Below, in pieces: positions 1-64,000 of a stretch of DNA of 64,000 bases. A program made the translations under genes and the position numbers. Position 1 is the stretch's first letter, and every line of letters begins with the position of its first letter. This DNA is from Hondaea fermentalgiana (taxonomy: Eukaryota; Sar; Bigyra; Thraustochytrida; Thraustochytriidae), in assembly GCA_014084085.1 (NCBI GenBank), contig NPFB01000111.1, positions 57,492 through 121,491 of the forward strand, read 5' to 3'. Below the pieces are notes generated by a model. The model was not told the origin of the DNA, did no database searches, and worked only from the letters and a program-made list of their open reading frames with translations.

Positions 1-37
1 GCATCTATCTTTACAATCTAACAAATCTGAATCAGAA

Positions 38-45
38 TAGGCCTA
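38..45. promoter_or_regulatory. TAGGCCTA palindrome at window start
   Basis: Copy of the recurrent octamer about 70 bp beyond the TTL-like stop codon, followed by a long pyrimidine tract (about 55-100). Confidence 0.35.
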
Positions 46-114
46 ACACAAATTCCTCCCTCCCTTTCTCCCTCCCTCCCTTTCTCTCTCCCCTTTTTAC
101 TCACTTCATCAGCA

Positions 115-1647
115 TCAGAACGAAAAACTCGTAGACATCCCCTCATCCTTTTCCTCCATGCTCTTCTCCTCGAGAGATTCGCGACGCCGAGGTGTCGACG
201 TGACAGAGACCGACGACCTTGTCGACGAAGTTGACGAGGAGGAAGAGGCGCGACGAGGACGAATCTTGAGACCTACTCTTGCAGCCCCGCCTCGCGTTTC
301 CTCGGAGACGCCCGTTTCGGGACGACAATGGGTTCCGAGGCGAAGCCATTTTTCAAAGACGCGGCCTCGGCCCCGAGGTGCGTGCAGCGGTCGCTGGTCA
401 ATCCTCTCCAAGAGTGTGAGGTCCGACGCTGCATGCCCGTAGTACTCGCGCCCAATCACGGCGGTAACATCCTCACCAAGGCGACGCAACAACGTGGCGT
501 GCCACGCGTTCTGCACCCCGAGAAAGGGGTTCGTGTTGGCTTCGATAAGCCACGGCTTGAGTTCTTGATCGAGCATGAGATCAAACCCAAACAGCTCAAA
601 CTTACGTACACCCGGGGTTGGGAGATTCATGTCCTTCAAAGTAGCACGAACTGCGTCCAGAATCAGCGTCTGGAAACGAGGCACGAGATCACGACATACA
701 TCCGTGTCCTGCAAGTCTTGGTCCTCGTCAAACATGGTCTGCAAATCTGCAAAGGAGAGCGTGTTGCCCGCCTCGTATTGGCCTAATTTGGGACTTTTAC
801 GTTGCAGGCAGTAGTTACTCAAATGAGCACTTGCATCGTGAATCGTGTCCATCGAAAATGGCTCAGAGCACGTGCGCAGATAGCCTTCCTTGGCCACGAA
901 GATCTTGCCCGTGTCCAGCACCAATGCCCAAATTCGAATGTCAAATTTGCGATTACCATGCGGCCAGAGCAAAGGATTGGAAATATATCGTTGGACTACA
1001 ACATGCTTCCCGTCGCTCTTCTCCACGTAGGCCTTGATGTCGTCAAGTGAACGATAGACCTCGATTCCTCGCCCACAATTGAGCGCAGAAGGCTTGCAGA
1101 TCCACGCTGCGCCCTGTTCTGCACTCGCAACGGCCCGTTTCAGTGCTGGCCAAGCCGCACATGCATAGGAAGAAATCACCCATGTCCCTGGTAGAACCTC
1201 GTCGGTCTCAATGCGCCGTTGCGTGTAGAAGCGCGACAAGCTCCGGAACAAACCAACCTTGGTGCATAAGCTCGAGTTGCGTGGGAAATGATTGATTACC
1301 GGCATGCGCGCGTAGTTTGGAACGACAGCGTCAAAGATCGTGCGTGCGTGCGGTCGAGCTTCACTTCGATAAGCCAGGGTCGGTTTCCAGATGAGGTCAA
1401 CCATGCCGCGCTCGATGCGTTTCCGGAGGGCTTCATCCTCATCGCCCTGACGCGCACTCGGCGCGAGTACCTCGCCACCACCACCATTCTCGCACTCCAC
1501 CAGACCGTCAAAAGCATCACGCATTACCGCGGAGTTTCCTGCAAACACGCACACGCAGAGTCCGCTGCTACGATCTTTATCTTCAATGGCCATCTTCGTA
1601 TGCCGCTTCTCCATTGCCCTCGACGCCATCTTTTCGTAGGGCGGCAT
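115..1647 (-). CDS. Tubulin-tyrosine-ligase-like (TTL family) enzyme
   Basis: A 510-residue frame with an ATG at 1647 and a TGA at 115-117. TTL-family enzymes are ATP-grasp ligases that add tyrosine, glutamate or glycine to tubulin tails. Seen here: the ATP-grasp lysine region (AAWICKPSALNCGRGIEV), the hallmark KFDIRIWALV segment and the C-terminal FELFGFDLMLD...KPWLIEANTNPFL block that holds the metal-binding acidic residue and Asn. The domain spans roughly residues 100-435. The tail is Ser/Arg/Glu-rich and looks disordered. A second ATG six codons downstream (MASRAMEKRH) is an equally plausible start. Whether it is a tyrosine ligase, glutamylase or glycylase cannot be decided from this sequence; axonemal or cytoplasmic microtubules are the likely substrate. 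Confidence 0.88.
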   Translation of the reverse strand: MPPYEKMASRAMEKRHTKMAIEDKDRSSGLCVCVFAGNSAVMRDAFDGLVECENGGGGEVLAPSARQGDEDEALRKRIERGMVDLIWKPTLAYRSEARPHARTIFDAVVPNYARMPVINHFPRNSSLCTKVGLFRSLSRFYTQRRIETDEVLPGTWVISSYACAAWPALKRAVASAEQGAAWICKPSALNCGRGIEVYRSLDDIKAYVEKSDGKHVVVQRYISNPLLWPHGNRKFDIRIWALVLDTGKIFVAKEGYLRTCSEPFSMDTIHDASAHLSNYCLQRKSPKLGQYEAGNTLSFADLQTMFDEDQDLQDTDVCRDLVPRFQTLILDAVRATLKDMNLPTPGVRKFELFGFDLMLDQELKPWLIEANTNPFLGVQNAWHATLLRRLGEDVTAVIGREYYGHAASDLTLLERIDQRPLHAPRGRGRVFEKWLRLGTHCRPETGVSEETRGGAARVGLKIRPRRASSSSSTSSTRSSVSVTSTPRRRESLEEKSMEEKDEGMSTSFSF

Positions 1648-2775
1648 CGCTCAGACCCGGATGCAAATGGATGAAGGAAACTCGTCTTGCGTGCGAGGTG
1701 CGGAGTTCTGGTCTGTTCGTAGACGTAGGCCGCCCAAGCACAAGATGAGTCTCTCTATTTGTTTGCTTGACTCTTGGCCTACTTGCTTTGCTCGCGAGAC
1801 AGCGATGCCTTCCGATGTTCGGCCAACAATATCCTCTTCGCCTCCTTCGTTTTTAATTGTGTTTCGACTGCCTTCCATTGCTTGCGTCGCAAAGCAAATC
1901 CTCATGATGTCTTCGCAGTACGACATCCCGCTGCTTCTTATCTCATCTCACTAGCACACCCGACCAGAGCATCCACTTTCTTTCCCATTTTCTTGCAACA
2001 GCTCTTCGCGGCACGTGCAGCCAGCTAGAGACGCACCATAGATCTTTCCAAATAAACGTAGCGCACTCTCCCCCTGTGCGCGCCCGCTACATCATCCCGC
2101 TCTCCAGTCAACCGGCCAACCAGCCACCCAGCAAGCCTTGAACCAGCCGTAGTGGGAGTCTGCGTCCCCGTTTTCTTCGCCGGATCCATCGAGACTGCGC
2201 AACCCAGTTATCCGTTGAACGGCTTTGATGCCATTGTTTATACCCACCATATACCAGGCTTGTGCTGTGCTGTGTTGCGCTGTGCTTTTTGCTGGAGCAG
2301 GCTTTGGTCCATTCGCAGTCAGCCAAGACAGTAGTGGGAGCAGCACGAATCCACTACAGGACACGTACAAGCCAACGGGTTGTCTACCTTATACCTTATT
2401 TGTGATTGATTGTCTACCAAGAGTACCGTCGCTCCCTCGCAACGTTCGTTCGCCAGAAGCAGCGCGCACACCTGTTTCGCGGCCGGGGCGCGAAGGCCTC
2501 GAGCACGAATACCTCAAGGTGCCGTGCGCGCGAGAAGGCGCTTAGGGCGCTTGGGCACAAACACACTCGACGGACGCGTACGGACGCGTACGGACGCGTC
2601 ACGTTTTGCATCGGCACGAGTAGCCACCACCTACCTCTGCACGCACGCTCTGCTCACACGCAAGCGTGGCAGACAACGAAACCTACGACGTGCAGCTGCC
2701 GCAAGCCAAAGTAAACAAGCAAATAAAAAGGAAAACCCATTTGCTTTCGAAATCTGAGGCAGCTAGCCATTCACG
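1648..2775. other. Intergenic region between divergent genes (1.1 kb)
   Basis: Shared upstream region of the TTL-like gene (-) and the PH-domain gene (+). It has short overlapping frames with no recognisable protein. A CTGTGCTGTG-type simple repeat lies near 2260-2290 and a tandem ACGGACGCGT run at about 2570-2600. No RNA gene was seen. Confidence 0.5.
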
Positions 2776-5700
2776 ATGGCGCCTCTCGTCGGCGCGGCGC
2801 CGACAGGGCCGTCCGCTTGGTCAAGCACCGACGTGCTCCGTATCAGCGTAGAAGGCAAAGGCATCATCGGTTTTGTCGAGGTCGGGTCCTCGAGTAACTT
2901 GGTGGATGCTCGCCAAAAGATTGTGGCCGAAGTTGATGGTCTCTCGGACACAAACACCTTTCAGTTCCAGCTACCCGACGGAGTCCCCATCTCGCGCAAG
3001 CAAGAGGCTTGCATCCTTGCACGCGAGTTCCTTCCCGTAATTCATTTGCGCACTCGGGAGTCTGCGCACCACCGACAAGGTTCTCGGACCCCAACTGGCG
3101 CCAGTGCAAGCGCAGGTTCGGGCGCAGGCACAGGCACTGGTGCAGGCACAAGCACAGGCACAGGTGCAGGTGCAGGTGGTGCCCCTGCAAGCATGCAGGA
3201 TCCGATTCGGCAGTCAACCCTGACAGCGCCATTTCATCGTCCGCTTCATCAGAATGCCCAAAGTGGAAGCTATGTAAGCAGCAAGGTCACAGTCAGCTTT
3301 CTTGGCGAACCCTATCACCTTTGGGTCACCACTGGATACACGTTTGCCCAGCTCCGGCGAGAAGCCGCGCGGTATTGGAGCTTTCCCTCGGACCAAGTTG
3401 TACTCATGGACGAGGATGGCTGCGCGTGGCCAGACTCAGCGATTATCAGCGCTGTTCTGGCAACAGGAATGCTTGACCGTCGCGAGATCTTGCTCGTGCG
3501 CAAGCCCGGAACCATGCTCGATCATGAAGGCTCAGTTGTGCGGCCTGAGTTTCGCAAGACCTTGCGGCACTCGGACAGCCCACGAGCCGGACCTGGCATT
3601 CGAACATCTCGCAGCGGGCCTCGCTCTCCACATCATGCAGCCGGGGTCGCGCTCTCTCTCGACACCTCCATTTCTCCGCGCGCAGGAGCGTTTTCAGCGC
3701 CATTGAGTACGGATCCTGAGCGACGCGAAGTGTCGACACTTTCGCGCCATCATCAACAGAAACGGCAATACCCACTGCGTGGCGATACAGAGGTCATCGA
3801 AGTGCTTTCTCAACCCAGCGAGAGTGACACCGAGGCCGTTCCAGTGCGTGTCGACGGTCAAAATGGTGCCTTGGGCGGTCTCAATAGCAAGAACAGCCAC
3901 ACAGATGACGAAGAGGACGTGTATACCGAGATTCAAGTTGCAGCTTTTGACGAAAGAGAAACTCTGGGCGATGGCGGGGACGGACCTGAAGGCGGCACCG
4001 GCGAGGAACACGCAGAGGATACGATCCGCGATGGCCTTTCTTGCGAGGAACGTAGCGAGTCTCTACTCTCGCCAGGGACCCACGGACCTTCCACGCCACA
4101 CGCGGGAGGCACTACCGCTGCCAATGTGGTGATGGAACGTTATGCGGATCTGTGGCGCGCCTTTACGTATTACTGCGCCCAGATTGACTCAAACAGGCCT
4201 TTCAGCATGGACCGGCGAGGTTTCTATGGTTTTCTGCAGGACTGTAATCTCGTGGACGATCACAGCTTCACTCCTGCCAAACTCAACCTCATCTTCACCG
4301 CGACGTGCAAGAGCGGCTCGCGCAGCAACCGCATGTGCTTTGCCGACTTTCTCGACGCTCTCATGATGCTTGCGCGTAAAATTCGACAAAAACAGAGCGC
4401 GCGTAAACCTCCAGGTTCCCCGAGTCAGCGCCATCTCACCGCAGCAGAAAAGGCCCAGGAGGAGTATACTATCCTGGCGAGCTTTGTGCAGCTGCTCACG
4501 CACGTGATACTTCCTCGCGCAGCTACGTGGAACTTGCGCAAATGGGACATGCATGCCGACCTCGCCGAGCGGCCCGAGGTCCTTGCCACGCTGCAGCCCT
4601 TTGTCAAGCCCTTTTACGAGATCTTCGGCTTTTACGCTCCTGCAGTACCCTCCAACAAGCTCGACATGGAAACCGACGCCTGCTTTTATTGGCCAACCTT
4701 TTCTACCTTTTCTCTCGATTTCCAGTTTGCCGAACTCAACATCCGCCCATGGCTTGCTGAAATTTACGTTTGCGCTGCAAGCCAAGTCCCCCTGCCACTC
4801 AAAGGTCGCGCATCTTCTTCTCAGGGTGCCAAACTCGGGTTTGCCTACGAAGATGCCGATGAGCCCGAGCGGTCGCAGCCGCTCATGACACAGCAGAGAT
4901 ACCTCTTGCAGCACGCCTCGGGCGATCCAATATGGGAACGTCCGACCATGCGCTTTGGTCAGTTTCTCGGCGCGCTTCTTCGTGTGGCATGGTACGCTTT
5001 TCCGGACCTGGCCACAGGCCGGCGGCCTGAGCTGGCGGTCAAGGCTCTTGTGCAGCACTTTTCCAAGTGCCTTCGCAAATCATACGTCATGGACATTGTC
5101 GAGAAACGTAAAGACGTCAGCAAGTACCCGCATGGGCTACTTTCCGGAACCAAGATGCTCTACAAGCGTTACGTGGACATGTGGAAACACGACGGCCAGC
5201 CCGATTATCTTTCCGACGAAGATCTTTCCGATGACGAAGACAACAATGCCGTATACCACGTGACGGACCCCGAGCAGGCTTTAGGCAACGCCGCGTCCGC
5301 GCCACTGACCCCGGGGGCGCTTTCCCGCGCCAGCGACTGGGCCTCGCCGCCTGCAAACCGGCGACGCAGCCTCAGCGCAGGGACAAAACGGTCTGGCGGC
5401 TCTGCGTCGAACCGCCGCGACCACGCCGCGTCATTTCTTGGGGACGGGCGCCGCGTCCTCGAGCAGCTCGTCGCCGCCGAAGAGGCACGCACGGCTGGAG
5501 GAAACCCGAACGGACCCGCTGTCGCCGCGCTGCTCGGGCTCCAGGACCGCTCGCCGACTCACGACCAGCAGCAGCAGCAGGCCATGCGCGAGAGGTCTCG
5601 CTCTGCCTTTGGGCTCCTCGACGGCGACGACGAGGATGATGCCGAGGGCGTCGAGCATCGTCTCGAGGGACTCTTCGGAAGTGACCAAGACCTCCTGCGG

Positions 5701-6684
5701 GGACAGCAGTCTCCCTTTACCCTCGGCCACGACGGCTCTCTTGGCAACACAAAGCTCGCGCAAGGAGGCTCTCTGGCGCACTCGCCTGCGCGCGCGGGCG
5801 AGTCAAAAGGGCTCTTGGCGCGCGACAGCTCCGCGGACGTGGATCCGAACGGAAAGACATCCCCGCGCTGCTCCGTGAGCACGCAGAGTCCGCGGGACTT
5901 TGGCCTCAAGCCCATCGACGCCCCGACGCGCGCGAGCGCCACGGAATTGTCCGCAGACAAAAGCACTGGCGGCGACCGCGACGGCTCTGTCGAAAAAATA
6001 AACGATCTGTCGGGATGTCTCGACAGCGAGGAGAAAGACAACAGCGGCGACTCAGAGATGGACAGCTCGAGCGACGATGCTGACACGTCAACGTTGCGGT
6101 CGAAACGGAGCATGGCCAAATCGAGCGCAGGAGGACCCACATCGGGCATATCAACGAGTGAGGCGCAGAACAGCCAGATCCCGCACCTTAGTGACAATGC
6201 GGACGGTTCGCTCACCCTGGCTTCAGTCGATCTCCTGGGACGTGTAAGCCAGCCGACGTATGAATTACTTTGCCACGGTGGGGTATTTCTCAAGCATGGT
6301 AGGCGGGGTTACCCCCACCGTCGCTTTGTGTGGTGCGACGAACGCCTCCAGCGGGTATATTGGTGTCCCGTGGACCGCAAACCGTCCAAATCAGGACCCC
6401 GTGTCCGTGCGCGTTCGCTCGCAGTGCAAGAAATTACTCAGGTTACGGACGGCTTGCAAACAGACCGTCTGCAACGGTTGCTCAAACCCAACACGGGCCC
6501 TTGGCATCTTCGTCGGCGTTCGGGATCGGTTTCTTCGGACAGCGGTGTAGAGATTAAACGCTCCCTTTGCTTTTCCCTGCATGGAAAGGACCGTACTTTG
6601 GATCTCGAGGCAGATGATGGCGAGCTCCGCGGAGAATGGATTGGTGCCTTTGAAGAGATTCTACGTCTTCAGCGTCATGACTGA
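2776..6684 (+). CDS. Protein with two ubiquitin-like segments, tandem p25/EF-hand-like domains and C-terminal PH domain
   Basis: 1302 residues; ATG at 2776. Residues about 18-95 and 168-245 look like small beta-grasp (ubiquitin-like) modules separated by a Gly/Thr/Ala low-complexity run (about 108-136). Residues about 453-535 (YADLWRAFTYYC...FADFLDALMMLARKI) resemble the p25-alpha/TPPP EF-hand-like fold. A second related segment lies at about 606-770, with a YWPTFSTFSL loop and an FGQFLGALLRVAW helix. A long acidic, Ser-rich linker (about 775-1155) includes a short Gln run. Residues about 1162-1300 form a PH domain (GGVFLKHGRRGYPHRRFVW ... WIGAFEEILRLQ). p25-type proteins bind microtubules and PH domains bind phosphoinositides, so a membrane-cytoskeleton linker is a reasonable inference. 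I do not recognise the full architecture. Confidence 0.75.
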   Translation: MAPLVGAAPTGPSAWSSTDVLRISVEGKGIIGFVEVGSSSNLVDARQKIVAEVDGLSDTNTFQFQLPDGVPISRKQEACILAREFLPVIHLRTRESAHHRQGSRTPTGASASAGSGAGTGTGAGTSTGTGAGAGGAPASMQDPIRQSTLTAPFHRPLHQNAQSGSYVSSKVTVSFLGEPYHLWVTTGYTFAQLRREAARYWSFPSDQVVLMDEDGCAWPDSAIISAVLATGMLDRREILLVRKPGTMLDHEGSVVRPEFRKTLRHSDSPRAGPGIRTSRSGPRSPHHAAGVALSLDTSISPRAGAFSAPLSTDPERREVSTLSRHHQQKRQYPLRGDTEVIEVLSQPSESDTEAVPVRVDGQNGALGGLNSKNSHTDDEEDVYTEIQVAAFDERETLGDGGDGPEGGTGEEHAEDTIRDGLSCEERSESLLSPGTHGPSTPHAGGTTAANVVMERYADLWRAFTYYCAQIDSNRPFSMDRRGFYGFLQDCNLVDDHSFTPAKLNLIFTATCKSGSRSNRMCFADFLDALMMLARKIRQKQSARKPPGSPSQRHLTAAEKAQEEYTILASFVQLLTHVILPRAATWNLRKWDMHADLAERPEVLATLQPFVKPFYEIFGFYAPAVPSNKLDMETDACFYWPTFSTFSLDFQFAELNIRPWLAEIYVCAASQVPLPLKGRASSSQGAKLGFAYEDADEPERSQPLMTQQRYLLQHASGDPIWERPTMRFGQFLGALLRVAWYAFPDLATGRRPELAVKALVQHFSKCLRKSYVMDIVEKRKDVSKYPHGLLSGTKMLYKRYVDMWKHDGQPDYLSDEDLSDDEDNNAVYHVTDPEQALGNAASAPLTPGALSRASDWASPPANRRRSLSAGTKRSGGSASNRRDHAASFLGDGRRVLEQLVAAEEARTAGGNPNGPAVAALLGLQDRSPTHDQQQQQAMRERSRSAFGLLDGDDEDDAEGVEHRLEGLFGSDQDLLRGQQSPFTLGHDGSLGNTKLAQGGSLAHSPARAGESKGLLARDSSADVDPNGKTSPRCSVSTQSPRDFGLKPIDAPTRASATELSADKSTGGDRDGSVEKINDLSGCLDSEEKDNSGDSEMDSSSDDADTSTLRSKRSMAKSSAGGPTSGISTSEAQNSQIPHLSDNADGSLTLASVDLLGRVSQPTYELLCHGGVFLKHGRRGYPHRRFVWCDERLQRVYWCPVDRKPSKSGPRVRARSLAVQEITQVTDGLQTDRLQRLLKPNTGPWHLRRRSGSVSSDSGVEIKRSLCFSLHGKDRTLDLEADDGELRGEWIGAFEEILRLQRHD
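3102..3180 (+). repeat. GGCACA/GGTGCA-type hexamer repeat coding for Gly-Thr/Ala-rich tract
   Basis: Imperfect tandem hexamers inside the preceding gene. They encode alternating Gly, Ala, Thr and Ser between the two ubiquitin-like segments, probably a flexible linker. Confidence 0.8.
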
Positions 6685-6903
6685 TCAAAACGAGGGGTAG
6701 AATGATGAAGAGGAAGCTAATTTTAAAAAAGTATAAAATGTGCGCATGAACAGTGACTCGGACTCATTTCCTTTGAAAGCAATGGATTATTAATTTTTAA
6801 GCAGGATCGTCGTCGTAATGGGATAATTATAAAACAAGAAGAAAACGACAGATGACGACGATGATGTCAATGAGAAAACGAATACAAAAGATGCGAAAAA
6901 AAA

Positions 6904-9900
6904 TCAACTTTGTTTTGTTAGTGCTGCGAGATCGAACCGCGCTCGCTCCTCTGCGTCCATGTCGACGATTCCACGAGTGAAAATCGTCTCACGAAAGAAG
7001 ACATCGAGATCTCGATGCAATGGCTTTGCTCGCTCTTTTTCCTCGGGAAGGGGCGGTGCAAGTTTGGTCCTTGCATCTTTGAGTTTGTGCCTCGCTGCCA
7101 GAGATGCCTTGGCTCGTGCCTCTACCTCGCATGCCCGAAAGCTTGCCTCTACCTCGGGCGAGGCAAGTAACAGTTCGTGATACGCCTGTGTCCACATATC
7201 CATTTCGGTACTGGGCTCTGCCTTGACGTCGCGGTGCTCGGCCTTTGCCAAGCGCGCATGCTGAAGACGAAGAAGCGACTCAATCGTGCAAAGACCTGGA
7301 GGAATCTCGCTCAAGAGCAGCTGATACCGTCTTGTCCGCAACGCACGAGGATCGCGAGCAGGCAACATTGCAAGAATCTCCATGATGGCTTGTTTCGCCG
7401 CAACAACTAGATCGAGTACGCGTCTCGTGCCTTCCGGATCGCCACGGTCGGAGATGATTGCTGCGTGTCTTCCAAGGTCGGCCGACTGCTTGAGAGTATT
7501 CTGGAGACGGACGAGATCAGATAAGAGCCCGCGCATATCGTCAAGCTGCCCGCGATGCGCTGCTCGTGTTGGACCCTTTTTCACAAGCTCAAGATTATCG
7601 GCGAGCTTGTGAATAACGCCAAGAAAGAGCACGAAACTTTCAGTCGGAGCACCAGACTCCATGCCGAGGCTCTCTGTACGAGCACAGAACATCTGCATTA
7701 CCTTGATAATGTCGCGCACGCAGACTTCGTTACAAAGTAGTCTCTCAACATCTTGGTGCCCTAGAAGTGAATAGAGTACAGCTGCCAGAGAAAGCTGAAA
7801 CGAATTCATCTCTGCTTCACTACTTTTGGGTGAGGCTCCACTACTTCTTGGTGAGGCTTCACCACTTTTTGGTGAGACTTCACTTGTCTCTGGCTTGTCC
7901 TGAGAGGTTTCTAGAGAGAGGAGAAGCGCTTTGGGCACAGTTTCGAGCGACTTTGCCTCGAGCAAGGTACTGCAAAAGGGCTGCGAAGCCCTCGTCAAGT
8001 GCAAGAGAACGAGCGCCGTTAATCCGCGACGTTCACCAGAAGCAGTCATTTCTTGCGGCAAGGCCGTCGAGGGACGTGCTTTGTCGAGACCTAGCGTAAG
8101 TGTACCGAGGAGAATGGACGCGAGAAATCGTCGCTGGTCGCTACCTTCAAGAGTCGGCGAAGCAGCGTGGTTCACGTGAGTGCATCGCAGTAAGCGAAAA
8201 AGTACGTATAGAATGCGGCGGTGCAGTTCTGGGTCGGTCTCCGGAAGTCCATTGATGAGAAGCATCGAGAGAACATCGCTGTAAAGGCCTTGAAGTGCGT
8301 CGGCTTCGTCGCGACAGCGATCGAAAGCACTCACGTCTGCCATTTCTGACAGCCAATAAATCAGAGCCGAGATGCTTGAAAATATTGTGTCCGCGTCTTT
8401 GTCAAGCGCAATGGGGATCTCACCGCGAAAGACGCGAAGGCGCATAGATAACGCGCGTGCAAGCGTACCAAGATTTGCAGGTGAACTTTCGTCCATAACA
8501 ATTTCGTGCCGCCGTTCCTTGTTCTCGAGACGCAGAAGATTCTCGCCAATCTGCACGAGTCCAGATCCACAATGTAATTTTCTTGCACCATCATCGCTGA
8601 CATAGTCCGGTGCGCCCCCGATCAAATCGGAAGCTTGTTGATTTTTGTTCAATAGCAGGAAGACTGTTCTGCAAGTGCTCGAAGCTGCTGCCTGGATCGC
8701 CAAATGAGTCTCGGAAGCGTCGGCGTCAGGTGTGGTGGCGATCTCGAAACCTTTGCCGACCTCAGTACCGGGTCGCTCCAGAAGCCTCTCGCAGCAGCAT
8801 GAGGTCAGAGCAACGAGGAACTGAATCAGCGATAGATGCTCTGGCTCGTCGAGTTGCAGGTCTGACCTTATGGTGCGAAGGAGACCTGCCGAGAGGAGCG
8901 CGCGAGCCCATCGATGTTGTTGGCCCTCACCTAAAGACACCTCGGTCTCCGTCTTTGCAAAGAGGGCCTCTTGTAGACTTGTGAGGAGCACCCAGCGAAA
9001 GACCTGCGTTCCTGGCAACGACACGAGGTCGACAATGAGAGGAGCGACCACACGGCGCAGAGCCTCTGTCGACGTCGTTGCGCCGAGACGCTCGTACACC
9101 AGCGCTGCCCGCTCGAGAGTCTCAACATCGAAATCGCTTCGTCGTGTCAGCAATCTGTGCAGAGACTCCATAAGGTCCTGAACCGAGGCGAGCGGGTCGC
9201 GAAGCACGAGACGCTCGACGAGTTCCAACAGCGTCTGCAGCTGGATTTGATCCGGTTCCCCAGGACGGCAATGGACCGCCTCGTCGACGAGCAGCTTTTG
9301 GGTAATTTCGCAGGCCTGTGTGCAAGGCGTAAAGTTGCGGCAGGTGCCGAGCAAGGGAGCGTAGAACGCGGGGCGCGAGAGGCGGCCTTCGCCGTCGGCG
9401 TCAAGAAGAGCAGCGTTCTTGTGACGGATCTCCTCGACCCGCAAAAGGTGGGCCCAAAGGTGGCCCACGGCGTTTTCTGCGAGCGCCGGGTCGCGCAGCA
9501 CCTGGTCCTTGAGCTCGCGGACTCGCGAGAGGAGCGCATCCTCCGCATTTTCGCGTGCAGACGACACGGGCCGTCTCGCGGGCTGCGGCACGGCGGACTT
9601 GCCGTCGGCATCTGCCAGAGCAGCGCCTGCGAGAAGCAGCGTCTCTGGAGCCAGGGCGAGCGCGGCCCGCAGGAGGTCGAGAAACGCAGACACACAGGGC
9701 TCCTGGGACCTACCGTCTTCGCCAGGGCCCGCCTGGGTGTGGAAAAGAGACCGCGCTCGCGCAGCAGGAGCGATTTTCCGATTGCGGCCGCTGGCGTTGC
9801 GTGAGGTCGAGAGGTTCTGCGCTGTGGTGGGGTCATCCCTGGCTGTCGCTCGAGCTGTTGCCCCTCCTGTGCCTTGTGCACCAGGTCCAGAAATCACATT

Positions 9901-11109
9901 GTCGAGGCTCTCATGACGCTCCTGTTCAGCATCGTCTCGTTCCAGGAGCTCATCTACGGGCCCGGCGAGCTGCATAGTAAGGAGGCGGAGCACCGCCTCC
10001 GCAAGTTCTCGCGCGGCAACAGAATCAAGGGCGAGCGAGCGCGAGCGCGTGACGAGGTTTGAGAGCGCCTTTGCGGCGGCATCGATAGTCCTCGGGTTCT
10101 TGGCGAAACCGAGATGGCTTGCACGCGTCGCAAGCGTCTTGACCAGCTGCCCGTCCATGCTGGTGGCCAGGACCTCGGCACCGTGTCTGTCGCCGGCCAT
10201 GGCTGCTAAAAAATGCAAGAGACTGACATCGGCGCGCTCGCGCACGCGCAGGGCCTCAGTGCCGGACTCGAAGCGCATGCGCTGCGTGCGGTCGTGGGCG
10301 GCAAAGGCAAAGGCGAAGGTTTCCTGCGTCGCCCAGATCTCGCGCACAGCCTTGCTGCACGGCGCGACAAGCGCCATGATTTGAAGCCAGGAAAGTGCCA
10401 CGTACAGCCAGGCGCATGCGCTTTCATGGCCATTTGCGGTCTCAATCTGTGCGATGGCGGCTGCGCCAAGCTTAGAAGCCGCAAAGGGCAAGGTGCCGAG
10501 GCGCGCGACGTCTGCCAGAAAGGCCTCGCGGATACTCGTCTCGCTGGACAGCAAGGTTTCGAGTGCCTGCACGGCGGGGCGCATCATTTCGTGCCCAGTT
10601 CGACGTGAGACGCGATCGAGGAGCTTGCACAGACTTGCTGCGACAGCAAGACGCTGCAGACGCTCGGGGAAGCGCCGAGCGTCATCTGCAAAGTCCTCAA
10701 AGAGCTCGATGCGCTGCCGCGAGCGGAGCATGGAAAACTCGGTGGCGTCGAACTTGCTGCAGTACTTGATCTCGAGCTCGCGCTGCTGCAATGCGCGCGG
10801 CGCGCCCGCTGCCGCCGTCGTCGCCCCGCTCGCATCGCTGATCTCGCTGCGCAGCGAGGCCTCGGACACGGACCCGGAGAGTTGCCGTCTGAATTTCTGC
10901 AGAATCGTGCCCCGCTTGGGGCGCGACGCGTGGCCCTCTTCGAAGGATCCCTCAGACCCGTTGTCGCCCTCGGCGGTCCCCTCGTCCTGCCGCAGCGCGT
11001 CCGCCGCCTCGAGCTCGCGCAGCACGTCTTCCGGGTCCGGGTGCACGAGGCGGCCGCCGCTGTTGCTCCCGAGGCTGCCTCTTCTCCTCCTCCTCGCGAA
11101 GATGCCCAT
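6904..11109 (-). CDS. Large helical-repeat (armadillo/HEAT-like) protein of unknown function
   Basis: 1401 residues; ATG at 11107-11109. The N-terminus is basic then acidic and disordered (MGIFARRRRRGS...; about residues 1-90). From about 115 onward the protein is almost entirely amphipathic helices rich in Leu and Ala, with the cadence of ARM/HEAT repeats (for example VLRLLTMQLAGPVDELL and ALFAKTETEVSL). Around residue 1090-1125 there is a short Ser-Pro-Lys repeat with the pattern (E/G)(V/A)SPKS. No catalytic motif, membrane segment or signal peptide is evident. The gene converges on the PH-domain gene with about 220 bp between them. I do not recognise the family; a cytosolic scaffold is a guess. 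Confidence 0.7.
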   Translation of the reverse strand: MGIFARRRRRGSLGSNSGGRLVHPDPEDVLRELEAADALRQDEGTAEGDNGSEGSFEEGHASRPKRGTILQKFRRQLSGSVSEASLRSEISDASGATTAAAGAPRALQQRELEIKYCSKFDATEFSMLRSRQRIELFEDFADDARRFPERLQRLAVAASLCKLLDRVSRRTGHEMMRPAVQALETLLSSETSIREAFLADVARLGTLPFAASKLGAAAIAQIETANGHESACAWLYVALSWLQIMALVAPCSKAVREIWATQETFAFAFAAHDRTQRMRFESGTEALRVRERADVSLLHFLAAMAGDRHGAEVLATSMDGQLVKTLATRASHLGFAKNPRTIDAAAKALSNLVTRSRSLALDSVAARELAEAVLRLLTMQLAGPVDELLERDDAEQERHESLDNVISGPGAQGTGGATARATARDDPTTAQNLSTSRNASGRNRKIAPAARARSLFHTQAGPGEDGRSQEPCVSAFLDLLRAALALAPETLLLAGAALADADGKSAVPQPARRPVSSARENAEDALLSRVRELKDQVLRDPALAENAVGHLWAHLLRVEEIRHKNAALLDADGEGRLSRPAFYAPLLGTCRNFTPCTQACEITQKLLVDEAVHCRPGEPDQIQLQTLLELVERLVLRDPLASVQDLMESLHRLLTRRSDFDVETLERAALVYERLGATTSTEALRRVVAPLIVDLVSLPGTQVFRWVLLTSLQEALFAKTETEVSLGEGQQHRWARALLSAGLLRTIRSDLQLDEPEHLSLIQFLVALTSCCCERLLERPGTEVGKGFEIATTPDADASETHLAIQAAASSTCRTVFLLLNKNQQASDLIGGAPDYVSDDGARKLHCGSGLVQIGENLLRLENKERRHEIVMDESSPANLGTLARALSMRLRVFRGEIPIALDKDADTIFSSISALIYWLSEMADVSAFDRCRDEADALQGLYSDVLSMLLINGLPETDPELHRRILYVLFRLLRCTHVNHAASPTLEGSDQRRFLASILLGTLTLGLDKARPSTALPQEMTASGERRGLTALVLLHLTRASQPFCSTLLEAKSLETVPKALLLSLETSQDKPETSEVSPKSGEASPRSSGASPKSSEAEMNSFQLSLAAVLYSLLGHQDVERLLCNEVCVRDIIKVMQMFCARTESLGMESGAPTESFVLFLGVIHKLADNLELVKKGPTRAAHRGQLDDMRGLLSDLVRLQNTLKQSADLGRHAAIISDRGDPEGTRRVLDLVVAAKQAIMEILAMLPARDPRALRTRRYQLLLSEIPPGLCTIESLLRLQHARLAKAEHRDVKAEPSTEMDMWTQAYHELLLASPEVEASFRACEVEARAKASLAARHKLKDARTKLAPPLPEEKERAKPLHRDLDVFFRETIFTRGIVDMDAEERARFDLAALTKQS
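7823..7895 (-). repeat. In-frame 24/27-bp repeats, Ser-Pro-Lys type
   Basis: On the plus strand the core TTGGTGAGGCTTCACCACT recurs three to four times with small changes. On the coding strand it gives repeated S-P-K/R-S-(G/S)-E-A-S-P units inside the helical-repeat protein. This looks like a local expansion that forms a phosphorylatable linker. Confidence 0.7.
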
Positions 11110-12081
11110 GCCGTCTGAGGAACGAGCGGTCTGGTCTGCGCGCGGCGGCGCTCAGAGCATCCTCGCCTCGCGCCGTCGGTCTCTGCGCGTCGCTGCCGGC
11201 GGCGTCGGCGGATATTGCTCGCTCGCTCGCTCCCTTCACGCGAACCGTGGCACGCGCCGCCGTTCTCTCGAGAGAACGGGCGGCACCTTTGCTTTGCTTT
11301 GGCTTTGCTTTATACATGGTTGGGTGGTTGAAAGGAAAGAAGATAGTTCAACTTGATTCTCCCAAGGGCAAGTGCAAGAGCAAGCGCAAGTGCAAGTGCA
11401 AGTTCAAGTTAAAGTTGAACGGAAAAAGGCTTCGCTGCAGCAGTGCAAGCAAGTTGAGCATGGACGAAATGACCAACACAACGGTAAGCCTTCAAGACAG
11501 AAGCAAAAACGTCAAAAGGAAACACGACAGGCTCTCGAAAGCGAAGAACGCGCAGCGGTGTTGCAGACGAAGCAAAACAGCAGGCACGGCAGCCAGCTGC
11601 AGCGCTGCTCTTCCCCATGTTCCCGTGTGCGCAACGCACTTTTGCCCCGCAACGGATCAATTGGGCCTGGATTAGACCGCTAGCAAAGCTGCAGCTGCGG
11701 GTGCACGAATTGCCTACAGTCGCGAGAGCTTCATGTCCGGAAGCCGGCGGGAACAGTCTCAGCTTCGAACGCCAGGCCGCAGCGTTCGTTGCTGCGGAAG
11801 GGGGGAGGCCGGGCGCTGCGGGCTCATTTGCGGTACCTCCCCCCCCCCGCAGCCGCACTGCGACCACTGCCGGAAAAGCATAGTAAAGCATGAAAAGCCA
11901 CACCTGTGTCACCAGAGCTTCGCAGCTTCCCCCTCGCCCAAGTCATCGCACCGTAGCGAACGCGACCCGAGGCTCAGGAACTTTCCCCCGGAACGCAAGA
12001 AGAGAGGGACGCACGTTGCGCGTCCCTGCGCTCGCGCCTTTCGCGTCCTCCGCGCCGCAAGTCGGGCCGGCTTCGCCCGCG

Positions 12082-12119
12082 CACTTGCGCCGCGCCATAG
12101 CCCACTTGCGCCGCGCCAT
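12082..12119. promoter_or_regulatory. Tandem ACTTGCGCCGCGCCAT elements, possible promoter motif
   Basis: Two direct copies about 23 bp apart of CACTTGCGCCGCGCCAT, with an inverted relative (CGCAAGTCGGG) just upstream near 12057. The 17-mer GCCCACTTGCGCCGCGC recurs exactly near 39863, upstream of the Fused-type kinase. A regulatory role is inferred from repetition and placement only. Confidence 0.4.
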
Positions 12120-12837
12120 TCCACACTTTGTTTCCTTTCCTCCCTGCGACCGAGCAGCCCTGCGCGGCTGCGGGCCACAGCAGCCGCCACGAGTCCCCCG
12201 CAGCGCCGCTTGCACTGCCGCGCTTTTTCTCGCGGCAGGCGCTGGAAGCGACCAGGACGCGGCGGTGAAGATCAGGCTGCCCGCCCGCTCTTCATTTATC
12301 GCGGCCCCGCGTTGCGCGAGATCGCAGGGCAGCGGCCGCACCGCCTCCCGCAATCGATGCAGTGCAGACGCCGAGGAAAGCGAGAACGGCGCCGCGCCGG
12401 GGAGGAAGGCGGGGCGAAGCGGCCGAGCGCGGGTGAAGATCAGGCCAGGAGCCAGCAGCGGCAGAGGCCAGCTGGGTTGGTTTTGCTGTTGCTGCAGCTG
12501 CCACTGTTGTTCTGGCGGGCGTTGATTCGACCTGCCAGGCTGCCACTGGCTGAGTGCGCGTGCGCCCAAGTCGAGCTGCTTGGGATTGTGGACTTGCCGG
12601 TCGGTTTGAACCGGTTCGAATCGATTTGGTTGCCATAGCCGGTTTGATCTTTCTTTCTCTGGCCGGCGTGGCTGCGGGTGAGGCTGTGGGCGGGGGGAGG
12701 CCTGTGCGGGGGCGTGCGTGCGTGCGAGCGTGCAGCTCAGCCCGGCGGCGGTGCCTCATCCTTCTGGGCGCATTCCGGCGCGCACGGGGGCCGGTCGGCC
12801 CTGCGCGGGCCCGGCGACAGCAAAACCGCAACTCCAG

Positions 12838-12896
12838 AGCAAGAGCAAGAGAAAGAGAAACAGCAAGAGCAAGAGCAAGAGCAAGAGCTAGAGCAG
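12838..12896 (+). repeat. CAAGAG hexamer repeat directly upstream of start codon
   Basis: Imperfect (CAAGAG)n run ending about 25 bp before the ATG at 12921. It would read as Gln-Glu repeats in the downstream frame, but no ATG precedes it in frame, so it is more likely 5' leader. Confidence 0.75.
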
Positions 12897-12920
12897 GGAA
12901 GGAAAGCCTCGAAGAGCAGG

Positions 12921-13622
12921 ATGGCCAAGGGACAGATGTTCATGGGCAAGTCGCCCCAGCAGGTGCAGCAGGATATTCAGAACAAGGGCGCGCCCAAGGG
13001 CAAGTCCATGGCGGGCTTCGGCGGCGTGCGCAACGAAATCTCTAAGAAGGGCGGCGATAGGCCCGACATCCACCAGAACCACGGCGGCATGGCCAACATG
13101 GTCAACCTCGACCACAACCCCAAGGCGCGCGACGGCTCGCACAAGCCCTCGTTTAAGACGGAGCTGGCCACCGCCATCTCGGAGAAGGACATGGGCATGC
13201 TCCACGAGCTGCTGACCGTCGTCACCGACAACGAGGCCAAGGACCTCTACGAGGTGATCCTCAACCTCATCAAGCAGGACCAGAACGACCGCAACGGTGC
13301 CGTCTTCGAGAGCGTCTGCGACCACAAGCTCCCCAACTTCGCCACCGAGCACCTCGCGGAGCTTGTCTTCTTCTCGCTCAAGGGTGACCTCCCCGAGCTC
13401 GCCAAGCACTTTGTCAAGCAGCAGTCCTCGCTCAACAAGGAGGCCTTCGCCAAGGCCCTTGACAAGTGCATCGTCAAGGAAGGCCTCCATGACTCCCGCA
13501 AGGGTGACGATCCGCTCATTGAGCAGATCGACCGCTTCATCGACGAGAATATGCCCGAGGTGGAGCTTGTGTACAAGAAGCATATGGAGGACCAGGAGAT
13601 GCGCGCCAAGATTGACGCCTGA
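12921..13622 (+). CDS. Small soluble hypothetical protein with extreme codon bias
   Basis: 233 residues from the first in-frame ATG (MAKGQMFMGKS...); the upstream continuation of the frame has no ATG and is low complexity. Nearly every codon ends in C or G, far more uniformly than in neighbouring genes, which usually marks very high expression. The first 75 residues are Gly/Lys/Asn-rich and probably unstructured. From about 80 to 230 the sequence is helical and charged (ELLTVVTDNEAKDLYEVILNLIK, EHLAELVFFSLKGDLPELAKHF), possibly a small helical-repeat bundle. No signal peptide, membrane segment or known motif. I do not recognise the family. An abundant cytosolic or ribosome-associated protein is a guess from codon use alone. 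Confidence 0.8.
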   Translation: MAKGQMFMGKSPQQVQQDIQNKGAPKGKSMAGFGGVRNEISKKGGDRPDIHQNHGGMANMVNLDHNPKARDGSHKPSFKTELATAISEKDMGMLHELLTVVTDNEAKDLYEVILNLIKQDQNDRNGAVFESVCDHKLPNFATEHLAELVFFSLKGDLPELAKHFVKQQSSLNKEAFAKALDKCIVKEGLHDSRKGDDPLIEQIDRFIDENMPEVELVYKKHMEDQEMRAKIDA

Positions 13623-13870
13623 AAACTTTGCCCCAATTCTCCCACCTTTTCCTCAATTATTTGATTAGGTTTCCGTTGCGCTCCGCTCGAGGACGCCCTG
13701 GCCGCATCGCTTAGCAGCACGTGGTCAATGCACAGAGTTCAGGAGTAAGCGGAGCGCTTTCGTAACCAATTTTGACCTTTGCAATTTCTTCTCTTTCTCC
13801 TTGCATTTACGTTTGTGGGCTGCACAGCTGCACACTGACAGCTGCAGTGGTCATCAGGTAAGATCCAAAG

Positions 13871-14010
13871 GACCGCAGCCGCAGCCGCCTGGCCGCTGGC
13901 AGTGGCATGTGGCACTTGCTGAACAAGGGATGACGACAAGTGTCACCATGATCTCCGACGTCATAGCATTTGGGTCACTCTACCTGTTTTGCACGGCCAC
14001 CATCATCTCC
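13871..14010. repeat. Direct repeat copy 1 (about 140 bp)
   Basis: Shares ordered blocks with 14051-14185: CCGCTGGCAGTGGCATGTG, a CACTTGCTGAA block, a GATGACG(A/G)CAAGTGTCACC block, a GACGTCA-like core and a TTTTGC...GCCACCATC end. It lies between the codon-biased gene and the TMEM260-like gene. Confidence 0.75.
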
Positions 14011-14050
14011 AATTGACTCCGAAAAGGATAGAACTAAAAAGTTGCTGCCG

Positions 14051-14185
14051 TGCCGCAGCCGCTGGCAGTGGCATGTGCCACTTGCTGAATGAGTGATGAC
14101 GGCAAGTGTCACCTTTCAGAACATGATCTTGACGTCAGAGTATCTTCTTTATTGCTTGTTTTGCTCAGCCACCATCCTCTTTGGA
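14051..14185. repeat. Direct repeat copy 2 (about 135 bp)
   Basis: Second copy of the unit at 13871-14010. It contains an inverted repeat AGTGGCA-TG-TGCCACT (about 14066-14081) and the palindrome TGACGTCA near 14132, the consensus for bZIP/CRE-type factors. It may be a duplicated upstream regulatory block of the TMEM260-like gene, whose ATG is about 180 bp downstream. Confidence 0.75.
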
Positions 14186-14366
14186 TGCCGTTTGTTGTTG
14201 TTTTTCCCGCCATTTATGCGTCCCAAACCGTTTTCGCTTAGAAAGTACGAGAAAAATTTATTTCAAAAGAACTGCAACCATCTCGTCCAGACGCGAGTCG
14301 CTCCACGTCTTCCGCGACGGAAAATTCGGTCAGACGCGGAGCGAGCACGCAGTCGCTCGGCCTACC

Positions 14367-16859
14367 ATGGGCCTTGACGTCGGCACCACTGGCTCTGCAG
14401 CCATGAGTGGCGCGACGGTTGCCATCGTCGCCGGCGCGTACCTGAAGACGGCTTTTGCCTCAATCCCGGGCGGCGACAGCGGCGAGCTCGTGGCAGAGGC
14501 CTGCACGCTCGGGCACGCGCATCCGCCCGGCTACCCTCTCTTCACGCTGCTGTACCATGCCATTGTGCACCAACAAGAGCTCCCAGGGTCGCCGGCATGG
14601 CGCGCCAACGCAACGACATGCATCCTCGGAGCTCTGGCCGCTGGCGTGCTCCAGGCCTGCGGAGTTGAGCTCATCGCCCACTATGGAATCACCCCGCGGC
14701 TCGAACACGCTATCCTGTCAGCTGGCCTTGCCACTGCGTATGCACTCTCCCCACTCGTCTGGTTGTACTCAACAGGCGCCGAGGTCTTTGCACTCAATAA
14801 CCTGCTCGTCGTTGTCCTTCTCTGGCTCACTCTGCGCTACTTGGGCGCAACTTCATCGCGGACACGAGATTTCTACATTAACCTCGGGTCCTTTTGGTCC
14901 GGTCTGGCGCTCTGCAATCAGCATACGGCCATTCTCTTTGAAGTGCCACTTATTGCCTGCATTCTCGCCCAAGAATTCCGACGCGGTCGCGTTGGAGCTG
15001 TACAACTCGTGCGCTGGTCGATTCTTTTCCTTCTTGGTCTCCTCCCGTACGTCTATCTTCCTCTGACCTTGATGGCCAATCGTCAGCCTGGAGCTTGGGG
15101 TGACACCACCACGATATCCGGCTTTGTCCACCATCTTCGTCGCGGAGATTACGGCACGTTCCGGCTCTTCACCAGAAGCAAAGATGGAGATATGGGCATG
15201 TTCGGCCGTATAGGATTGTACGTTGACGACCTTGTCGTGAGACAAGGCGCCGTCTTGATCCCCTTTTTAGCCATTGCAGGGGCAACCATGCTGGTCATGC
15301 AAGCCTTTGCACAGCCAGCGTCGACAAGCGCAGCAAAGAACAAGTTGCCTCGCGCGCTTGCAAAGCAGCAGCGCACTGGCGCGAAAAAGAGCAAGAACGC
15401 GAACGCAAATTCGCAATCCGAGTCCAACATGGCCGCTCCCTCTCAACGAGAGAGCAGCAAAGAGGCAAGCGGAGACACAGATGACGTCAGGGAAGCGAGG
15501 GAACGCCAAGCGCTGGCCGGCCCTATGCTCGTGGCGGCTTTGACCTTTTACGTTGTTGTCTTTCATTTTCTCAGCAACATGCCCATGGACCAGGCTCTCT
15601 TGCGCGGTATCCAAGCTCGCTTTTGGATGCAACCCAATCTCATTGTCTTCTTACTTGCCATCGTTCCACTCGCTTCACAGCTCTCAACGTTTCGTGACGC
15701 CGCGCCTCCTTCGATAGCACCGATGATCACTCTCGCAGTCGCCTCGGCTCTCGCGTTGGCCCTTTCCGCATACCAATGGATCATCTATCACGAGATTTCG
15801 GATCAATCGACAAACATGTACATGGAAAGATACGCCAAGGCCTTGGTCGCCGGGATCCCGGCGCAGTCGCTTCTCATTGTCGGATACGACCAGCATTGGA
15901 CCGCTCTTCGCTACCTTCAAAAGTGCGAGGGTTTCCGTCCCGACGTGGCCATTCTCAATGGCCCCATGCTTACTTATACCTGGCAAGATGCCTATCATGA
16001 AGCATACGCGAACTGGGGCAAGTGTGCCGAGATCCCTTATGGATCTTGGGTTAACAGCAACTCTCAGATGTATGCAGATGGGCAAGGGTACTCCACGGTC
16101 GAACTTTTCGACAAGAACACAAGAAGCTGCCCTGGAGGCGTGTACTTTACGGGCAAGTTGAACTACGCCACCGATACCGCCTACAATGAGACTTTTACTT
16201 TGCAAAGCTTTGGCTTTGTCACGCGAATCGTGCCTCGAGCAGAGGAAAAGCCTTTTCAAGAGTGGCTCAAGGACTCTTTGACAGCCTGGGAAAAGGCCAC
16301 GGCCGAACTTGGCTCGGAGCTTCCGCCACTAGAAAAGTATTCGCCGGAGACATGGGAATGGACCCTTCGACGAGATCTCTTTGATCACCTATACTCTGAT
16401 GCGCAGCTTATTCTCGAGCATGGCGTCGAAGTAAAGGACGTGGACCTCATCATATTCGCGGCCGCTTCGTTTCGCAACGGGTATGAAAATGATCGCGACG
16501 GGCTTTCCGATATTAATCTCAAGAATCTCGGACTTGCGTTCATGTCTCTGGCGCGCATGCTTCCTCATCCAAACGCCGAAGGCGGGATTGATCTCGCCCG
16601 AAATCCTGCTCTCGAGCCTCTCCGTGATCAGCACATTCGCACGGCGTTTCGCAATCTCCCGTCCAATGCCTGGCACGACCAGTCTGCTCGACTAACTGTT
16701 CTTTACTGGCAGGAGTATCTCGAAACTCCTGCCGCCAAAACCGACTCGCAGCGCGAGACGATTGAAGCCACGGTCGCCGCGATCCGCAACATTCTGGAGA
16801 AAAGTGCCAAGTCGTCGACCGCGGACCCAGGCAAAGACCAAGACAAGAATCCAAGCTGA
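14367..16859 (+). CDS. TMEM260/DUF2723-type polytopic membrane protein, probable protein O-mannosyltransferase
   Basis: 830 residues from the ATG at 14367 (MGLDVGTTGS); the frame is open further upstream but reads like leader sequence. The DUF2723 signature GGDSGELVAEACTLGHAHPPGYPLFT (residues 35-60) is intact, followed by about ten hydrophobic helices to residue 510 or so, then a soluble C-terminal half. Vertebrate TMEM260 is an ER protein O-mannosyltransferase acting on IPT domains of plexin and MET-family receptors, and shares this early acidic/His-Pro-Pro-Gly motif. Residues about 330-375 are a Lys/Ser-rich loop between transmembrane helices. The acceptor substrate in this organism is unknown. 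Confidence 0.85.
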   Translation: MGLDVGTTGSAAMSGATVAIVAGAYLKTAFASIPGGDSGELVAEACTLGHAHPPGYPLFTLLYHAIVHQQELPGSPAWRANATTCILGALAAGVLQACGVELIAHYGITPRLEHAILSAGLATAYALSPLVWLYSTGAEVFALNNLLVVVLLWLTLRYLGATSSRTRDFYINLGSFWSGLALCNQHTAILFEVPLIACILAQEFRRGRVGAVQLVRWSILFLLGLLPYVYLPLTLMANRQPGAWGDTTTISGFVHHLRRGDYGTFRLFTRSKDGDMGMFGRIGLYVDDLVVRQGAVLIPFLAIAGATMLVMQAFAQPASTSAAKNKLPRALAKQQRTGAKKSKNANANSQSESNMAAPSQRESSKEASGDTDDVREARERQALAGPMLVAALTFYVVVFHFLSNMPMDQALLRGIQARFWMQPNLIVFLLAIVPLASQLSTFRDAAPPSIAPMITLAVASALALALSAYQWIIYHEISDQSTNMYMERYAKALVAGIPAQSLLIVGYDQHWTALRYLQKCEGFRPDVAILNGPMLTYTWQDAYHEAYANWGKCAEIPYGSWVNSNSQMYADGQGYSTVELFDKNTRSCPGGVYFTGKLNYATDTAYNETFTLQSFGFVTRIVPRAEEKPFQEWLKDSLTAWEKATAELGSELPPLEKYSPETWEWTLRRDLFDHLYSDAQLILEHGVEVKDVDLIIFAAASFRNGYENDRDGLSDINLKNLGLAFMSLARMLPHPNAEGGIDLARNPALEPLRDQHIRTAFRNLPSNAWHDQSARLTVLYWQEYLETPAAKTDSQRETIEATVAAIRNILEKSAKSSTADPGKDQDKNPS

Positions 16860-16980
16860 AGCCCTAGACCCCTCAAACTTCCTTGCCCCAATGCGGGTTC
16901 ATCTTCCTTCTTACTTCACCAAATGCCCACCCGGCCGTCCAACTTCGCATTTTGCGTTTCGCGAGATTTACTACTACTAC

Positions 16981-17000
16981 TAGGCCTACTACTAGGCCTA
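16981..17000. promoter_or_regulatory. Two TAGGCCTA palindromes, 4 bp apart
   Basis: Perfect 8-bp palindromes in a CTACTAC-rich context about 515 bp upstream of the next ATG. The same octamer recurs in intergenic DNA across the window. Function unknown; a transcription-factor site is inferred. Confidence 0.45.
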
Positions 17001-17342
17001 CGACTACCACCGTCGCAAAATGGATTCCGCAAAAAGCAAAAAAAAAAAAAAAAAGAGGCTGCGGCCTTTCTGCATGTTATATAACCGTGTCCATGTCTTT
17101 GCCGCGCGGACTCAGCCAGCCAGCTAGAAGAGGGATTGAAAGTGGACTTGGAACATCCGAATGCTCCAAATCGATTGTCTTGCTTGATCGGCCTTCTTGA
17201 ACTGCTTCTCTGTGCTGTGCTTTGCTGTGCTTTGCTCTCGCCTTGACTTGCCTTCTTCTTCTTCCCAGCAATCAGATGAACTCGTGGAGACCCAAACGAA
17301 TATCGTTTTCGACGCCGGGGCGGGAGGAGCAACCTCTGCCAG

Positions 17343-17401
17343 CGGCGCACAACAAAGCAAAGCAGAGCAAAGCAAAGCAAAGCAAAGCAAAGCAAAGCAA
17401 A
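17343..17401 (+). repeat. (AGCAA)n pentamer repeat in 5' leader
   Basis: About ten AAGCA/AGCAA units ending roughly 110 bp before the ATG at 17515. The upstream tract TGTGCTTTGCTGTGCTTTGC (17217-17236) is complementary in character, so transcribed RNA could fold into a hairpin. Confidence 0.75.
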
Positions 17402-17514
17402 GGCTGCTGACGTCGTGTTCCTTTGCTCCAGGCACTGAGCCCGACCCGTCGCGTTGTCGACGAAAGGGCCTTTGCACGCACGCTTTGTAGTAGTGATTGA
17501 TTCACAACGCCACA

Positions 17515-18780
17515 ATGAACCAGTCGACTGGGGAGGTTCTTTGCGACAATACGGCCGCCTACCTGAACAACTTGGCCAATATTTATCCCCAGCCCTGGGG
17601 CGGCGTCTGTGGAGGCCACGGGACGTGTGTCAATGGGGTGTGCGTATGCGACGCCGGCTGGACCGGTCGCAGCGACTTTATCAACACAGAAGACATCACT
17701 TGCGATGTGAGCGACGTAGCCGTGCATGTGCTCTGGTTCATTAATTTCGCCTCTCTAGCTTGGTCCATTGGATCGACACGGCACATCATTCATAGCAGGT
17801 GGAAAAGACATTGGGAACAGGTCGAGAAACACGAGGCGCGCGGACAAAGGTATCGTATTCGCGACAACAGGGGACTCCTCGCCATTCTCGTTTTTCTGGT
17901 GCTTGACGCCCCAGCAGGGTTTCTTCTTGGCATCATTATGATGGCGACTGAGGATCAGCGTGTTGGTCTCTCGTGGGGCGTCACGATCCTTTTCTTCCTG
18001 GTATCGCTCGGTTTCTATCTCATGGTCTTCTTCTTTCAGCCTCAGCTCTTGGCTCTCATTCTTCGTGGATGCCGTGCAAAGGAGTCCGTCGTACAGGCAG
18101 CGAAAAACTGGGGTCTAGCAAGCCTTTCCTTTTCCATCATTGCCGCAGCGCTCCCTTTCATCACGCTTCTGTTTAGCGATGGGCGAGACGTGACAGCTCA
18201 GGCAGTCTACATGTCCTACTTCTCGCTCAATGTGGTGGCCTTGACCGTGTATGGCACTCAGGCCTTTGGTATCCAGTACAAGTTTAATCAGCTCATGTCC
18301 GAGAATGATGTGCGTAAGGACAGCGCTTCGGATCAAATACGAAAGAGGATGGTCTCATTTCAACGAGTCATTCTTTTCCAGGCCACCGTGCAAGGTGTCA
18401 TCTTTCTTACCTTTCTCCTGATTCCGTACTTTTACAACAAGCACGAGTACTTTATGCCCATCAGCTGGATTGGTGGCAACGAGATTTTTCGAAACCTCAT
18501 CAGAACCAGCGCTGCTTACAAACCTGCAAGCTCCAGCTCAGATACCACGGCAACGACGGCTCGCACAGGCACCAGGAATGGACTTGCAGCAACGACCAAT
18601 GTTGTCAGCAGTGCGGCTACCTCAGTATCGTCGACCTCTACCGTCGATCGACCTGCTCCGGTCAGTTTGCAGAATTTTTCCGCCAAAGCAAGTGTCTTTT
18701 TCTCACCAGATAAGGCGAATCCTGGCGAGGACGACAGCGACGACGCATTCAGTCTTGACGAGAACTCAGACTACGTTTAA
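17515..18780 (+). CDS. Polytopic membrane protein with N-terminal EGF-like motif
   Basis: 421 residues from ATG 17515 in a good context (CACAATGA). The N-terminal 65 residues carry one EGF-like unit (GGHGTCVNGVCVCDAGWTG, residues 33-51) with paired cysteines. About six hydrophobic helices follow at approximately 67-87, 120-143, 154-174, 201-221, 229-250 and 284-306. The C-terminal 110 residues are Ser/Thr-rich and acidic (DDSDDAFSLDENSDYV), probably cytosolic. No separate signal peptide precedes the EGF unit, so the first helix may act as a reverse signal anchor with the EGF motif outside. An adhesion or receptor role is plausible. I do not recognise the family. Confidence 0.8.
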   Translation: MNQSTGEVLCDNTAAYLNNLANIYPQPWGGVCGGHGTCVNGVCVCDAGWTGRSDFINTEDITCDVSDVAVHVLWFINFASLAWSIGSTRHIIHSRWKRHWEQVEKHEARGQRYRIRDNRGLLAILVFLVLDAPAGFLLGIIMMATEDQRVGLSWGVTILFFLVSLGFYLMVFFFQPQLLALILRGCRAKESVVQAAKNWGLASLSFSIIAAALPFITLLFSDGRDVTAQAVYMSYFSLNVVALTVYGTQAFGIQYKFNQLMSENDVRKDSASDQIRKRMVSFQRVILFQATVQGVIFLTFLLIPYFYNKHEYFMPISWIGGNEIFRNLIRTSAAYKPASSSSDTTATTARTGTRNGLAATTNVVSSAATSVSSTSTVDRPAPVSLQNFSAKASVFFSPDKANPGEDDSDDAFSLDENSDYV

Positions 18781-19295
18781 TTAATTTCAAATTGTTTCTC
18801 TTTTCTGGCATCACTGTATCCCATCCCGTTCTCTCTAGCATTTTTTCCCTTTATTCGTTGCCCAACTCGGCTTGCAGAAAATATCTAAGAGAAGGTGCTG
18901 AGCCTCTGGGTCCCATGCTTATCGCGTCGAGCCAGAGTTCGCCAGCAAGTTCTTGCATTTCCTATCTGTACCCTCTGGAACTTCTAGGAGATCTGACGCG
19001 AGCGCAACCCCCAATTCAAATTCGTCGTTAGGCTCGAGCCTCGCCTAACGACCGCCGCTTGGAGTTCGAGCAGGAGACGGCAAAGTCGATTGATTGCTTC
19101 TTCGACCGAGCGAGCAAGCGAGCGATCGGTCGGTCGATCGGTCGCGGCGCGAGCGACGTCACGTGCGCACGCGCACGCGCACGCGCACGCAGCGTCCGAG
19201 CTTGCCGCTCTCCTCCCGCGCCCCAGCTAGAACCTGGCCCTCGCCCGAGCAGCGGGAGCGAGAGGTGCGGAAACGGGGCACCGGAGCGGGCGGCC
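18781..19295. other. Intergenic/5' leader of the WDHD1-like gene
   Basis: No gene seen. Contains GACGTCACGTG (19155-19165), a fused CRE-like and E-box-like core, followed by a (GCGCAC)n run, about 130 bp before the WDHD1-like ATG. CGATCGGTCGGT-type repeats lie just upstream (about 19123-19145). Confidence 0.45.
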
Positions 19296-22200
19296 ATGGG
19301 TGAGCACGACGACGACGAGCTCTCCGTCGGGTCCGCGGCGACGCTCGACCCGGACGTGCAAGCAGCCTCGCAGACCAACGTCAAGGAGGCCACCGATCTC
19401 GCGCCGACAGAGGTGCAGGACGCGGCGATCCCGGAGTCACAAGACGCTGTTGAGGCGTCCCAAGACGCCTCAGCCATCCCAGACACCCTGCTCGAGGAAA
19501 CGCAAAACAGCATGCATGCAATGGATCTCGAGGATACCTCGATGGAAGCCACGCAGCAGGTCCTTGCGTCCCAGAGCCAAGGCGATGATGAGATCGACGA
19601 CGAGGATGAGGTCCTTGTAACTGTAGCCAAGACCAAGAGCGACGCGGACAAGAAGAAACAGCAACAGAGCAGTTACGACGAAAATGAAGACGAAGCCAAC
19701 GATCACAACGAGTCTATCAGTTACAACGTCGTCCACGGCGATGACGATGACGATGACGACGATGCTGAGATGCTCGCCATGCAGCAGGAACTCGACGCAG
19801 ATGACGCCCTCGAAATGTCGCAGAGCCAGGACGATAACGAGGAGAGCGACCAGATTGGCAGAAAGACGAACAAGACGCAGCCGGAAACCACCGTGCAAAG
19901 TCCAAACAACAAGAGCAACTCCGCCAATAACGATGAGGATGCCGATATCATGGAGACGCTAGACGTTGGCGAGGAAATGGAGAGCACTCGCGAGGCAAAG
20001 GGCGGCGCCATCTTTGGCGAGCCTTCGGACAAGCAACCAGCGCACGTTTCACGAGTTGTCCTCCCGCCCGGCCGCGCAGGTCTTGCAGTGAGCGCAGACG
20101 CCTCGCACGCCTTTGCAGCGGGCTCGCTCGGCGTACGTCTGCTCGACGTCAACAAGCGCGAAGTCGAAAAGGATCTTGTGGAGATCGAAGACGCTCTCTG
20201 CGTCGACGTGCATCCTGCAGGCGACCTCGTCGCCTGCGGGGCCAAAAACGGCCAGGTGCGTCTTGTTCGCTCACCCTCTGGCGAGCTCAAGGAACTGCTG
20301 CACCGCGCGCCGGGTCCAGTCCGCGATGTCTCCTTTAGCCCCAGTGGCGAACACCTTGCTGTTGCTCTGGACGAAAATGTAATTCGCGTCATCGAACTCG
20401 CGAAGCCTGCTGCATTCAAAGAGCTCAAGGGCCACTCGGCCGCCGTCAAAGCCCTTTCATGGGCTCCACAAGGGGATCTTTTGGCTTCCGCAGCCACAAA
20501 CGGTCAGGTCATCATTTGGTCCGTACGCGACAGCAAGGCGCTGAAAAAGCTTGCACGCGGCACCGTTTTGGCTGATACTGTCGAGGATCCCGACAAGACT
20601 GAGCCCGTGCAGCTCGCCTGGGAAACCTCTGGAAAGGTGCTCGCGCTCACAGCGGCCGAAGGTATCATTCTATTGTCGCGTGATACGTGGTCGCAAAAGA
20701 TTATGGCACCGTGTGGGGGCTCCGGAAGCGCCAAGAAGGAGACCGTTCCCACCGCGTTGGCATGGTCTCCGAATGGTGTCTACCTACTTTTTGCCAACGC
20801 GCGTGGCGAGATTCGTCTCCTCGACACCCGTAAGAACGCCGATGCAGGCACGCGTCTTGATAAATTTGACCTTTCGTCTATTGCGAACCAATACGCCAGC
20901 CCTGTACAACGTATCGTCTGGCCGTCGCGCCGTCGCGGGGCTCTCGCGCTTTCCATGGATGGTAATGTGCATTGGTTTGCCAGCCTCATTCCCGAGGGTC
21001 TCGATGACGCGCTAAACACCCCGACCTCTTCTTCTTCTTCTTCTTCTTCCTCCTCCTCCAAAGAGTCCGGCACCCAGATCGAGTCTGAAAACGCAAGCGC
21101 AGGCGACAAGGAACAAACTGCCGATAACGCGGAAGGAGGAGTTTCTAAAAAGCAGGGTTCCAGTCAAGAGGACGGCGAGGAAAACATCGATGGAAACAAT
21201 GAAGCTGGCGATGTGGACAGCGTCGATGGCGATGATCATCACATGGGAGACGAGCTCGACATGAACGACGACCTCGATGACCAAGATGAAGGAACCGGCC
21301 TCTACGGTGGACCTACAAGCGCAGGAGGGCTTGTGTCCAGCCAACAGCTCGACGCCCGCATCAAGCGTGCCATCGAGGACGCTCAGCCGGCGCAATTCCA
21401 GAGACAAGGCGTACTCATGCCGGGTGCAACGCCCGACTCGGAGGAGCGCAGATTTCTCGCCTGGAACTCGGTAGGAAGCGTCACCCTTCGCACGGAAGAA
21501 ACGCATAACTCGGTCGAGATTGACTTTGCCAACACAGTTGATCATCGCCGCGTACGCTTCTCTGATCATTATGGGTTCACGATGGCTGCCCTCGGAGAGA
21601 GCGGCGCTCTCTTTGCCACGCCAGGTGAGCTTGGAGAGGCGAACAGTGGCGCACTCGCCCGGCCCTACGGAAGCTCGAGCAACGACCCATCCAAGGGCCC
21701 CGCATCTGCGACCTCGAGAAAGAATGGTGATGATACGGACTGGGACCCCGGTCTTCCGGAGGACGACATGCAGGAGGAGCTTCGCGCAAGGCAAAGCGAG
21801 CACGGTCTCCTCCAGACGTACATGGATCTTGCTGAGCAGGCTGACGCCGCTGGTGTGGCTCCTGAAAAGCTACTGGGCGGTGCCACGTCAAAGAATTCGA
21901 CGTTGGCAGACCGCATGGAGGCACGCTACGGTACATGCTCGACATTGTTCTACAAGTCGTTCGATTCGCGGTCCAATAATGCGGACTGGACCGCCAGGCT
22001 GCCGGTGAGCGAGAAGGCCCGCGCCGTGGCTGCTGGCGCATCTTTCGCAGCGGTGGCTACAAACCGGCGTACCTTGCGAATCTTCCGTCCCAGTGGTCTC
22101 CAGGAGGCCCCTCTCGTGCTCCCTGGTCCCATTCTCTCCATGTCGGGCGCCGGCGTCTTTTTGTTCGTGGTGTACCACACGGGTGCCCCGAGCGCGGATG

Positions 22201-23564
22201 GCACGCAGCATATGGGTTTCCAGCTCATCGATGTGGGCGTTGAGGGCGCGGCCGGAGGCGGAATTACTAGCATTGCGGCCAGTGGACGTCTGCCAATGCC
22301 CCATGGGGAGCCCAAGCCGCTCAAATGGGTTGGTCTTTGTGATAAATCCATGGGATTTATGCCCGCCTGCATGGACTCCAAGGGCACGCTCATGGTCCTG
22401 TCCAAGGCAGTTGCCTGGAATTGGGTCCCGGTCCTGGACGAAAACACGCTGCGACGCTCCAAGCATGACGTGCTCTGGCCTGTGAGCATTCAGCTCGGCA
22501 AACTCAATGGAATCTTGCTCAAGGGCAAGGGTGCTCATGCCGGCTTCCCGGAAATTTACCCGCGGCCGGTCCTTACGTCGTTCGACCTTTCCGTCCCCCT
22601 TGCTGGGCTCAACTTGTCAACAGGAAGCCTTAAATACAAGCTCGAGGAGGAGACGGTGCGCTCTCACCTTGTGCTGGAGCAGCTCAAGTGGGTCGCAAAG
22701 GCGATTCCAGACACTACGGCAGACGTGGATGCCCTTCGTCTTGGCGATCAGAAGCTGCTCGAGGCCGAGGCCCAGCTCGACGCCGGCGTGCTCAAGCACA
22801 TGATCCTTGCAGTCAAGCTCAATCGCAGCGCGCGAGCCTTTGGCCTCGTCAAGCGTCTTCGCCTTGACCGCTCGCTCCAAATTGCGCACCAGCAAGCTCA
22901 GCAGGCTGGCGCTGACCTTAATCTGCTCCAGCGCATCGAGCGACTTATTGCTATTCGCGAGCAAGCTGCCCGTCTGGCCGAGGATGATGGCGACGACGCC
23001 TCGTCGTCGGATGAGGATGGCGAAGAAGACGATGATATGTCGGGGGACGATGCCGATTTTGGCGTCGTGGAGCCTACAGAGACGCGCCAGCGACAACGGC
23101 GGACGCCTGTCAACAAAATGCGTAAACGCCTTGCTGCCCAGGCCCCTGCCTCGGCGCTCCGCACACTTTCGATTCAGGAACCCTCTGACAGTGAGGATGA
23201 TCTTCGCAGCGAGGCAAGCTATGAGGACGATCGCAGGTCTAAGATCAAACACCGCGTCAACGCCTCGTCCGCGAGTGTCGCGAGCTCTCCTGGATCGTCA
23301 GAGGCAACCTCGGATCCGCCCGTGCTCGCGAGCGAGATGTCCTCGCCTTCAACGCAGATGAAAAAGAAGCGGAATCCCTTTGCTCTCTCCAAGAAGGCCT
23401 CGGAGAACACGGAAACTAGTGCGAATGGCCAGAGCATCATGTCCGCCTTTAAAAAGGCTCCGGTTCTCACTCCCAAGCTCAACCGTCAGTCCACATTTAC
23501 GCAAGAAGCTCTCTCGACCAAGCCAAAGAAGCCAACGAGTGCGTCGAAACGTCGCCGGCTGTAG
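19296..23564 (+). CDS. WDHD1: Ctf4/AND-1/WDHD1-like replisome adaptor
   Basis: 1422 residues from ATG 19296 (MGEHDDDELS). Residues about 1-250 are a highly acidic, Gln/Ser-rich extension not usual at the N-terminus of this family. About 252-570 form the WD40 propeller (GHSAAVKALSWAPQGDLLASAATNGQVIIWSV and similar repeats). About 575-690 are an acidic poly-Ser linker. About 690-1120 match the SepB/second-propeller region (FLAWNSVGSVTLRTEE...DFANTVDHRRVRFSDHYGFTMAALGE). About 1120-1225 form the C-terminal helical bundle (LVLEQLKWVAK...AFGLVKRLRL). The tail is basic and disordered, with an NPFALSKK motif and a PIP-box-like QSIMSAFKKA. Ctf4/WDHD1 trimers link CMG helicase to DNA polymerase alpha and other clients in the nucleus. 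No HMG box was found. Confidence 0.9.
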   Translation: MGEHDDDELSVGSAATLDPDVQAASQTNVKEATDLAPTEVQDAAIPESQDAVEASQDASAIPDTLLEETQNSMHAMDLEDTSMEATQQVLASQSQGDDEIDDEDEVLVTVAKTKSDADKKKQQQSSYDENEDEANDHNESISYNVVHGDDDDDDDDAEMLAMQQELDADDALEMSQSQDDNEESDQIGRKTNKTQPETTVQSPNNKSNSANNDEDADIMETLDVGEEMESTREAKGGAIFGEPSDKQPAHVSRVVLPPGRAGLAVSADASHAFAAGSLGVRLLDVNKREVEKDLVEIEDALCVDVHPAGDLVACGAKNGQVRLVRSPSGELKELLHRAPGPVRDVSFSPSGEHLAVALDENVIRVIELAKPAAFKELKGHSAAVKALSWAPQGDLLASAATNGQVIIWSVRDSKALKKLARGTVLADTVEDPDKTEPVQLAWETSGKVLALTAAEGIILLSRDTWSQKIMAPCGGSGSAKKETVPTALAWSPNGVYLLFANARGEIRLLDTRKNADAGTRLDKFDLSSIANQYASPVQRIVWPSRRRGALALSMDGNVHWFASLIPEGLDDALNTPTSSSSSSSSSSSKESGTQIESENASAGDKEQTADNAEGGVSKKQGSSQEDGEENIDGNNEAGDVDSVDGDDHHMGDELDMNDDLDDQDEGTGLYGGPTSAGGLVSSQQLDARIKRAIEDAQPAQFQRQGVLMPGATPDSEERRFLAWNSVGSVTLRTEETHNSVEIDFANTVDHRRVRFSDHYGFTMAALGESGALFATPGELGEANSGALARPYGSSSNDPSKGPASATSRKNGDDTDWDPGLPEDDMQEELRARQSEHGLLQTYMDLAEQADAAGVAPEKLLGGATSKNSTLADRMEARYGTCSTLFYKSFDSRSNNADWTARLPVSEKARAVAAGASFAAVATNRRTLRIFRPSGLQEAPLVLPGPILSMSGAGVFLFVVYHTGAPSADGTQHMGFQLIDVGVEGAAGGGITSIAASGRLPMPHGEPKPLKWVGLCDKSMGFMPACMDSKGTLMVLSKAVAWNWVPVLDENTLRRSKHDVLWPVSIQLGKLNGILLKGKGAHAGFPEIYPRPVLTSFDLSVPLAGLNLSTGSLKYKLEEETVRSHLVLEQLKWVAKAIPDTTADVDALRLGDQKLLEAEAQLDAGVLKHMILAVKLNRSARAFGLVKRLRLDRSLQIAHQQAQQAGADLNLLQRIERLIAIREQAARLAEDDGDDASSSDEDGEEDDDMSGDDADFGVVEPTETRQRQRRTPVNKMRKRLAAQAPASALRTLSIQEPSDSEDDLRSEASYEDDRRSKIKHRVNASSASVASSPGSSEATSDPPVLASEMSSPSTQMKKKRNPFALSKKASENTETSANGQSIMSAFKKAPVLTPKLNRQSTFTQEALSTKPKKPTSASKRRRL
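21027..21060 (+). repeat. (TCT)n/(TCC)n microsatellite coding for poly-Ser
   Basis: Uninterrupted serine-codon repeat in the acidic linker between the two propellers of the WDHD1-like protein. Confidence 0.9.
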
Positions 23565-23702
23565 AAATGTGATGCCTGTAGTTTTTCGTTGAAAGAAAAA
23601 AAGCGAGCTGCTACATGAGCTGCCTGCCTGCCTGCCTGCCGCAAGTTGTAAGAAAATCTTCTTGCCACGTTGGCGGTCAAGCTTGTTGTTGCAGTTGCGA
23701 TT

Positions 23703-23738
<36 letters not shown>

Positions 23739-24218
23739 CTCTGTATGACTGACGGACAAACGAACGAACGAACGAACGAACGAACAGACGTCTGTCTCAA
23801 GACCCACACATTACACGAGAAAGACACACACACACACATCGCAATTCCAAAAAAAAAAATCATCCTTCATCTTCTTCTTTCGCTTCATCTTGCTTCGTGG
23901 CGGCCACAAACGAGGCGGGGTGCCCTCGTTGTTTTCCGATTCATCGCTTCATACGTTTTTGTTGAATTTCCCTCTCCTTTTGCTTCAAAAATACGAACTG
24001 ACGGATGCCCAATCATTCAGCTGGAAGCACTCTCTCACTTCGTCGCCGCACCACTTCTCGCACCCATTGTTGTCGGGCGTGGATACCTTTCAGTCGATAC
24101 ATTGACCAGGTCAGATCTCCTCTCTCACAGCATTCTTCCTCCCTTTTTGCATTTTGCCTCCCCAGCCTGCAGGTCAATCCGTAAGCCTTGCTGACTTGAA
24201 TGGTCGTAGTTTTCACTG
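23565..24218. other. Convergent intergenic region rich in microsatellites
   Basis: Lies between the 3' ends of the WDHD1-like gene (+) and the CHAT/NB-ARC/SH2 gene (-). Holds (CTGC)n at 23621-23641, (AATC)n at 23705-23738, (CGAA)n at 23759-23785 and a short (AC)n near 23825. The frames running through these repeats are artefacts. Confidence 0.7.
23705..23738. repeat. (AATC)n tetranucleotide microsatellite
   Basis: About eight to nine perfect AATC units, closely followed by a (CGAA)n run at 23759-23785. Confidence 0.95.
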
Positions 24219-26943
24219 TCATGATACCGAAGCAAGCGACCGCGGAGAATTCATGGCCGAAGCCGAGGGCAGTCGCCCATGCGAGGCCGAAAACGATGTT
24301 GCTGCTGACGATACCGCCATCGACGAAAAGACCGCTTGCAAAACCTCTTTCTTGTTTCTGTCCGGCCAAAGGTGGCAAAAGATGTCGTGCGCAAGCAGAA
24401 AGGCCCCGAGGGACTCGAAGCGCTTGCGTCCATTCCTGAACTCGAGCGAGACACCCCCATCAGGCCCGGGTACAACCAATGAGTGCACAACGCGACGAGA
24501 CGAGCCGCATGGCGCTGCCACCACGTAGGCCACGGCCAAATTACCTGGAACAGATTCGCTTATTCGAATGAGAAATGTCCCCGAGGACCGAGACAAGAGT
24601 ATCTCGTTGACCTGCTCTTTGGAGACGAGCCCAAAGATGACACCCTGATTCCAGTACTCGCTGTTGCTCAATAGCGAGGCTGTCGAGGCCTCAAGCCAGG
24701 CTGCAAAGGCTTTGACAACATCCCGGACAGGCTTTTGCGCGCGACCTTGGCCGGACCCAGCAATTCGTTCATACACAGCGCGTAGGCGCGCGAGGTCCCG
24801 TTCGGAAAACTTGCGATTGATACTTGGATATTTGTACAGGGCCTCGGGCAGAATCTCCTCGGTCGATTTGAGAACGGCGGACCACTGTGCGTCCGCATCA
24901 TCGGGTCGAACGAGCACGGAGATTCTCGCACAGGCAGTTTTCACCAATGAACGAGCCCAGTCCTCGTCCGAAGAGGCCGACACAGTTGAGAAAGAAGACG
25001 ACTGCGTCGATCCAAACGACGACGACGACGCCGTCGGCACGCCGAACCGGGCCTGCAAACAGCTCGTAGAAGGCCCCGCAAAGCCACCCACGTGGACGCC
25101 GTCGCGGCCAAGCGCGGAGTTCGGCACAGCCATGTTCCGAGATGCGAGCAGAGACGGCGCTGCAGAGGGCGTCTGCACTTGCATGCTTGACGCGGAGGGC
25201 GTATGCATTTGCATGCTTGGCGCGGAGGGTGTCTGCATTCGCACGCTTGAAGAAGGTGCCATCGGGACAGCAGGTCGCATTGGCGATGTAAGATCGGTAC
25301 CAAAAAAGGCACGCGCGGCACCTCGCGCAAAGTTAGACAAATCATGAAGATGCTGGCTGTGTAAATTTTCCGCAACTTGCCCAATTACAATGGGATGGCC
25401 TCGACATTCACGCACGACGCGATGACTGGCGAGCACCTGGAGTCGTTGACGACTGCTGAGTTTTGCAAAGTGTCCGCCCGCCACTCCATCCATTACCTCA
25501 ACCTCAATCAGCGATCGAGGGCTCAGATGCAAAAGAAGCTGCGCAGCGTGTTGTGCGCTGAGCTCACTCACTTCCAAAACAGATTCCTCAAGAGCAGCAT
25601 CGGCCAAGCTCCCTGCAACTCCCTGAGCACTGGCATTCCAAACACTTGCGCTAGGAAACGATGATGACGCAGACACGCCCGCAGAAGAACTCTCGGAACT
25701 GATTGCATTGCGACTCGTACATAGTACTGCCACGTGCGGACACGCGACCAAAAGGTCGCGTATGAATCCCGCGAGCGCCGTCCACGATGCCGCTGAGCGA
25801 TCCCTCCCTGCCCACTGCTCACAACCGTCGAGAAGGACGATGAGATTGCCTGGGTACGCTTCGTATTCACTGGTGACGGCATTGAGACCTGCAAAAAGAG
25901 TAGGTTCTGAATCTGCGGCGCAGAGAGCTCTTGGGCCGCTCGTGCAAAAGGCCTCGACCAAGGTCGCCCGCGCTTCACTGCCGCCCCGTAGCACGCCTCT
26001 TGCACCAGAATCTCTTACAAGAGGCACATAGCAGACGCCCTTGCAATGTCTTCGTTTGCTAAGAAAATTGCACGCCGCGATAGCGCAAGTCGTCTTGCCA
26101 ATGCCCTCGGCGCCGCAAATGGTGAGCCAGCGCGAGGGCGCAGCTTGGCGCGGCTGCGCAGATGGCAACGACTGTGCTGCCAAGACTTGCACGATACGCT
26201 GCGTAATCACCTTGCGCCCGATGGCACGACTTGTGATGCGACGACACGAATTAATAGTCGGCGGCGGCGTCTCGTCCCGGACCTCTCCGACTCGCCCCGG
26301 GTCAAAGACGGGAACCGCGTGGTCGACGCCCTGCTTTGGTAAGAGAAGAAACTTTTTCTCTTGACGTGTCCGCCACGCGTCGTCTTTTCCGGGCGTGAGC
26401 TGAATACACTGTTGGGCGTAATCGAAGGCATCTTGCACCGTATCTCCAGTCACGAGACGGTCATAGAAGAATTTGGCAAAGTCTCTGCCCACCTGATCCG
26501 CAACTCTCGAGTCTCTTCGCACGGCCACAACGTGCTTGACGCCAGCCTGAACAAATATGTCACCAATGGGATGCGAAAAGCAGGCGCTCACAAAGACAAC
26601 ATCGGGCATGCGGTCTCTGTCCAGCATGGCCTCGAGGTCCGAGGCGCTCAGCCTGTCGAGCTGACCGGCGCTGTCTTCGAGTGCAAGGAAGCCGTCGGGG
26701 AGTCCGTGACACGTAAAGTGGAGGACCTCGGCGGCACACTTTACGCCCTTGGCTTGCAGCGTGCGTCGCAGGGACTCTCGCGTCGCGGCCTCGACCCTGA
26801 TCGAGAGCGCCTGGCCTTTGTCCTCGAACATGTGCTTGAGGTCTTCGGCCTCGCGGATCACATCGAGGCCCTCGACTTCCTCCTCCTCCTCAGCGTCTCC
26901 TCGGGCCCCGTGCGCGCCGGCATGGTCCCGCCGCTGCCGGCGT
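24219..26943 (-). CDS. CHAT protease / NB-ARC (STAND) ATPase / STAT-like linker-SH2 fusion, 5' end lost in assembly gap
   Basis: Open from the gap edge (26943) to TGA at 24219-24221; about 907 residues visible with no acceptable initiator, so the N-terminus is missing. Residues are numbered here from the codon at 26859-26861. CHAT domain (about 1-190): HFTCHG with His52 and VSACFS with Cys94, the caspase-like dyad. NB-ARC (about 215-510): P-loop GAEGIGKTT (250-258), Walker B LIVLLDGCE (340-348), VLCTSRN (379-385) and GLPL-like CRGHPIVIG (486-494). A Ser/Pro/Met linker carries three 10-residue repeats (about 536-566). A helical segment (about 633-735) leads into an SH2 domain (about 738-845): WNQGVIFGLVSKEQ, GTFLIRISES with the phosphotyrosine-binding Arg766, and VVHSLVV. 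The WNQG...GTFLIR spacing is closest to STAT linker-SH2 regions. Known biology: CHAT domains are proteases, NB-ARC is a nucleotide-driven oligomerisation switch and SH2 reads phosphotyrosine. Inferred: an NLR-like sensor gated by tyrosine phosphorylation. Confidence 0.85.
25168..25257 (-). repeat. Three tandem 30-bp repeats inside the CHAT/NB-ARC/SH2 gene
   Basis: Units at 25168-25197, 25198-25227 and 25228-25257, the third more diverged. They encode a repeated S-x-Q-(M/V)-x-TPSA pattern in the linker between the ATPase and the SH2 half. Confidence 0.85.
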
Positions 26944-27043
26944 NNNNNNNNNNNNNNNNNNNNNNNNNNNNNNNNNNNNNNNNNNNNNNNNNNNNNNNNN
27001 NNNNNNNNNNNNNNNNNNNNNNNNNNNNNNNNNNNNNNNNNNN
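26944..27043. other. Assembly gap (100 N)
   Basis: Exactly 100 unknown bases, the usual placeholder for a gap of unknown length. It interrupts the 5' end of the CHAT/NB-ARC/SH2 gene in a very GC-rich stretch. Confidence 0.98.
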
Positions 27044-28520
27044 CCCGCGCGGCGCTGCGCGCGGCCGGCGCCGCGAGGACCCGCGGCGGAGTTGCGATGG
27101 GCTGCGAAAATGCGCAATGCGCCGCTTCTCCGCTGCTCTGCGCTGCTCCGCGCGCTCCGCCGCGCCTGCGAGCGAGCGAGGGGGACTGCCGCCGCCTCGC
27201 GCCTGCGCGGGCTCGGCCCCGTCTGCGAGCCTTGCCGCTCTCCGGCGCCGGAGCGAGGCGTGCCGCGCCGGGACCGCGCCTGGTCTGTTCTGGTTCTATC
27301 TATCGCTCTCTGCGTGGAGTGGAGTACTGACTACCTAGACAGTAGTAGGCCCATGCGAGGAGAGGCGAGGAAGGGGACTCGCTCCGAGAGGGACTCTCTC
27401 GGGGACTCGGAGCCGAGGAGGAGGAAGGCGCCATTGCTGCAGCTGCCTCTGGGGTGGCTGGGCGCTGATGGCGGGAGGTCCTGATTGGCGCCTGGACGAA
27501 GTGCAGGGAAGGAGAAGGCGTGCGTGCATGCCGTGGTGGAGTGAATGCTGGCTGGATGTGTCGCCGTCGAAACGACGAGGGTGACTTGGGGATCTTGATG
27601 GGAAAGACGAGATAGATGGCGAAGAAATGATGATGTAGGCCTACTTGCTGCCACGTCATTCTCATCGTCGTCGTCATCGTCTTTGCTTGGCCTAGGTCTA
27701 GGCTAGAAGTGAAGGGAGAGGAAAGTTGATGACTGGCCTCAGCCTATCTCTTTCCTCGTCGCGTTGTCCCGCAAAAGCCAGCCAGCTTTCGGAGAAGAGA
27801 ACCAGCAGTCCGAACCATGACGGACGCCATTCGCAAGCCACAGCCCTCACAGCAAATGGCAAGCCTCGCGTTATCCTCCTGGCTGGTCATTCAAGATCTT
27901 TAGCTCCCTCAGTGCAGCTGCAGCGTGCTTGGTGCGCGGTGCTTCGCCGATTATGGCGCGCCTTCCACCATCGCATGCCAGCTTCTCTGCAACGATCGAT
28001 CATCGCGCAGATTGTCGAGGCCGCTGGCCTGCCGGGCGGCCGATCGCTGGAGGCGGCCATCTCCGCCTCCCGAAGCAAGGCCGGTGCAGACCACGAGATG
28101 TGCTCTCAGTGGTCACCGGACACCGTCCTGGCGACCTCGCCCTGCTTGCGCGTATCAACTCACAGTCGGCAGGGCAGTGCAGAGCAGAGCAGCGCAGCGC
28201 AGCCAGACCGTCGTCACCAAAGACGCATCGCGGGCGCCTCTTCTCCGCCGCGGGAGCGCGGGACTTCTCTCGCGCGCCTGGCCGGCAGCCCGACCGCGCA
28301 GAGGCTCGTGCAGCGGCGTCGTCGTCGGCGGCGGCGGCGTGCTGGTGTGGTGGTGTGCCGGCCATCTTGCACGGCACGACGCGGCAGCTTGACCGGCTCG
28401 ACGGGCGAGACGGGGTCGCGAGAAAGCGGCAAGACGCGCGCGCGCTTTGGCAAGGTAGGCGTGCGGAGCGGCGGGTGGAGACACCGCGCATAAACGTAGT
28501 AGAATATCCACATAGCGATC
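27044..28520. other. Intergenic region between gap and UDP-xylose synthase gene
   Basis: Presumed shared upstream region of the CHAT-protein gene (-) and the UDP-xylose synthase gene (+). GC-rich. Contains GTAGGCCTAC (27635-27644) and a TTGGCCTAGGTCTAGGCTAG cluster (27687-27706). Long Arg/Ser-rich frames on both strands show no recognisable protein. No ATG on the minus strand near the gap gives a usable start for the CHAT protein. Confidence 0.5.
27635..27644. promoter_or_regulatory. GTAGGCCTAC palindrome
   Basis: A perfect 10-bp palindrome containing the recurrent TAGGCCTA octamer. It lies in the shared upstream region, with degenerate copies at 27687-27706. Confidence 0.4.
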
Positions 28521-29849
28521 ATGGTGCTCCCGAACCAGTCGCGGCCTCGCGCCAGACTTGGGTCCGCGACGAGCATACGAGGACGCAAAATCCCCTTTTG
28601 GGCACAGGCCTCGATGGCGCTCTTGGCCGTGCTCGCCGTGGCACTGTGGAGAATCAACCCCTTGCCAAGAGATTCTCACCATGGGCCCATTGATATCGCC
28701 GCGGAGATCTCCAATAGCGAAGCGCTCGAGAACCACGTGCGCTCAATGGTAGATCGTGAGGTGACCCGAGTCATCACCACAATCAACGCGCAGCCTGGCG
28801 TGGTCAAGCAATTCCCGCCGACGGAAAAGCTTCTGACAACGCAGCAAAAACGCATTCTTGTGACGGGCGGTGCCGGCTTTGTGGGCTCGCACCTCGTTGA
28901 CAGATTGATGCGCCAGGGCCACATCGTCTACGCGCTCGACAACTTTTTCACGGGCCGAAAGGAGAACGTTGAGGCCTGGATCGGTCACCCAAACTTTGAG
29001 CTGATCCACCATGATGTTGTGAATCCGTACATGATCGAAGTCGATCAAATTTACAATCTCGCGTGCCCAGCCTCGCCGCCCCATTATCAGTACAACCCCG
29101 TCAAGACGATCAAAACCTCTGTTGAAGGGACGCTCAACATGCTCGGTCTAGCCAAGCGAACAAAGGCACGCGTTCTCCTGACTTCCACGAGCGAAGTTTA
29201 TGGTGATCCAGAAGTTCACCCACAAAGTGAGACATATCACGGCCGGGTGAGCATCACTGGCCCACGGGCCTGCTATGACGAGGGCAAACGCGTGGCCGAG
29301 ACCATGATGTACGCTTACAAGAAACAAGACGGCGTCGACATTCGCGTGGCTCGCATCTTCAATACCTTTGGAGAAAATATGCACCCGGATGACGGTCGCG
29401 TTGTCTCGAACTTTATCATACAAGCCCTGCAAGGCAAGGACATTACCATTTACGGTGACGGCAAGCAAACACGCTCGTTTCAATATGTCGAAGATCTTGT
29501 TTCTGGTCTCGTCAAGCTCATGAACTCCGACTACGACGGTCCGGTGAACCTCGGCAACCCTGACGAGTACACCATTCGCGAGTTTGCAGAGATGATTGTG
29601 CAAATGGTAGGCACCAAGAGCAAAATTGTGCATTTGCCATCAACCCAGGACGATCCGTCTCGTCGCAAGCCAGACATCTCGCTGGCAAAACGGGTTCTCG
29701 GCTGGGAGCCCAAGGTGCACGTACGGACAGGTCTGGAAAGGACCATTGAGTACTTTCGTCACGAGCTCGAGAGAACGGGCAAATTTTCTCCCATCAAACC
29801 AGATGAGCTCAAGGGCTTTGTTGCCAAGAAGAGTGGGAAGGGTAACTGA
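28521..29849 (+). CDS. UXS1: UDP-glucuronate decarboxylase (UDP-xylose synthase), membrane-anchored
   Basis: 442 residues; ATG at 28521. Converts UDP-glucuronate to UDP-xylose with NAD+, supplying xylose for glycans. Short-chain dehydrogenase/epimerase fold: [14 protein letters not shown]-binding loop (115-125), D140 at the end of beta-2, a [10 protein letters not shown] loop (221-230) and the catalytic Tyr-Lys pair in CYDEGKR (Tyr252, Lys256). The family-typical [20 protein letters not shown] segment is intact. Residues about 28-44 ([17 protein letters not shown]) form one hydrophobic helix after a basic N-terminus. This predicts a type II Golgi/ER membrane anchor like animal UXS1, unlike soluble bacterial enzymes. 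The next gene is convergent. Confidence 0.95.
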
Positions 29850-30180
29850 ATGACTTTCATGTTCGGCAATGGGGCCGTTCGATAGGTTGATTGTGAAGCA
29901 ATAATACTTGCAACTTTGTCGAAGAGAAGGGAAAGGAATGGAAGGGCCCGAGCCGCTCGTCAAAGCGCGTTTGCATTCATTTCAGGAGTCCTTCGCGACT
30001 TCGCACCTGCCTTGCGAGCAAAGGATAGCCGTTGCCGAGCTACTTGATGCAGGAAAAAGGAACATTCTGGTAGCATTTGCGGTGGTCGCATGTGCGGCTG
30101 GCAATCTATTTTTTCGAAGAAGCGCACGGGCTTCGACTTGTTGTGCAGAGTTTTTGTAACGCCAATGACCAGGCGGGGGC
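29850..30180. other. Convergent intergenic region
   Basis: 331 bp between the UDP-xylose synthase stop and the phosphatase stop. No gene or notable repeat was seen. Confidence 0.6.
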
Positions 30181-30762
30181 TTAACTGCTGTCTTTTACTT
30201 TCCTGTCAGGTGAATTACATTCGTGAACTTTATCCTGAATCTCGTCGACGTGATGATTCTGCAAGCTTTGTGAATCAGTGAATAGTTTTTCACGAGCACA
30301 TACTGTATCGAGTGCTTCAAGCAAGGGCCTTTGGATGCGAACGATGGGTCGTGCCTCGCGCATGACAGAAAAAGCCTGCTCCTTGGACATCACGAGGACG
30401 AGTACGCAAAAAGCAACGACAAAGGCCGGTGATCTGGACATCCCGGCCATGCAGTGGACCAAGACTGCTCCGCCAGACTCGCTTCGAATTGCTGCGATTC
30501 GCATTGAGGCATCAACCATGAGACCAGGAATGCTTGCGTCCCTTGTATTGTCCTTGATACCATACTTGAAAAAGATCAAGTCTGGTTGCTGTACAGGTCC
30601 TCCGCCGATGCTGATAATGCCTTTGATGCCCGCAGCATCTAACGCCGCTCGATCACCGGCTGCACTACGATTGCCCACCCAAACGCCAGGGACGACTTCG
30701 GACATGCGTCCGCTTGTCGATGCATTGCGCTTCGCGCTATTTCTTTTGCCGCGGCGAGGCAT
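30181..30762 (-). CDS. Dual-specificity protein phosphatase
   Basis: 193 residues; ATG at 30760-30762, with a second ATG 19 codons on (MSEVVPGVWVGN) that matches the usual domain start. The PTP loop HCMAGMSRS (103-111) supplies the nucleophile Cys104 and Arg110. The SEVVPGVWVGN entry strand is typical of atypical DUSPs, and Asp71 in GIKDN is a candidate general acid. A basic 19-residue N-terminus precedes the domain. The protein is short and lacks MAP-kinase-docking or rhodanese domains, so it is an atypical DUSP whose substrate (phospho-Ser/Thr/Tyr or other) is open. A hydrophobic stretch after the P-loop (FVVAFCVLVLVM) is the normal core helix, not a membrane span. Confidence 0.9.
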   Translation of the reverse strand: MPRRGKRNSAKRNASTSGRMSEVVPGVWVGNRSAAGDRAALDAAGIKGIISIGGGPVQQPDLIFFKYGIKDNTRDASIPGLMVDASMRIAAIRSESGGAVLVHCMAGMSRSPAFVVAFCVLVLVMSKEQAFSVMREARPIVRIQRPLLEALDTVCAREKLFTDSQSLQNHHVDEIQDKVHECNSPDRKVKDSS

Positions 30763-31286
30763 TTCTCTCTCACCAATCCCGTTTGCTAGTCATTACTCGT
30801 CCCGCGCGCACGCATGCTATACGAGGTAGCACAGCGCAGCAAGTTCTCGATACGATACGCAAAGGTTCTAGAGCGCACTTTTCCCATCTTGGCCATGATC
30901 TGCCCCACTTGTGAAAACTTTGCTAGCACGACACATTGTTGGGCTGGCCTATTTGGAAAGGAAATTATTTACAACATGCGGGCGGGAGTGGCGGAATCCC
31001 CATGGCACTCCAAGAAGCTCTCATTAGCATCTTTCCTTCGTTTTTTGGCGACTCGCATGTTTCAACTGCTGAGATAGACATTCTTTCTCTCCAGGCAGGC
31101 ACCAAGAAGAACTCTCGTGCGGACTCTCTTGCCCGTCTTCAAGTGGCTTGCGCGAGGGCGCTCGCTCTGGGTCTCTCGTGTGGCCCTGAAGATGAATAAA
31201 CGTCGACGAAGTTCGGGTATTTCCTAGGCCTAGCCTAGTTGGCCAGCTTGAAGAAGGTGTCCTCGGCGTCGCTCGGCGCGGAAAAA
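30763..31286. other. Intergenic region between divergent genes
   Basis: Upstream region of the phosphatase (-) and the ankyrin gene (+). It contains CCTAGGCCTAGCCTAG (31223-31238) about 50 bp before the ankyrin ATG. No gene was recognised. Confidence 0.5.
31223..31238. promoter_or_regulatory. CCTAGGCCTAGCCTAG element containing TAGGCCTA
   Basis: A recurrent intergenic palindrome, here only about 50 bp upstream of an ATG. This is the closest placement to a start codon in the window. Confidence 0.45.
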
Positions 31287-32228
31287 ATGGTGTGTACTCC
31301 ACCAAAGTTTGAGACAGCAGAACCGAAGAACAGGATGGACGCGTGGTCGGCGACTCTGCGCGGGGACGAAGCGCGTCTGCGAGAGCTGTTGCGTCTCGAC
31401 CTGCATCACGTCGACGATGTCCACCCCGTGTCGGGTCAGAGCATTCTTCACCTAGCATGTGCGCAGCGCAAGGAAAGCATTGTCGGATTCATCCTACGCA
31501 AAGGCGCCGACCCCGACCTCAAAGATGGCTTACTGGGCGAGACTGCACTGCATAAAGCAGCAGCTAGAGGCCTCGCTCGCGCTGTGCAAATGCTCGTGGC
31601 TGTCGGCGCTGATCGTGATGCACTAAATAGACGAGGACAGCGGCCAATTGATCTTGCGCGCAAAATCGGTGATGCGCTAAGCATACGCGTGCTTGGGGAC
31701 TCCGAGGCACGTAGAGCACGCATGCGGGGCAAGTTTCGAGTTGCAGACTTGCTTGAAACAGACCAAGATGCGCCCGAGCTTGACGAGGACTTGGAAAAGC
31801 TTCGCGAGCTCGAGAAAAGGTATTTCCTCGCTCGGCGATCAGGTGATGAGTATCGCGCTGCGCTTGAGTCAGTAGAGGACGACCTTCGCGAGCGTGACGA
31901 CACAATATTGAGCTTGCAGAACGAAATTCGCGAGCTTCGTGGCGTCGTCACACGAGAAACCAAACGTGCTGATGATGCTGTAGCTACGGCGCAACGTCTA
32001 CGAGCAGCAAGTGATGGCGCCTCAAAGTTGCAATCCGAGAGCAAGAGGCTACAGCGGGCTCTAGAGAGCGAGCGCAAGCGAAGAGAAGAGGACAAACGTC
32101 TTTGGGCCCGGGAGCGTGAGCGTCTAGAGACCAAATTTCGCGAGCAATACAATCTGAACTTTGATTTGCAACGGGAAGTCATCGAAACATCGCGCTCTCG
32201 TCAACAGACGTATCGAGAACGAAGTTGA
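31287..32228 (+). CDS. Ankyrin-repeat and coiled-coil protein
   Basis: 313 residues from ATG 31287 (MVCTPPKFET); ATG 31335 (MDAWSATLRGDE) is an alternative that begins exactly at the first ankyrin helix. Three to four ankyrin repeats occupy about residues 17-130 (GQSILHLACAQRKESIVGFILRKGADPDLKD; GETALHKAAARGLARAVQMLVAVGADRDA; GQRPIDLARKIGD). From about 150 to the end the protein is a charged coiled coil rich in Arg, Glu and Leu. It has no catalytic motif. Ankyrin-plus-coil proteins of this size are common adaptors and centrosomal or flagellar components; the specific role is unknown. Confidence 0.82.
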   Translation: MVCTPPKFETAEPKNRMDAWSATLRGDEARLRELLRLDLHHVDDVHPVSGQSILHLACAQRKESIVGFILRKGADPDLKDGLLGETALHKAAARGLARAVQMLVAVGADRDALNRRGQRPIDLARKIGDALSIRVLGDSEARRARMRGKFRVADLLETDQDAPELDEDLEKLRELEKRYFLARRSGDEYRAALESVEDDLRERDDTILSLQNEIRELRGVVTRETKRADDAVATAQRLRAASDGASKLQSESKRLQRALESERKRREEDKRLWARERERLETKFREQYNLNFDLQREVIETSRSRQQTYRERS

Positions 32229-32309
32229 TGCGGCCAGAATGAGAGAACGGAAGAAGGAGAGAGAGAGAGAGAGAAAGATCATTTTGTGTAATCTACTCAC
32301 ATCAAGTAA

Positions 32310-33629
32310 CTATTTAGTATCGGTTTGCTGGCGCTCAGCCGCAGCCTGCTTGGCCATCTTGGCCTGGGCCTTGGCCTCCTGCTTTAGCTTTGATTCAACC
32401 TGCTTCACAAACGCACGAGCATCATCCGATTCAAGTGAAGCAAGAAACGCCTGACGCTGCTCCTTGCGCTCCATACCCATTCGTTTCGTCAATTCGCGCT
32501 TTTCTTCGGCCGAGAGACCTTTTATCTCCGACAACGATGGTCTTGAACTTGCTTCACGAAGCGCTTTCCAAACTTCCATCTGGTCCTCTGAAAGTGGCGA
32601 AGAAGCAAGCAATTCCGCAGCGCAAGGTTCGTCTGCGCTCACTTCCGTTCTCGCGGCACTCGCGTGCTTCGTAAATGCAACAAGTTCGGCAACCACGGCA
32701 ATGCTAAGATGATCTGAGGGACATACGTGACCTGGAAGTCCAGCGGCGAGCACGGCATCACGATCCCAAGACGAGTGCATTACGTTTTGAAGTCCGCGCA
32801 GCACAATCGATTTCTCGTCAACAAAAAGATGATCGACGCGAGTATAATCCTTGTGGGCGTCGGGATTGACGCCAACAACACAGGTCGCATCGCGCGCTAC
32901 AGATCCATTGTACGCATTTCGAAGTCCGCGCATGTGCTCTCGACAGAGCTCACTTCCAGCCCCATCATTGTAGTCCCCCCCGAGAACCATAAACTCTGGC
33001 TGGCGCTTGTCGATGCGTTTCCACACGGATCGAATCTGATTATGGCGATGTGTCGTCCGTTCTGGATGCCCTTCGAGGTGGCTATTTGCGATGGCGAGAA
33101 TTGCATTCTTGTGCGGACCTTGCTTTAGTTGCAGCCCGAGAACAAGGCCGCGAAAGGGCAATTCTTTCCACGCGAGTGCAAAGCGCTCGCTTTGATAGAA
33201 TGTCGCGCACGACGGGATCGTGGCGATGACTTCATTCGCTGTTGTCTTGTTTCGTATCTCGTACTCGCCCTCATAGCCACATGCCTGCATGAGCGGCGCA
33301 AGCTGGTCTGCATAGAACTCAGGCTCGACCTCTTGGAGCATGATGATGTCGGCCTTTACCGACGCTAGCTCTGTAAGAATCCGTGGCATGCGCCACGCCC
33401 ACGGGACTGTTTCTGCAGCGCAGTTGGAGTAGATTATTCTACCGTGCCGTGTCAGGGCCATAGAGTTTGCAAGAATATTCCACGAAAAGATCGAAACAAG
33501 ATCTGTCGTAGCATTTTGTCCGAGTTCCTCTCGCATGTTCTCAGTTGTTTGCGCGAGATGCTCCCTGTCGAAAAGTTTGGGTTGTGGTGGTGCCGGTGGC
33601 CTCGTCAAAGTTTCCATGGGGGTTTCCAT
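32310..33629 (-). CDS. Endonuclease/exonuclease/phosphatase (EEP) family, CCR4/nocturnin/Angel-like
   Basis: 439 residues from ATG 33629 (METPMETLTR); the frame continues upstream without good support. The EEP fold is complete: FSWNILAN (Asn51), MLQEVEPEFYA (Glu100), NSHLEGHPE (His184), GGDYNDGAGSE (Asp219, Asn221) and SDHLSI (Asp306, His307), the Mg-dependent phosphodiester-hydrolysing residues. Order and spacing fit the CCR4-type deadenylase/nocturnin/Angel/PDE12 group rather than AP endonucleases. The C-terminal about 120 residues are charged, helical, Lys/Gln-rich. No leucine-rich repeats precede it, so it is not canonical Ccr4. Substrate may be poly(A) RNA or a small dinucleotide. The ankyrin gene converges with 81 bp between stops. 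Confidence 0.87.
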   Translation of the reverse strand: METPMETLTRPPAPPQPKLFDREHLAQTTENMREELGQNATTDLVSIFSWNILANSMALTRHGRIIYSNCAAETVPWAWRMPRILTELASVKADIIMLQEVEPEFYADQLAPLMQACGYEGEYEIRNKTTANEVIATIPSCATFYQSERFALAWKELPFRGLVLGLQLKQGPHKNAILAIANSHLEGHPERTTHRHNQIRSVWKRIDKRQPEFMVLGGDYNDGAGSELCREHMRGLRNAYNGSVARDATCVVGVNPDAHKDYTRVDHLFVDEKSIVLRGLQNVMHSSWDRDAVLAAGLPGHVCPSDHLSIAVVAELVAFTKHASAARTEVSADEPCAAELLASSPLSEDQMEVWKALREASSRPSLSEIKGLSAEEKRELTKRMGMERKEQRQAFLASLESDDARAFVKQVESKLKQEAKAQAKMAKQAAAERQQTDTK

Positions 33630-34163
33630 CACCCTTCGCGACCAACTTGAAGCTTGACAACGTCGACCTGAGCCGACTTTCCTCAAGACTTTGCGCGCGT
33701 GCGTAAAAAAAGATGGGGGTCTCTCTGTCTTGGTCTTGGTGCGTGCGCTGCTGCTAACCTTCGACTTGTTCGCTTTTCTACGTTCGTTCGCTTGCGATTC
33801 GTTTTTGCTCGAGCTTTGCAAGCGCCGCTGCGCTCCAAAAAAAGAAAAGAAAAAGGAAATCATCGTGAATTTTTTTTCTTGGAACGCATCCGGATCGTTC
33901 TCTTTCCGTTCGAGTTCTGTTCCGGGACATTGTCCACTGTTGGTTAACAGTTGTTTGTGAGGCGGCTTGAGGTGGCCATAGATTGCTGGCTGTTCCGGCA
34001 ACGTCTCATCAGCCAGCCAGACACCCAGCCCGCAAAAAAACCATTCTCCATCGTCCCTGCCCGCCATGCCATCAAGACAACAAATAATCGCAAAAAAAAG
34101 CAAGTAAGAAAGAGAGAAAGAAAAAAGGTAAAAAAAGTCATGGCAAGTATGCTGTACTTGTGG
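33630..34163. other. Intergenic region
   Basis: 534 bp between the Fused-type kinase stop and the EEP nuclease start, both on the minus strand. Poly-A/G-rich stretches (about 33838-33860, 34090-34135). No gene was seen. Confidence 0.5.
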
Positions 34164-37100
34164 TCATGCAGAGATGGAAGCAGGTCGCGTTGGTGGTGAA
34201 CGAGGTGCAGCACGGAGCTTGGCGAGTGCTCGCGAGGCGTATGAGCACAGAATTTGGTCTGAGGCCGACTTTTCGAGATCTTCCAGCCACTCTTCCAGAG
34301 GGACAGCATCTTTTGCACACGCTGCCAGAAGCGCCTCGCGACAGTCCTTGTGGGCCAAAAGATTGCCCATGGAAAAGAGCGCCATGCGCTGGGGCTGAAT
34401 GGCGGGGTCTCTTGCAACCAGCCATAAAAGATTAACATGGGCGTCAGCGTCCAAAAGTGCAGCGCTCAAAACACTTGAATTGCGCACGAGATTTCCGAGC
34501 GCTCCCGCAGCGTTCGCACGTGTTTTCTTTTCTCGGTCGCTCAGAAGATGAACCAAAAGAGGGACGGCCGGCGCCAAAAGCTTGTACAGATAGTCGGAGT
34601 GATACGCAGCATTGCCCACGGCAAAGCACGCAAGCTTCCGTGTTTCTGGGTCCTCGTCTTGGCAACAGGCCACGAGTCGACCCAAAAGGGTAGTCGCGGG
34701 TGTCGAAGAAGAAGTAGAAGCAGAAGAAGTAGAAGAACTCGTTGCTTGAGGCGGAGAACTTGCTGCTGGTGGTGAAAAGGACGACGAAGATGCTGCCAAT
34801 AACTCCGTTTGGTCAACATCATTGTTGTCTCCCTTTTCCGCCTTGGACCCCGAGGGATTATTCTTGGCCAATGTCGGACCAGACGAAAAGCTCCGCGCAA
34901 GTGCCGGGTAAAAGAGAGACGAGTTCTTGCAAAGTTTCCCAAAGAGTCTGCATGTTTCTGAGCGCACAATGGCATTCGGATATCCAAGAAGGTAGTGTAG
35001 GTCCGCGCTATAGTCTGCCGCGAGGATGGCTTGGTGGTACGCGTCGCCCTGGCTCGCGAGCTGGTTCAAAAGCAAGAGTGCGTGAATTGTCATGTCCATG
35101 CGCACCTGCAAAATCACACCCGTCCCATTGCTGGAGTCGATGCTCGCAGATGTTTTGGACTCGGGCATAATTGATCCGGGTTCGCCCTTGCGCGGCGAGA
35201 GCGGCCCGCGTGGATTTGAAGTTTGCAGAGCCAACGAGCTCTCATCTTTGTCATGCTCTTGCTCGTTGGTATCTTTCAATGCCGAAGTTGAAGCGGTTGT
35301 AGAGTTCCTATACATGCGTACGTAACGCGCCAGGTCAAGCAAACCAAGCTCCTTGACTTGCTGCAGTCCGCCAAATTCGACAAATTGGCGAGCAAAGAGC
35401 TCTGACTCGGAGACAAGAATCGCGTGCAGCTTCAGTGGAGCCAAAGAGAATTCAGGACGATCGGCTGCGAGCCCGAGGCGCTCCACGAGTGCCAGCGCCC
35501 GCATCGACTTGCGCATGAATCCACAGTTAGAAAGCACCATTTGCAACTGGCGCTGTTCCGGGGCCTGAAGTTCACACGCGAAGACCAGCGCAAGTACGTC
35601 AAAGACATGATCTAAGACTGCAACGATCCCGTGAGCCCCGCCTCCAAGAGTAGCTGGCCACACTAAGAGACGCTGCAAATGAGTACTGTGCAAAAGGTCC
35701 ACGACCCAATAGAGCGCCCCATCGCTGCCAAAAAGAACGCTCGCATTGGAAGGCGGATCGGCACTGACGAGCTCGGTAGTGAGTTGCAAGACAGAGAGAA
35801 CCCCTCGCGTGGAAAGATTGGCAGCAGCACGGCCCGTCGTTGCCGTGCCAAACTCGCGATCGGCCACGCTTGTTTGCGGAACTACAAGCTCCATGAGATG
35901 ATGCCAGAGCCCCGACTCGAGGATACTCTGCGAGACACGCGCCGCGTAATCTGGAAGCGCAGAGCGGCGCGCGAGCTTGAGGAAGGCAAGGAGCAGGGTG
36001 GATGGCAGGTCGTGCGCGCTAAACTCTTGGAATACAAAGCCAACACCCTGCATTGGGTGCACAACCCGCGCGTGCGCCGAACCTTCGCAAGCGGCCATGA
36101 GCGCATGAATCCCTCGACGCAGATCTTGCGACCGAATGAGATGCTCTAGTAGCTTTGTTGTGACGTGATGCAGCTTGGAGAGACTTCCTGCGCGCGAGCG
36201 CTGCGAGGTTTCAGAGATTAGCGAGCCTTCAAAGGCCTTGAATTCGAGAGAAAAGCGATTGAGCACTGCAGCGAGAAGCGATGCCTTGGCAGGGAGCGCC
36301 TCGTTTGGGGTGCGTGTGTCCGAGAGAACGTTGATGCAGAGCTCGATACTCGCCGAGCTCATGGCCACTGTGAGTAGGCGACGGCGGCTCAATACAGAGA
36401 GTAGCACGCATGCGAGCTGGCCTTCCTCCTTTGACTGGCGAGCCAACGTCATGATGCCCTGCAAGGCCTGGGCGTCTTTTGCGAGTCGATACGCCACATC
36501 AACAGAGAAAGAACAGGCGTGCAGGAGTACGCGCAAGGCATCCTTGGCATGCAAAGCACCTGCAACGCCACTCAAGGGTGCCGGCGAGGTGTTGCCGCCG
36601 TCAAAGGAAACGGCTGCGGCGACGAGAATGTCGAAAACAGCGCCGGCAGACTCGATAGCTGTCACGATTCGCTGGCGCAAACGCTCTCCCGAAGCGAGAA
36701 TAGCGTCGGCCTGACGTGCACGATCCTCAAGTTTGGCTGGTCGATCCGTCTGAAAGATCCCCCCGAACCAGTCGGAAGGATCAACCTCGAACTCGTCGCG
36801 TTCGTCAAAGGGCGCGAACAAGGGAAAATGCTCCAAAGCGACCTCGCCGCCGTTGCTCGCCGCCGGATGCACGAGGAGTGCCATGGCACGAAGTGCAAGG
36901 CGCGCCTCCTTGTTGCGCTGATCGACAGACCCGCGTCGCTTCACATTGCTGTGCTGCAGGACGACAACGAGCGCATTGCAAAAGTCCTCTGATGAGACCT
37001 CTTTGTGTACACTGATCCATAGACGAGGCGAATACACGGTGCAAAAGCTACAAATGAGAAGCACACACTTGATGGCGTCTGTCTGGGCGCCCTGCACAGT

Positions 37101-39764
37101 CTGAAATGCCTCAACGGCAGGAGAGAGGGCACGGACGCAGAGTTCGCCGATACGTTTGTCTACGCGTAGAGGCTCTTGCTCACGCATGTGCTCGCGCAAA
37201 AGGCAACGAAGTGCGTGGAGAGCATCGGCAAGGAGTGGTGCTGTGCGACGCGAGCGTCGTCGAAGTTCCTGTTTGCAAAAGCGCACCAGCACTGCGAAGA
37301 GGTCGCTGTCGAGCAGGACATCGCCTCGCGCCGAGGCGCCAAGGCGCTCCACAGGCTTGGCTGCGAGCAAGATGATCGTTTTTAGCGCGTTGCGTACCAT
37401 TTCGGCACCAGCGCGCTCGTTTGCGAGCGTGGCGCAAATTTGCTCCAACACGCGAACATCGTGCCGCATCGCCAACGAGGACTCTCCGGTGCCCGCGGCT
37501 CGAGCCGCAAGTCGAGCCAGATCGTGTTGGGGATCTGAGGTATTGCTACTGGTACTATTTGAGTCGTGCTCATCTTTGCCAGGCTCCACATTTGTCATCT
37601 TTGCTCCAAAGCTTCCAGGTGTGGGTTGCGCGGCATCTTTCCTTGGGTGTCTTGATGCGTCAGCGTCTTCGCTTTCCTGGATCCCAGCGCCACCTGGTGA
37701 TGATGATGGCGATGATGGCAATGATGATGATGATGCTGTTGGCGAAGAGGACGAAGGCGGCGAAGCAGTTGCGCGGCGACGCACATCTGAGGCTTGCTTA
37801 TAACGGGTTGTGCCACCATTCGATGAAACCACATCGTGAGGATGCTCTTCTGTTGGGCGCAGAAGCGCAGCATTGGAGCTCGAGGAGCGACGATGGCCAC
37901 GTTGCGTGCGTTTGGGGAGACGAGCGGCCGGGCTCGGGACGCCGCGCTCATAAGGAATGAGTTCCCCATCAACGGGGGGGCGTTCGGGTGCTGTGCGAGA
38001 GTCTTGGTCGACATTTGCAATAGAATTACGCCTGCGAAGTCGCGGCGAGGGCGCCTCGTCTCGAGATGAGGCGATGGATAGGAGATCATGCTGATCGGAG
38101 ACGTCGAGCCGCTGCTGAAGCTGGCGCTGGCGCTGCCGTTCGGCGCTCGAGGGATTTGGCCAACGCGGGCTACGTGGCTCGCTCATGCGCACAGGCGAGG
38201 TCATGGTTGGTGTTGGTGGCACGGTAGGCTGTCGTGTACCAAGAAACTGCTCGAGACGGTAGCGAGGGTTATTGAGATGATTCGCTTCCACGACTTCTCG
38301 GGCCTGGACCTCTTCTGGGGTCTCGCGCACGAATGGGTGGTCAAAGAGTTTGGGCCACTGCAGCCGGTGCCGACTGTCCTTGGTAAGCAAACCCGCTAAA
38401 AAGCTTCTGAAGAGCTGCGACATTTCCGAAGGGTAGCGCACCTCATTTTTGACAATGAGATTGATGAGCGTGTAAATGTTGTTGGTGAAAAAGGGAGGTT
38501 GGCCCACAAAGAGCTCGTAGAGAATCACGCCCAGCGACCACAGGTCGGCCGTATGATTGTACGGCTGCTCGCGAACGAGCTCCGGGGCCATATAAAGAGG
38601 CGTTCCTTTGATGGAGGTGACCATGATGGTCTTTGCAGAGAGCGCACGCGCAAAGCCAAAGTCGCACAGTTTGACGCGGCCTTCGCTGCTAATAAGAATA
38701 TTTTGTGGTTTCATGTCTCGATGGATGATGCGGTGCGAGTGGAGATAATAAAGAGCTTGGACGAGCTGTTTGGCAATGTTTTGTACCTGCGGCTCGGCCA
38801 CACGACGGTCATCCTCGAGAAGCTGAAAGAGATCACCTTGGGCAAACTCTGTGACGACGCAAAACTCTCGCCGCGTTTCGAAAGCGTCGAGCAAGAGCAC
38901 AATGTTCGCGTGGTCGAGCGGTCGAAGGATTTCAATTTCGCTTCGTAACTTGGCGAGCTCTGCTTCGGACTTTCCGTGTTTGCTGATGAATTTGAGCGCA
39001 AGTATGTGACCTGTGAATCTCCTCCTTCCCTTGTGCACCTTGCCGAAAGACCCCTCGCCAATAATATCGAGCACGACGTAGTTGTCCATTGGGTTTTCCG
39101 CGTCTGTCGCGGGCACAATCACCTCTTCGGGTCTCCTCCGTCCGCGGCGCGGCGTCCACTGCCTGTGCCTGCGCGTTGAGTTCTGCCCATTCGGTTCCAT
39201 TTGGCTGTCGCCATCGTGCCATGTTTCTTGCGCACGATCGTCGCCATTCCTTTTTGAAAGCGAGGGGGCGTCGGCGGCTGCAGACGCCTCTTTTGCGTCT
39301 GGCTCGGAGTGCTCCGGGTCGCTGCGCTGCTCCTCGTCGTTGTCGACTTCGACCTGGCCAGATTCGCGCTGGCCGGACTCCGCGTCCGCTTCGCGCTCGC
39401 GATGTTTGCGCGGGCTCGCGATCTCGTCGAGGTCTTCGGCCTGGACCTGCGCGTGGGCCTCGCCCTCCTCCGCGTCCCGTCGCTGCCCCCGCCGCCGCCT
39501 CGCTTCGCGCTCAAGCTCGCGCTCAAGCTCGCGCTCGCGGTGGCGCCTCGAGGTTTCATCTCCATCATCCTCGCCGGCCGCCTCGCCGCTCCTGCTCATC
39601 GCGCCGCCGCCGCCCTCGGCCTGGGCCTCGCCGCCCTCGGCCTCCTCCTCCTCCGCGCGCCGCCTCGCCATCGCGCCGCGCCCACGCAGCGCGCGGCGCC
39701 GCGCCGCGACCGTCGCAGGTTCGGGTTTTCGGGCGCGATCGCGACGACGGAGACGCTCATTCAT
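34164..39764 (-). CDS. STK36: Fused/STK36-type serine/threonine kinase with C-terminal ARM/HEAT region
   Basis: 1866 residues from ATG 39764. The kinase domain lies at about 229-480: IGEGSFGKV (235-243), Lys258, HRDMKPQN (348-355), DFG (368-370) and APE (393-395). All catalytic residues are present. The [22 protein letters not shown] entry matches the usual N-terminus of Fused-family kinases, so Met226 (ATG 39089) is a serious alternative start. The 225 residues before it are Arg/Glu/Ala-rich low complexity. After a Ser/Pro-rich linker (about 500-770), residues about 780-1860 are helical ARM/HEAT-like repeats ([53 protein letters not shown]). Fused/STK36 acts in central-pair assembly of motile cilia and in Hedgehog signalling in animals, and in cytokinesis in plants (TIO). 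A flagellar role is likely here. Confidence 0.9.
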
Positions 39765-40337
39765 TCATTCATTCAGACAGACAGAGAGAGAGAGAGAGAG
39801 AGACAGAGAGAGACAGACGGTCATTGACTCTGCTTCCGCACCAATTCTAACTAACCACCGGCCGCCCACTTGCGCCGCGCGGGGCGCACTTGCCGCCGCC
39901 CGCGCCAAGTCGGGTATTCGCGCCGCGCAAGTCGACAATGGGCGCGCCAAGTCGGCGCGCGATTTTTCCCCCCCCGGGCGCGCACCGTCGGGGAGGGGGG
40001 ACGAGTGACCATCGGCGATGGGAGAGCCACGAGTGGGAGTTGCTGTTGATTGCCGGAAGCATCATCATCCCTGGCGCGCGGAGGTTGACGACGGAGGCTG
40101 ATTGATGAGGGTTCCGGAGATTCCGCGACTTGCTCTCCACGGCTGGCCAGCTCGAGGGGCTTGGTATGGTATGCAATGCAGTGCAATGCAAAAGAAAGAA
40201 AGAAAGAAAGAAAGAGAACAAGAAAGAGTGAGAGAATTATCATCGATTAGAATCTGCAATGGAGAAACAAAGAAGAGGAGATCCTGGACTTGCTGGCTGA
40301 CTCGCTGGCAAAAAGTGCGTGCGCAGGAAGAATGTAG
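39765..40337. other. Intergenic region upstream of the Fused-type kinase
   Basis: Contains (ATTC)n and (GA)n microsatellites (39756-39818), a GC-rich cluster of CACTTGCGCC and GCGC(C)AAGTCGG elements in both orientations (39863-39961), a poly-C run at 39967 and an (AAAG)n run at 40189-40216. No gene was recognised. Confidence 0.6.
39863..39961. promoter_or_regulatory. Cluster of ACTTGCGC/GCGCAAGT elements upstream of the Fused-type kinase
   Basis: GCCCACTTGCGCCGCGC followed by GCGCACTTGCC, CGCGCCAAGTCGG, CCGCGCAAGTCG and GCGCGCCAAGTCGG. These are four or five copies of one core in mixed orientation within 100 bp, about 100-200 bp upstream of the ATG at 39764. The first copy shares 17 exact bases with 12104-12120. 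A factor-binding array is inferred. Confidence 0.45.
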
Positions 40338-41969
40338 CTACTGCATGACGCGGAGCCCAGCTTTCACATGCACGAGAGCCAAATCACTGGTCTCGATGGC
40401 GCCAGCCACCCAGCCTTGCTGCGTAGAAAAGGCATCGCCCACGAGCAGAATGGGCGATTGAGATGGCTCCATCGCAGACGTGCCGCCGTGGCAAATGGTG
40501 TGAAGGGCAGCGCCAATCTCAACGCCTTTACGCCATTTGTGGCTGCCATTGTTCCAGAAGCGGAAAATGGTGTTGTCCCAGATGGGCTCTGGCGCCTTGG
40601 CCGCATGCTCGCCGTGCATGTCCTTGATTTGATCGTAAACCTCATGCGCAGCGTTGCGCCAGTTCGCGCGGAACTCGCGATCCCAGTACTCGGCGTACTT
40701 GCCCGAAGCATAGCAAAGAAGATCCTCGCGGTCATAGTAATGGATCTGGCGCACCTCCAAATCGGTAGTGGACTTTCCGTACTTGAATCCGGCCTCGCGC
40801 CACCATACATCGGAAGAATCGGGAAGGTCGAATTCAAGAAAGACCTTGAAGAGCGGGATAAGCTTGACAGCGTTGCAAATGAGGTCGAGACGTTCGCCCG
40901 TAAGCGCAGGCGAGCGCTTGGCGAGTTTCATGGCGGCGTCCTGCGGGAGACCAATGATCACACGCTTGGCGCGAAGTGTGACGGGCGCGCCATTTTCGCG
41001 TACGGAAAGAGCAGAGAAACCCTCGGCGTCAGGCTCGGCGATGGCCGAGACCTTGGCGTTGAGGCGGACCTCGGCTTCGCTTGCCTTCGCCATGCGCTTC
41101 ACCACCTCCTCAAAGCCCTCCCGCACGTAATGCTGGTCTTCGTCCAGCTCGGGGCCGTAGAGAATACCCTCTTGCACAAAGACCGAGGCGGCCACGCTCT
41201 CGTCGGAAAAGATATCGTAGCCGCTGTACGAGAAGAACTCCTTGATGTCTGCGCGCGAGGCGCCATACTTTTCAAGAAAGGCTGGCAAGCTGAGCATGCA
41301 GAGCTCCTCGCGCTCGAGCGGCGGGCGCGCCGCGTCCTCGGGCATGGCCTCCTCGTACGCGTCGTAGCACCGCTGGAGAAAGTCTTTGGGTGTGAGGCCG
41401 CAGTCGGTGAGGCGAAAGTCTCCCTTGCGCACGCGCTTGCCCTCATAGTAAAAAAGGTTTGAGCTGTCTTCGAGTTTCACCGGGACCAGGTCGCAGCCCA
41501 TTTCGGTGACCATCTCCGCCACGCGAGGCTGCACCGAGGGGAAGATACGCATACCGCCGAGCTCGTCCATATTGTATGGGTTGTCGTCATTGTCGTCGCT
41601 AAAGAGGCGACCGCCGAGGTCGTTGTCCCCCTCGAGGATGACGACCTTGAGCTCGGGGAACTCCTTGCGCAGCTCGTACGCGCAGTAGGCGCCGGAGAAC
41701 CCGCCGCCCACGATAACGACCTCGTAGTCGTTCTCCCCCAGCAGGCTCTGCGCCTTGCGCGCGGCCCTCCGCTTGGACACGCGCTTGCGCAGGACCGACA
41801 GCCGCGAGAGGAGGCCGGCCCTGGGCCTGGGCTCCACCGGAGCCGAGCTGCGCCCGCGCGCCGTCTGCTCGTACGCGTGTCTCTGCATGGCTGCGCGCGC
41901 CTGCTCGCGTGCCGCCTTCTCCCTCGCCGCAGACTCCTTCCTCGCGCGCTGGAACTGCTCCGGCGTCAT
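40338..41969 (-). CDS. FAD-dependent amine oxidase
   Basis: 543 residues from ATG 41969 (MTPEQFQRAR); upstream frame lacks an ATG. The Rossmann dinucleotide-binding motif VIVGGGFSGAYCAYEL (85-100) and the following LEGDNDLGGRLFS give the FAD-binding entry. LGGMRIFP is the typical second motif. A C-terminal ILLVGDAFSTQQGWVAGAIETS closes over the flavin. These define the flavin monoamine/L-amino-acid oxidase superfamily, which oxidises amines or amino acids and makes H2O2. The first 75 residues are basic and Ala-rich with no clear signal peptide; mitochondrial targeting is possible but not shown. The exact substrate cannot be told from the sequence. Confidence 0.88.
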   Translation of the reverse strand: MTPEQFQRARKESAAREKAAREQARAAMQRHAYEQTARGRSSAPVEPRPRAGLLSRLSVLRKRVSKRRAARKAQSLLGENDYEVVIVGGGFSGAYCAYELRKEFPELKVVILEGDNDLGGRLFSDDNDDNPYNMDELGGMRIFPSVQPRVAEMVTEMGCDLVPVKLEDSSNLFYYEGKRVRKGDFRLTDCGLTPKDFLQRCYDAYEEAMPEDAARPPLEREELCMLSLPAFLEKYGASRADIKEFFSYSGYDIFSDESVAASVFVQEGILYGPELDEDQHYVREGFEEVVKRMAKASEAEVRLNAKVSAIAEPDAEGFSALSVRENGAPVTLRAKRVIIGLPQDAAMKLAKRSPALTGERLDLICNAVKLIPLFKVFLEFDLPDSSDVWWREAGFKYGKSTTDLEVRQIHYYDREDLLCYASGKYAEYWDREFRANWRNAAHEVYDQIKDMHGEHAAKAPEPIWDNTIFRFWNNGSHKWRKGVEIGAALHTICHGGTSAMEPSQSPILLVGDAFSTQQGWVAGAIETSDLALVHVKAGLRVMQ

Positions 41970-43019
41970 GCCACCGCCGGCCACCGCCCCGACCGAGACC
42001 GAGACCGAGCGAAGCGGCGTCCGCCCGGGCCTCCTTCCGGCGCTTTTATGCCGCTGCACCTCGCGCCCCTCGCGCCCTCGCCGTGCCGCTACACGTGCAC
42101 GCGGAGCACGTGCACGTGCTGCACACACGCGCCGTCCATCCTCTTGTCCAGCTAGGTACACACTGGCCTCCGGATCCTAGGCCGCGCAACGCAGTTTGTG
42201 CTTTGAGCAAGGATATACTGTTATTAGAGAGCAAAGTCAGCGGTTATATAACCAATAAGAGAGTATATTCTAGCAGATTGGCGAGGGGGGATCACGCGTC
42301 CAGCTCGGTGCAAGGGGTACCGCAGTATATCCTCTGTTTGAAGGTGGCTAATATTATCATAGATGAAGGATTTTTCGGGTTGCGCGGCGACCTTTCTTTC
42401 TTAGTTGCCTAGTTAGTACTTACAGTTACTACCCAGCTGCAGCGCCCGCGTCCAAAGTCATTCACATTTTCTGCCTTCCAACGGGAGATGATGCCCCCCC
42501 CCGTCGCGTGAGCACCACCACTGACTAGCCTCGCTCTCACAGGCGCCGTCGGCGAGTGACCGACTGACTGACTGACTGTGAAGGCTGTACGGACAAGGCT
42601 CTCCGCAGGCAGCTCCGCAGGCAGCTCCACAAGCGCAAGAAAAACTCCAGCCAGCTGTGGTTCCGCATCCGTTCTGCATACGATCTCTTTGCGCAACGCA
42701 AAATGAGGAGCGGCGACGGCCGGCAGCCAGCCACTCGCTGGGAGAGAGAGAGGGCGAGACAGACAGACCCACGACCACCTGCTGGCGCCGCTGCCGCCGC
42801 CGCTGCTGCTGCTGCTGCTGCGCGGCGAGCGCCGGAGGAGCGCCGGGAACAGGATAAGAAACAGGACAGGGCCGGGCCAAGGAGAAAGGGAAAGCCTGCG
42901 TGCGGCGAACTCGCTGACGCGATCATTTCATTGCCCGCGGCCGTGCCAGAAGAACTCGGCGCCACAGAACCCAGACACGGCGCGAAGCGAGGAGTGTCCA
43001 GCGCAAGCCGCAACGTACG
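41970..43019. other. Intergenic region between divergent genes
   Basis: Shared upstream DNA of the amine oxidase (-) and RIO1 (+). Has a C-rich run near 42490, (GACT)n at about 42561-42577, paired GGCAGCTCCGCA repeats near 42601-42625 and (CTG)n at about 42799-42820. No gene was recognised. Confidence 0.5.
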
Positions 43020-44711
43020 ATGGCGTCGGAGGCGGCCAAGAGGCAGCTGGCCAAAGACCTCCATGCGGCTCTTTTCACGCCGGCGCCACGGGTTGAGGGC
43101 GCGGAAGCCGAAAAACACGCGTGGGCCGAGAACGCCATGTACGGCTCCGGCTCCGGGGCCAACAATGGCGGCAACGGCGATTACGATGAAGATGACGACG
43201 ACGCGGAGGCAAACGCCGAAGAGGAGGCAGCGTACTACGACGGCTTCGAGACGTCCAGAGACTTTAGCGGCGCTTCGTCAACCGCGCTGCAGCCCCGTGA
43301 ACACAGTCTCGCAAGCATCGACCGCCACGTGAATCTGGGCAAAATGAACTTGTCGCAGACGGCCAAAAACGATGTACTTCGCGGCGAACGCAAACAACAA
43401 GGCCAGAACCGGCATCAAGGTCGGGACGACCGTAGTACAACGGAACAAGTCATGGATCCGCGCACACGTCTTATCCTCTTCAAAATGCTCAGTCGTGGCA
43501 CCTTTGAGGAGATCAACGGCTGCATCAGTACCGGAAAGGAGGCCAATGTGTATCACGCGCGCACCAAGGAATCAAAGGATCTTGCCGTCAAGGTCTTCAA
43601 GACATCCATTCTGGTCTTCAAGGACCGCGACAAGTACGTGAGTGGCGAACACCGGTTCCGCGGAGGTTATGGTCGCAGCAACCCTCGGAAAATGGTCAAG
43701 CTTTGGGCCGAAAAGGAGCTTCGCAACCTCAAGCGCCTCCACACCTGCGGCATCCCCTGTCCAGAGCCGCACATGCTTCGTTCTCATGTTCTCGTCATGG
43801 ACTTTATTGGTGTCGATGGCTGGCCAGCCCCCCGTCTCAAGGATGCAACGCTCAGCACCCGCCGCGTCCAGAGCGCCTATGTGCAGTGTCTCAAAATCTT
43901 GCGCCGTATGTACCAGATGGCCAAGCTCGTACACGGCGATTTCAGTGAGTACAATCTTCTCTACCTCGATCGTACGATCTACGTTATTGACGTGTCGCAG
44001 TCCGTTGAAATGGAGCATCCTCGCGCCCTCGAATTCCTGCGTCTTGATATCGAAAACACAAATGCTTTCTTTAGCAAGAAGGGCCTTCAAGTGATGCATC
44101 TGGTGCACGCGTTCCAATTTATTGTGGATCGTAGCTTTGACTGCAGCGAAGAGCAAATGGACGCAGCCCTCGACAAAATTCAAGAGACCATGAACGGGGC
44201 AAGCGCCCTCACACAAGAGGAGTCGAATGAGCTCGAGGTATCGAATCGCGTGTTTCTCAACAGTTTCATTCCCACCAGTCTGTCCCAGGTTCACGATATC
44301 GAGCGCGAGTATGCGCTCGTCGCCGCCGGTTCTGACACAGATCGGCTTCTCGTTCATATCATGACGGGCCTCGATAAGGGCCCAATCGAGACTTCCGAGG
44401 CTGCCGATACACAAGCGGACGCGGTTGTTCATGGTGGATCAATCTCGGAAAAGAATGGCACCGAGGCCGATCCCAGTAATGATAACGAGAATGACGACCA
44501 GGATCACGAGAGCAACGAAGATGCAGACAGTGGGTCTCAGGAAGAAGAGGAAGAAGACGAGGGCGCCACCGGAGACGCTTTCACGCTAAAGGAAGCCGAC
44601 AAGGATGCCCGAAAGGCGCACAAGAAGCAAGTCAAGCAGGAAAAGCAGGAACGTCGCAAGACCAAGGTGCCCAAACACATCAAGAAACGGTACCGAAAAG
44701 GCAAAGCTTGA
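43020..44711 (+). CDS. RIOK1: RIO1 atypical protein kinase/ATPase
   Basis: 563 residues; ATG at 43020. RIO1 is needed for late cytoplasmic maturation of the 40S ribosomal subunit (20S to 18S rRNA cleavage and release of Nob1). The RIO signature STGKEANVYHA (170-180) replaces the usual P-loop. Lys191 (AVKVFKTS) is the ATP lysine, HGDFSEYNLLY (305-315) the catalytic loop and IDVSQSVE (323-330) the metal-binding loop specific to RIO1 (Asp324). N-terminal 100 residues are acidic and low complexity. The C-terminus is acidic followed by a basic Lys/Arg tail ending KKRYRKGKA, as in other eukaryotic RIO1 proteins that cycle between nucleus and cytosol. Confidence 0.95.
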   Translation: MASEAAKRQLAKDLHAALFTPAPRVEGAEAEKHAWAENAMYGSGSGANNGGNGDYDEDDDDAEANAEEEAAYYDGFETSRDFSGASSTALQPREHSLASIDRHVNLGKMNLSQTAKNDVLRGERKQQGQNRHQGRDDRSTTEQVMDPRTRLILFKMLSRGTFEEINGCISTGKEANVYHARTKESKDLAVKVFKTSILVFKDRDKYVSGEHRFRGGYGRSNPRKMVKLWAEKELRNLKRLHTCGIPCPEPHMLRSHVLVMDFIGVDGWPAPRLKDATLSTRRVQSAYVQCLKILRRMYQMAKLVHGDFSEYNLLYLDRTIYVIDVSQSVEMEHPRALEFLRLDIENTNAFFSKKGLQVMHLVHAFQFIVDRSFDCSEEQMDAALDKIQETMNGASALTQEESNELEVSNRVFLNSFIPTSLSQVHDIEREYALVAAGSDTDRLLVHIMTGLDKGPIETSEAADTQADAVVHGGSISEKNGTEADPSNDNENDDQDHESNEDADSGSQEEEEEDEGATGDAFTLKEADKDARKAHKKQVKQEKQERRKTKVPKHIKKRYRKGKA

Positions 44712-45679
44712 TGCCACGAACAGGGCATCCCAAGAAATCGAGGAACCTTTTCGGCAAAAATGCAAATGCAATGATGCGGTCTGCGGTATACTGGCGTGTG
44801 AGCTGGCGTACGCGTTGCATGTGTTCCTGCTGGAAATGAAAGCTTTGTTCTTCTTCCTTAAAGCAAAAGGATAAATTCTGTGTACACAAAGAAATTCTCC
44901 AGCCTCATTGGATACTTTGTAGAAGAGAAGAATAGACAGAGAAGTTGTGGGAAAGGAGCAGAAACGTATTCTTGTGACCTCTTATTCCTGACAAAAAAAG
45001 AAATTTCGGGGTCTGGCCCGACCAAAATGTTGCTAGTCTGCACATGTCGAGAAGGCCGGGGTTGTGGCGGCGAAGACAAGCTCTCGGTGCGTCTGAAAGC
45101 CGACGAGCCGACGTGCGATCGCGGGGTTGATTGCGAGGGGTCAGTTCGCGAGCGCCTCTCCAAAGCTATCTTCAACAACATTCGAGCGCACCAAGAGTCC
45201 TCGGAACCCACCGCAAACTTTCACAAGAGAGTAGGCAGGCCTCGCCATCTTCTGAATGCCTCTTGCGCGCGGTTCATTCGCCGCAGAGCTTTCAAGGAGA
45301 GTATTTTTTTTTTGCAAGTTGCGCGACGATCAGTGGTTCTTTGGGCACAAGAATTCAGCCCGGCAATCACCATTCTCGCCGATCGGCCAAAAGGTAGCCA
45401 ACTAAATTGATCAGAAGATGGATGCCATGCCGGAAAGTACCAAAAACTTATTCATCTATTGTAATCGTGGGTGTGGACGTTGCTGTGACGAATTTTGCGT
45501 CCAAAGGTGACACTGACAGCCGCGGCGATTGACAATGTAGCGCCGATACCAGAACCAACGAATTCTGGAACATCTGTGGCAACTAGCTCCAACAACGCTC
45601 GTCGCAGGCTCTACTCCGTGACTCTGAAAACTTTTATTGTGGAATGAATCCAGCAGCTCTCGCAACGCATGCACGCATT
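44712..45679. other. Convergent intergenic region (about 1 kb)
   Basis: Between the RIO1 stop and the stop of the Cys-rich membrane protein. A 176-codon frame at 44880-45410 begins with GTG, has no recognisable domain and mixed composition, and is probably spurious. Confidence 0.5.
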
Positions 45680-47083
45680 TTAGCGAACAGAAGAGCGTGC
45701 ATTTGGATCAAGAACTTGTCCAGTATGGAGTGGCGGATCAACAATTATTCCTTGAGCCGGGTATGATGCGTCCTGGCCAATCACCTGAACTTGGAATCCG
45801 GAAGGGGAAACGGGCATCTGCCGCATTATTCCTGGATTTAACTCCTGAGGCGGTGCCTTTAGGCATTGGTTTGAAACCAAACATTCACCTAAAACCTTCA
45901 TACAAAGAAAAGAACACGGCCCAGTACAACACAGAAAGATCGAGAGCGAGATGATCCAGTCGAGAAGCATGTTTTTCGTATCGGCTACCGTGAATGTGCC
46001 CGCCACCATGACAACAATGATGATCAGCAAAGGTATCGCGATTTTGACAACGTTCACACCATAATCACCGAGATAGCCGAGGTTCTTGAGAGAGATCGCC
46101 AGAGATGTAAGTCCGAGCTGGAAGAGAAGTACAAAAACCTGTAGAATAAAAATCTCAATCCACATCTGTCGCCCTCCACTTAGTACTGTGTCACTTACAG
46201 AGCCGCTCTGATCGAAAACGTTTTCGATGTCCCACGCGTAGTAGGTGTTTTCAAAGGCCGAATACATGTCTGAATCGATACGATAACGAAGTAATGCTGA
46301 CACTGAGCACGAAGCTTCAGCATCTTCCCCAAAGGCGTGTCCACCTGCGAGGCTTTGGAAACATGTCGAGATTGCCAAGCTCCCCGATACTGCTACAAGG
46401 ATCGTTAGTACCATCGCCCTTGGGGGGCCAGGGCACCGACATTGACAAGGCTGACGTTGACCATTTTTGTCGAGGTACCCAAGCGTGCGCAGGATGTAGT
46501 ATTCCTTGTAATTGTCTTTTTTGGCATATGTGTAAAATTCGAGCGCAGTCGCGAGGATGAAGAATGCACCAATACAGGGGTAAAAAATGACGAGTTCAGG
46601 TGTGGCAAACGGCTCCCAGACGGAAGTTTCAAGGGGCGTGTTGCCATAGAGGCATCCGGCGCAGCTGTAATGTCCGGAAATGCCTGGGCCAACACTCGCT
46701 TCTTCGAGCCAACCAAATCCATTGGAAGAGCATGCTTCGCTCAAATCCAAGCAGGTTGAATTAGAGGGCATATCCGGGCAATCCACGTCTACTGACGAAA
46801 ATGAAGGGGGGCAATTCGAAATTCCTGCCGTGCACACAAAGCCAACTCCACACGAGCTGCAATAGTACGGTCCGTCGGTCAGGACGCCAATTTCATCCCC
46901 GAAGGACAGCAAAGAATTTTCGTAGGCTTGGCCCCACATCCTGAACGACCCGCCACAAGCCGTTCGCGCTTCATCTACGCTCTGGTACGGGTCACACCCC
47001 ACAACATCGTCACCAAGCGCTTGCTGCGCCACGGCGGCCGCTGTGGCCATCATCGTGGCCAGTACCCAAATGGTCCTCGCCAT
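45680..47083 (-). CDS. Secreted-entry, Cys-rich polytopic membrane protein of unknown family
   Basis: 467 residues; ATG at 47081-47083. The N-terminus is a signal peptide (TIWVLATMMATAAAVAQQALG, cleavage near residue 24). Residues about 28-160 are a cysteine-rich lumenal or extracellular domain with about a dozen Cys in CSSCGVGFVC- and CAGC-type pairs. Five hydrophobic helices follow at about 163-185, 223-245, 308-332, 343-365 and 374-396, with a cytosolic or lumenal CQCRCPGPP knuckle before the second. The tail is Pro-rich. Overall plan (Cys-rich ectodomain, then several helices) parallels the EGF-bearing protein at 17515-18780, though direct homology is not visible to me. Receptor or adhesion roles are possible. 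Confidence 0.78.
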   Translation of the reverse strand: MARTIWVLATMMATAAAVAQQALGDDVVGCDPYQSVDEARTACGGSFRMWGQAYENSLLSFGDEIGVLTDGPYYCSSCGVGFVCTAGISNCPPSFSSVDVDCPDMPSNSTCLDLSEACSSNGFGWLEEASVGPGISGHYSCAGCLYGNTPLETSVWEPFATPELVIFYPCIGAFFILATALEFYTYAKKDNYKEYYILRTLGYLDKNGQRQPCQCRCPGPPRAMVLTILVAVSGSLAISTCFQSLAGGHAFGEDAEASCSVSALLRYRIDSDMYSAFENTYYAWDIENVFDQSGSVSDTVLSGGRQMWIEIFILQVFVLLFQLGLTSLAISLKNLGYLGDYGVNVVKIAIPLLIIIVVMVAGTFTVADTKNMLLDWIISLSIFLCCTGPCSFLCMKVLGECLVSNQCLKAPPQELNPGIMRQMPVSPSGFQVQVIGQDASYPAQGIIVDPPLHTGQVLDPNARSSVR

Positions 47084-48197
47084 ACTTTAGAGTCTGATGT
47101 GAGTCGCCCAATGCCTTTACGTTCGGGTTCTGAAATGCCAAGCCATCGTGGACGTATACTCGAATCTACTTGCTAGTATGGACCTCGCTTCGAGCGGGGT
47201 TTGAAAGGGGGAGATGCACCTTAAGGTGGTTGTCGGGTCGCGTGAAACTTGACAACGCTACTGCAAATCGCTAATTGCGCGTAGCGCACACACGCGCACT
47301 CGCACACGCGCACACACACCCCGCGCACTTTGGACAACGACGAGCGGCACCCCGCTTGAGGAACGCAAAGAGCCTCGGGCTGCAGCAGTAGATTCGAGAA
47401 ACCGCGCAGATTCCGCAATGGCCTGGACATTGCCAGCCAGAACATACGTGTGCGCGGCTGCTAGCAGCCTATCTGCAGCCATGTGGGCGGCAAGTAAACT
47501 CGCGAATCGATCCGTCCAGCAATTCATTCCGAAAGGCTTTTATGTGATCGAGGAAAGTTCTGCTGTGCGACCGGCTGCGAAAATACACCGAAGTTTCAAA
47601 GTAAGACGTTTTACGAGCCAAGGTCCGAGCCGAGTCGGGTGCCTTAAAGCAGCTAGCAGCACCAACAGCACTAGACCTAGCCATGGTGTAGCCATGGTGT
47701 AGCAAGTTGTCAAGTGCGTCATCTCGGACTTGCCCTCCCCTCGGGGTTCCCCTTCGAAGTTCCTTCCCCCGCTCGCTGGACTGGCTTGCAGATCCAAAGT
47801 GCTACGTAACTTCTTTTACCAAGGCCGCCTTGCGGCGCGTTGTAAGATTTGTAACTTCCATTGGCCCATTTCGCGTGCGACAGTCCGATCTGCAAGCAGG
47901 ACGCGTGCGGCTGCAGCGAAAGCTTTAAGAAGGCGCGTCACAGCACCAACAGGAGGAGGCTATACGTTCGCGCTTGCGTATTGTCAGGTTGTTGAGCGCC
48001 ACAGCCGTGAGAGAAAGGGCCGGCAGGCAGTTCGGGCGTACTTTCCTGCACACGAAAAGAGTGCGTGGAGAGATGGGGGCAGCAAGACGGCTTTGCTCCT
48101 TTTTTTTTTAATTAACACGCAGGCGTGCGATACGTTTGCTGTTGGTAATAGTCACCTGTCGCACCCTTGCGCTAACAATCTCTTGAGTTCTCATACT
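47084..48197. other. Intergenic region (1.1 kb)
   Basis: Between the 3' end of the CCDC17-like gene and the 5' end of the Cys-rich membrane protein gene, both minus strand. Contains a (CA)/(GCAC) alternating purine-pyrimidine run at 47279-47321 and a tandem GCCATGGTGTA pair near 47679-47702. No convincing gene. Confidence 0.5.
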
Positions 48198-51100
48198 TCA
48201 AAATGTGTAATTGCTAATACCGGTGAGCTTGGCGAACTCTTCGTTAATAACGCGCTCAAAAGCCTCGGGCTGCTGCCGATGTGTCTTGGGAATAACTGCC
48301 CCAAGCGTGCTGCCCTTCTTCACGGGACCTTCACTCGCCGCGAGTTGCGTCACAAACTTGGAAACGAGTTTTTCCGGCATGCAACATTCCCGCGTCGAAT
48401 CAAATTGCATGCAGTCACGCACAAGACTGTCCACCAAGCGCACGACAACCGAAGCCTGAGCTTTAGAAAGCTTCAATCGCGCGAGTTTTCCCTTATTCAT
48501 CTCGTTCAAGATAAAGGTCTCTGGATCGAGATCGGAGCTCTGCAAGTCAGCGAGCACATCGACCTGCACACCGCCTTCGAATAGAGGCGCGTGAAGACGC
48601 CCATTGCACGTGTACGGCCCGTGGCGACTAAAGATGGGAACAATGGCCCACGCAAAAACCTCTTGATCCATCCGATCGGTCCGAACCGTTCGCACGTCTA
48701 CAATCAACACCATCTTGGGGTCGTAAGGGACGTCTCGAAACACGTGCAGCTCATCAAGAAAACGCGGCGCCCCGACTGCTGCATCAAAGTCATGCGTCGT
48801 TGTAAAGGCTACGACGTCAGTGAGTCGGGGATCGCCGTAGTACGCACCAGGCGGGTTCAAGGAAAAGATTACCTTGTGCAGTTTGTTCTTGCCGACATCA
48901 CGAGAGCGCAAACCCGTAAGGCCCTCGATGGCAACCGCAAACCCTGTCTCTGGCTGATACTGTGCTGCATGGTCGAGCGGCATCATGCCCTGAGGCTGGC
49001 TCAGCCTCTTAACGACCCAATCTTGCAATTCTTTGTCCTCCATCACATCGACGTGCTTGTCTTCGGCGACACCCGGTCGTCGCGCAAGGGTTACCATTTC
49101 TCCAACCAGAACCTCTTCGCGGTCCGCCAGCACCGCGTACAATTTTTGCTCACAGGATAGCGGCTCGCAACGGCTCGTGTCATAGCCAGCACGCGGGCCG
49201 TAGCGTGGCGCTGGAACTACAAGACCTCTCCGCTCCCATTCGTCGTGCGGAAATTCATCGAGACGCAAAATGTGCACATTGTCCTTGCTCTTCTTTGCTG
49301 GCAGGATGCGCACGAGCAAGGTTGCGCAGGGAACGCGATGCGAGCTCTCAAACAGCTTGGAGGAAAATGTCTGCGTGGTGTCAGGTCGCTCCTGATACAA
49401 GGGCAACTGAAAGCTTCCACGCAGCAAGGCGTACTCTTGCGTCGTTGACTTGGAGGCCTGCTCATCAGTGCCATTTGGCATGCAAAAGGGATTAAGACAC
49501 GTGTACCCAATGGCCTTGGTTGCCTTGGTGAAACGGTCGACCGTGTCGATGCGAAAGAGCAGAGTTCCCGCCGGATTTGCAACGGCTTCGCCCCGAAACT
49601 CCGCTCGCAGCCTATATTTCGGGTTGTATGCACTGTCACCCAAAGATGCATGGGCTCGGTGCTCCTCGCCAATAAGCTCATAATTTGGAGCCAGCAGCTT
49701 CACGTGCACCGCAGAAATCGTCGCATAGTCTGGAAGACAACGAGCCCCATCAATATAGACGTCAAAACCATCCTCACCCCGCTCAAAGAGAGGCGGATTG
49801 CGCGAAAGCTTGACTTTGTTCTCCACAAAAGGCGCATGGTCATCCACAGCGGGCTCTGGGTCTTCTTTGGCGTGCGGAGACCGCTTGCGCCTGGAATCGC
49901 CAACGCTCGAGCCATCGTGCCGCTTCCTTCCACTTGCGTCAGCTTCATCGTCGTCAAAGTCATCTTCTTCCTCGCTGCTCATCATATCGTCTTCGTCTTC
50001 CTCGGCAATTGAGGCAATACTCGCCACCGACCTTCGCCGTCGTCGTCCATTTCGTCGACTTGCAGAGGATGAAGCAGCGCTCACGACGCTGCTGCTGCTA
50101 CTTGGTGTTTTTGTCATGGAGAAAATGATGCGCGCATCAAGAGATTCGGCGCGCCCATCGTCGACCGGGACAACAACGGGAGGTTGAAGCAGGTCCAAAG
50201 CTATTGGAGCTGATCCGCTCTCAACGCGCCCTTCCTCACCGAGCAAAGGTTTTACGGCCCAGCCTACAAGTCTCACGCTCGCGCCATCGAGGCTTTTGTT
50301 AACCATCGAAGCGCTTGCTTCGCTGCCATCTGCCACGTCGGCCTCCGCATTTTCGCTCGAATCGTCCAGTCCTTCGGGCAGGCGCTCAAAAATTTTGACA
50401 AGTAATACCCCCTGGGCGTCAATGTTGATCGAGTCAAAGAATGTCGGATTTGTGTATGCTCGCGTCCACGAGACTTGACCCGTGCTGACACGAATGTCGC
50501 GAGCTTCAGATTCCCAGACGCGTGCATTTCCTGGAAGTCCAGAGTAGTCAATGACTGCACTCGTGCTGGGAAAAGCTTTGAGTGCCTCCGCTTCTGCTCG
50601 GACAGCCGCGTTGACACATGATGCGTCACCAAGAGCAATAACACGAACAAAAATCATATGCGCGGGGCTCTCGCGAGCGAACGCGACGTGGTCAAGCTGC
50701 AGATTCACGCGACGCTTCTTTTTCAACTTCAGGGATGTGGACTTTTTACGCCGCGAAGCAGAACTTGTCAACGTCTGTGCGCCAGCCGAATCTGCTGAAA
50801 CGATAGACCGGTCCGCAACGGAGCCCAGTTCCGAGGCACCGTCGTCGCCATGTTTTGCAGAGTGCCTCGACTTGTTCCCCTTGCGCCTCGAGGTCGACTT
50901 TTCCTTGCGCCGCGAACTCGAGCCCTTTTTCGTCTCCTTTCGTGGTGGCCAGCGCTTGTAGAGGTGCTGCGTCACGCACGGGTCAATCACAAAATCCATA
51001 GAGACGTCTATATCCGCCATGTGAACCATGCGTAAAAACAAATGCATTGGCTCACCCGCGGCGCCATCATCAGGATCGGCACCGGGCTGGATGGCTCCTG

Positions 51101-53984
51101 CAATATCTGTCACCTTGAAGGGGGGGCGATGGAAGCGGAGCTGATGTGGGCCCTCGTTTAGACACAGACTTTCGCTTCCAGGTCGTCCGTTCTGGAAAAG
51201 ACTGAGCACGGTCCAACCAATGCTCTGGTACGCTCGCCCTTGCGGGCCGTCCTGCACGCACTGAAGTTCCATGACCACGCGCAAGGTCTCTACAGCAGGA
51301 ATCCGCGCGAACTTTTTCCGCGTTGCAAAGACAGCTGTGCTTCGTGTCGCCGTGTCAGCTTCGGTCTCGCATGCTGAAAGAGCCTTGACGCTCGACCGCA
51401 CGGTCTCGTCTTCATATATACAGTAGACAACTCTCACCATGTGGAAACGCTTGGGAATTCCTGTTGCATAATCGAAGTAGCAAGCAAATCCAGCTTGCGC
51501 GTCGTAGGACTTGCCACTTGGCCCGCTGTGTCCATTCCAATTCATGTCCACATTTTCACGCGCGAGTGCTCTGCGCAGTTTGGCGAGTTCGAGCTCACGT
51601 TCCTGGTCCAGTTTGCGCTCTTCAAATTCCGCTTTCTTTTCGAGTTCTCGCTGCTCGCGCTCAAGATTTCCCTTCATGGCACTCACTCGCTGCTGTTGCT
51701 GAAGCTCCTCCATTTCAATCCGCATACGGGTAATCATCTTGAGATGCTCGACTTGAATATCGTATAATTCCGAATCACGCGGGATCATATCAAGTGTACT
51801 GAGCTCTTCAAGAAGTTTATTCTTTTCACCATCGCCACCGCGTTGTCCTGTCGAAGCTGTGGCCCCAAACATTGCACCAGGCAGGGGATCGGCCCCGCCG
51901 AGGGCCTGAAGTTTGCGCGTCAGCGACTCCATGGTGCGCGTAAAGACTCGCTGCTGCTGTTCGAGCTGCACCATTTCGCCAGCAACTTGCTGCTGTTGCT
52001 GTTGCTGTTGCTGAAAGCCGCTTGCCGGACCCAAGGTGACCTCATCTAAAACAGACTGCCCGTTATCGTGCCAATTCGGAACGCCTCGATCACGACGAGG
52101 ACGACGTTCTCTTCGTCGTGGATGATGACGTCGCGATCGATGCTGTGAGGTACTCGACAGGGACGATGAGTCTTGGTCAGAAGACGACGCCGATGAGATA
52201 TGTGACGACGACGAAGAGTCGGACGACGTGCTCAATGACTGTGAGGCGCCAGACCGGTGGCGGCGATGGCGACGCGAACTTTTTCGGTCGCGTCTTGAAG
52301 AAGGATCTCCTCGTCTCCCATATCGACGGCCACGCGTGCGCTCTTCGAGGTCAGCTTTGATTTTGGCTTTCTCCTGCTTCAGTTCAATCTTGCGCAAGGT
52401 TTTGGCCTGGCGATCGAGCATGCGCTGCTGCTTTTCGATCTGAAATTCGACCATAGGACTGGCGAGCCCCGCCTGCGAAGTTGGAGACGGGTACGTGTGT
52501 GGGCCTGCCCAAGGAGCAGCTGGTTGCGCTGGCACTTGAATACGAATCGGCGGCCGTTTTGATGGGCGATATCCAAGCTGCTTCTCGAGTAACTGAATCT
52601 GGTGCCAAAGGCTGGGGCTAGCCATGCCCAGATTCGCATATTCCTCTTTGAGAACGTCCACCTCTTCTTCGAGTTGACGGCGCGCCTCGGGTGTCAGCTC
52701 TTCCGAGGTCTCCGATGTGCTCTTGAGGGCTGATCTGCTCCGTGACTCGTTCCACGTCTTGGTCTGACGGCCTCGATGTCTCTTTGTGTGCCGCGCTTTG
52801 TGCGCCAGTGAGGCTTCTCCGCTTTCCACATTCACAGCAGAATCAAAGTGTACCTCTGGGTGTGGCAAAGCGGCAGGTGAGGATTGACCTTTGGTATCAG
52901 AGGCCCGGTGATGACGGTGCACGGAGTTGTCAGCGACGGCATCATCAAGCGTGGCGCGCGCCTGGCCGAGTGCCGGGGCGCGGTTCGGATCTTCGTTGAG
53001 CCACTCATTCAGAAATGATTCTGCTTGCACCGTAAATGGAAGCGAATTGTCGAGGCCTTCAGGTCGAAGCCTCTTTGTGTCACTTTCGTCAGCAATTTTT
53101 GACACGACCCAGTCCTTTTGTGCTCGTTCGTGCTCGATGCGCATCAGGGCCACACGCTCCTGTTGCTCCGAGATTCGATTTTGCACAGCATCTACAAAGG
53201 CATCAAGCTCTTCACCTTCTTCACGCAACGTCGCTGCCCCCTTGTCGCCCGCAAGCTCTTCAAGTTGGTCTTGAAGGCGCTGCCGCTCCTTTTCAAGTTC
53301 GTTTCGCTCTACGAGGAGTGTAGACGTACGTTGTCCGTGGGCAGCCGCAAGGCGCAAAAGCTCGGCATTTTTGTGCTCGAGACGCGAGCCTTTCCTGCGC
53401 ACGAGTGCGTCTTCAACCTCTTGCTTGCGTTTTGCGTTGAGCTCTTCTTGCTCAATTATCTTTTGCTCGAGCTCCTCGACTTGCCGCAAGATGGCCTCTT
53501 CCTTGTCTTGGAGGGATTGGCGTTCCTTGGTTAGAGACTCTAGCTCTTTGCGCTTTTCTGCCTCCAGCTGTCCAAGATGGGTGCGATCCACGCGCTCCAG
53601 CCCCTGCTGAATACGTTCCTTTTGCAGACGAAGCTCAAGTTCCTGCTGCTTACGTTTTTCAAGTTCCATCATGACTTTGGAGATCACTGTTGATTCTTGG
53701 CGTTTGCGCGCACGAAGCTCTTGATGTCGAATTTTGACCTGACGGAGCTCTTCCAGTTTTTCCCGCTCGCGTTTCTGTTTAACCAGATCCAGCAAGGAAT
53801 CTGTAGCTGAGACATCGGCTTTTCGATCTGCAGCAGCCGCTGTGAGCTGCTCGCGAAGCTGGGTGAGGTTCAGGCCGCCTACATAGTCTTCTTTTGGGCT
53901 CTTTGCTCGCGCGTTCGAACCGATGGCGTCTCGAACATAGCTTTCTACATTTGCAAAGGAGAGGCCTTCTTTGGGCTCGCTCAT
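48198..53984 (-). CDS. Large coiled-coil protein with C2-like repeats, CCDC17-like
   Basis: 1928 residues; ATG at 53982-53984. Residues about 45-330 are almost continuous coiled coil rich in Glu, Gln, Arg and Lys. About 410-830 alternate coil with Arg/Ser-rich low complexity, including a Gln9 run near residue 657. From about 830 to the end there are several beta-rich modules of 150-200 residues with similar starts: AGFACYFDYATGIPKRFHMVRVVYCIY; VYIDGARCLPDYATISAVHVKLL with a GTLLFRIDTVDRFT...IGYTCLNPF end; and FAVAIEGLTGLRSRDV...VIFSLNPPGAYYGDP. The IDGAR-LPD and TVDR motifs recall vertebrate CCDC17-type proteins, which are linked to ciliated cells. Basic Ser/Arg linkers separate the modules. 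A flagellar or basal-body scaffold is inferred. The family call rests on motif memory and is moderate at best. Confidence 0.72.
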   Translation of the reverse strand: MSEPKEGLSFANVESYVRDAIGSNARAKSPKEDYVGGLNLTQLREQLTAAAADRKADVSATDSLLDLVKQKREREKLEELRQVKIRHQELRARKRQESTVISKVMMELEKRKQQELELRLQKERIQQGLERVDRTHLGQLEAEKRKELESLTKERQSLQDKEEAILRQVEELEQKIIEQEELNAKRKQEVEDALVRRKGSRLEHKNAELLRLAAAHGQRTSTLLVERNELEKERQRLQDQLEELAGDKGAATLREEGEELDAFVDAVQNRISEQQERVALMRIEHERAQKDWVVSKIADESDTKRLRPEGLDNSLPFTVQAESFLNEWLNEDPNRAPALGQARATLDDAVADNSVHRHHRASDTKGQSSPAALPHPEVHFDSAVNVESGEASLAHKARHTKRHRGRQTKTWNESRSRSALKSTSETSEELTPEARRQLEEEVDVLKEEYANLGMASPSLWHQIQLLEKQLGYRPSKRPPIRIQVPAQPAAPWAGPHTYPSPTSQAGLASPMVEFQIEKQQRMLDRQAKTLRKIELKQEKAKIKADLEERTRGRRYGRRGDPSSRRDRKSSRRHRRHRSGASQSLSTSSDSSSSSHISSASSSDQDSSSLSSTSQHRSRRHHPRRRERRPRRDRGVPNWHDNGQSVLDEVTLGPASGFQQQQQQQQQVAGEMVQLEQQQRVFTRTMESLTRKLQALGGADPLPGAMFGATASTGQRGGDGEKNKLLEELSTLDMIPRDSELYDIQVEHLKMITRMRIEMEELQQQQRVSAMKGNLEREQRELEKKAEFEERKLDQERELELAKLRRALARENVDMNWNGHSGPSGKSYDAQAGFACYFDYATGIPKRFHMVRVVYCIYEDETVRSSVKALSACETEADTATRSTAVFATRKKFARIPAVETLRVVMELQCVQDGPQGRAYQSIGWTVLSLFQNGRPGSESLCLNEGPHQLRFHRPPFKVTDIAGAIQPGADPDDGAAGEPMHLFLRMVHMADIDVSMDFVIDPCVTQHLYKRWPPRKETKKGSSSRRKEKSTSRRKGNKSRHSAKHGDDGASELGSVADRSIVSADSAGAQTLTSSASRRKKSTSLKLKKKRRVNLQLDHVAFARESPAHMIFVRVIALGDASCVNAAVRAEAEALKAFPSTSAVIDYSGLPGNARVWESEARDIRVSTGQVSWTRAYTNPTFFDSINIDAQGVLLVKIFERLPEGLDDSSENAEADVADGSEASASMVNKSLDGASVRLVGWAVKPLLGEEGRVESGSAPIALDLLQPPVVVPVDDGRAESLDARIIFSMTKTPSSSSSVVSAASSSASRRNGRRRRRSVASIASIAEEDEDDMMSSEEEDDFDDDEADASGRKRHDGSSVGDSRRKRSPHAKEDPEPAVDDHAPFVENKVKLSRNPPLFERGEDGFDVYIDGARCLPDYATISAVHVKLLAPNYELIGEEHRAHASLGDSAYNPKYRLRAEFRGEAVANPAGTLLFRIDTVDRFTKATKAIGYTCLNPFCMPNGTDEQASKSTTQEYALLRGSFQLPLYQERPDTTQTFSSKLFESSHRVPCATLLVRILPAKKSKDNVHILRLDEFPHDEWERRGLVVPAPRYGPRAGYDTSRCEPLSCEQKLYAVLADREEVLVGEMVTLARRPGVAEDKHVDVMEDKELQDWVVKRLSQPQGMMPLDHAAQYQPETGFAVAIEGLTGLRSRDVGKNKLHKVIFSLNPPGAYYGDPRLTDVVAFTTTHDFDAAVGAPRFLDELHVFRDVPYDPKMVLIVDVRTVRTDRMDQEVFAWAIVPIFSRHGPYTCNGRLHAPLFEGGVQVDVLADLQSSDLDPETFILNEMNKGKLARLKLSKAQASVVVRLVDSLVRDCMQFDSTRECCMPEKLVSKFVTQLAASEGPVKKGSTLGAVIPKTHRQQPEAFERVINEEFAKLTGISNYTF
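51988..52012 (-). repeat. CAG/CAA repeat coding for poly-Gln
   Basis: Interrupted TGC/TGT(T) run on the plus strand that reads as nine consecutive Gln in the CCDC17-like protein. Confidence 0.9.
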
Positions 53985-54184
53985 TCGGGTCTCCCTCGAG
54001 GCTGACTAGTTGGGGCTTGCGCCTTTGTTGCTCGCGCCGGCGTGCAATGGCTTGTTTTCAAGACGCAGCAGCGGCGAGAACCTCGCCGGTCTAGGACAAT
54101 GTGCGCCCCCAAAATTAGTCTCAGCTGCGCGCCATGGGCCGTCGGGGCCTTGGCTCCCAATAAGGAAAGTTTTAGCTGTCTGAG

Positions 54185-54223
<39 letters not shown>

Positions 54224-54664
54224 GTGCTTGCTTACTTTGCTCGCTTGCGTGCTTGCTTACTTGCTTGCTTGCCTGCCTGACTGCATGCGTACGTGCGTGC
54301 GTACGTGCGTGCGTGCTTGCGTGTGTAAGTGGGTGGGTAGATGGGCTTGCCGCTTGTCACACTCGCTGTCTCAGCCTGCCTATCTGCCTGCCTCTTGCAG
54401 TGGTAGCGATAGCACGTATTTCACGCTGCAATACTTACTGGCTAGCCGTTACGGTCTAGTATCGTGCACGGTGTCACGAAGATGTTTTGCATGAGCTCGT
54501 CTTCCAACGAGCGACTTGCCTCTTTTGCCTGTCTCTTTTGTTTTGCGGGGGCAAAGTCAATAATGTAGGCGCGTGCGTATGCGCCGCGTTTTCTTCGCTC
54601 CATCCTGCTTTGGGAAAGGTGCTGTGGCATTTACCCAAACGTCCAAAGTGGTTCCGTCGTTGCG
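53985..54664. other. Intergenic region between divergent coiled-coil genes
   Basis: Shared upstream region. Dominated by a degenerate (GCTT)n/(GCGT)n minisatellite. The Cys-Leu-Ala-rich frames crossing it are repeat artefacts. Confidence 0.65.
54185..54330. repeat. (GCTT)n-derived minisatellite
   Basis: About ten perfect GCTT units then degenerating through GCGT, GCCT and ACGT variants, in the shared upstream region of two divergent genes. Confidence 0.9.
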
Positions 54665-55888
54665 ATGCTTCAACATTCATGCAGCGAGGAACTACGCGGT
54701 GTCCTCGGGGTTGACCCAAAGGGTGATGCCAGCGTCTTGCGTGATGCATCAGAGAGCCTTGAGCGAAAGCTCGACATCGTGCGTGGCCAACAAAAGAAGC
54801 TGCATACATTTGCAGATTTTCATGATGAATTCGTCGCTGCCGGCGGTGTGCAAGCGCTCTTGACCGCCCTGGAACAAGCGCTGCTTATCGCACAGAGGGA
54901 AAAGCAAAGCTTTATCATCAAGCGACGCGCGGTTGAGGTAGTTATGATTCGTCATCGAAGCAGACTTTTGGATGCGCAGGGTCGAATCGTTGTTCTCGAG
55001 CGCGAAAATGCAAAACTTGCACATGACCTTGACCAAGCTAGTGTCTTTTTGCACAAGTACGACCAGGCGCAGGCTGAACGGAATGAGCTCGCAAAGACTG
55101 CGTTTACCTCAACGCAAGCCGAGAAAATGGAACGTGAGAAGCGCGATCGTGCGGAGCGTTCGCTTCGAGTCACACGCACAAAGGCAACCGAGGCGCTCGA
55201 CGAGTATGCTCGACAAAAGCTCGACGACGAGCGAACAATCAAACGGCAAGCGCAAACGATGGAAGCTCTCGCTGCTGATGCTGCGGCATGGAAGGCAGCC
55301 TCTGAGCGAACGTTTTTGCAAGAGTGTAAGCAACAAGCCAATGATACTGTCTCTGTAGCCACGCAGACCCGAGGCCTTGGTGTGGAGAAGTCCCGCTCGC
55401 TCCATGGACAGCGTCCAAAAACTGCAAATGCAAGGTCTGCGGAACACGACAGACGGCGACGAACAAGACCTCGCACAGCACCTGCGCGAAGACCAGACAA
55501 CGGCAGGGATTGTGAAGAGGCTTTTACAACGATTTTCGCTCGATTGAGCCGACCCAAATCACATCGGCGATCCCGTGTCGCAGCTCATGAGACCCAGCCC
55601 CGAAAAACCATCCATCACTCGCGTACAACGTATGCGCGACCTGCATCTGCAATAGAAACGTCAAGGACGTTTACGAGAACCAGAGCTGTGCCACCGCGTC
55701 CCGCATCAGCCGCCGAAAGGGTGCGCCCAAGGTCTGCTATCGAACCTCGCGGATCTCACTTTGTCTCGCGAGGTTTGGGGATGCGCAAGAAATCAAACAG
55801 TCACCTGCGTAAAGATTTTGAAAAAGGAGAAGATGAAGAGGAAGAAGAAGAAAACGCTTGTTCCATCCTGATCGACACAATTGAGTAA
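54665..55888 (+). CDS. Coiled-coil protein of unknown function
   Basis: 407 residues; ATG at 54665. Residues about 25-225 form a continuous heptad-rich coiled coil (DASESLERKLDIVRGQQKKL...LDAQGRIVVLERENAKLAHDLDQ...EKMEREKRDRAERSLR). The following 180 residues are Arg/Pro/Ser/Thr-rich and basic with repeated RP(R/K)(T/S)A and PRSA motifs, probably disordered and possibly microtubule-binding. The very C-terminus is acidic (EKGEDEEEEEE). It is divergent from the CCDC17-like gene and converges on the actin/Roc-COR/TIR gene with only 73 bp between stops. No catalytic motif. The RPRSA-type basic tail is common in axonemal proteins, but this is only suggestive. Confidence 0.75.
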   Translation: MLQHSCSEELRGVLGVDPKGDASVLRDASESLERKLDIVRGQQKKLHTFADFHDEFVAAGGVQALLTALEQALLIAQREKQSFIIKRRAVEVVMIRHRSRLLDAQGRIVVLERENAKLAHDLDQASVFLHKYDQAQAERNELAKTAFTSTQAEKMEREKRDRAERSLRVTRTKATEALDEYARQKLDDERTIKRQAQTMEALAADAAAWKAASERTFLQECKQQANDTVSVATQTRGLGVEKSRSLHGQRPKTANARSAEHDRRRRTRPRTAPARRPDNGRDCEEAFTTIFARLSRPKSHRRSRVAAHETQPRKTIHHSRTTYARPASAIETSRTFTRTRAVPPRPASAAERVRPRSAIEPRGSHFVSRGLGMRKKSNSHLRKDFEKGEDEEEEEENACSILIDTIE

Positions 55889-55961
55889 ACCGAGTAAACT
55901 TAAAACCGTGCCAGGGAAGCACGAGAAGAGAAGCTTGAGCGGAACAGGCTTTGAAAGCTTC

Positions 55962-58900
55962 TCAAAAGGTACCGTCACCGGAAACGCGGCGCTTCACTTC
56001 AACGAGCACGCGGCGAAAGAGCTCACTCTCCATTGCACGACGCTCGAAAAGACGACGTCGAAGAGGAAGAGACTCGATCTCGCCAAAGAGTACGCGCAAG
56101 TCCTCAGGCGACTGCCTTTTCGCATTGTATATCTTCAGAAACGACTCGTAGCCCGATTCCTCGTCGTGAGCCACAATGACCGGAATTCGGAAATCCATTG
56201 CGGTGCGAACTTCCTCTTGCACTGATGACTCGAGGAGAACCCCGTCAGACAGCAAAAGTAAAAGTACGATGCTATTGCGGACATTTTCGACCACACCGCC
56301 TGTGCTGGGTGCATTCTCGGTGTCGGAGCGCAAACAAACCTCGAGCCCGAGACCTTCAAGGATATCTCTGATATATGTGCAGGTTTCGCCTGCATTGGCC
56401 TGCCGATAGCTGATGAAAACGTGTGAGTCCGCCTTGGAAGGCAGCGGTACGCTAGCTGCAGTCCTTATATGTCCGACAACATCGCTCTGGTGCTGTGCTC
56501 GCGAGAGACCAAAACACCCTGGGAGCTCGTCCCGCCAAGCATCAAAGACATCGCCTAAGTCTTGCGCACTCATCCATCTTGCCAAAGAGGCTCGCGGGAC
56601 TTTCTGATGACAGGACCCGCGCGCGTATTTGCGATTCTTGGACCAAGTATATTTGGCTTCATCGTAGTCCACCTGAACCGAGCCGAGGCGACCCACGGGT
56701 ACTTGAAGCTGCGCAGCAAAGGTTGCTTGATTTCGCATGACTTCCTCGTTGAGGCGAGCCAGCATTGACAAGAGTTCATCCACAAATGCAAGTTGCGCAC
56801 GTGACTCGTCCACAATGCAGCGAATGCGCCCTTCCTCGACCTGCTCTGTCATGCGGCAACTGGCTTCGCCCAGCCAAAAGAGCACTTCACCTGGTCCTGG
56901 CAAAGGTGCCCGCGAGGCGCCCAAGAAGGCCGCAGCATGCGAGTGTTCCACAGCCAGACAGACCAGACGCTCAAAGAGACCTTTGGGCAAAGAAAAAGTC
57001 CCCTCGACAGTCAAGTAGAAGACTAATGCCTGTCCCGACGCTGTCGAAGGCATGTGCTCCTCGATTTGTTGCAGCCGCTGCGCCACGTCCTTGTCACCCG
57101 GACGTTGCAGACATAGGAGCGAAGGAATTAGAAACGTATCTGGCTGGGGCAAGACGCCACCCGCAGGAACAAAAGCTCGTTGACAGTCCGAAGAGGACGT
57201 TTGGGAGGGACAAAGAATTTTCATGTTGACTGACTCAAACGAGCAGGCAAGCATCATGTGTCTTAGCATTGCAATGAGAAATCGTCGTCGCGTAAAGTCT
57301 TGATCATTAGAATCTTGATCCTCGTCCACCCACAAAGAGTAGAGAAGCTTGCGTGTTGCAATGCCTTGTACGCGAAGAAGGACAACGTCCTCCGGGCATG
57401 CATGTTGAAGAAATTTACGCACAGGCAAGCAAAATGGGTGCATACCAACGTCACGTATCACCATAGAAAAGCAGCGGATGAGCCACTGAGGATCGAGCAC
57501 AACGAAATCTCGAAGGCCAACAACCTCGCGAAAATAGAAGAGCATCCCAAGCTCGTGGAATAGCGCCAGGGCGGCTTGCACTTGTTCCGTGTCCGAGATA
57601 TTACAGCCCTCAGCTGCAATCACTTCGACATCCTCGAGAGCTAGATGCTCTTCGCCTCTTTCGATTAGCAAGTCAAAAAATCTGGACCACGCGAGGGGGA
57701 TAGGGCGCGCAACATGCGGTTTCATCAAGCTAATCCTCGTTACCAGAGTTCGCAGCCATCGTACTCCTGCATCTTCGTCATCCAGTGTGTTGTCCACGGG
57801 ACAAAAGCAAAGACCTTTTGGATCGTACTCTTGAAAAAACGTCGATGCATAGGCTGACAGTCTCAGCTCCGTGCGCAAAACCGAGTCGATTAGAGCTAGC
57901 TCATTAGATGTATGCACTTGGTCCCCATACGTCCCTACAAGGAGCACGCGAGCGCCCGAGGTGGAAAAGTCAATACATTGAAGCCAGTAGAGGAGATTTT
58001 CGAGCGCCTGGGGACGGTCTTCGATTCTAAGCACGTGGTGCATGTCAAAGACAACCAAGTATACTGCACTGCGACTCAAGAGGATGTGCTGTAATGGGGA
58101 AAAGGCATGCTGTCCACATAATTCCCACGATGATATTGTGAGTGTGAGATCGTGTCCCAGCGTTTCCTTGGCGTGTACAAACTTTTTCACGAGTTGATCG
58201 TCCAGCTTGCTCATGATTTCTTCCGTTGCTGAAAGAGATATTGGCTCTGGATCAACAACAGGAATTCTGTCTTGATCCAAGAGGAACACCCCACGAAATG
58301 TGGAGAACAGCCGGTTTGACACGTTTCGCGCAAGCGATCGAGCCAGGTCTGCCACACCACGTCTCCGCGACGAGGGCACTCCTGCCATACTTTCGGGTCG
58401 ACGGAGCGTTTCCATAGCTTCAAGCGGCAAGAAAGAGGAGCACAACTGAAGATCTCGTGCGCTTTCGGGGTTGCGCATTTGTCCTGCAGACGCTGACCCC
58501 TCTGAAGGCTTGGACCGTGTTCCTGCAGCTGCCGCAGCAACGGTACGTGCTGAATGGATGGCAAACTCACTGTGTGCCAAATCCTTCTCTTCCCATGTGG
58601 TCGCTTTTTCTGAAATTGTGGCAGTGACTGTTGCTATATCCACACCGAGAGTTTGTGGTAGCTCTCCAAAAGAGTCACCGAGGAGTGATCGCGATAGCGC
58701 CGATTTGCCCGCTTGGCTCTGCCCAACTAGGAAGAGACGACTACGATTGAGCGGACAGAGCTCGCCGTCCAATGCGAGATTGTATAATGCACGGTACTGC
58801 TTTACCTCACTACCACTTACCTGGCGGTATACGGTCGCCCATCTCACCAGATCTTCGAAGTCTGCAGAGTACGGACTCCGTTCACGACCGACGACGGAAG

Positions 58901-61163
58901 CCACTTCTCGACGTGGAGTCTTTTCACCCGCCTGGCCCACTTTGATTATGTGCGAGCCGAGATCGACTGCCGCCGCTGGCGAGCTCTTGATCACGACTTC
59001 TTGATGCTTCATGCCACAGTCCCCTGGCCCACTCGCATCAAAGATAGTTTTGTCACAACTGTACGAAAGAGCGTGAAACCTTTGTGATGAAGGCGAGGAG
59101 TCAGCGAGGATCGACGCTCCGAGCCAGACTAAATGTCTTCGTTCTGGTGGAACAATCACGTTCACTTGATGATTAACACATGCGCGGAGCTGAGTCTCAA
59201 GTCGCGACGAAAAACCCTCGCACATGGAAGTTCCTCCGACAAGAATGATGCTTGCGTAAAGCTCTCGACGCTGATCCAGATCGTTGACCATTTCTATGGA
59301 CCCACAGATTGCCTCGGCAAGATTGAATCCGCTCGCTTCGCTTGATTGAAAGAGAGCTTCAAAGATCCGCCATCGTTCTTCACGCAGCACAATGCCGCGA
59401 TTGTCAGGTAGCCCGTACATCACTTCAACATCAGCTTCCTCGTTGCTTTCGGCGCGTACGTAGCCAACCTCTTCCTTGATGTTGTCGACAAGAGTGATCT
59501 CATTTGCAGCATCTCTACCTCTCTCGCCGTGATCAAGAGTACGAAGCAGTTTTTGGAGCGTAGCAGAAGCGTTCCTACCGCCCCACGGGACAATTTTGCG
59601 TGCTGCTTCGAGGACAGTAGAGTCTACGATGGGCGTGATTCGAGTTGATTGATGGCCGACGTCGACAATGAGTCCGGTGGACCGACCTAAGGCGACAAGA
59701 GCGGCGCTTGCGGCGTCAACCATTGTTACCGTGTCGAAACCCTGAGCGAAGGCAGTCTGCAAAAGCATCGAGATTGCAGCGGGATGCGTATTCGCGGTGC
59801 TCAGAACCAGCGGCCCCTTGATGGACGTACCCTGAAGTTCAACGAGGAAAAGGTACTCGAGGAGCTCGTCTACATCAGGACGAACATATATTTCCTCCAT
59901 CTTGGGCACCTCGTTAGTTTCTGCGAATCGATCATTCATCGTGGCAATGGGATGGCTAAGCCTCAGCATGAAGCGCCTCTCCACAGCTCTATGGCCAACG
60001 TACTGCCTGGAGAGGAGGAACGAATGCCACTGAACGCTAGTCCCAGACGCAGCCATGGCTGGATCATGTACAAAGTCATTCTTTGATACACACTCGTCGG
60101 CAAAGCCAGATAGAGATCCGAGAATCGAGCCAGATACCCACCACGCGAAGAGACGATCAGGATTTGCAAGGGTATTCACTCGCAAAGTACTTGGCGCAGC
60201 CTTGGCTAGACGCTCTTGTAGTTCTTGCGCAAACCCTGACACTATCGTGCCGCTCCCGGAGAGCACGATGCTAGAGGTCAAGAGCTCGCGAACATCCAGT
60301 GGAAGTTTGGAGATGGCTTCCAGAATGAGGTCCGGAATCCCCGGGACCGTCGAGGTACCTGTAAGGAGCGTTGCAGCAGCTTGCTGCAGGTCGTCGCTCG
60401 AGAGAGTCAATGACTCGTTCAATACAGTATTTCCACCGATCCCTCTCAAGTCTTTGAGGAGCACGTTGCACGAAAGAGGGTCGCCAAGAAGAACATGACG
60501 ATCAGCGAGTTTCTCGAAAAGGATCATCGCTTCGTAAAGGTTACGGCAAGTCTGCATACCGTCTTGTGCTTTAAGATTATCCAGAAATGCTTGAACAACA
60601 TCCCGCATTCCAAGTTCTGCACGAATTGTGGCTCCGGGAATGGGCACACTTTCAGACATTGGAATAATCTGTGTAACGTCCCAGGATACGTCGACAAAGA
60701 CACCAATGGCTCGCCCCGAGGATAAGAGAGATGACACTGGCAAGAATGCAATCCCTTGCACCCCGAAAGAGTGAAAGAGCATGGTCATGAGACGCTCGCG
60801 TTGCTCCTTGGACCCTGGGGCAAATTCGCCCAAGATAATCTTGTGTTTCTCTGGATTGATCATCAGCTCAGAGAAAATTTGAGCGAAGACAGCCTCGAGC
60901 GCGTCCCAGTGCTTGACTATACCTCTCTCAATAGGCCAGATGAGATCGGCTGCGTCTGCTGCGGCATCGCCGACAGCGAAGCCATCGTCGGTCAGGGATG
61001 CAACAAGAGGAAAGACGACTTGAGGTTCGTCGTATCCTGCAAACCCGGCTTGCACCTTTGCCTCAAACAGGTGGACCACCACGGGCCACGTCTCCTCCTC
61101 CTCCTCCTCGTGCTCAGGCTCGTCTCTGTCGTCCCCGTTCGTCACGACCTCGGCCTCTGCCAT
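55962..61163 (-). CDS. Actin-like x2 / Roc-COR GTPase / TIR fusion protein (Roco family)
   Basis: 1733 residues; ATG at 61161-61163, no interruption. First actin-like fold at about 26-355: QAGFAGYDEPQVVFP N-terminal strand, a WPIERGIVKHWDALEAVF helix and an IVLSGSGTIVSGFAQEL plus WWVSGSILGSLSGF C-terminal motif. Second at about 381-690: GLIVDVGHQSTRITPIVD phosphate-2 loop and SIILVGGTSMCEGFSSRL...VWLGASILA. An actin N-terminal strand (AAVDLGSHIIKVGQAGEKTPRREVASVVGR, 731-760) follows it. Roc at about 805-1148: G1 GQSQAGKS (814-821), G3-like WELCGQ (1013-1018), G4-like GTYGD (1077-1081). COR at about 1150-1480 (LGMLFYFREVVGLRDFVVLDPQWL). TIR at about 1578-1715 (HVFISYRQANAGE...) with Glu1651 in the catalytic-Glu position (EEVRTAM). 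Roco proteins use Roc-COR as a GTP-driven dimer switch; TIR domains either cleave NAD+ or scaffold. The predicted role as cytoskeleton-sensing, NLR-like signalling protein is inference. I know of no described protein with this architecture. Confidence 0.88.
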   Translation of the reverse strand: MAEAEVVTNGDDRDEPEHEEEEEETWPVVVHLFEAKVQAGFAGYDEPQVVFPLVASLTDDGFAVGDAAADAADLIWPIERGIVKHWDALEAVFAQIFSELMINPEKHKIILGEFAPGSKEQRERLMTMLFHSFGVQGIAFLPVSSLLSSGRAIGVFVDVSWDVTQIIPMSESVPIPGATIRAELGMRDVVQAFLDNLKAQDGMQTCRNLYEAMILFEKLADRHVLLGDPLSCNVLLKDLRGIGGNTVLNESLTLSSDDLQQAAATLLTGTSTVPGIPDLILEAISKLPLDVRELLTSSIVLSGSGTIVSGFAQELQERLAKAAPSTLRVNTLANPDRLFAWWVSGSILGSLSGFADECVSKNDFVHDPAMAASGTSVQWHSFLLSRQYVGHRAVERRFMLRLSHPIATMNDRFAETNEVPKMEEIYVRPDVDELLEYLFLVELQGTSIKGPLVLSTANTHPAAISMLLQTAFAQGFDTVTMVDAASAALVALGRSTGLIVDVGHQSTRITPIVDSTVLEAARKIVPWGGRNASATLQKLLRTLDHGERGRDAANEITLVDNIKEEVGYVRAESNEEADVEVMYGLPDNRGIVLREERWRIFEALFQSSEASGFNLAEAICGSIEMVNDLDQRRELYASIILVGGTSMCEGFSSRLETQLRACVNHQVNVIVPPERRHLVWLGASILADSSPSSQRFHALSYSCDKTIFDASGPGDCGMKHQEVVIKSSPAAAVDLGSHIIKVGQAGEKTPRREVASVVGRERSPYSADFEDLVRWATVYRQVSGSEVKQYRALYNLALDGELCPLNRSRLFLVGQSQAGKSALSRSLLGDSFGELPQTLGVDIATVTATISEKATTWEEKDLAHSEFAIHSARTVAAAAAGTRSKPSEGSASAGQMRNPESARDLQLCSSFLPLEAMETLRRPESMAGVPSSRRRGVADLARSLARNVSNRLFSTFRGVFLLDQDRIPVVDPEPISLSATEEIMSKLDDQLVKKFVHAKETLGHDLTLTISSWELCGQHAFSPLQHILLSRSAVYLVVFDMHHVLRIEDRPQALENLLYWLQCIDFSTSGARVLLVGTYGDQVHTSNELALIDSVLRTELRLSAYASTFFQEYDPKGLCFCPVDNTLDDEDAGVRWLRTLVTRISLMKPHVARPIPLAWSRFFDLLIERGEEHLALEDVEVIAAEGCNISDTEQVQAALALFHELGMLFYFREVVGLRDFVVLDPQWLIRCFSMVIRDVGMHPFCLPVRKFLQHACPEDVVLLRVQGIATRKLLYSLWVDEDQDSNDQDFTRRRFLIAMLRHMMLACSFESVNMKILCPSQTSSSDCQRAFVPAGGVLPQPDTFLIPSLLCLQRPGDKDVAQRLQQIEEHMPSTASGQALVFYLTVEGTFSLPKGLFERLVCLAVEHSHAAAFLGASRAPLPGPGEVLFWLGEASCRMTEQVEEGRIRCIVDESRAQLAFVDELLSMLARLNEEVMRNQATFAAQLQVPVGRLGSVQVDYDEAKYTWSKNRKYARGSCHQKVPRASLARWMSAQDLGDVFDAWRDELPGCFGLSRAQHQSDVVGHIRTAASVPLPSKADSHVFISYRQANAGETCTYIRDILEGLGLEVCLRSDTENAPSTGGVVENVRNSIVLLLLLSDGVLLESSVQEEVRTAMDFRIPVIVAHDEESGYESFLKIYNAKRQSPEDLRVLFGEIESLPLRRRLFERRAMESELFRRVLVEVKRRVSGDGTF

Positions 61164-61389
61164 CGTAGAGTGCTCTCTCGTGAAGGACGCAGCTCGCTTG
61201 GCTTTGGCTTTCGACCCGCTTGGACATTTCGCACTTCATCCCTCGATTCGCTTCGCCATTCCCTCGCTCGCAAACTGGAAGCTGTACTCGGGGTCATCCC
61301 TCGCTCGAGGGAACTCTTGCGTCTTGTGATTGACAGTGAATGATGGATTGTCATTGGCTCTCGCTCATCTCATCACGTGCAAGCGCGAC

Positions 61390-61416
61390 TAGGCCTAGGC
61401 CTAGGCCGAGGCCTAC
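61390..61416. promoter_or_regulatory. Overlapping TAGGCCTA palindromes
   Basis: Two octamers overlapping by two bases followed by GAGGCCTAC. This is the densest cluster of the motif in the window, upstream of the TIR-Roco gene. Function unknown. Confidence 0.45.
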
Positions 61417-61784
61417 TACCGGCAGTAGAGGCTAGAACAGAACGAGAGTCCCAAGTTGGAACGGCGATGACTGTGTTATGAACCCTGGGCCGGCGCCAGA
61501 CTTGGTGGATTGTCGATCAAGGTCACCGTGACCTGGCCGGGCCGTCGATAATCGCAGAGGGAGCAGCCAAGGCGTCACGCAGAGTATAAGATCATTTCAA
61601 AGTCGCCGCGCCGTCGTGTGGGCCGCTCAGCTGACGTGAAAGCCAGAAAGTGATTTGAGCTCTTGAGTTGAGTTTTACGCTCCCTCTTGAAAAATGTCGA
61701 GAGTTTCTTATTTTGGTGTATAGAAGCTTACTTCAAGGGTATATCCACATTTCTTATTTTGACTAATGGTGCTGGGGCTAGTGC

Positions 61785-61792
61785 TAGGCCTA
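61785..61792. promoter_or_regulatory. TAGGCCTA palindrome
   Basis: Single copy of the recurrent octamer, 33 bp beyond the stop of the GT71-like gene. Confidence 0.35.
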
Positions 61793-61824
61793 TCATGGTT
61801 CAATCGTTCTTTTTGAATGGATGA

Positions 61825-63300
61825 TTACGTTGTGCGTAAGATGACAGAATCGCAGGTGATCATTCGTGAACGATCCGAAGATGCGCAGCTGTGTGTGCGC
61901 CATGACGGGACGGATTCCGGTTGGAGCTGGCCTGTCTGATAATCGTACGGTTGCAAGCAAGGCCAGTAGTTGGAAAAGCCAATGTGGTAAAAAGCACGAT
62001 GCGGATCATTACAGTGCGTGTCGAGAAGGGCGACACGCAGATACGGGGCACGGGGAAGCGCCATGTCCTTTGGCTGGTGTACAAAGAGAACGTGATCAGT
62101 ATCACGGAGACCAATATGTCCGATGCTGTTTCGACGGTAGGCCAAGAAAGCGTACACGCGGCCCAAGCTGACGGGATGGGCCATGTGGAATTTCGTGCGA
62201 AAGTAGAGAAAGGCAAGACGCCAGACATCCTTGTCTCCATGAAGAGTGAGTTGCTGGCCACGAGGCCCTACGTTGGTGTCTTTGCGATACATGAATTGTT
62301 GGTGGCGACTCATGTGCATAGCAAGATTCACTTCCTTCCAATTGCGCGCCTTGTCGATCACCAGAATTGATGATTCCATCTCGCGAGTGTTGTACGGATT
62401 GACACGCACAAAATCCCATAGCTGGCTATCCGTCCACGCGGTCATTCCAGCATCAAAAAGAGAATCTGTACCCCAGAGATCGGCCCAAAAGAGCTGGCCA
62501 GTTTCCTTGTAGGCTGGCTCATCGAAAAGGTACTTGGTGCTCGCCATGGGCACGGCATCGAGGTCAAGAAAGAAGACATGCTGAAAGCGGCTGAGTACGA
62601 TAGCATAGATGCAAAATGCGTAACCAATGGGAGGCAATGTGTCCGGGGTGAGGCCCGTCTCCTCGCTGTAAAAGACTTTGCAATCTACGTGCAAGAGCTC
62701 GCCATTGCACAGGGGATGATCGCGTGGATAATCATCATAGGTGAACCATACCTCCATGCCAGCTTCCGGTTCGAGCTCAAGGATGACATTGACCGTACGC
62801 AGAATCATGTCCATCATCTCTGGCTTGGGTGGCGTGGTGAAGACGTAGCCTCGCGAATTAGCCTCAAAGGGCCCTTCCTCGAACTTGGGGAGCGTTTGAA
62901 GCATGTTGTTTTCAATAAAGTCCCGCTCAAAAGGAACATGTTCTCGGAGATTTTCTACAAAGCGCGGTTGCGTGTTGCACACGCTGGATTTGTACTGCGC
63001 ATCCTGGTGCTTGAGCCAGGCCAAGTATGCATTGTCGCTGTCGCTGGTTTGGGGGGCCACAGGGTCGCCGGAAGGCACGCCATCGCAGTAGCTGTGAAGA
63101 ATTTGATGCTGCGAGCGGAGAAGTTCGCTGGCGCTGTCCCTCCTGCCCAGCACAGCCCAGAGCCCGAAGACGAGCACGAAGAGGCCGCCAAAGACGCACG
63201 CATATTTGCGCCGCTGATGCCCTCTCGGGCACTCTTCTCCCAGGCCGATGGCATCCAGCCAGGTCTGTTTCCGTGTGCTCACGCCGATGTGCGCCATCAT
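61825..63300 (-). CDS. Type II membrane glycosyltransferase, GT71 (MNN1/MNN2-like) candidate
   Basis: 491 residues from ATG 63300 (MMAHIGVSTR); frame continues upstream without a supported start. One membrane helix at about 33-51 (YACVFGGLFVLVFGLWAVLG) after a basic/polar tail, then a lumenal stem and catalytic domain: the type II plan of Golgi transferases. HVFFLDLDAVPMAST (241-255) holds the DxD metal/nucleotide-sugar site (Asp246, Asp248). EMESSILVIDK (307-317) and HGDKDVWRLAF (354-364) match the order of motifs in fungal MNN1/MNN2 alpha-mannosyltransferases. It probably extends O- or N-linked mannans or another surface glycan in the Golgi. GT8-like enzymes share the DxD/GDK pattern and are the main alternative. 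Confidence 0.8.
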   Translation of the reverse strand: MMAHIGVSTRKQTWLDAIGLGEECPRGHQRRKYACVFGGLFVLVFGLWAVLGRRDSASELLRSQHQILHSYCDGVPSGDPVAPQTSDSDNAYLAWLKHQDAQYKSSVCNTQPRFVENLREHVPFERDFIENNMLQTLPKFEEGPFEANSRGYVFTTPPKPEMMDMILRTVNVILELEPEAGMEVWFTYDDYPRDHPLCNGELLHVDCKVFYSEETGLTPDTLPPIGYAFCIYAIVLSRFQHVFFLDLDAVPMASTKYLFDEPAYKETGQLFWADLWGTDSLFDAGMTAWTDSQLWDFVRVNPYNTREMESSILVIDKARNWKEVNLAMHMSRHQQFMYRKDTNVGPRGQQLTLHGDKDVWRLAFLYFRTKFHMAHPVSLGRVYAFLAYRRNSIGHIGLRDTDHVLFVHQPKDMALPRAPYLRVALLDTHCNDPHRAFYHIGFSNYWPCLQPYDYQTGQLQPESVPSWRTHSCASSDRSRMITCDSVILRTT

Positions 63301-63514
63301 GGCACGCGGAGTCACTGCGCCCTGCCTCGGCGTTCGGGCTTGCCGGGGTCGGCCTCGCGATTCTAGTCGCCTCAGCGAGGCGGTCCAGCACTTGTGTGTT
63401 GAGTCGGAGAGACAGCTTGTCACTTCATTTTATTATAGCTGACTGTAAAACAGTAGGCCACGTCCGGCCAGGCAAGTGGAACTCCGCACGGTCACAGTTG
63501 AGTTCTCTAGCCAG

Positions 63515-63524
63515 GTAGGCCTAC
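63515..63524. promoter_or_regulatory. GTAGGCCTAC palindrome
   Basis: Same 10-mer as at 27635-27644, about 215 bp upstream of the GT71-like ATG. Confidence 0.45.
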
Positions 63525-63991
63525 TATACACAAGAAACGCTATGGGCTGGCCGGGCAAGGAGCAAGACAAGAAAGAAGCAAAGACAAGAAGCGTCGTGGC
63601 CGAGAGCATGAGTTATTATTAGAAAGAGCTCGACAAAAAGCATCGCAAAAAACACGGATCGCAAAAATCATAGAGAGGCGAAAAAACATGCATGGCAAAA
63701 ATCTTCCATGGCGAAGAGCATGGATGTATGGATGGCCAAAATTATGGCAAAATGCAGAAAGCAAGGCCAAGCAAGGCCAAGCAAGACAAGTTGTCACACA
63801 GGTTAAAAGAAAATCAGTCGCGCACACTGCCACGATCTCCTTTTTCTCTCCTTTCTCTTTTGTCCCCTCTCCGGCTCGTCTCTCCCATCAGACTCTCTGC
63901 TCTCTCTCTCTCTCTCTCATCCCATTGCGCCTCGCCTCGCCTCGCCTCGCCGACAGTGATGATGCCGCCTGCTGCGACCACCGTTTGCACC

Positions 63992-63999
63992 TAGGCCTA
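63992..63999. promoter_or_regulatory. TAGGCCTA palindrome at window edge
   Basis: Another copy of the recurrent intergenic octamer; its gene context lies outside the window. Confidence 0.35.
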
Positions 64000-64000
64000 T

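Follow-up and report, generated by a model that had tools for sequence, protein, structure and literature searches.

A CHAT protease domain, a STAND-like NTPase and a STAT-type SH2 domain in one predicted receptor protein of Hondaea fermentalgiana

The locus and its gene model

The stretch of DNA analysed here (the window, 64 000 nucleotides of the marine protist Hondaea fermentalgiana, a thraustochytrid of the Labyrinthulomycetes in the Stramenopiles) is part of contig C15 of the 36.0-Mb, 238-contig assembly in which all genome searches were made. One open frame on its reverse strand, with a stop codon at 24219-24221 (-), encodes a CHAT domain, a STAND-like NTPase module, a linker and an SH2 domain (Table 1). 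The longest stop-free frame among 500 first-order Markov sequences modelled on this DNA was 445 codons, compared with the 907 observed. There is an assembly gap immediately upstream of the frame and the alignment with related proteins suggests that this gap covers the start codon and the first strand of the CHAT domain. This strand (LAYLF..PL) is present in the relatives P0002, P0003 and P0005-P0007, the frame of P0003 beginning with Met; the N-terminus of P0004 is also cut.

Table 1. Positions of the features described in the text (window coordinates unless a locus is named)
Feature	Position	Strand	Remarks
Single open frame, CHAT-STAND-linker-SH2	24222..26942	(-)	907 codons, no stop; N-terminus truncated at assembly gap
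Assembly gap	26944..27043	.	100 N; upstream of the frame; by alignment covers start codon and first CHAT strand
CHAT protease domain (predicted)	26388..26858	(-)	Residues 29-185; Pfam 4e-14; His79 at 26706-26708, Cys121 at 26580-26582
P-loop NTPase core	25815..26225	(-)	Residues 240-376; Walker A GAEGIGKTT, Walker B LIVLLD
Remainder of STAND module with GxP motif	25299..25814	(-)	Residues 377-548, limits by eye; 69/148 identical to P0002
Ser-rich linker of low conservation	24975..25298	(-)	Residues 549-656, limits by eye; 25% identity to P0002, 12-22% to the other five
Region including STAT-like linker domain	24636..24974	(-)	Residues 657-769, start by eye; STATa (1uur) alignment from about Trp687 (24882-24884)
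SH2 domain	24408..24635	(-)	Residues 770-845; Pfam 2e-5; genome profile search 2.1e-5; STAT chains best in PDB
C-terminal tail	24222..24407	(-)	Residues 846-907; no tyrosine
Stretch absent from NCBI model P0001	24924..25814	(-)	Residues 377-673, 297 codons, in frame, stop-free; ends fit GT-AG; protein-level conservation in relatives
C209 gene	L015:3579-5918	(-)	P0022, hypothetical protein FCC1311_064392; AAA_16 and SH2 over cut-off

The deposited NCBI model of the window gene (P0001) is 634 aa long and is named "STAT A". The model treats the stretch at 24924-25814 as an intron. Because the sequence of this putative intron is open, in frame and conserved, we regard it as an error in the model. 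Identity to P0002 across the stretch is 37% overall (101 of 271 aligned residues) and 47% in the ordered part (69/148). The N-terminal residues of P0001 are a translation from the far side of the 100-N gap and are supported by no relative.

Three modules and a STAT-like linker

The CHAT domain (PF12770) of the window protein scores 53.2 bits against a curated cut-off of 24 (Pfam, 4e-14), and the CHAT profile of the family matches the solved CHAT protein 8tl0 (1.7e-11). A match of the same profile to a chaperonin (6.8e-4) is regarded as chance. The first-pass annotation of this DNA had proposed a His/Cys dyad, and both catalytic residues, His79 and Cys121 (Cys94 in that annotation), are invariant in all seven proteins of alignment A2, which is made up of the window protein and P0002-P0007. 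Judged from its sequence, the domain would be an effector of the caspase clan of cysteine proteases, and proteolysis is predicted.

Walker A and B motifs had also been proposed, and Lys283 and Asp372 of these motifs are again identical in 7/7 proteins of A2. The same is true of Gly515 and Pro517 in the GxP motif, which we take to be a GLPL-like motif. The CTSRN "sensor" of the first-pass annotation is not retained in this form across A2, where position three reads S,S,T,K,T,T,T. In the window protein the Pfam matches to NACHT (0.0074) and NB-ARC (0.013; 15.2 bits vs 23.5) are both under the cut-off. The NTPase is over a Pfam cut-off in two of the six relatives (NB-ARC in P0004, 28.0 vs 23.5 bits; AAA_16 in P0003, 37.3 vs 32.6 bits) and under it in four, and a profile search of the whole genome with PF00931 gave no match at E<=1e-3. 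The closest solved chains to this region are the AP-ATPases AfsR (8.3e-5) and Apaf-1 (0.005), but the matches are weak and partial, and neither the winged helix nor the C-terminal repeats of these proteins are recognised in the window protein. Pfam finds no winged helix or MHD motif in the window protein or in P0001-P0007, although a diverged form could escape it. There are also no C-terminal LRR, WD40 or TPR repeats (Pfam) in the window protein or its relatives; the linker and SH2 domain occupy this position, in agreement with the earlier suggestion that the SH2 domain sits where a sensor would be expected. To judge from these matches, the NTPase belongs to a STAND-like module in which no winged helix is recognised, and is only weakly NB-ARC in the window copy. 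The earlier description of an NB-ARC switch is kept as far as a P-loop STAND-like NTPase is concerned, its assignment to NB-ARC being weak in this copy. Because no winged helix or MHD motif is recognised, the protein may not be held by the classic ADP lock, and the linker-SH2 may be able to take over the function of this lock.

SH2 domains are also found in Legionella, which would qualify the earlier statement that they are confined to eukaryotes. The SH2 domain of the window protein is over the Pfam cut-off (25 vs 21 bits), as are those of all six relatives P0002-P0007. A profile match had been expected within 24329-24650 and was found at 24408-24635 (2e-5, over the cut-off). Profile searches had been proposed for all three modules; CHAT and SH2 are over the cut-off, whereas NACHT and NB-ARC are under it. 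We take Lys775, Arg793, Ser795, Glu796, Ser797 and His820 to be residues of the SH2 pocket. The phosphotyrosine-binding arginine of the first-pass annotation is Arg793, presumably the phosphate-binding Arg at beta B5, and this residue is invariant in 7/7 proteins of A2 together with Ser795 and Ser797. The other three positions vary (775, K,K,K,R,N,N,N; 796, E,E,E,E,I,I,I; 820, H,H,H,H,K,K,K), with P0005-P0007 having N, I and K while retaining the Arg and the two Ser. Phosphotyrosine binding by the SH2 domain of the window protein is predicted, but the pocket differences in P0005-P0007 suggest that phosphotyrosine reading may not be general in the family.

The window protein alone, searched against the PDB at E<=0.1, matched 23 sequences, namely 21 STATs (with Dictyostelium STATa at the top), the CHAT protein 8tl0 and GRB2. 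The linker-SH2 profile of the family gave Dictyostelium STATa (1uur) first, with a match of 4.3e-18 that spans both linker and SH2. Among the best 60 of 63 matches to this profile the first 21 rows are all STATs, followed by SHP2 and Abl. There is a match to EF-hand_12, presumably the family of the STATa linker, just before the SH2 domain in P0005-P0007 (1e-4 to 9e-4, under the Pfam cut-off), and no Pfam match to EF-hand_12 in the window protein or P0002-P0004. A review gives the absence of the beta E and F strands and a split alpha B as structural marks of STAT-type SH2 domains (PMC12470777). By the sequence searches of the PDB the SH2 domain is closest to those of STATs and is preceded by a STAT-like linker, so that its earlier identification as SH2 holds and is amended to include STAT kinship. 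The likeness to Dictyostelium STATa (1uur) extends to an EF-hand-like linker followed by an SH2 domain with a GTF.IR.SE core. The window protein is nevertheless not a STAT: there is no Pfam match to the STAT coiled-coil or DNA-binding domains and no tyrosine in residues 846-907, and it has a protease and an NTPase instead.

Relatives, paralogues and the origin of the parts

A homologue search at E<=1e-3 gave at least eight proteins (P0001-P0008). In P0002-P0007 CHAT and SH2 are both over the Pfam cut-off with P-loop matches between them, and the modules are in the same order as in the window protein; in P0008 Pfam recognises neither of these two domains. P0002, which is by its name a 972-aa MMETSP transcript ORF of type "complete", is 46% identical to the window protein across 95% of the query. 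Because P0005-P0007 are near-copies, the six relatives amount to about four lineages. A second search with the family profile gave at least 21 proteins, of which 13 (P0009-P0021) are new and weaker and have no SH2 among their listed domains. The homologue, profile and C209 searches scored the 7998-7999 candidates sharing most words, and further relatives may exist. Alignments A2-A5 do not include P0001, whose model of the window gene is incomplete, or P0008, which lacks SH2; P0004 (cut N-terminus) was also left out of A5, and P0007 (a near-copy) out of A4 and A5.

Three modules in one open frame, an SH2 domain with STAT kinship and a layout shared with six further proteins establish the CHAT-STAND-SH2 architecture. 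The fusion proposed in the first-pass annotation is borne out by the 907-codon frame, by the Pfam matches to CHAT (4e-14) and SH2 (2e-5) and by P0002-P0007.

Stretches fitting the search patterns were found at 184 places in a prokaryote genome collection. Five of them encode a relative, and the best three are from Chloroflexota and align across CHAT and the NTPase, the best locus with residues 14-414 of the window protein. The two Chloroflexota loci that were scanned (L024 and L025) resemble the window protein in carrying an NB-ARC/NACHT-type STAND module behind CHAT. In contrast to the window protein, both end in TPR without an SH2 match, and L024 also has an N-terminal EAD7. The simplest reading of these comparisons would be a bacterial-type CHAT-STAND core in which a eukaryotic STAT-type linker-SH2 replaces the repeat sensor. 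A viral or phage origin was rejected: the search patterns matched viral contigs at 48 places, but no relative is encoded at any of them, and there was no match in phage. The window protein has no match in PADLOC or NCBIfam. There are weak matches to both collections for P0005 and C209 and to NCBIfam for P0003, mostly in the ATPase part.

The CHAT model matches at least four places in the Hondaea genome: the window gene, C79, C91 and C133. At C79 CHAT and NB-ARC (the latter under the cut-off) are preceded by a part containing EGF and by a hydrophobic stretch (by eye); C91 has CHAT and AAA_16 (the latter under the cut-off) together with an extended N-terminal part and a weak match to LRR; and C133 is a separase. 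The SH2 model gives at least five matches in four genes, namely the window gene, Spt6 (C173), a tandem-SH2 gene (C189) and C209. Exons were searched one by one and these counts are lower bounds. Apart from Spt6 the search found three SH2 genes, and two of them encode CHAT-like STAND proteins.

The second of these, C209, shares with the window protein a CHAT-like fold, a P-loop STAND module and the linker-SH2. Its N-terminal part matches the family CHAT profile with a probability of 97.1% (hhalign, 5.8e-11; one comparison) and its C-terminal part matches the linker-SH2 profile with 97.2% (3.4e-11). It differs in that both catalytic CHAT positions are changed, with Ser in place of His79 and Gln in place of Cys121. 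Pfam finds no CHAT match in C209, and the window protein as genome query did not return it at E<=0.01. The sole database match of C209 among the candidates scored is its own shorter Hondaea model. In a 14-row tree of CHAT and NTPase the window protein and P0002 form a group (100/99), which P0004 and P0003 join next. C209 attaches to this clade with support of 91/90, its branch being very long (4.19). Because the tree gives no firm place to P0005-P0007, C79, C91 and P0008, one gain of SH2 or several gains would fit it.

Mode of activation and significance

Catalytic, Walker and SH2-Arg residues are identical in the seven proteins. We suggest that the window protein is probably a STAND (NLR-like) receptor protease whose SH2 domain most likely binds phosphotyrosine on another protein. 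At rest the receptor would be autoinhibited. The STAT-type SH2 domain would dock onto a phosphotyrosine of a separate protein, and docking would recruit the receptor or relieve autoinhibition. The central P-loop STAND module would act as an ATP-dependent switch, so that nucleotide-gated assembly of the NTPase would bring CHAT domains into proximity and a substrate would be cleaved. Such cleavage could serve in defence, in death or in stress signalling. The first-pass annotation had put forward a tyrosine-phosphorylated ligand as the activator, which would fit this scheme, and a ligand in trans is favoured because there is no tyrosine in the tail of the window protein (residues 846-907).

The kinship of the linker-SH2 with STATs (nearest among the best 60 of 63 matches of the PDB profile search), and the link between STAT-type SH2 domains and dimerisation made in a review (PMC12470777), would also suit a STAT-like self-latch, in which the SH2 domain binds a phosphotyrosine on a second copy and the dimerised receptor activates CHAT by proximity. 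We consider this decidedly unlikely because there is no conserved tyrosine after the SH2 domain. The window protein has none there, and a tail tyrosine at "PRYDKE" in P0005 and P0007 is Phe in P0006. No column of the alignment has tyrosine in 7/7 proteins, and the only columns with 6/7 are Y160 (CHAT) and Y806 (inside SH2). The deviating pocket positions 775, 796 and 820 of P0005-P0007 raise another reading, in which SH2 serves for targeting or scaffolding, or recognises a ligand that is not phosphotyrosine, while the switch is driven from elsewhere, for example by the NTPase, the linker or a partner. There is a precedent in the SH2 region of Spt6, which is reported to bind a serine-phosphorylated tail (PMC3507883). 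This reading is unlikely for the window protein, which has Lys775, Arg793, Ser795, Glu796, Ser797 and His820 at the pocket positions examined.

C209 raises a further reading that is compatible with phosphotyrosine-dependent activation in trans: the active CHAT protein and the dead-CHAT copy could form a regulatory pair, their STAT-type linker-SH2 modules answering the same ligand. C209 has a CHAT-like domain, a P-loop module, an SH2 domain over the cut-off and the same linker-SH2, and joins the window clade (91/90). Against this, it has no Pfam CHAT match, was not recovered by the window query, has a very long branch and lies on a different contig from the window gene; and among the candidates scored its own Hondaea model is its only database match, which gives no measure of co-conservation. 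We regard such a pair as unlikely. Finally, the assembly gap abuts the N-terminus and the NCBI model is shorter than, and differs from, the open frame, as would be expected if the gene were an artefact of misassembly or of the fusion of neighbouring genes. But P0002-P0007 have the modules in the same order, one of them is named as a transcript ORF, and the stretch absent from P0001 is conserved in P0002 (101/271 identical, 69/148 in the ordered part). Misassembly or chance fusion is therefore very unlikely, to the point of being negligible, and separate genes are rejected on the shared module order.

Activation by phosphotyrosine in trans would need tyrosine phosphorylation in Hondaea, and such machinery is plausible. 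There are six PTP matches in the genome, two of them strong. The kinase model PF07714 gives at least 149 genome matches (140/255 candidates scored), but this model accepts Ser/Thr kinases too and the matches are unsorted as to kind. The exact tyrosine-kinase motif HRDLAARN has no match in the genome, a pattern that variants and TKL kinases escape, and a classical tyrosine kinase was set aside as the writer on this ground; a loose kinase-motif regex gave chance matches only. Because PF07714 is unselective and the exact motif is missing, our guess is that the writer could be a TKL kinase rather than a classical one. A TKL-type tyrosine writer is reported for Dictyostelium (PMC4053784). As for the substrate, a search of the Hondaea genome for gasdermin (PF04598, E<=1) gave no match, a weak negative since the control genomes were also without a match over the cut-off, and gasdermin was not retained as a candidate. 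There is no obvious substrate among the genes beside the window gene.

Comparable eukaryotic proteins are described in fungi, where there are CHAT-bearing NLRs and where CHAT proteases control gasdermins (PMC10197012, PMC12881547). These proteins are like the window protein in placing a CHAT effector on a eukaryotic STAND receptor but differ in their sensors, which are described as WD40, ANK or TPR (PMC10197012, PMC12881547, PMC9815663), and in the gasdermin link, for which Hondaea has no match. The word SH2 is absent from the main text of all three papers. In sponges SH2 is listed among the C-terminal domains of Death-like/TRADD-N proteins (PMC8195603). Death-domain proteins here make use of SH2 in a parallel way, and the word CHAT is absent from the main text of that paper. 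The consulted part of the Acanthamoeba genome paper mentions no CHAT/NB-ARC/SH2 fusion. A literal-word search, which did not extend to subscription papers or bioRxiv, found no paper combining CHAT, STAND/NB-ARC and SH2, in keeping with the earlier view that the combination is undescribed.

In summary, the data confirm CHAT-STAND proteins with a STAT-type reader. The first-pass observation was right and proves better than stated: the proteins are found in several sources and are misannotated in the public record. That record needs correction, since it calls the protein "STAT A" and leaves out 297 residues. A phosphotyrosine-gated mechanism is a strong inference from the sequence. We more tentatively propose, at slightly less than even chances, the full picture of a phosphotyrosine-gated NLR protease of Hondaea and its relatives in which a bacterial-type CHAT-STAND core and a STAT linker-SH2 would connect tyrosine phosphorylation to caspase-like proteolysis within one protein, Hondaea having in addition a catalytically dead twin that is perhaps a decoy, a brake or a co-receptor.

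NLR/STAND receptors and SH2 phosphotyrosine readers are usually separate polypeptides, even where their pathways meet (SHP2 or STAT3 with NLRP3). Here one polypeptide unites the two and a caspase-clan protease is placed under a STAT-type reader. This suggests that the STAT linker-SH2 is perhaps a portable module. The family offers a testable system for sensor swapping in STAND proteins and, in a protist, a candidate for a pathway resembling pyroptosis or apoptosis.

Neighbouring genes in the window

The run of sequence around the CHAT-STAND-SH2 gene contains several further genes and long frames, which are listed below together with some CHAT and SH2 genes from other contigs of the genome.

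Positions of the genes and frames discussed
Feature	Location	Strand	Description
Long frame	window 2767-6681	+	1305 codons
Long frame	window 6907-11151	-	1415 codons
Dual-specificity phosphatase	window 30184-30762	-	DSPc, 2.3e-12
Long frame	window 48201-54005	-	1935 codons
Actin-Roc-COR-A gene	window 55965-61235	-	one frame
C79 gene	L010:2568-6110	+	single frame, 1181 codons
C91 gene	L011:3480-9899	-	very long frame
C189 gene	L013:3203-5953	-	tandem-SH2 protein
C209 gene	L015:3579-5918	-	CHAT-like + STAND NTPase + linker-SH2

An epimerase-family gene separates the phosphatase gene from the CHAT-STAND-SH2 gene; the distance, measured to the end that faces the assembly gap, is roughly 3 kb. A Pfam scan at E<=1e-4 gave no matches in any of the three long frames. 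The first-pass annotation described an actin/Roco/TIR gene; in the domain scan this single frame carries an actin domain (5e-84) with Roc and COR-A after it, and no TIR match at E<=1e-4.

SH2 and CHAT genes elsewhere

Both catalytic residues of the C209 CHAT-like domain are substituted, and the same protein carries the STAND NTPase and linker-SH2. The domain scan of its deposited model, P0022 (647 aa), gave no SH2 match; the contig given for P0022 is 117783 bases, compared with 103536 for C209. The EF-hand/SH2 part of CBL is weakly similar to the first SH2 region of the C189 protein.

P0008 (1343 aa), a database relative, is related to the window protein across the CHAT-STAND part and has an IQ motif, with no SH2 match in the domain scan. 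It may represent a further architecture. In the C91 frame the LRR hit is weak, and CHAT and an AAA_16/NB-ARC module, below the Pfam curated cut-off, form the end. The C79 frame, beyond which a run of N starts at L010:7138, encodes an EGF-like motif, a hydrophobic stretch (judged by eye) and then CHAT with an NB-ARC match below cut-off. Its product is a putative membrane receptor.
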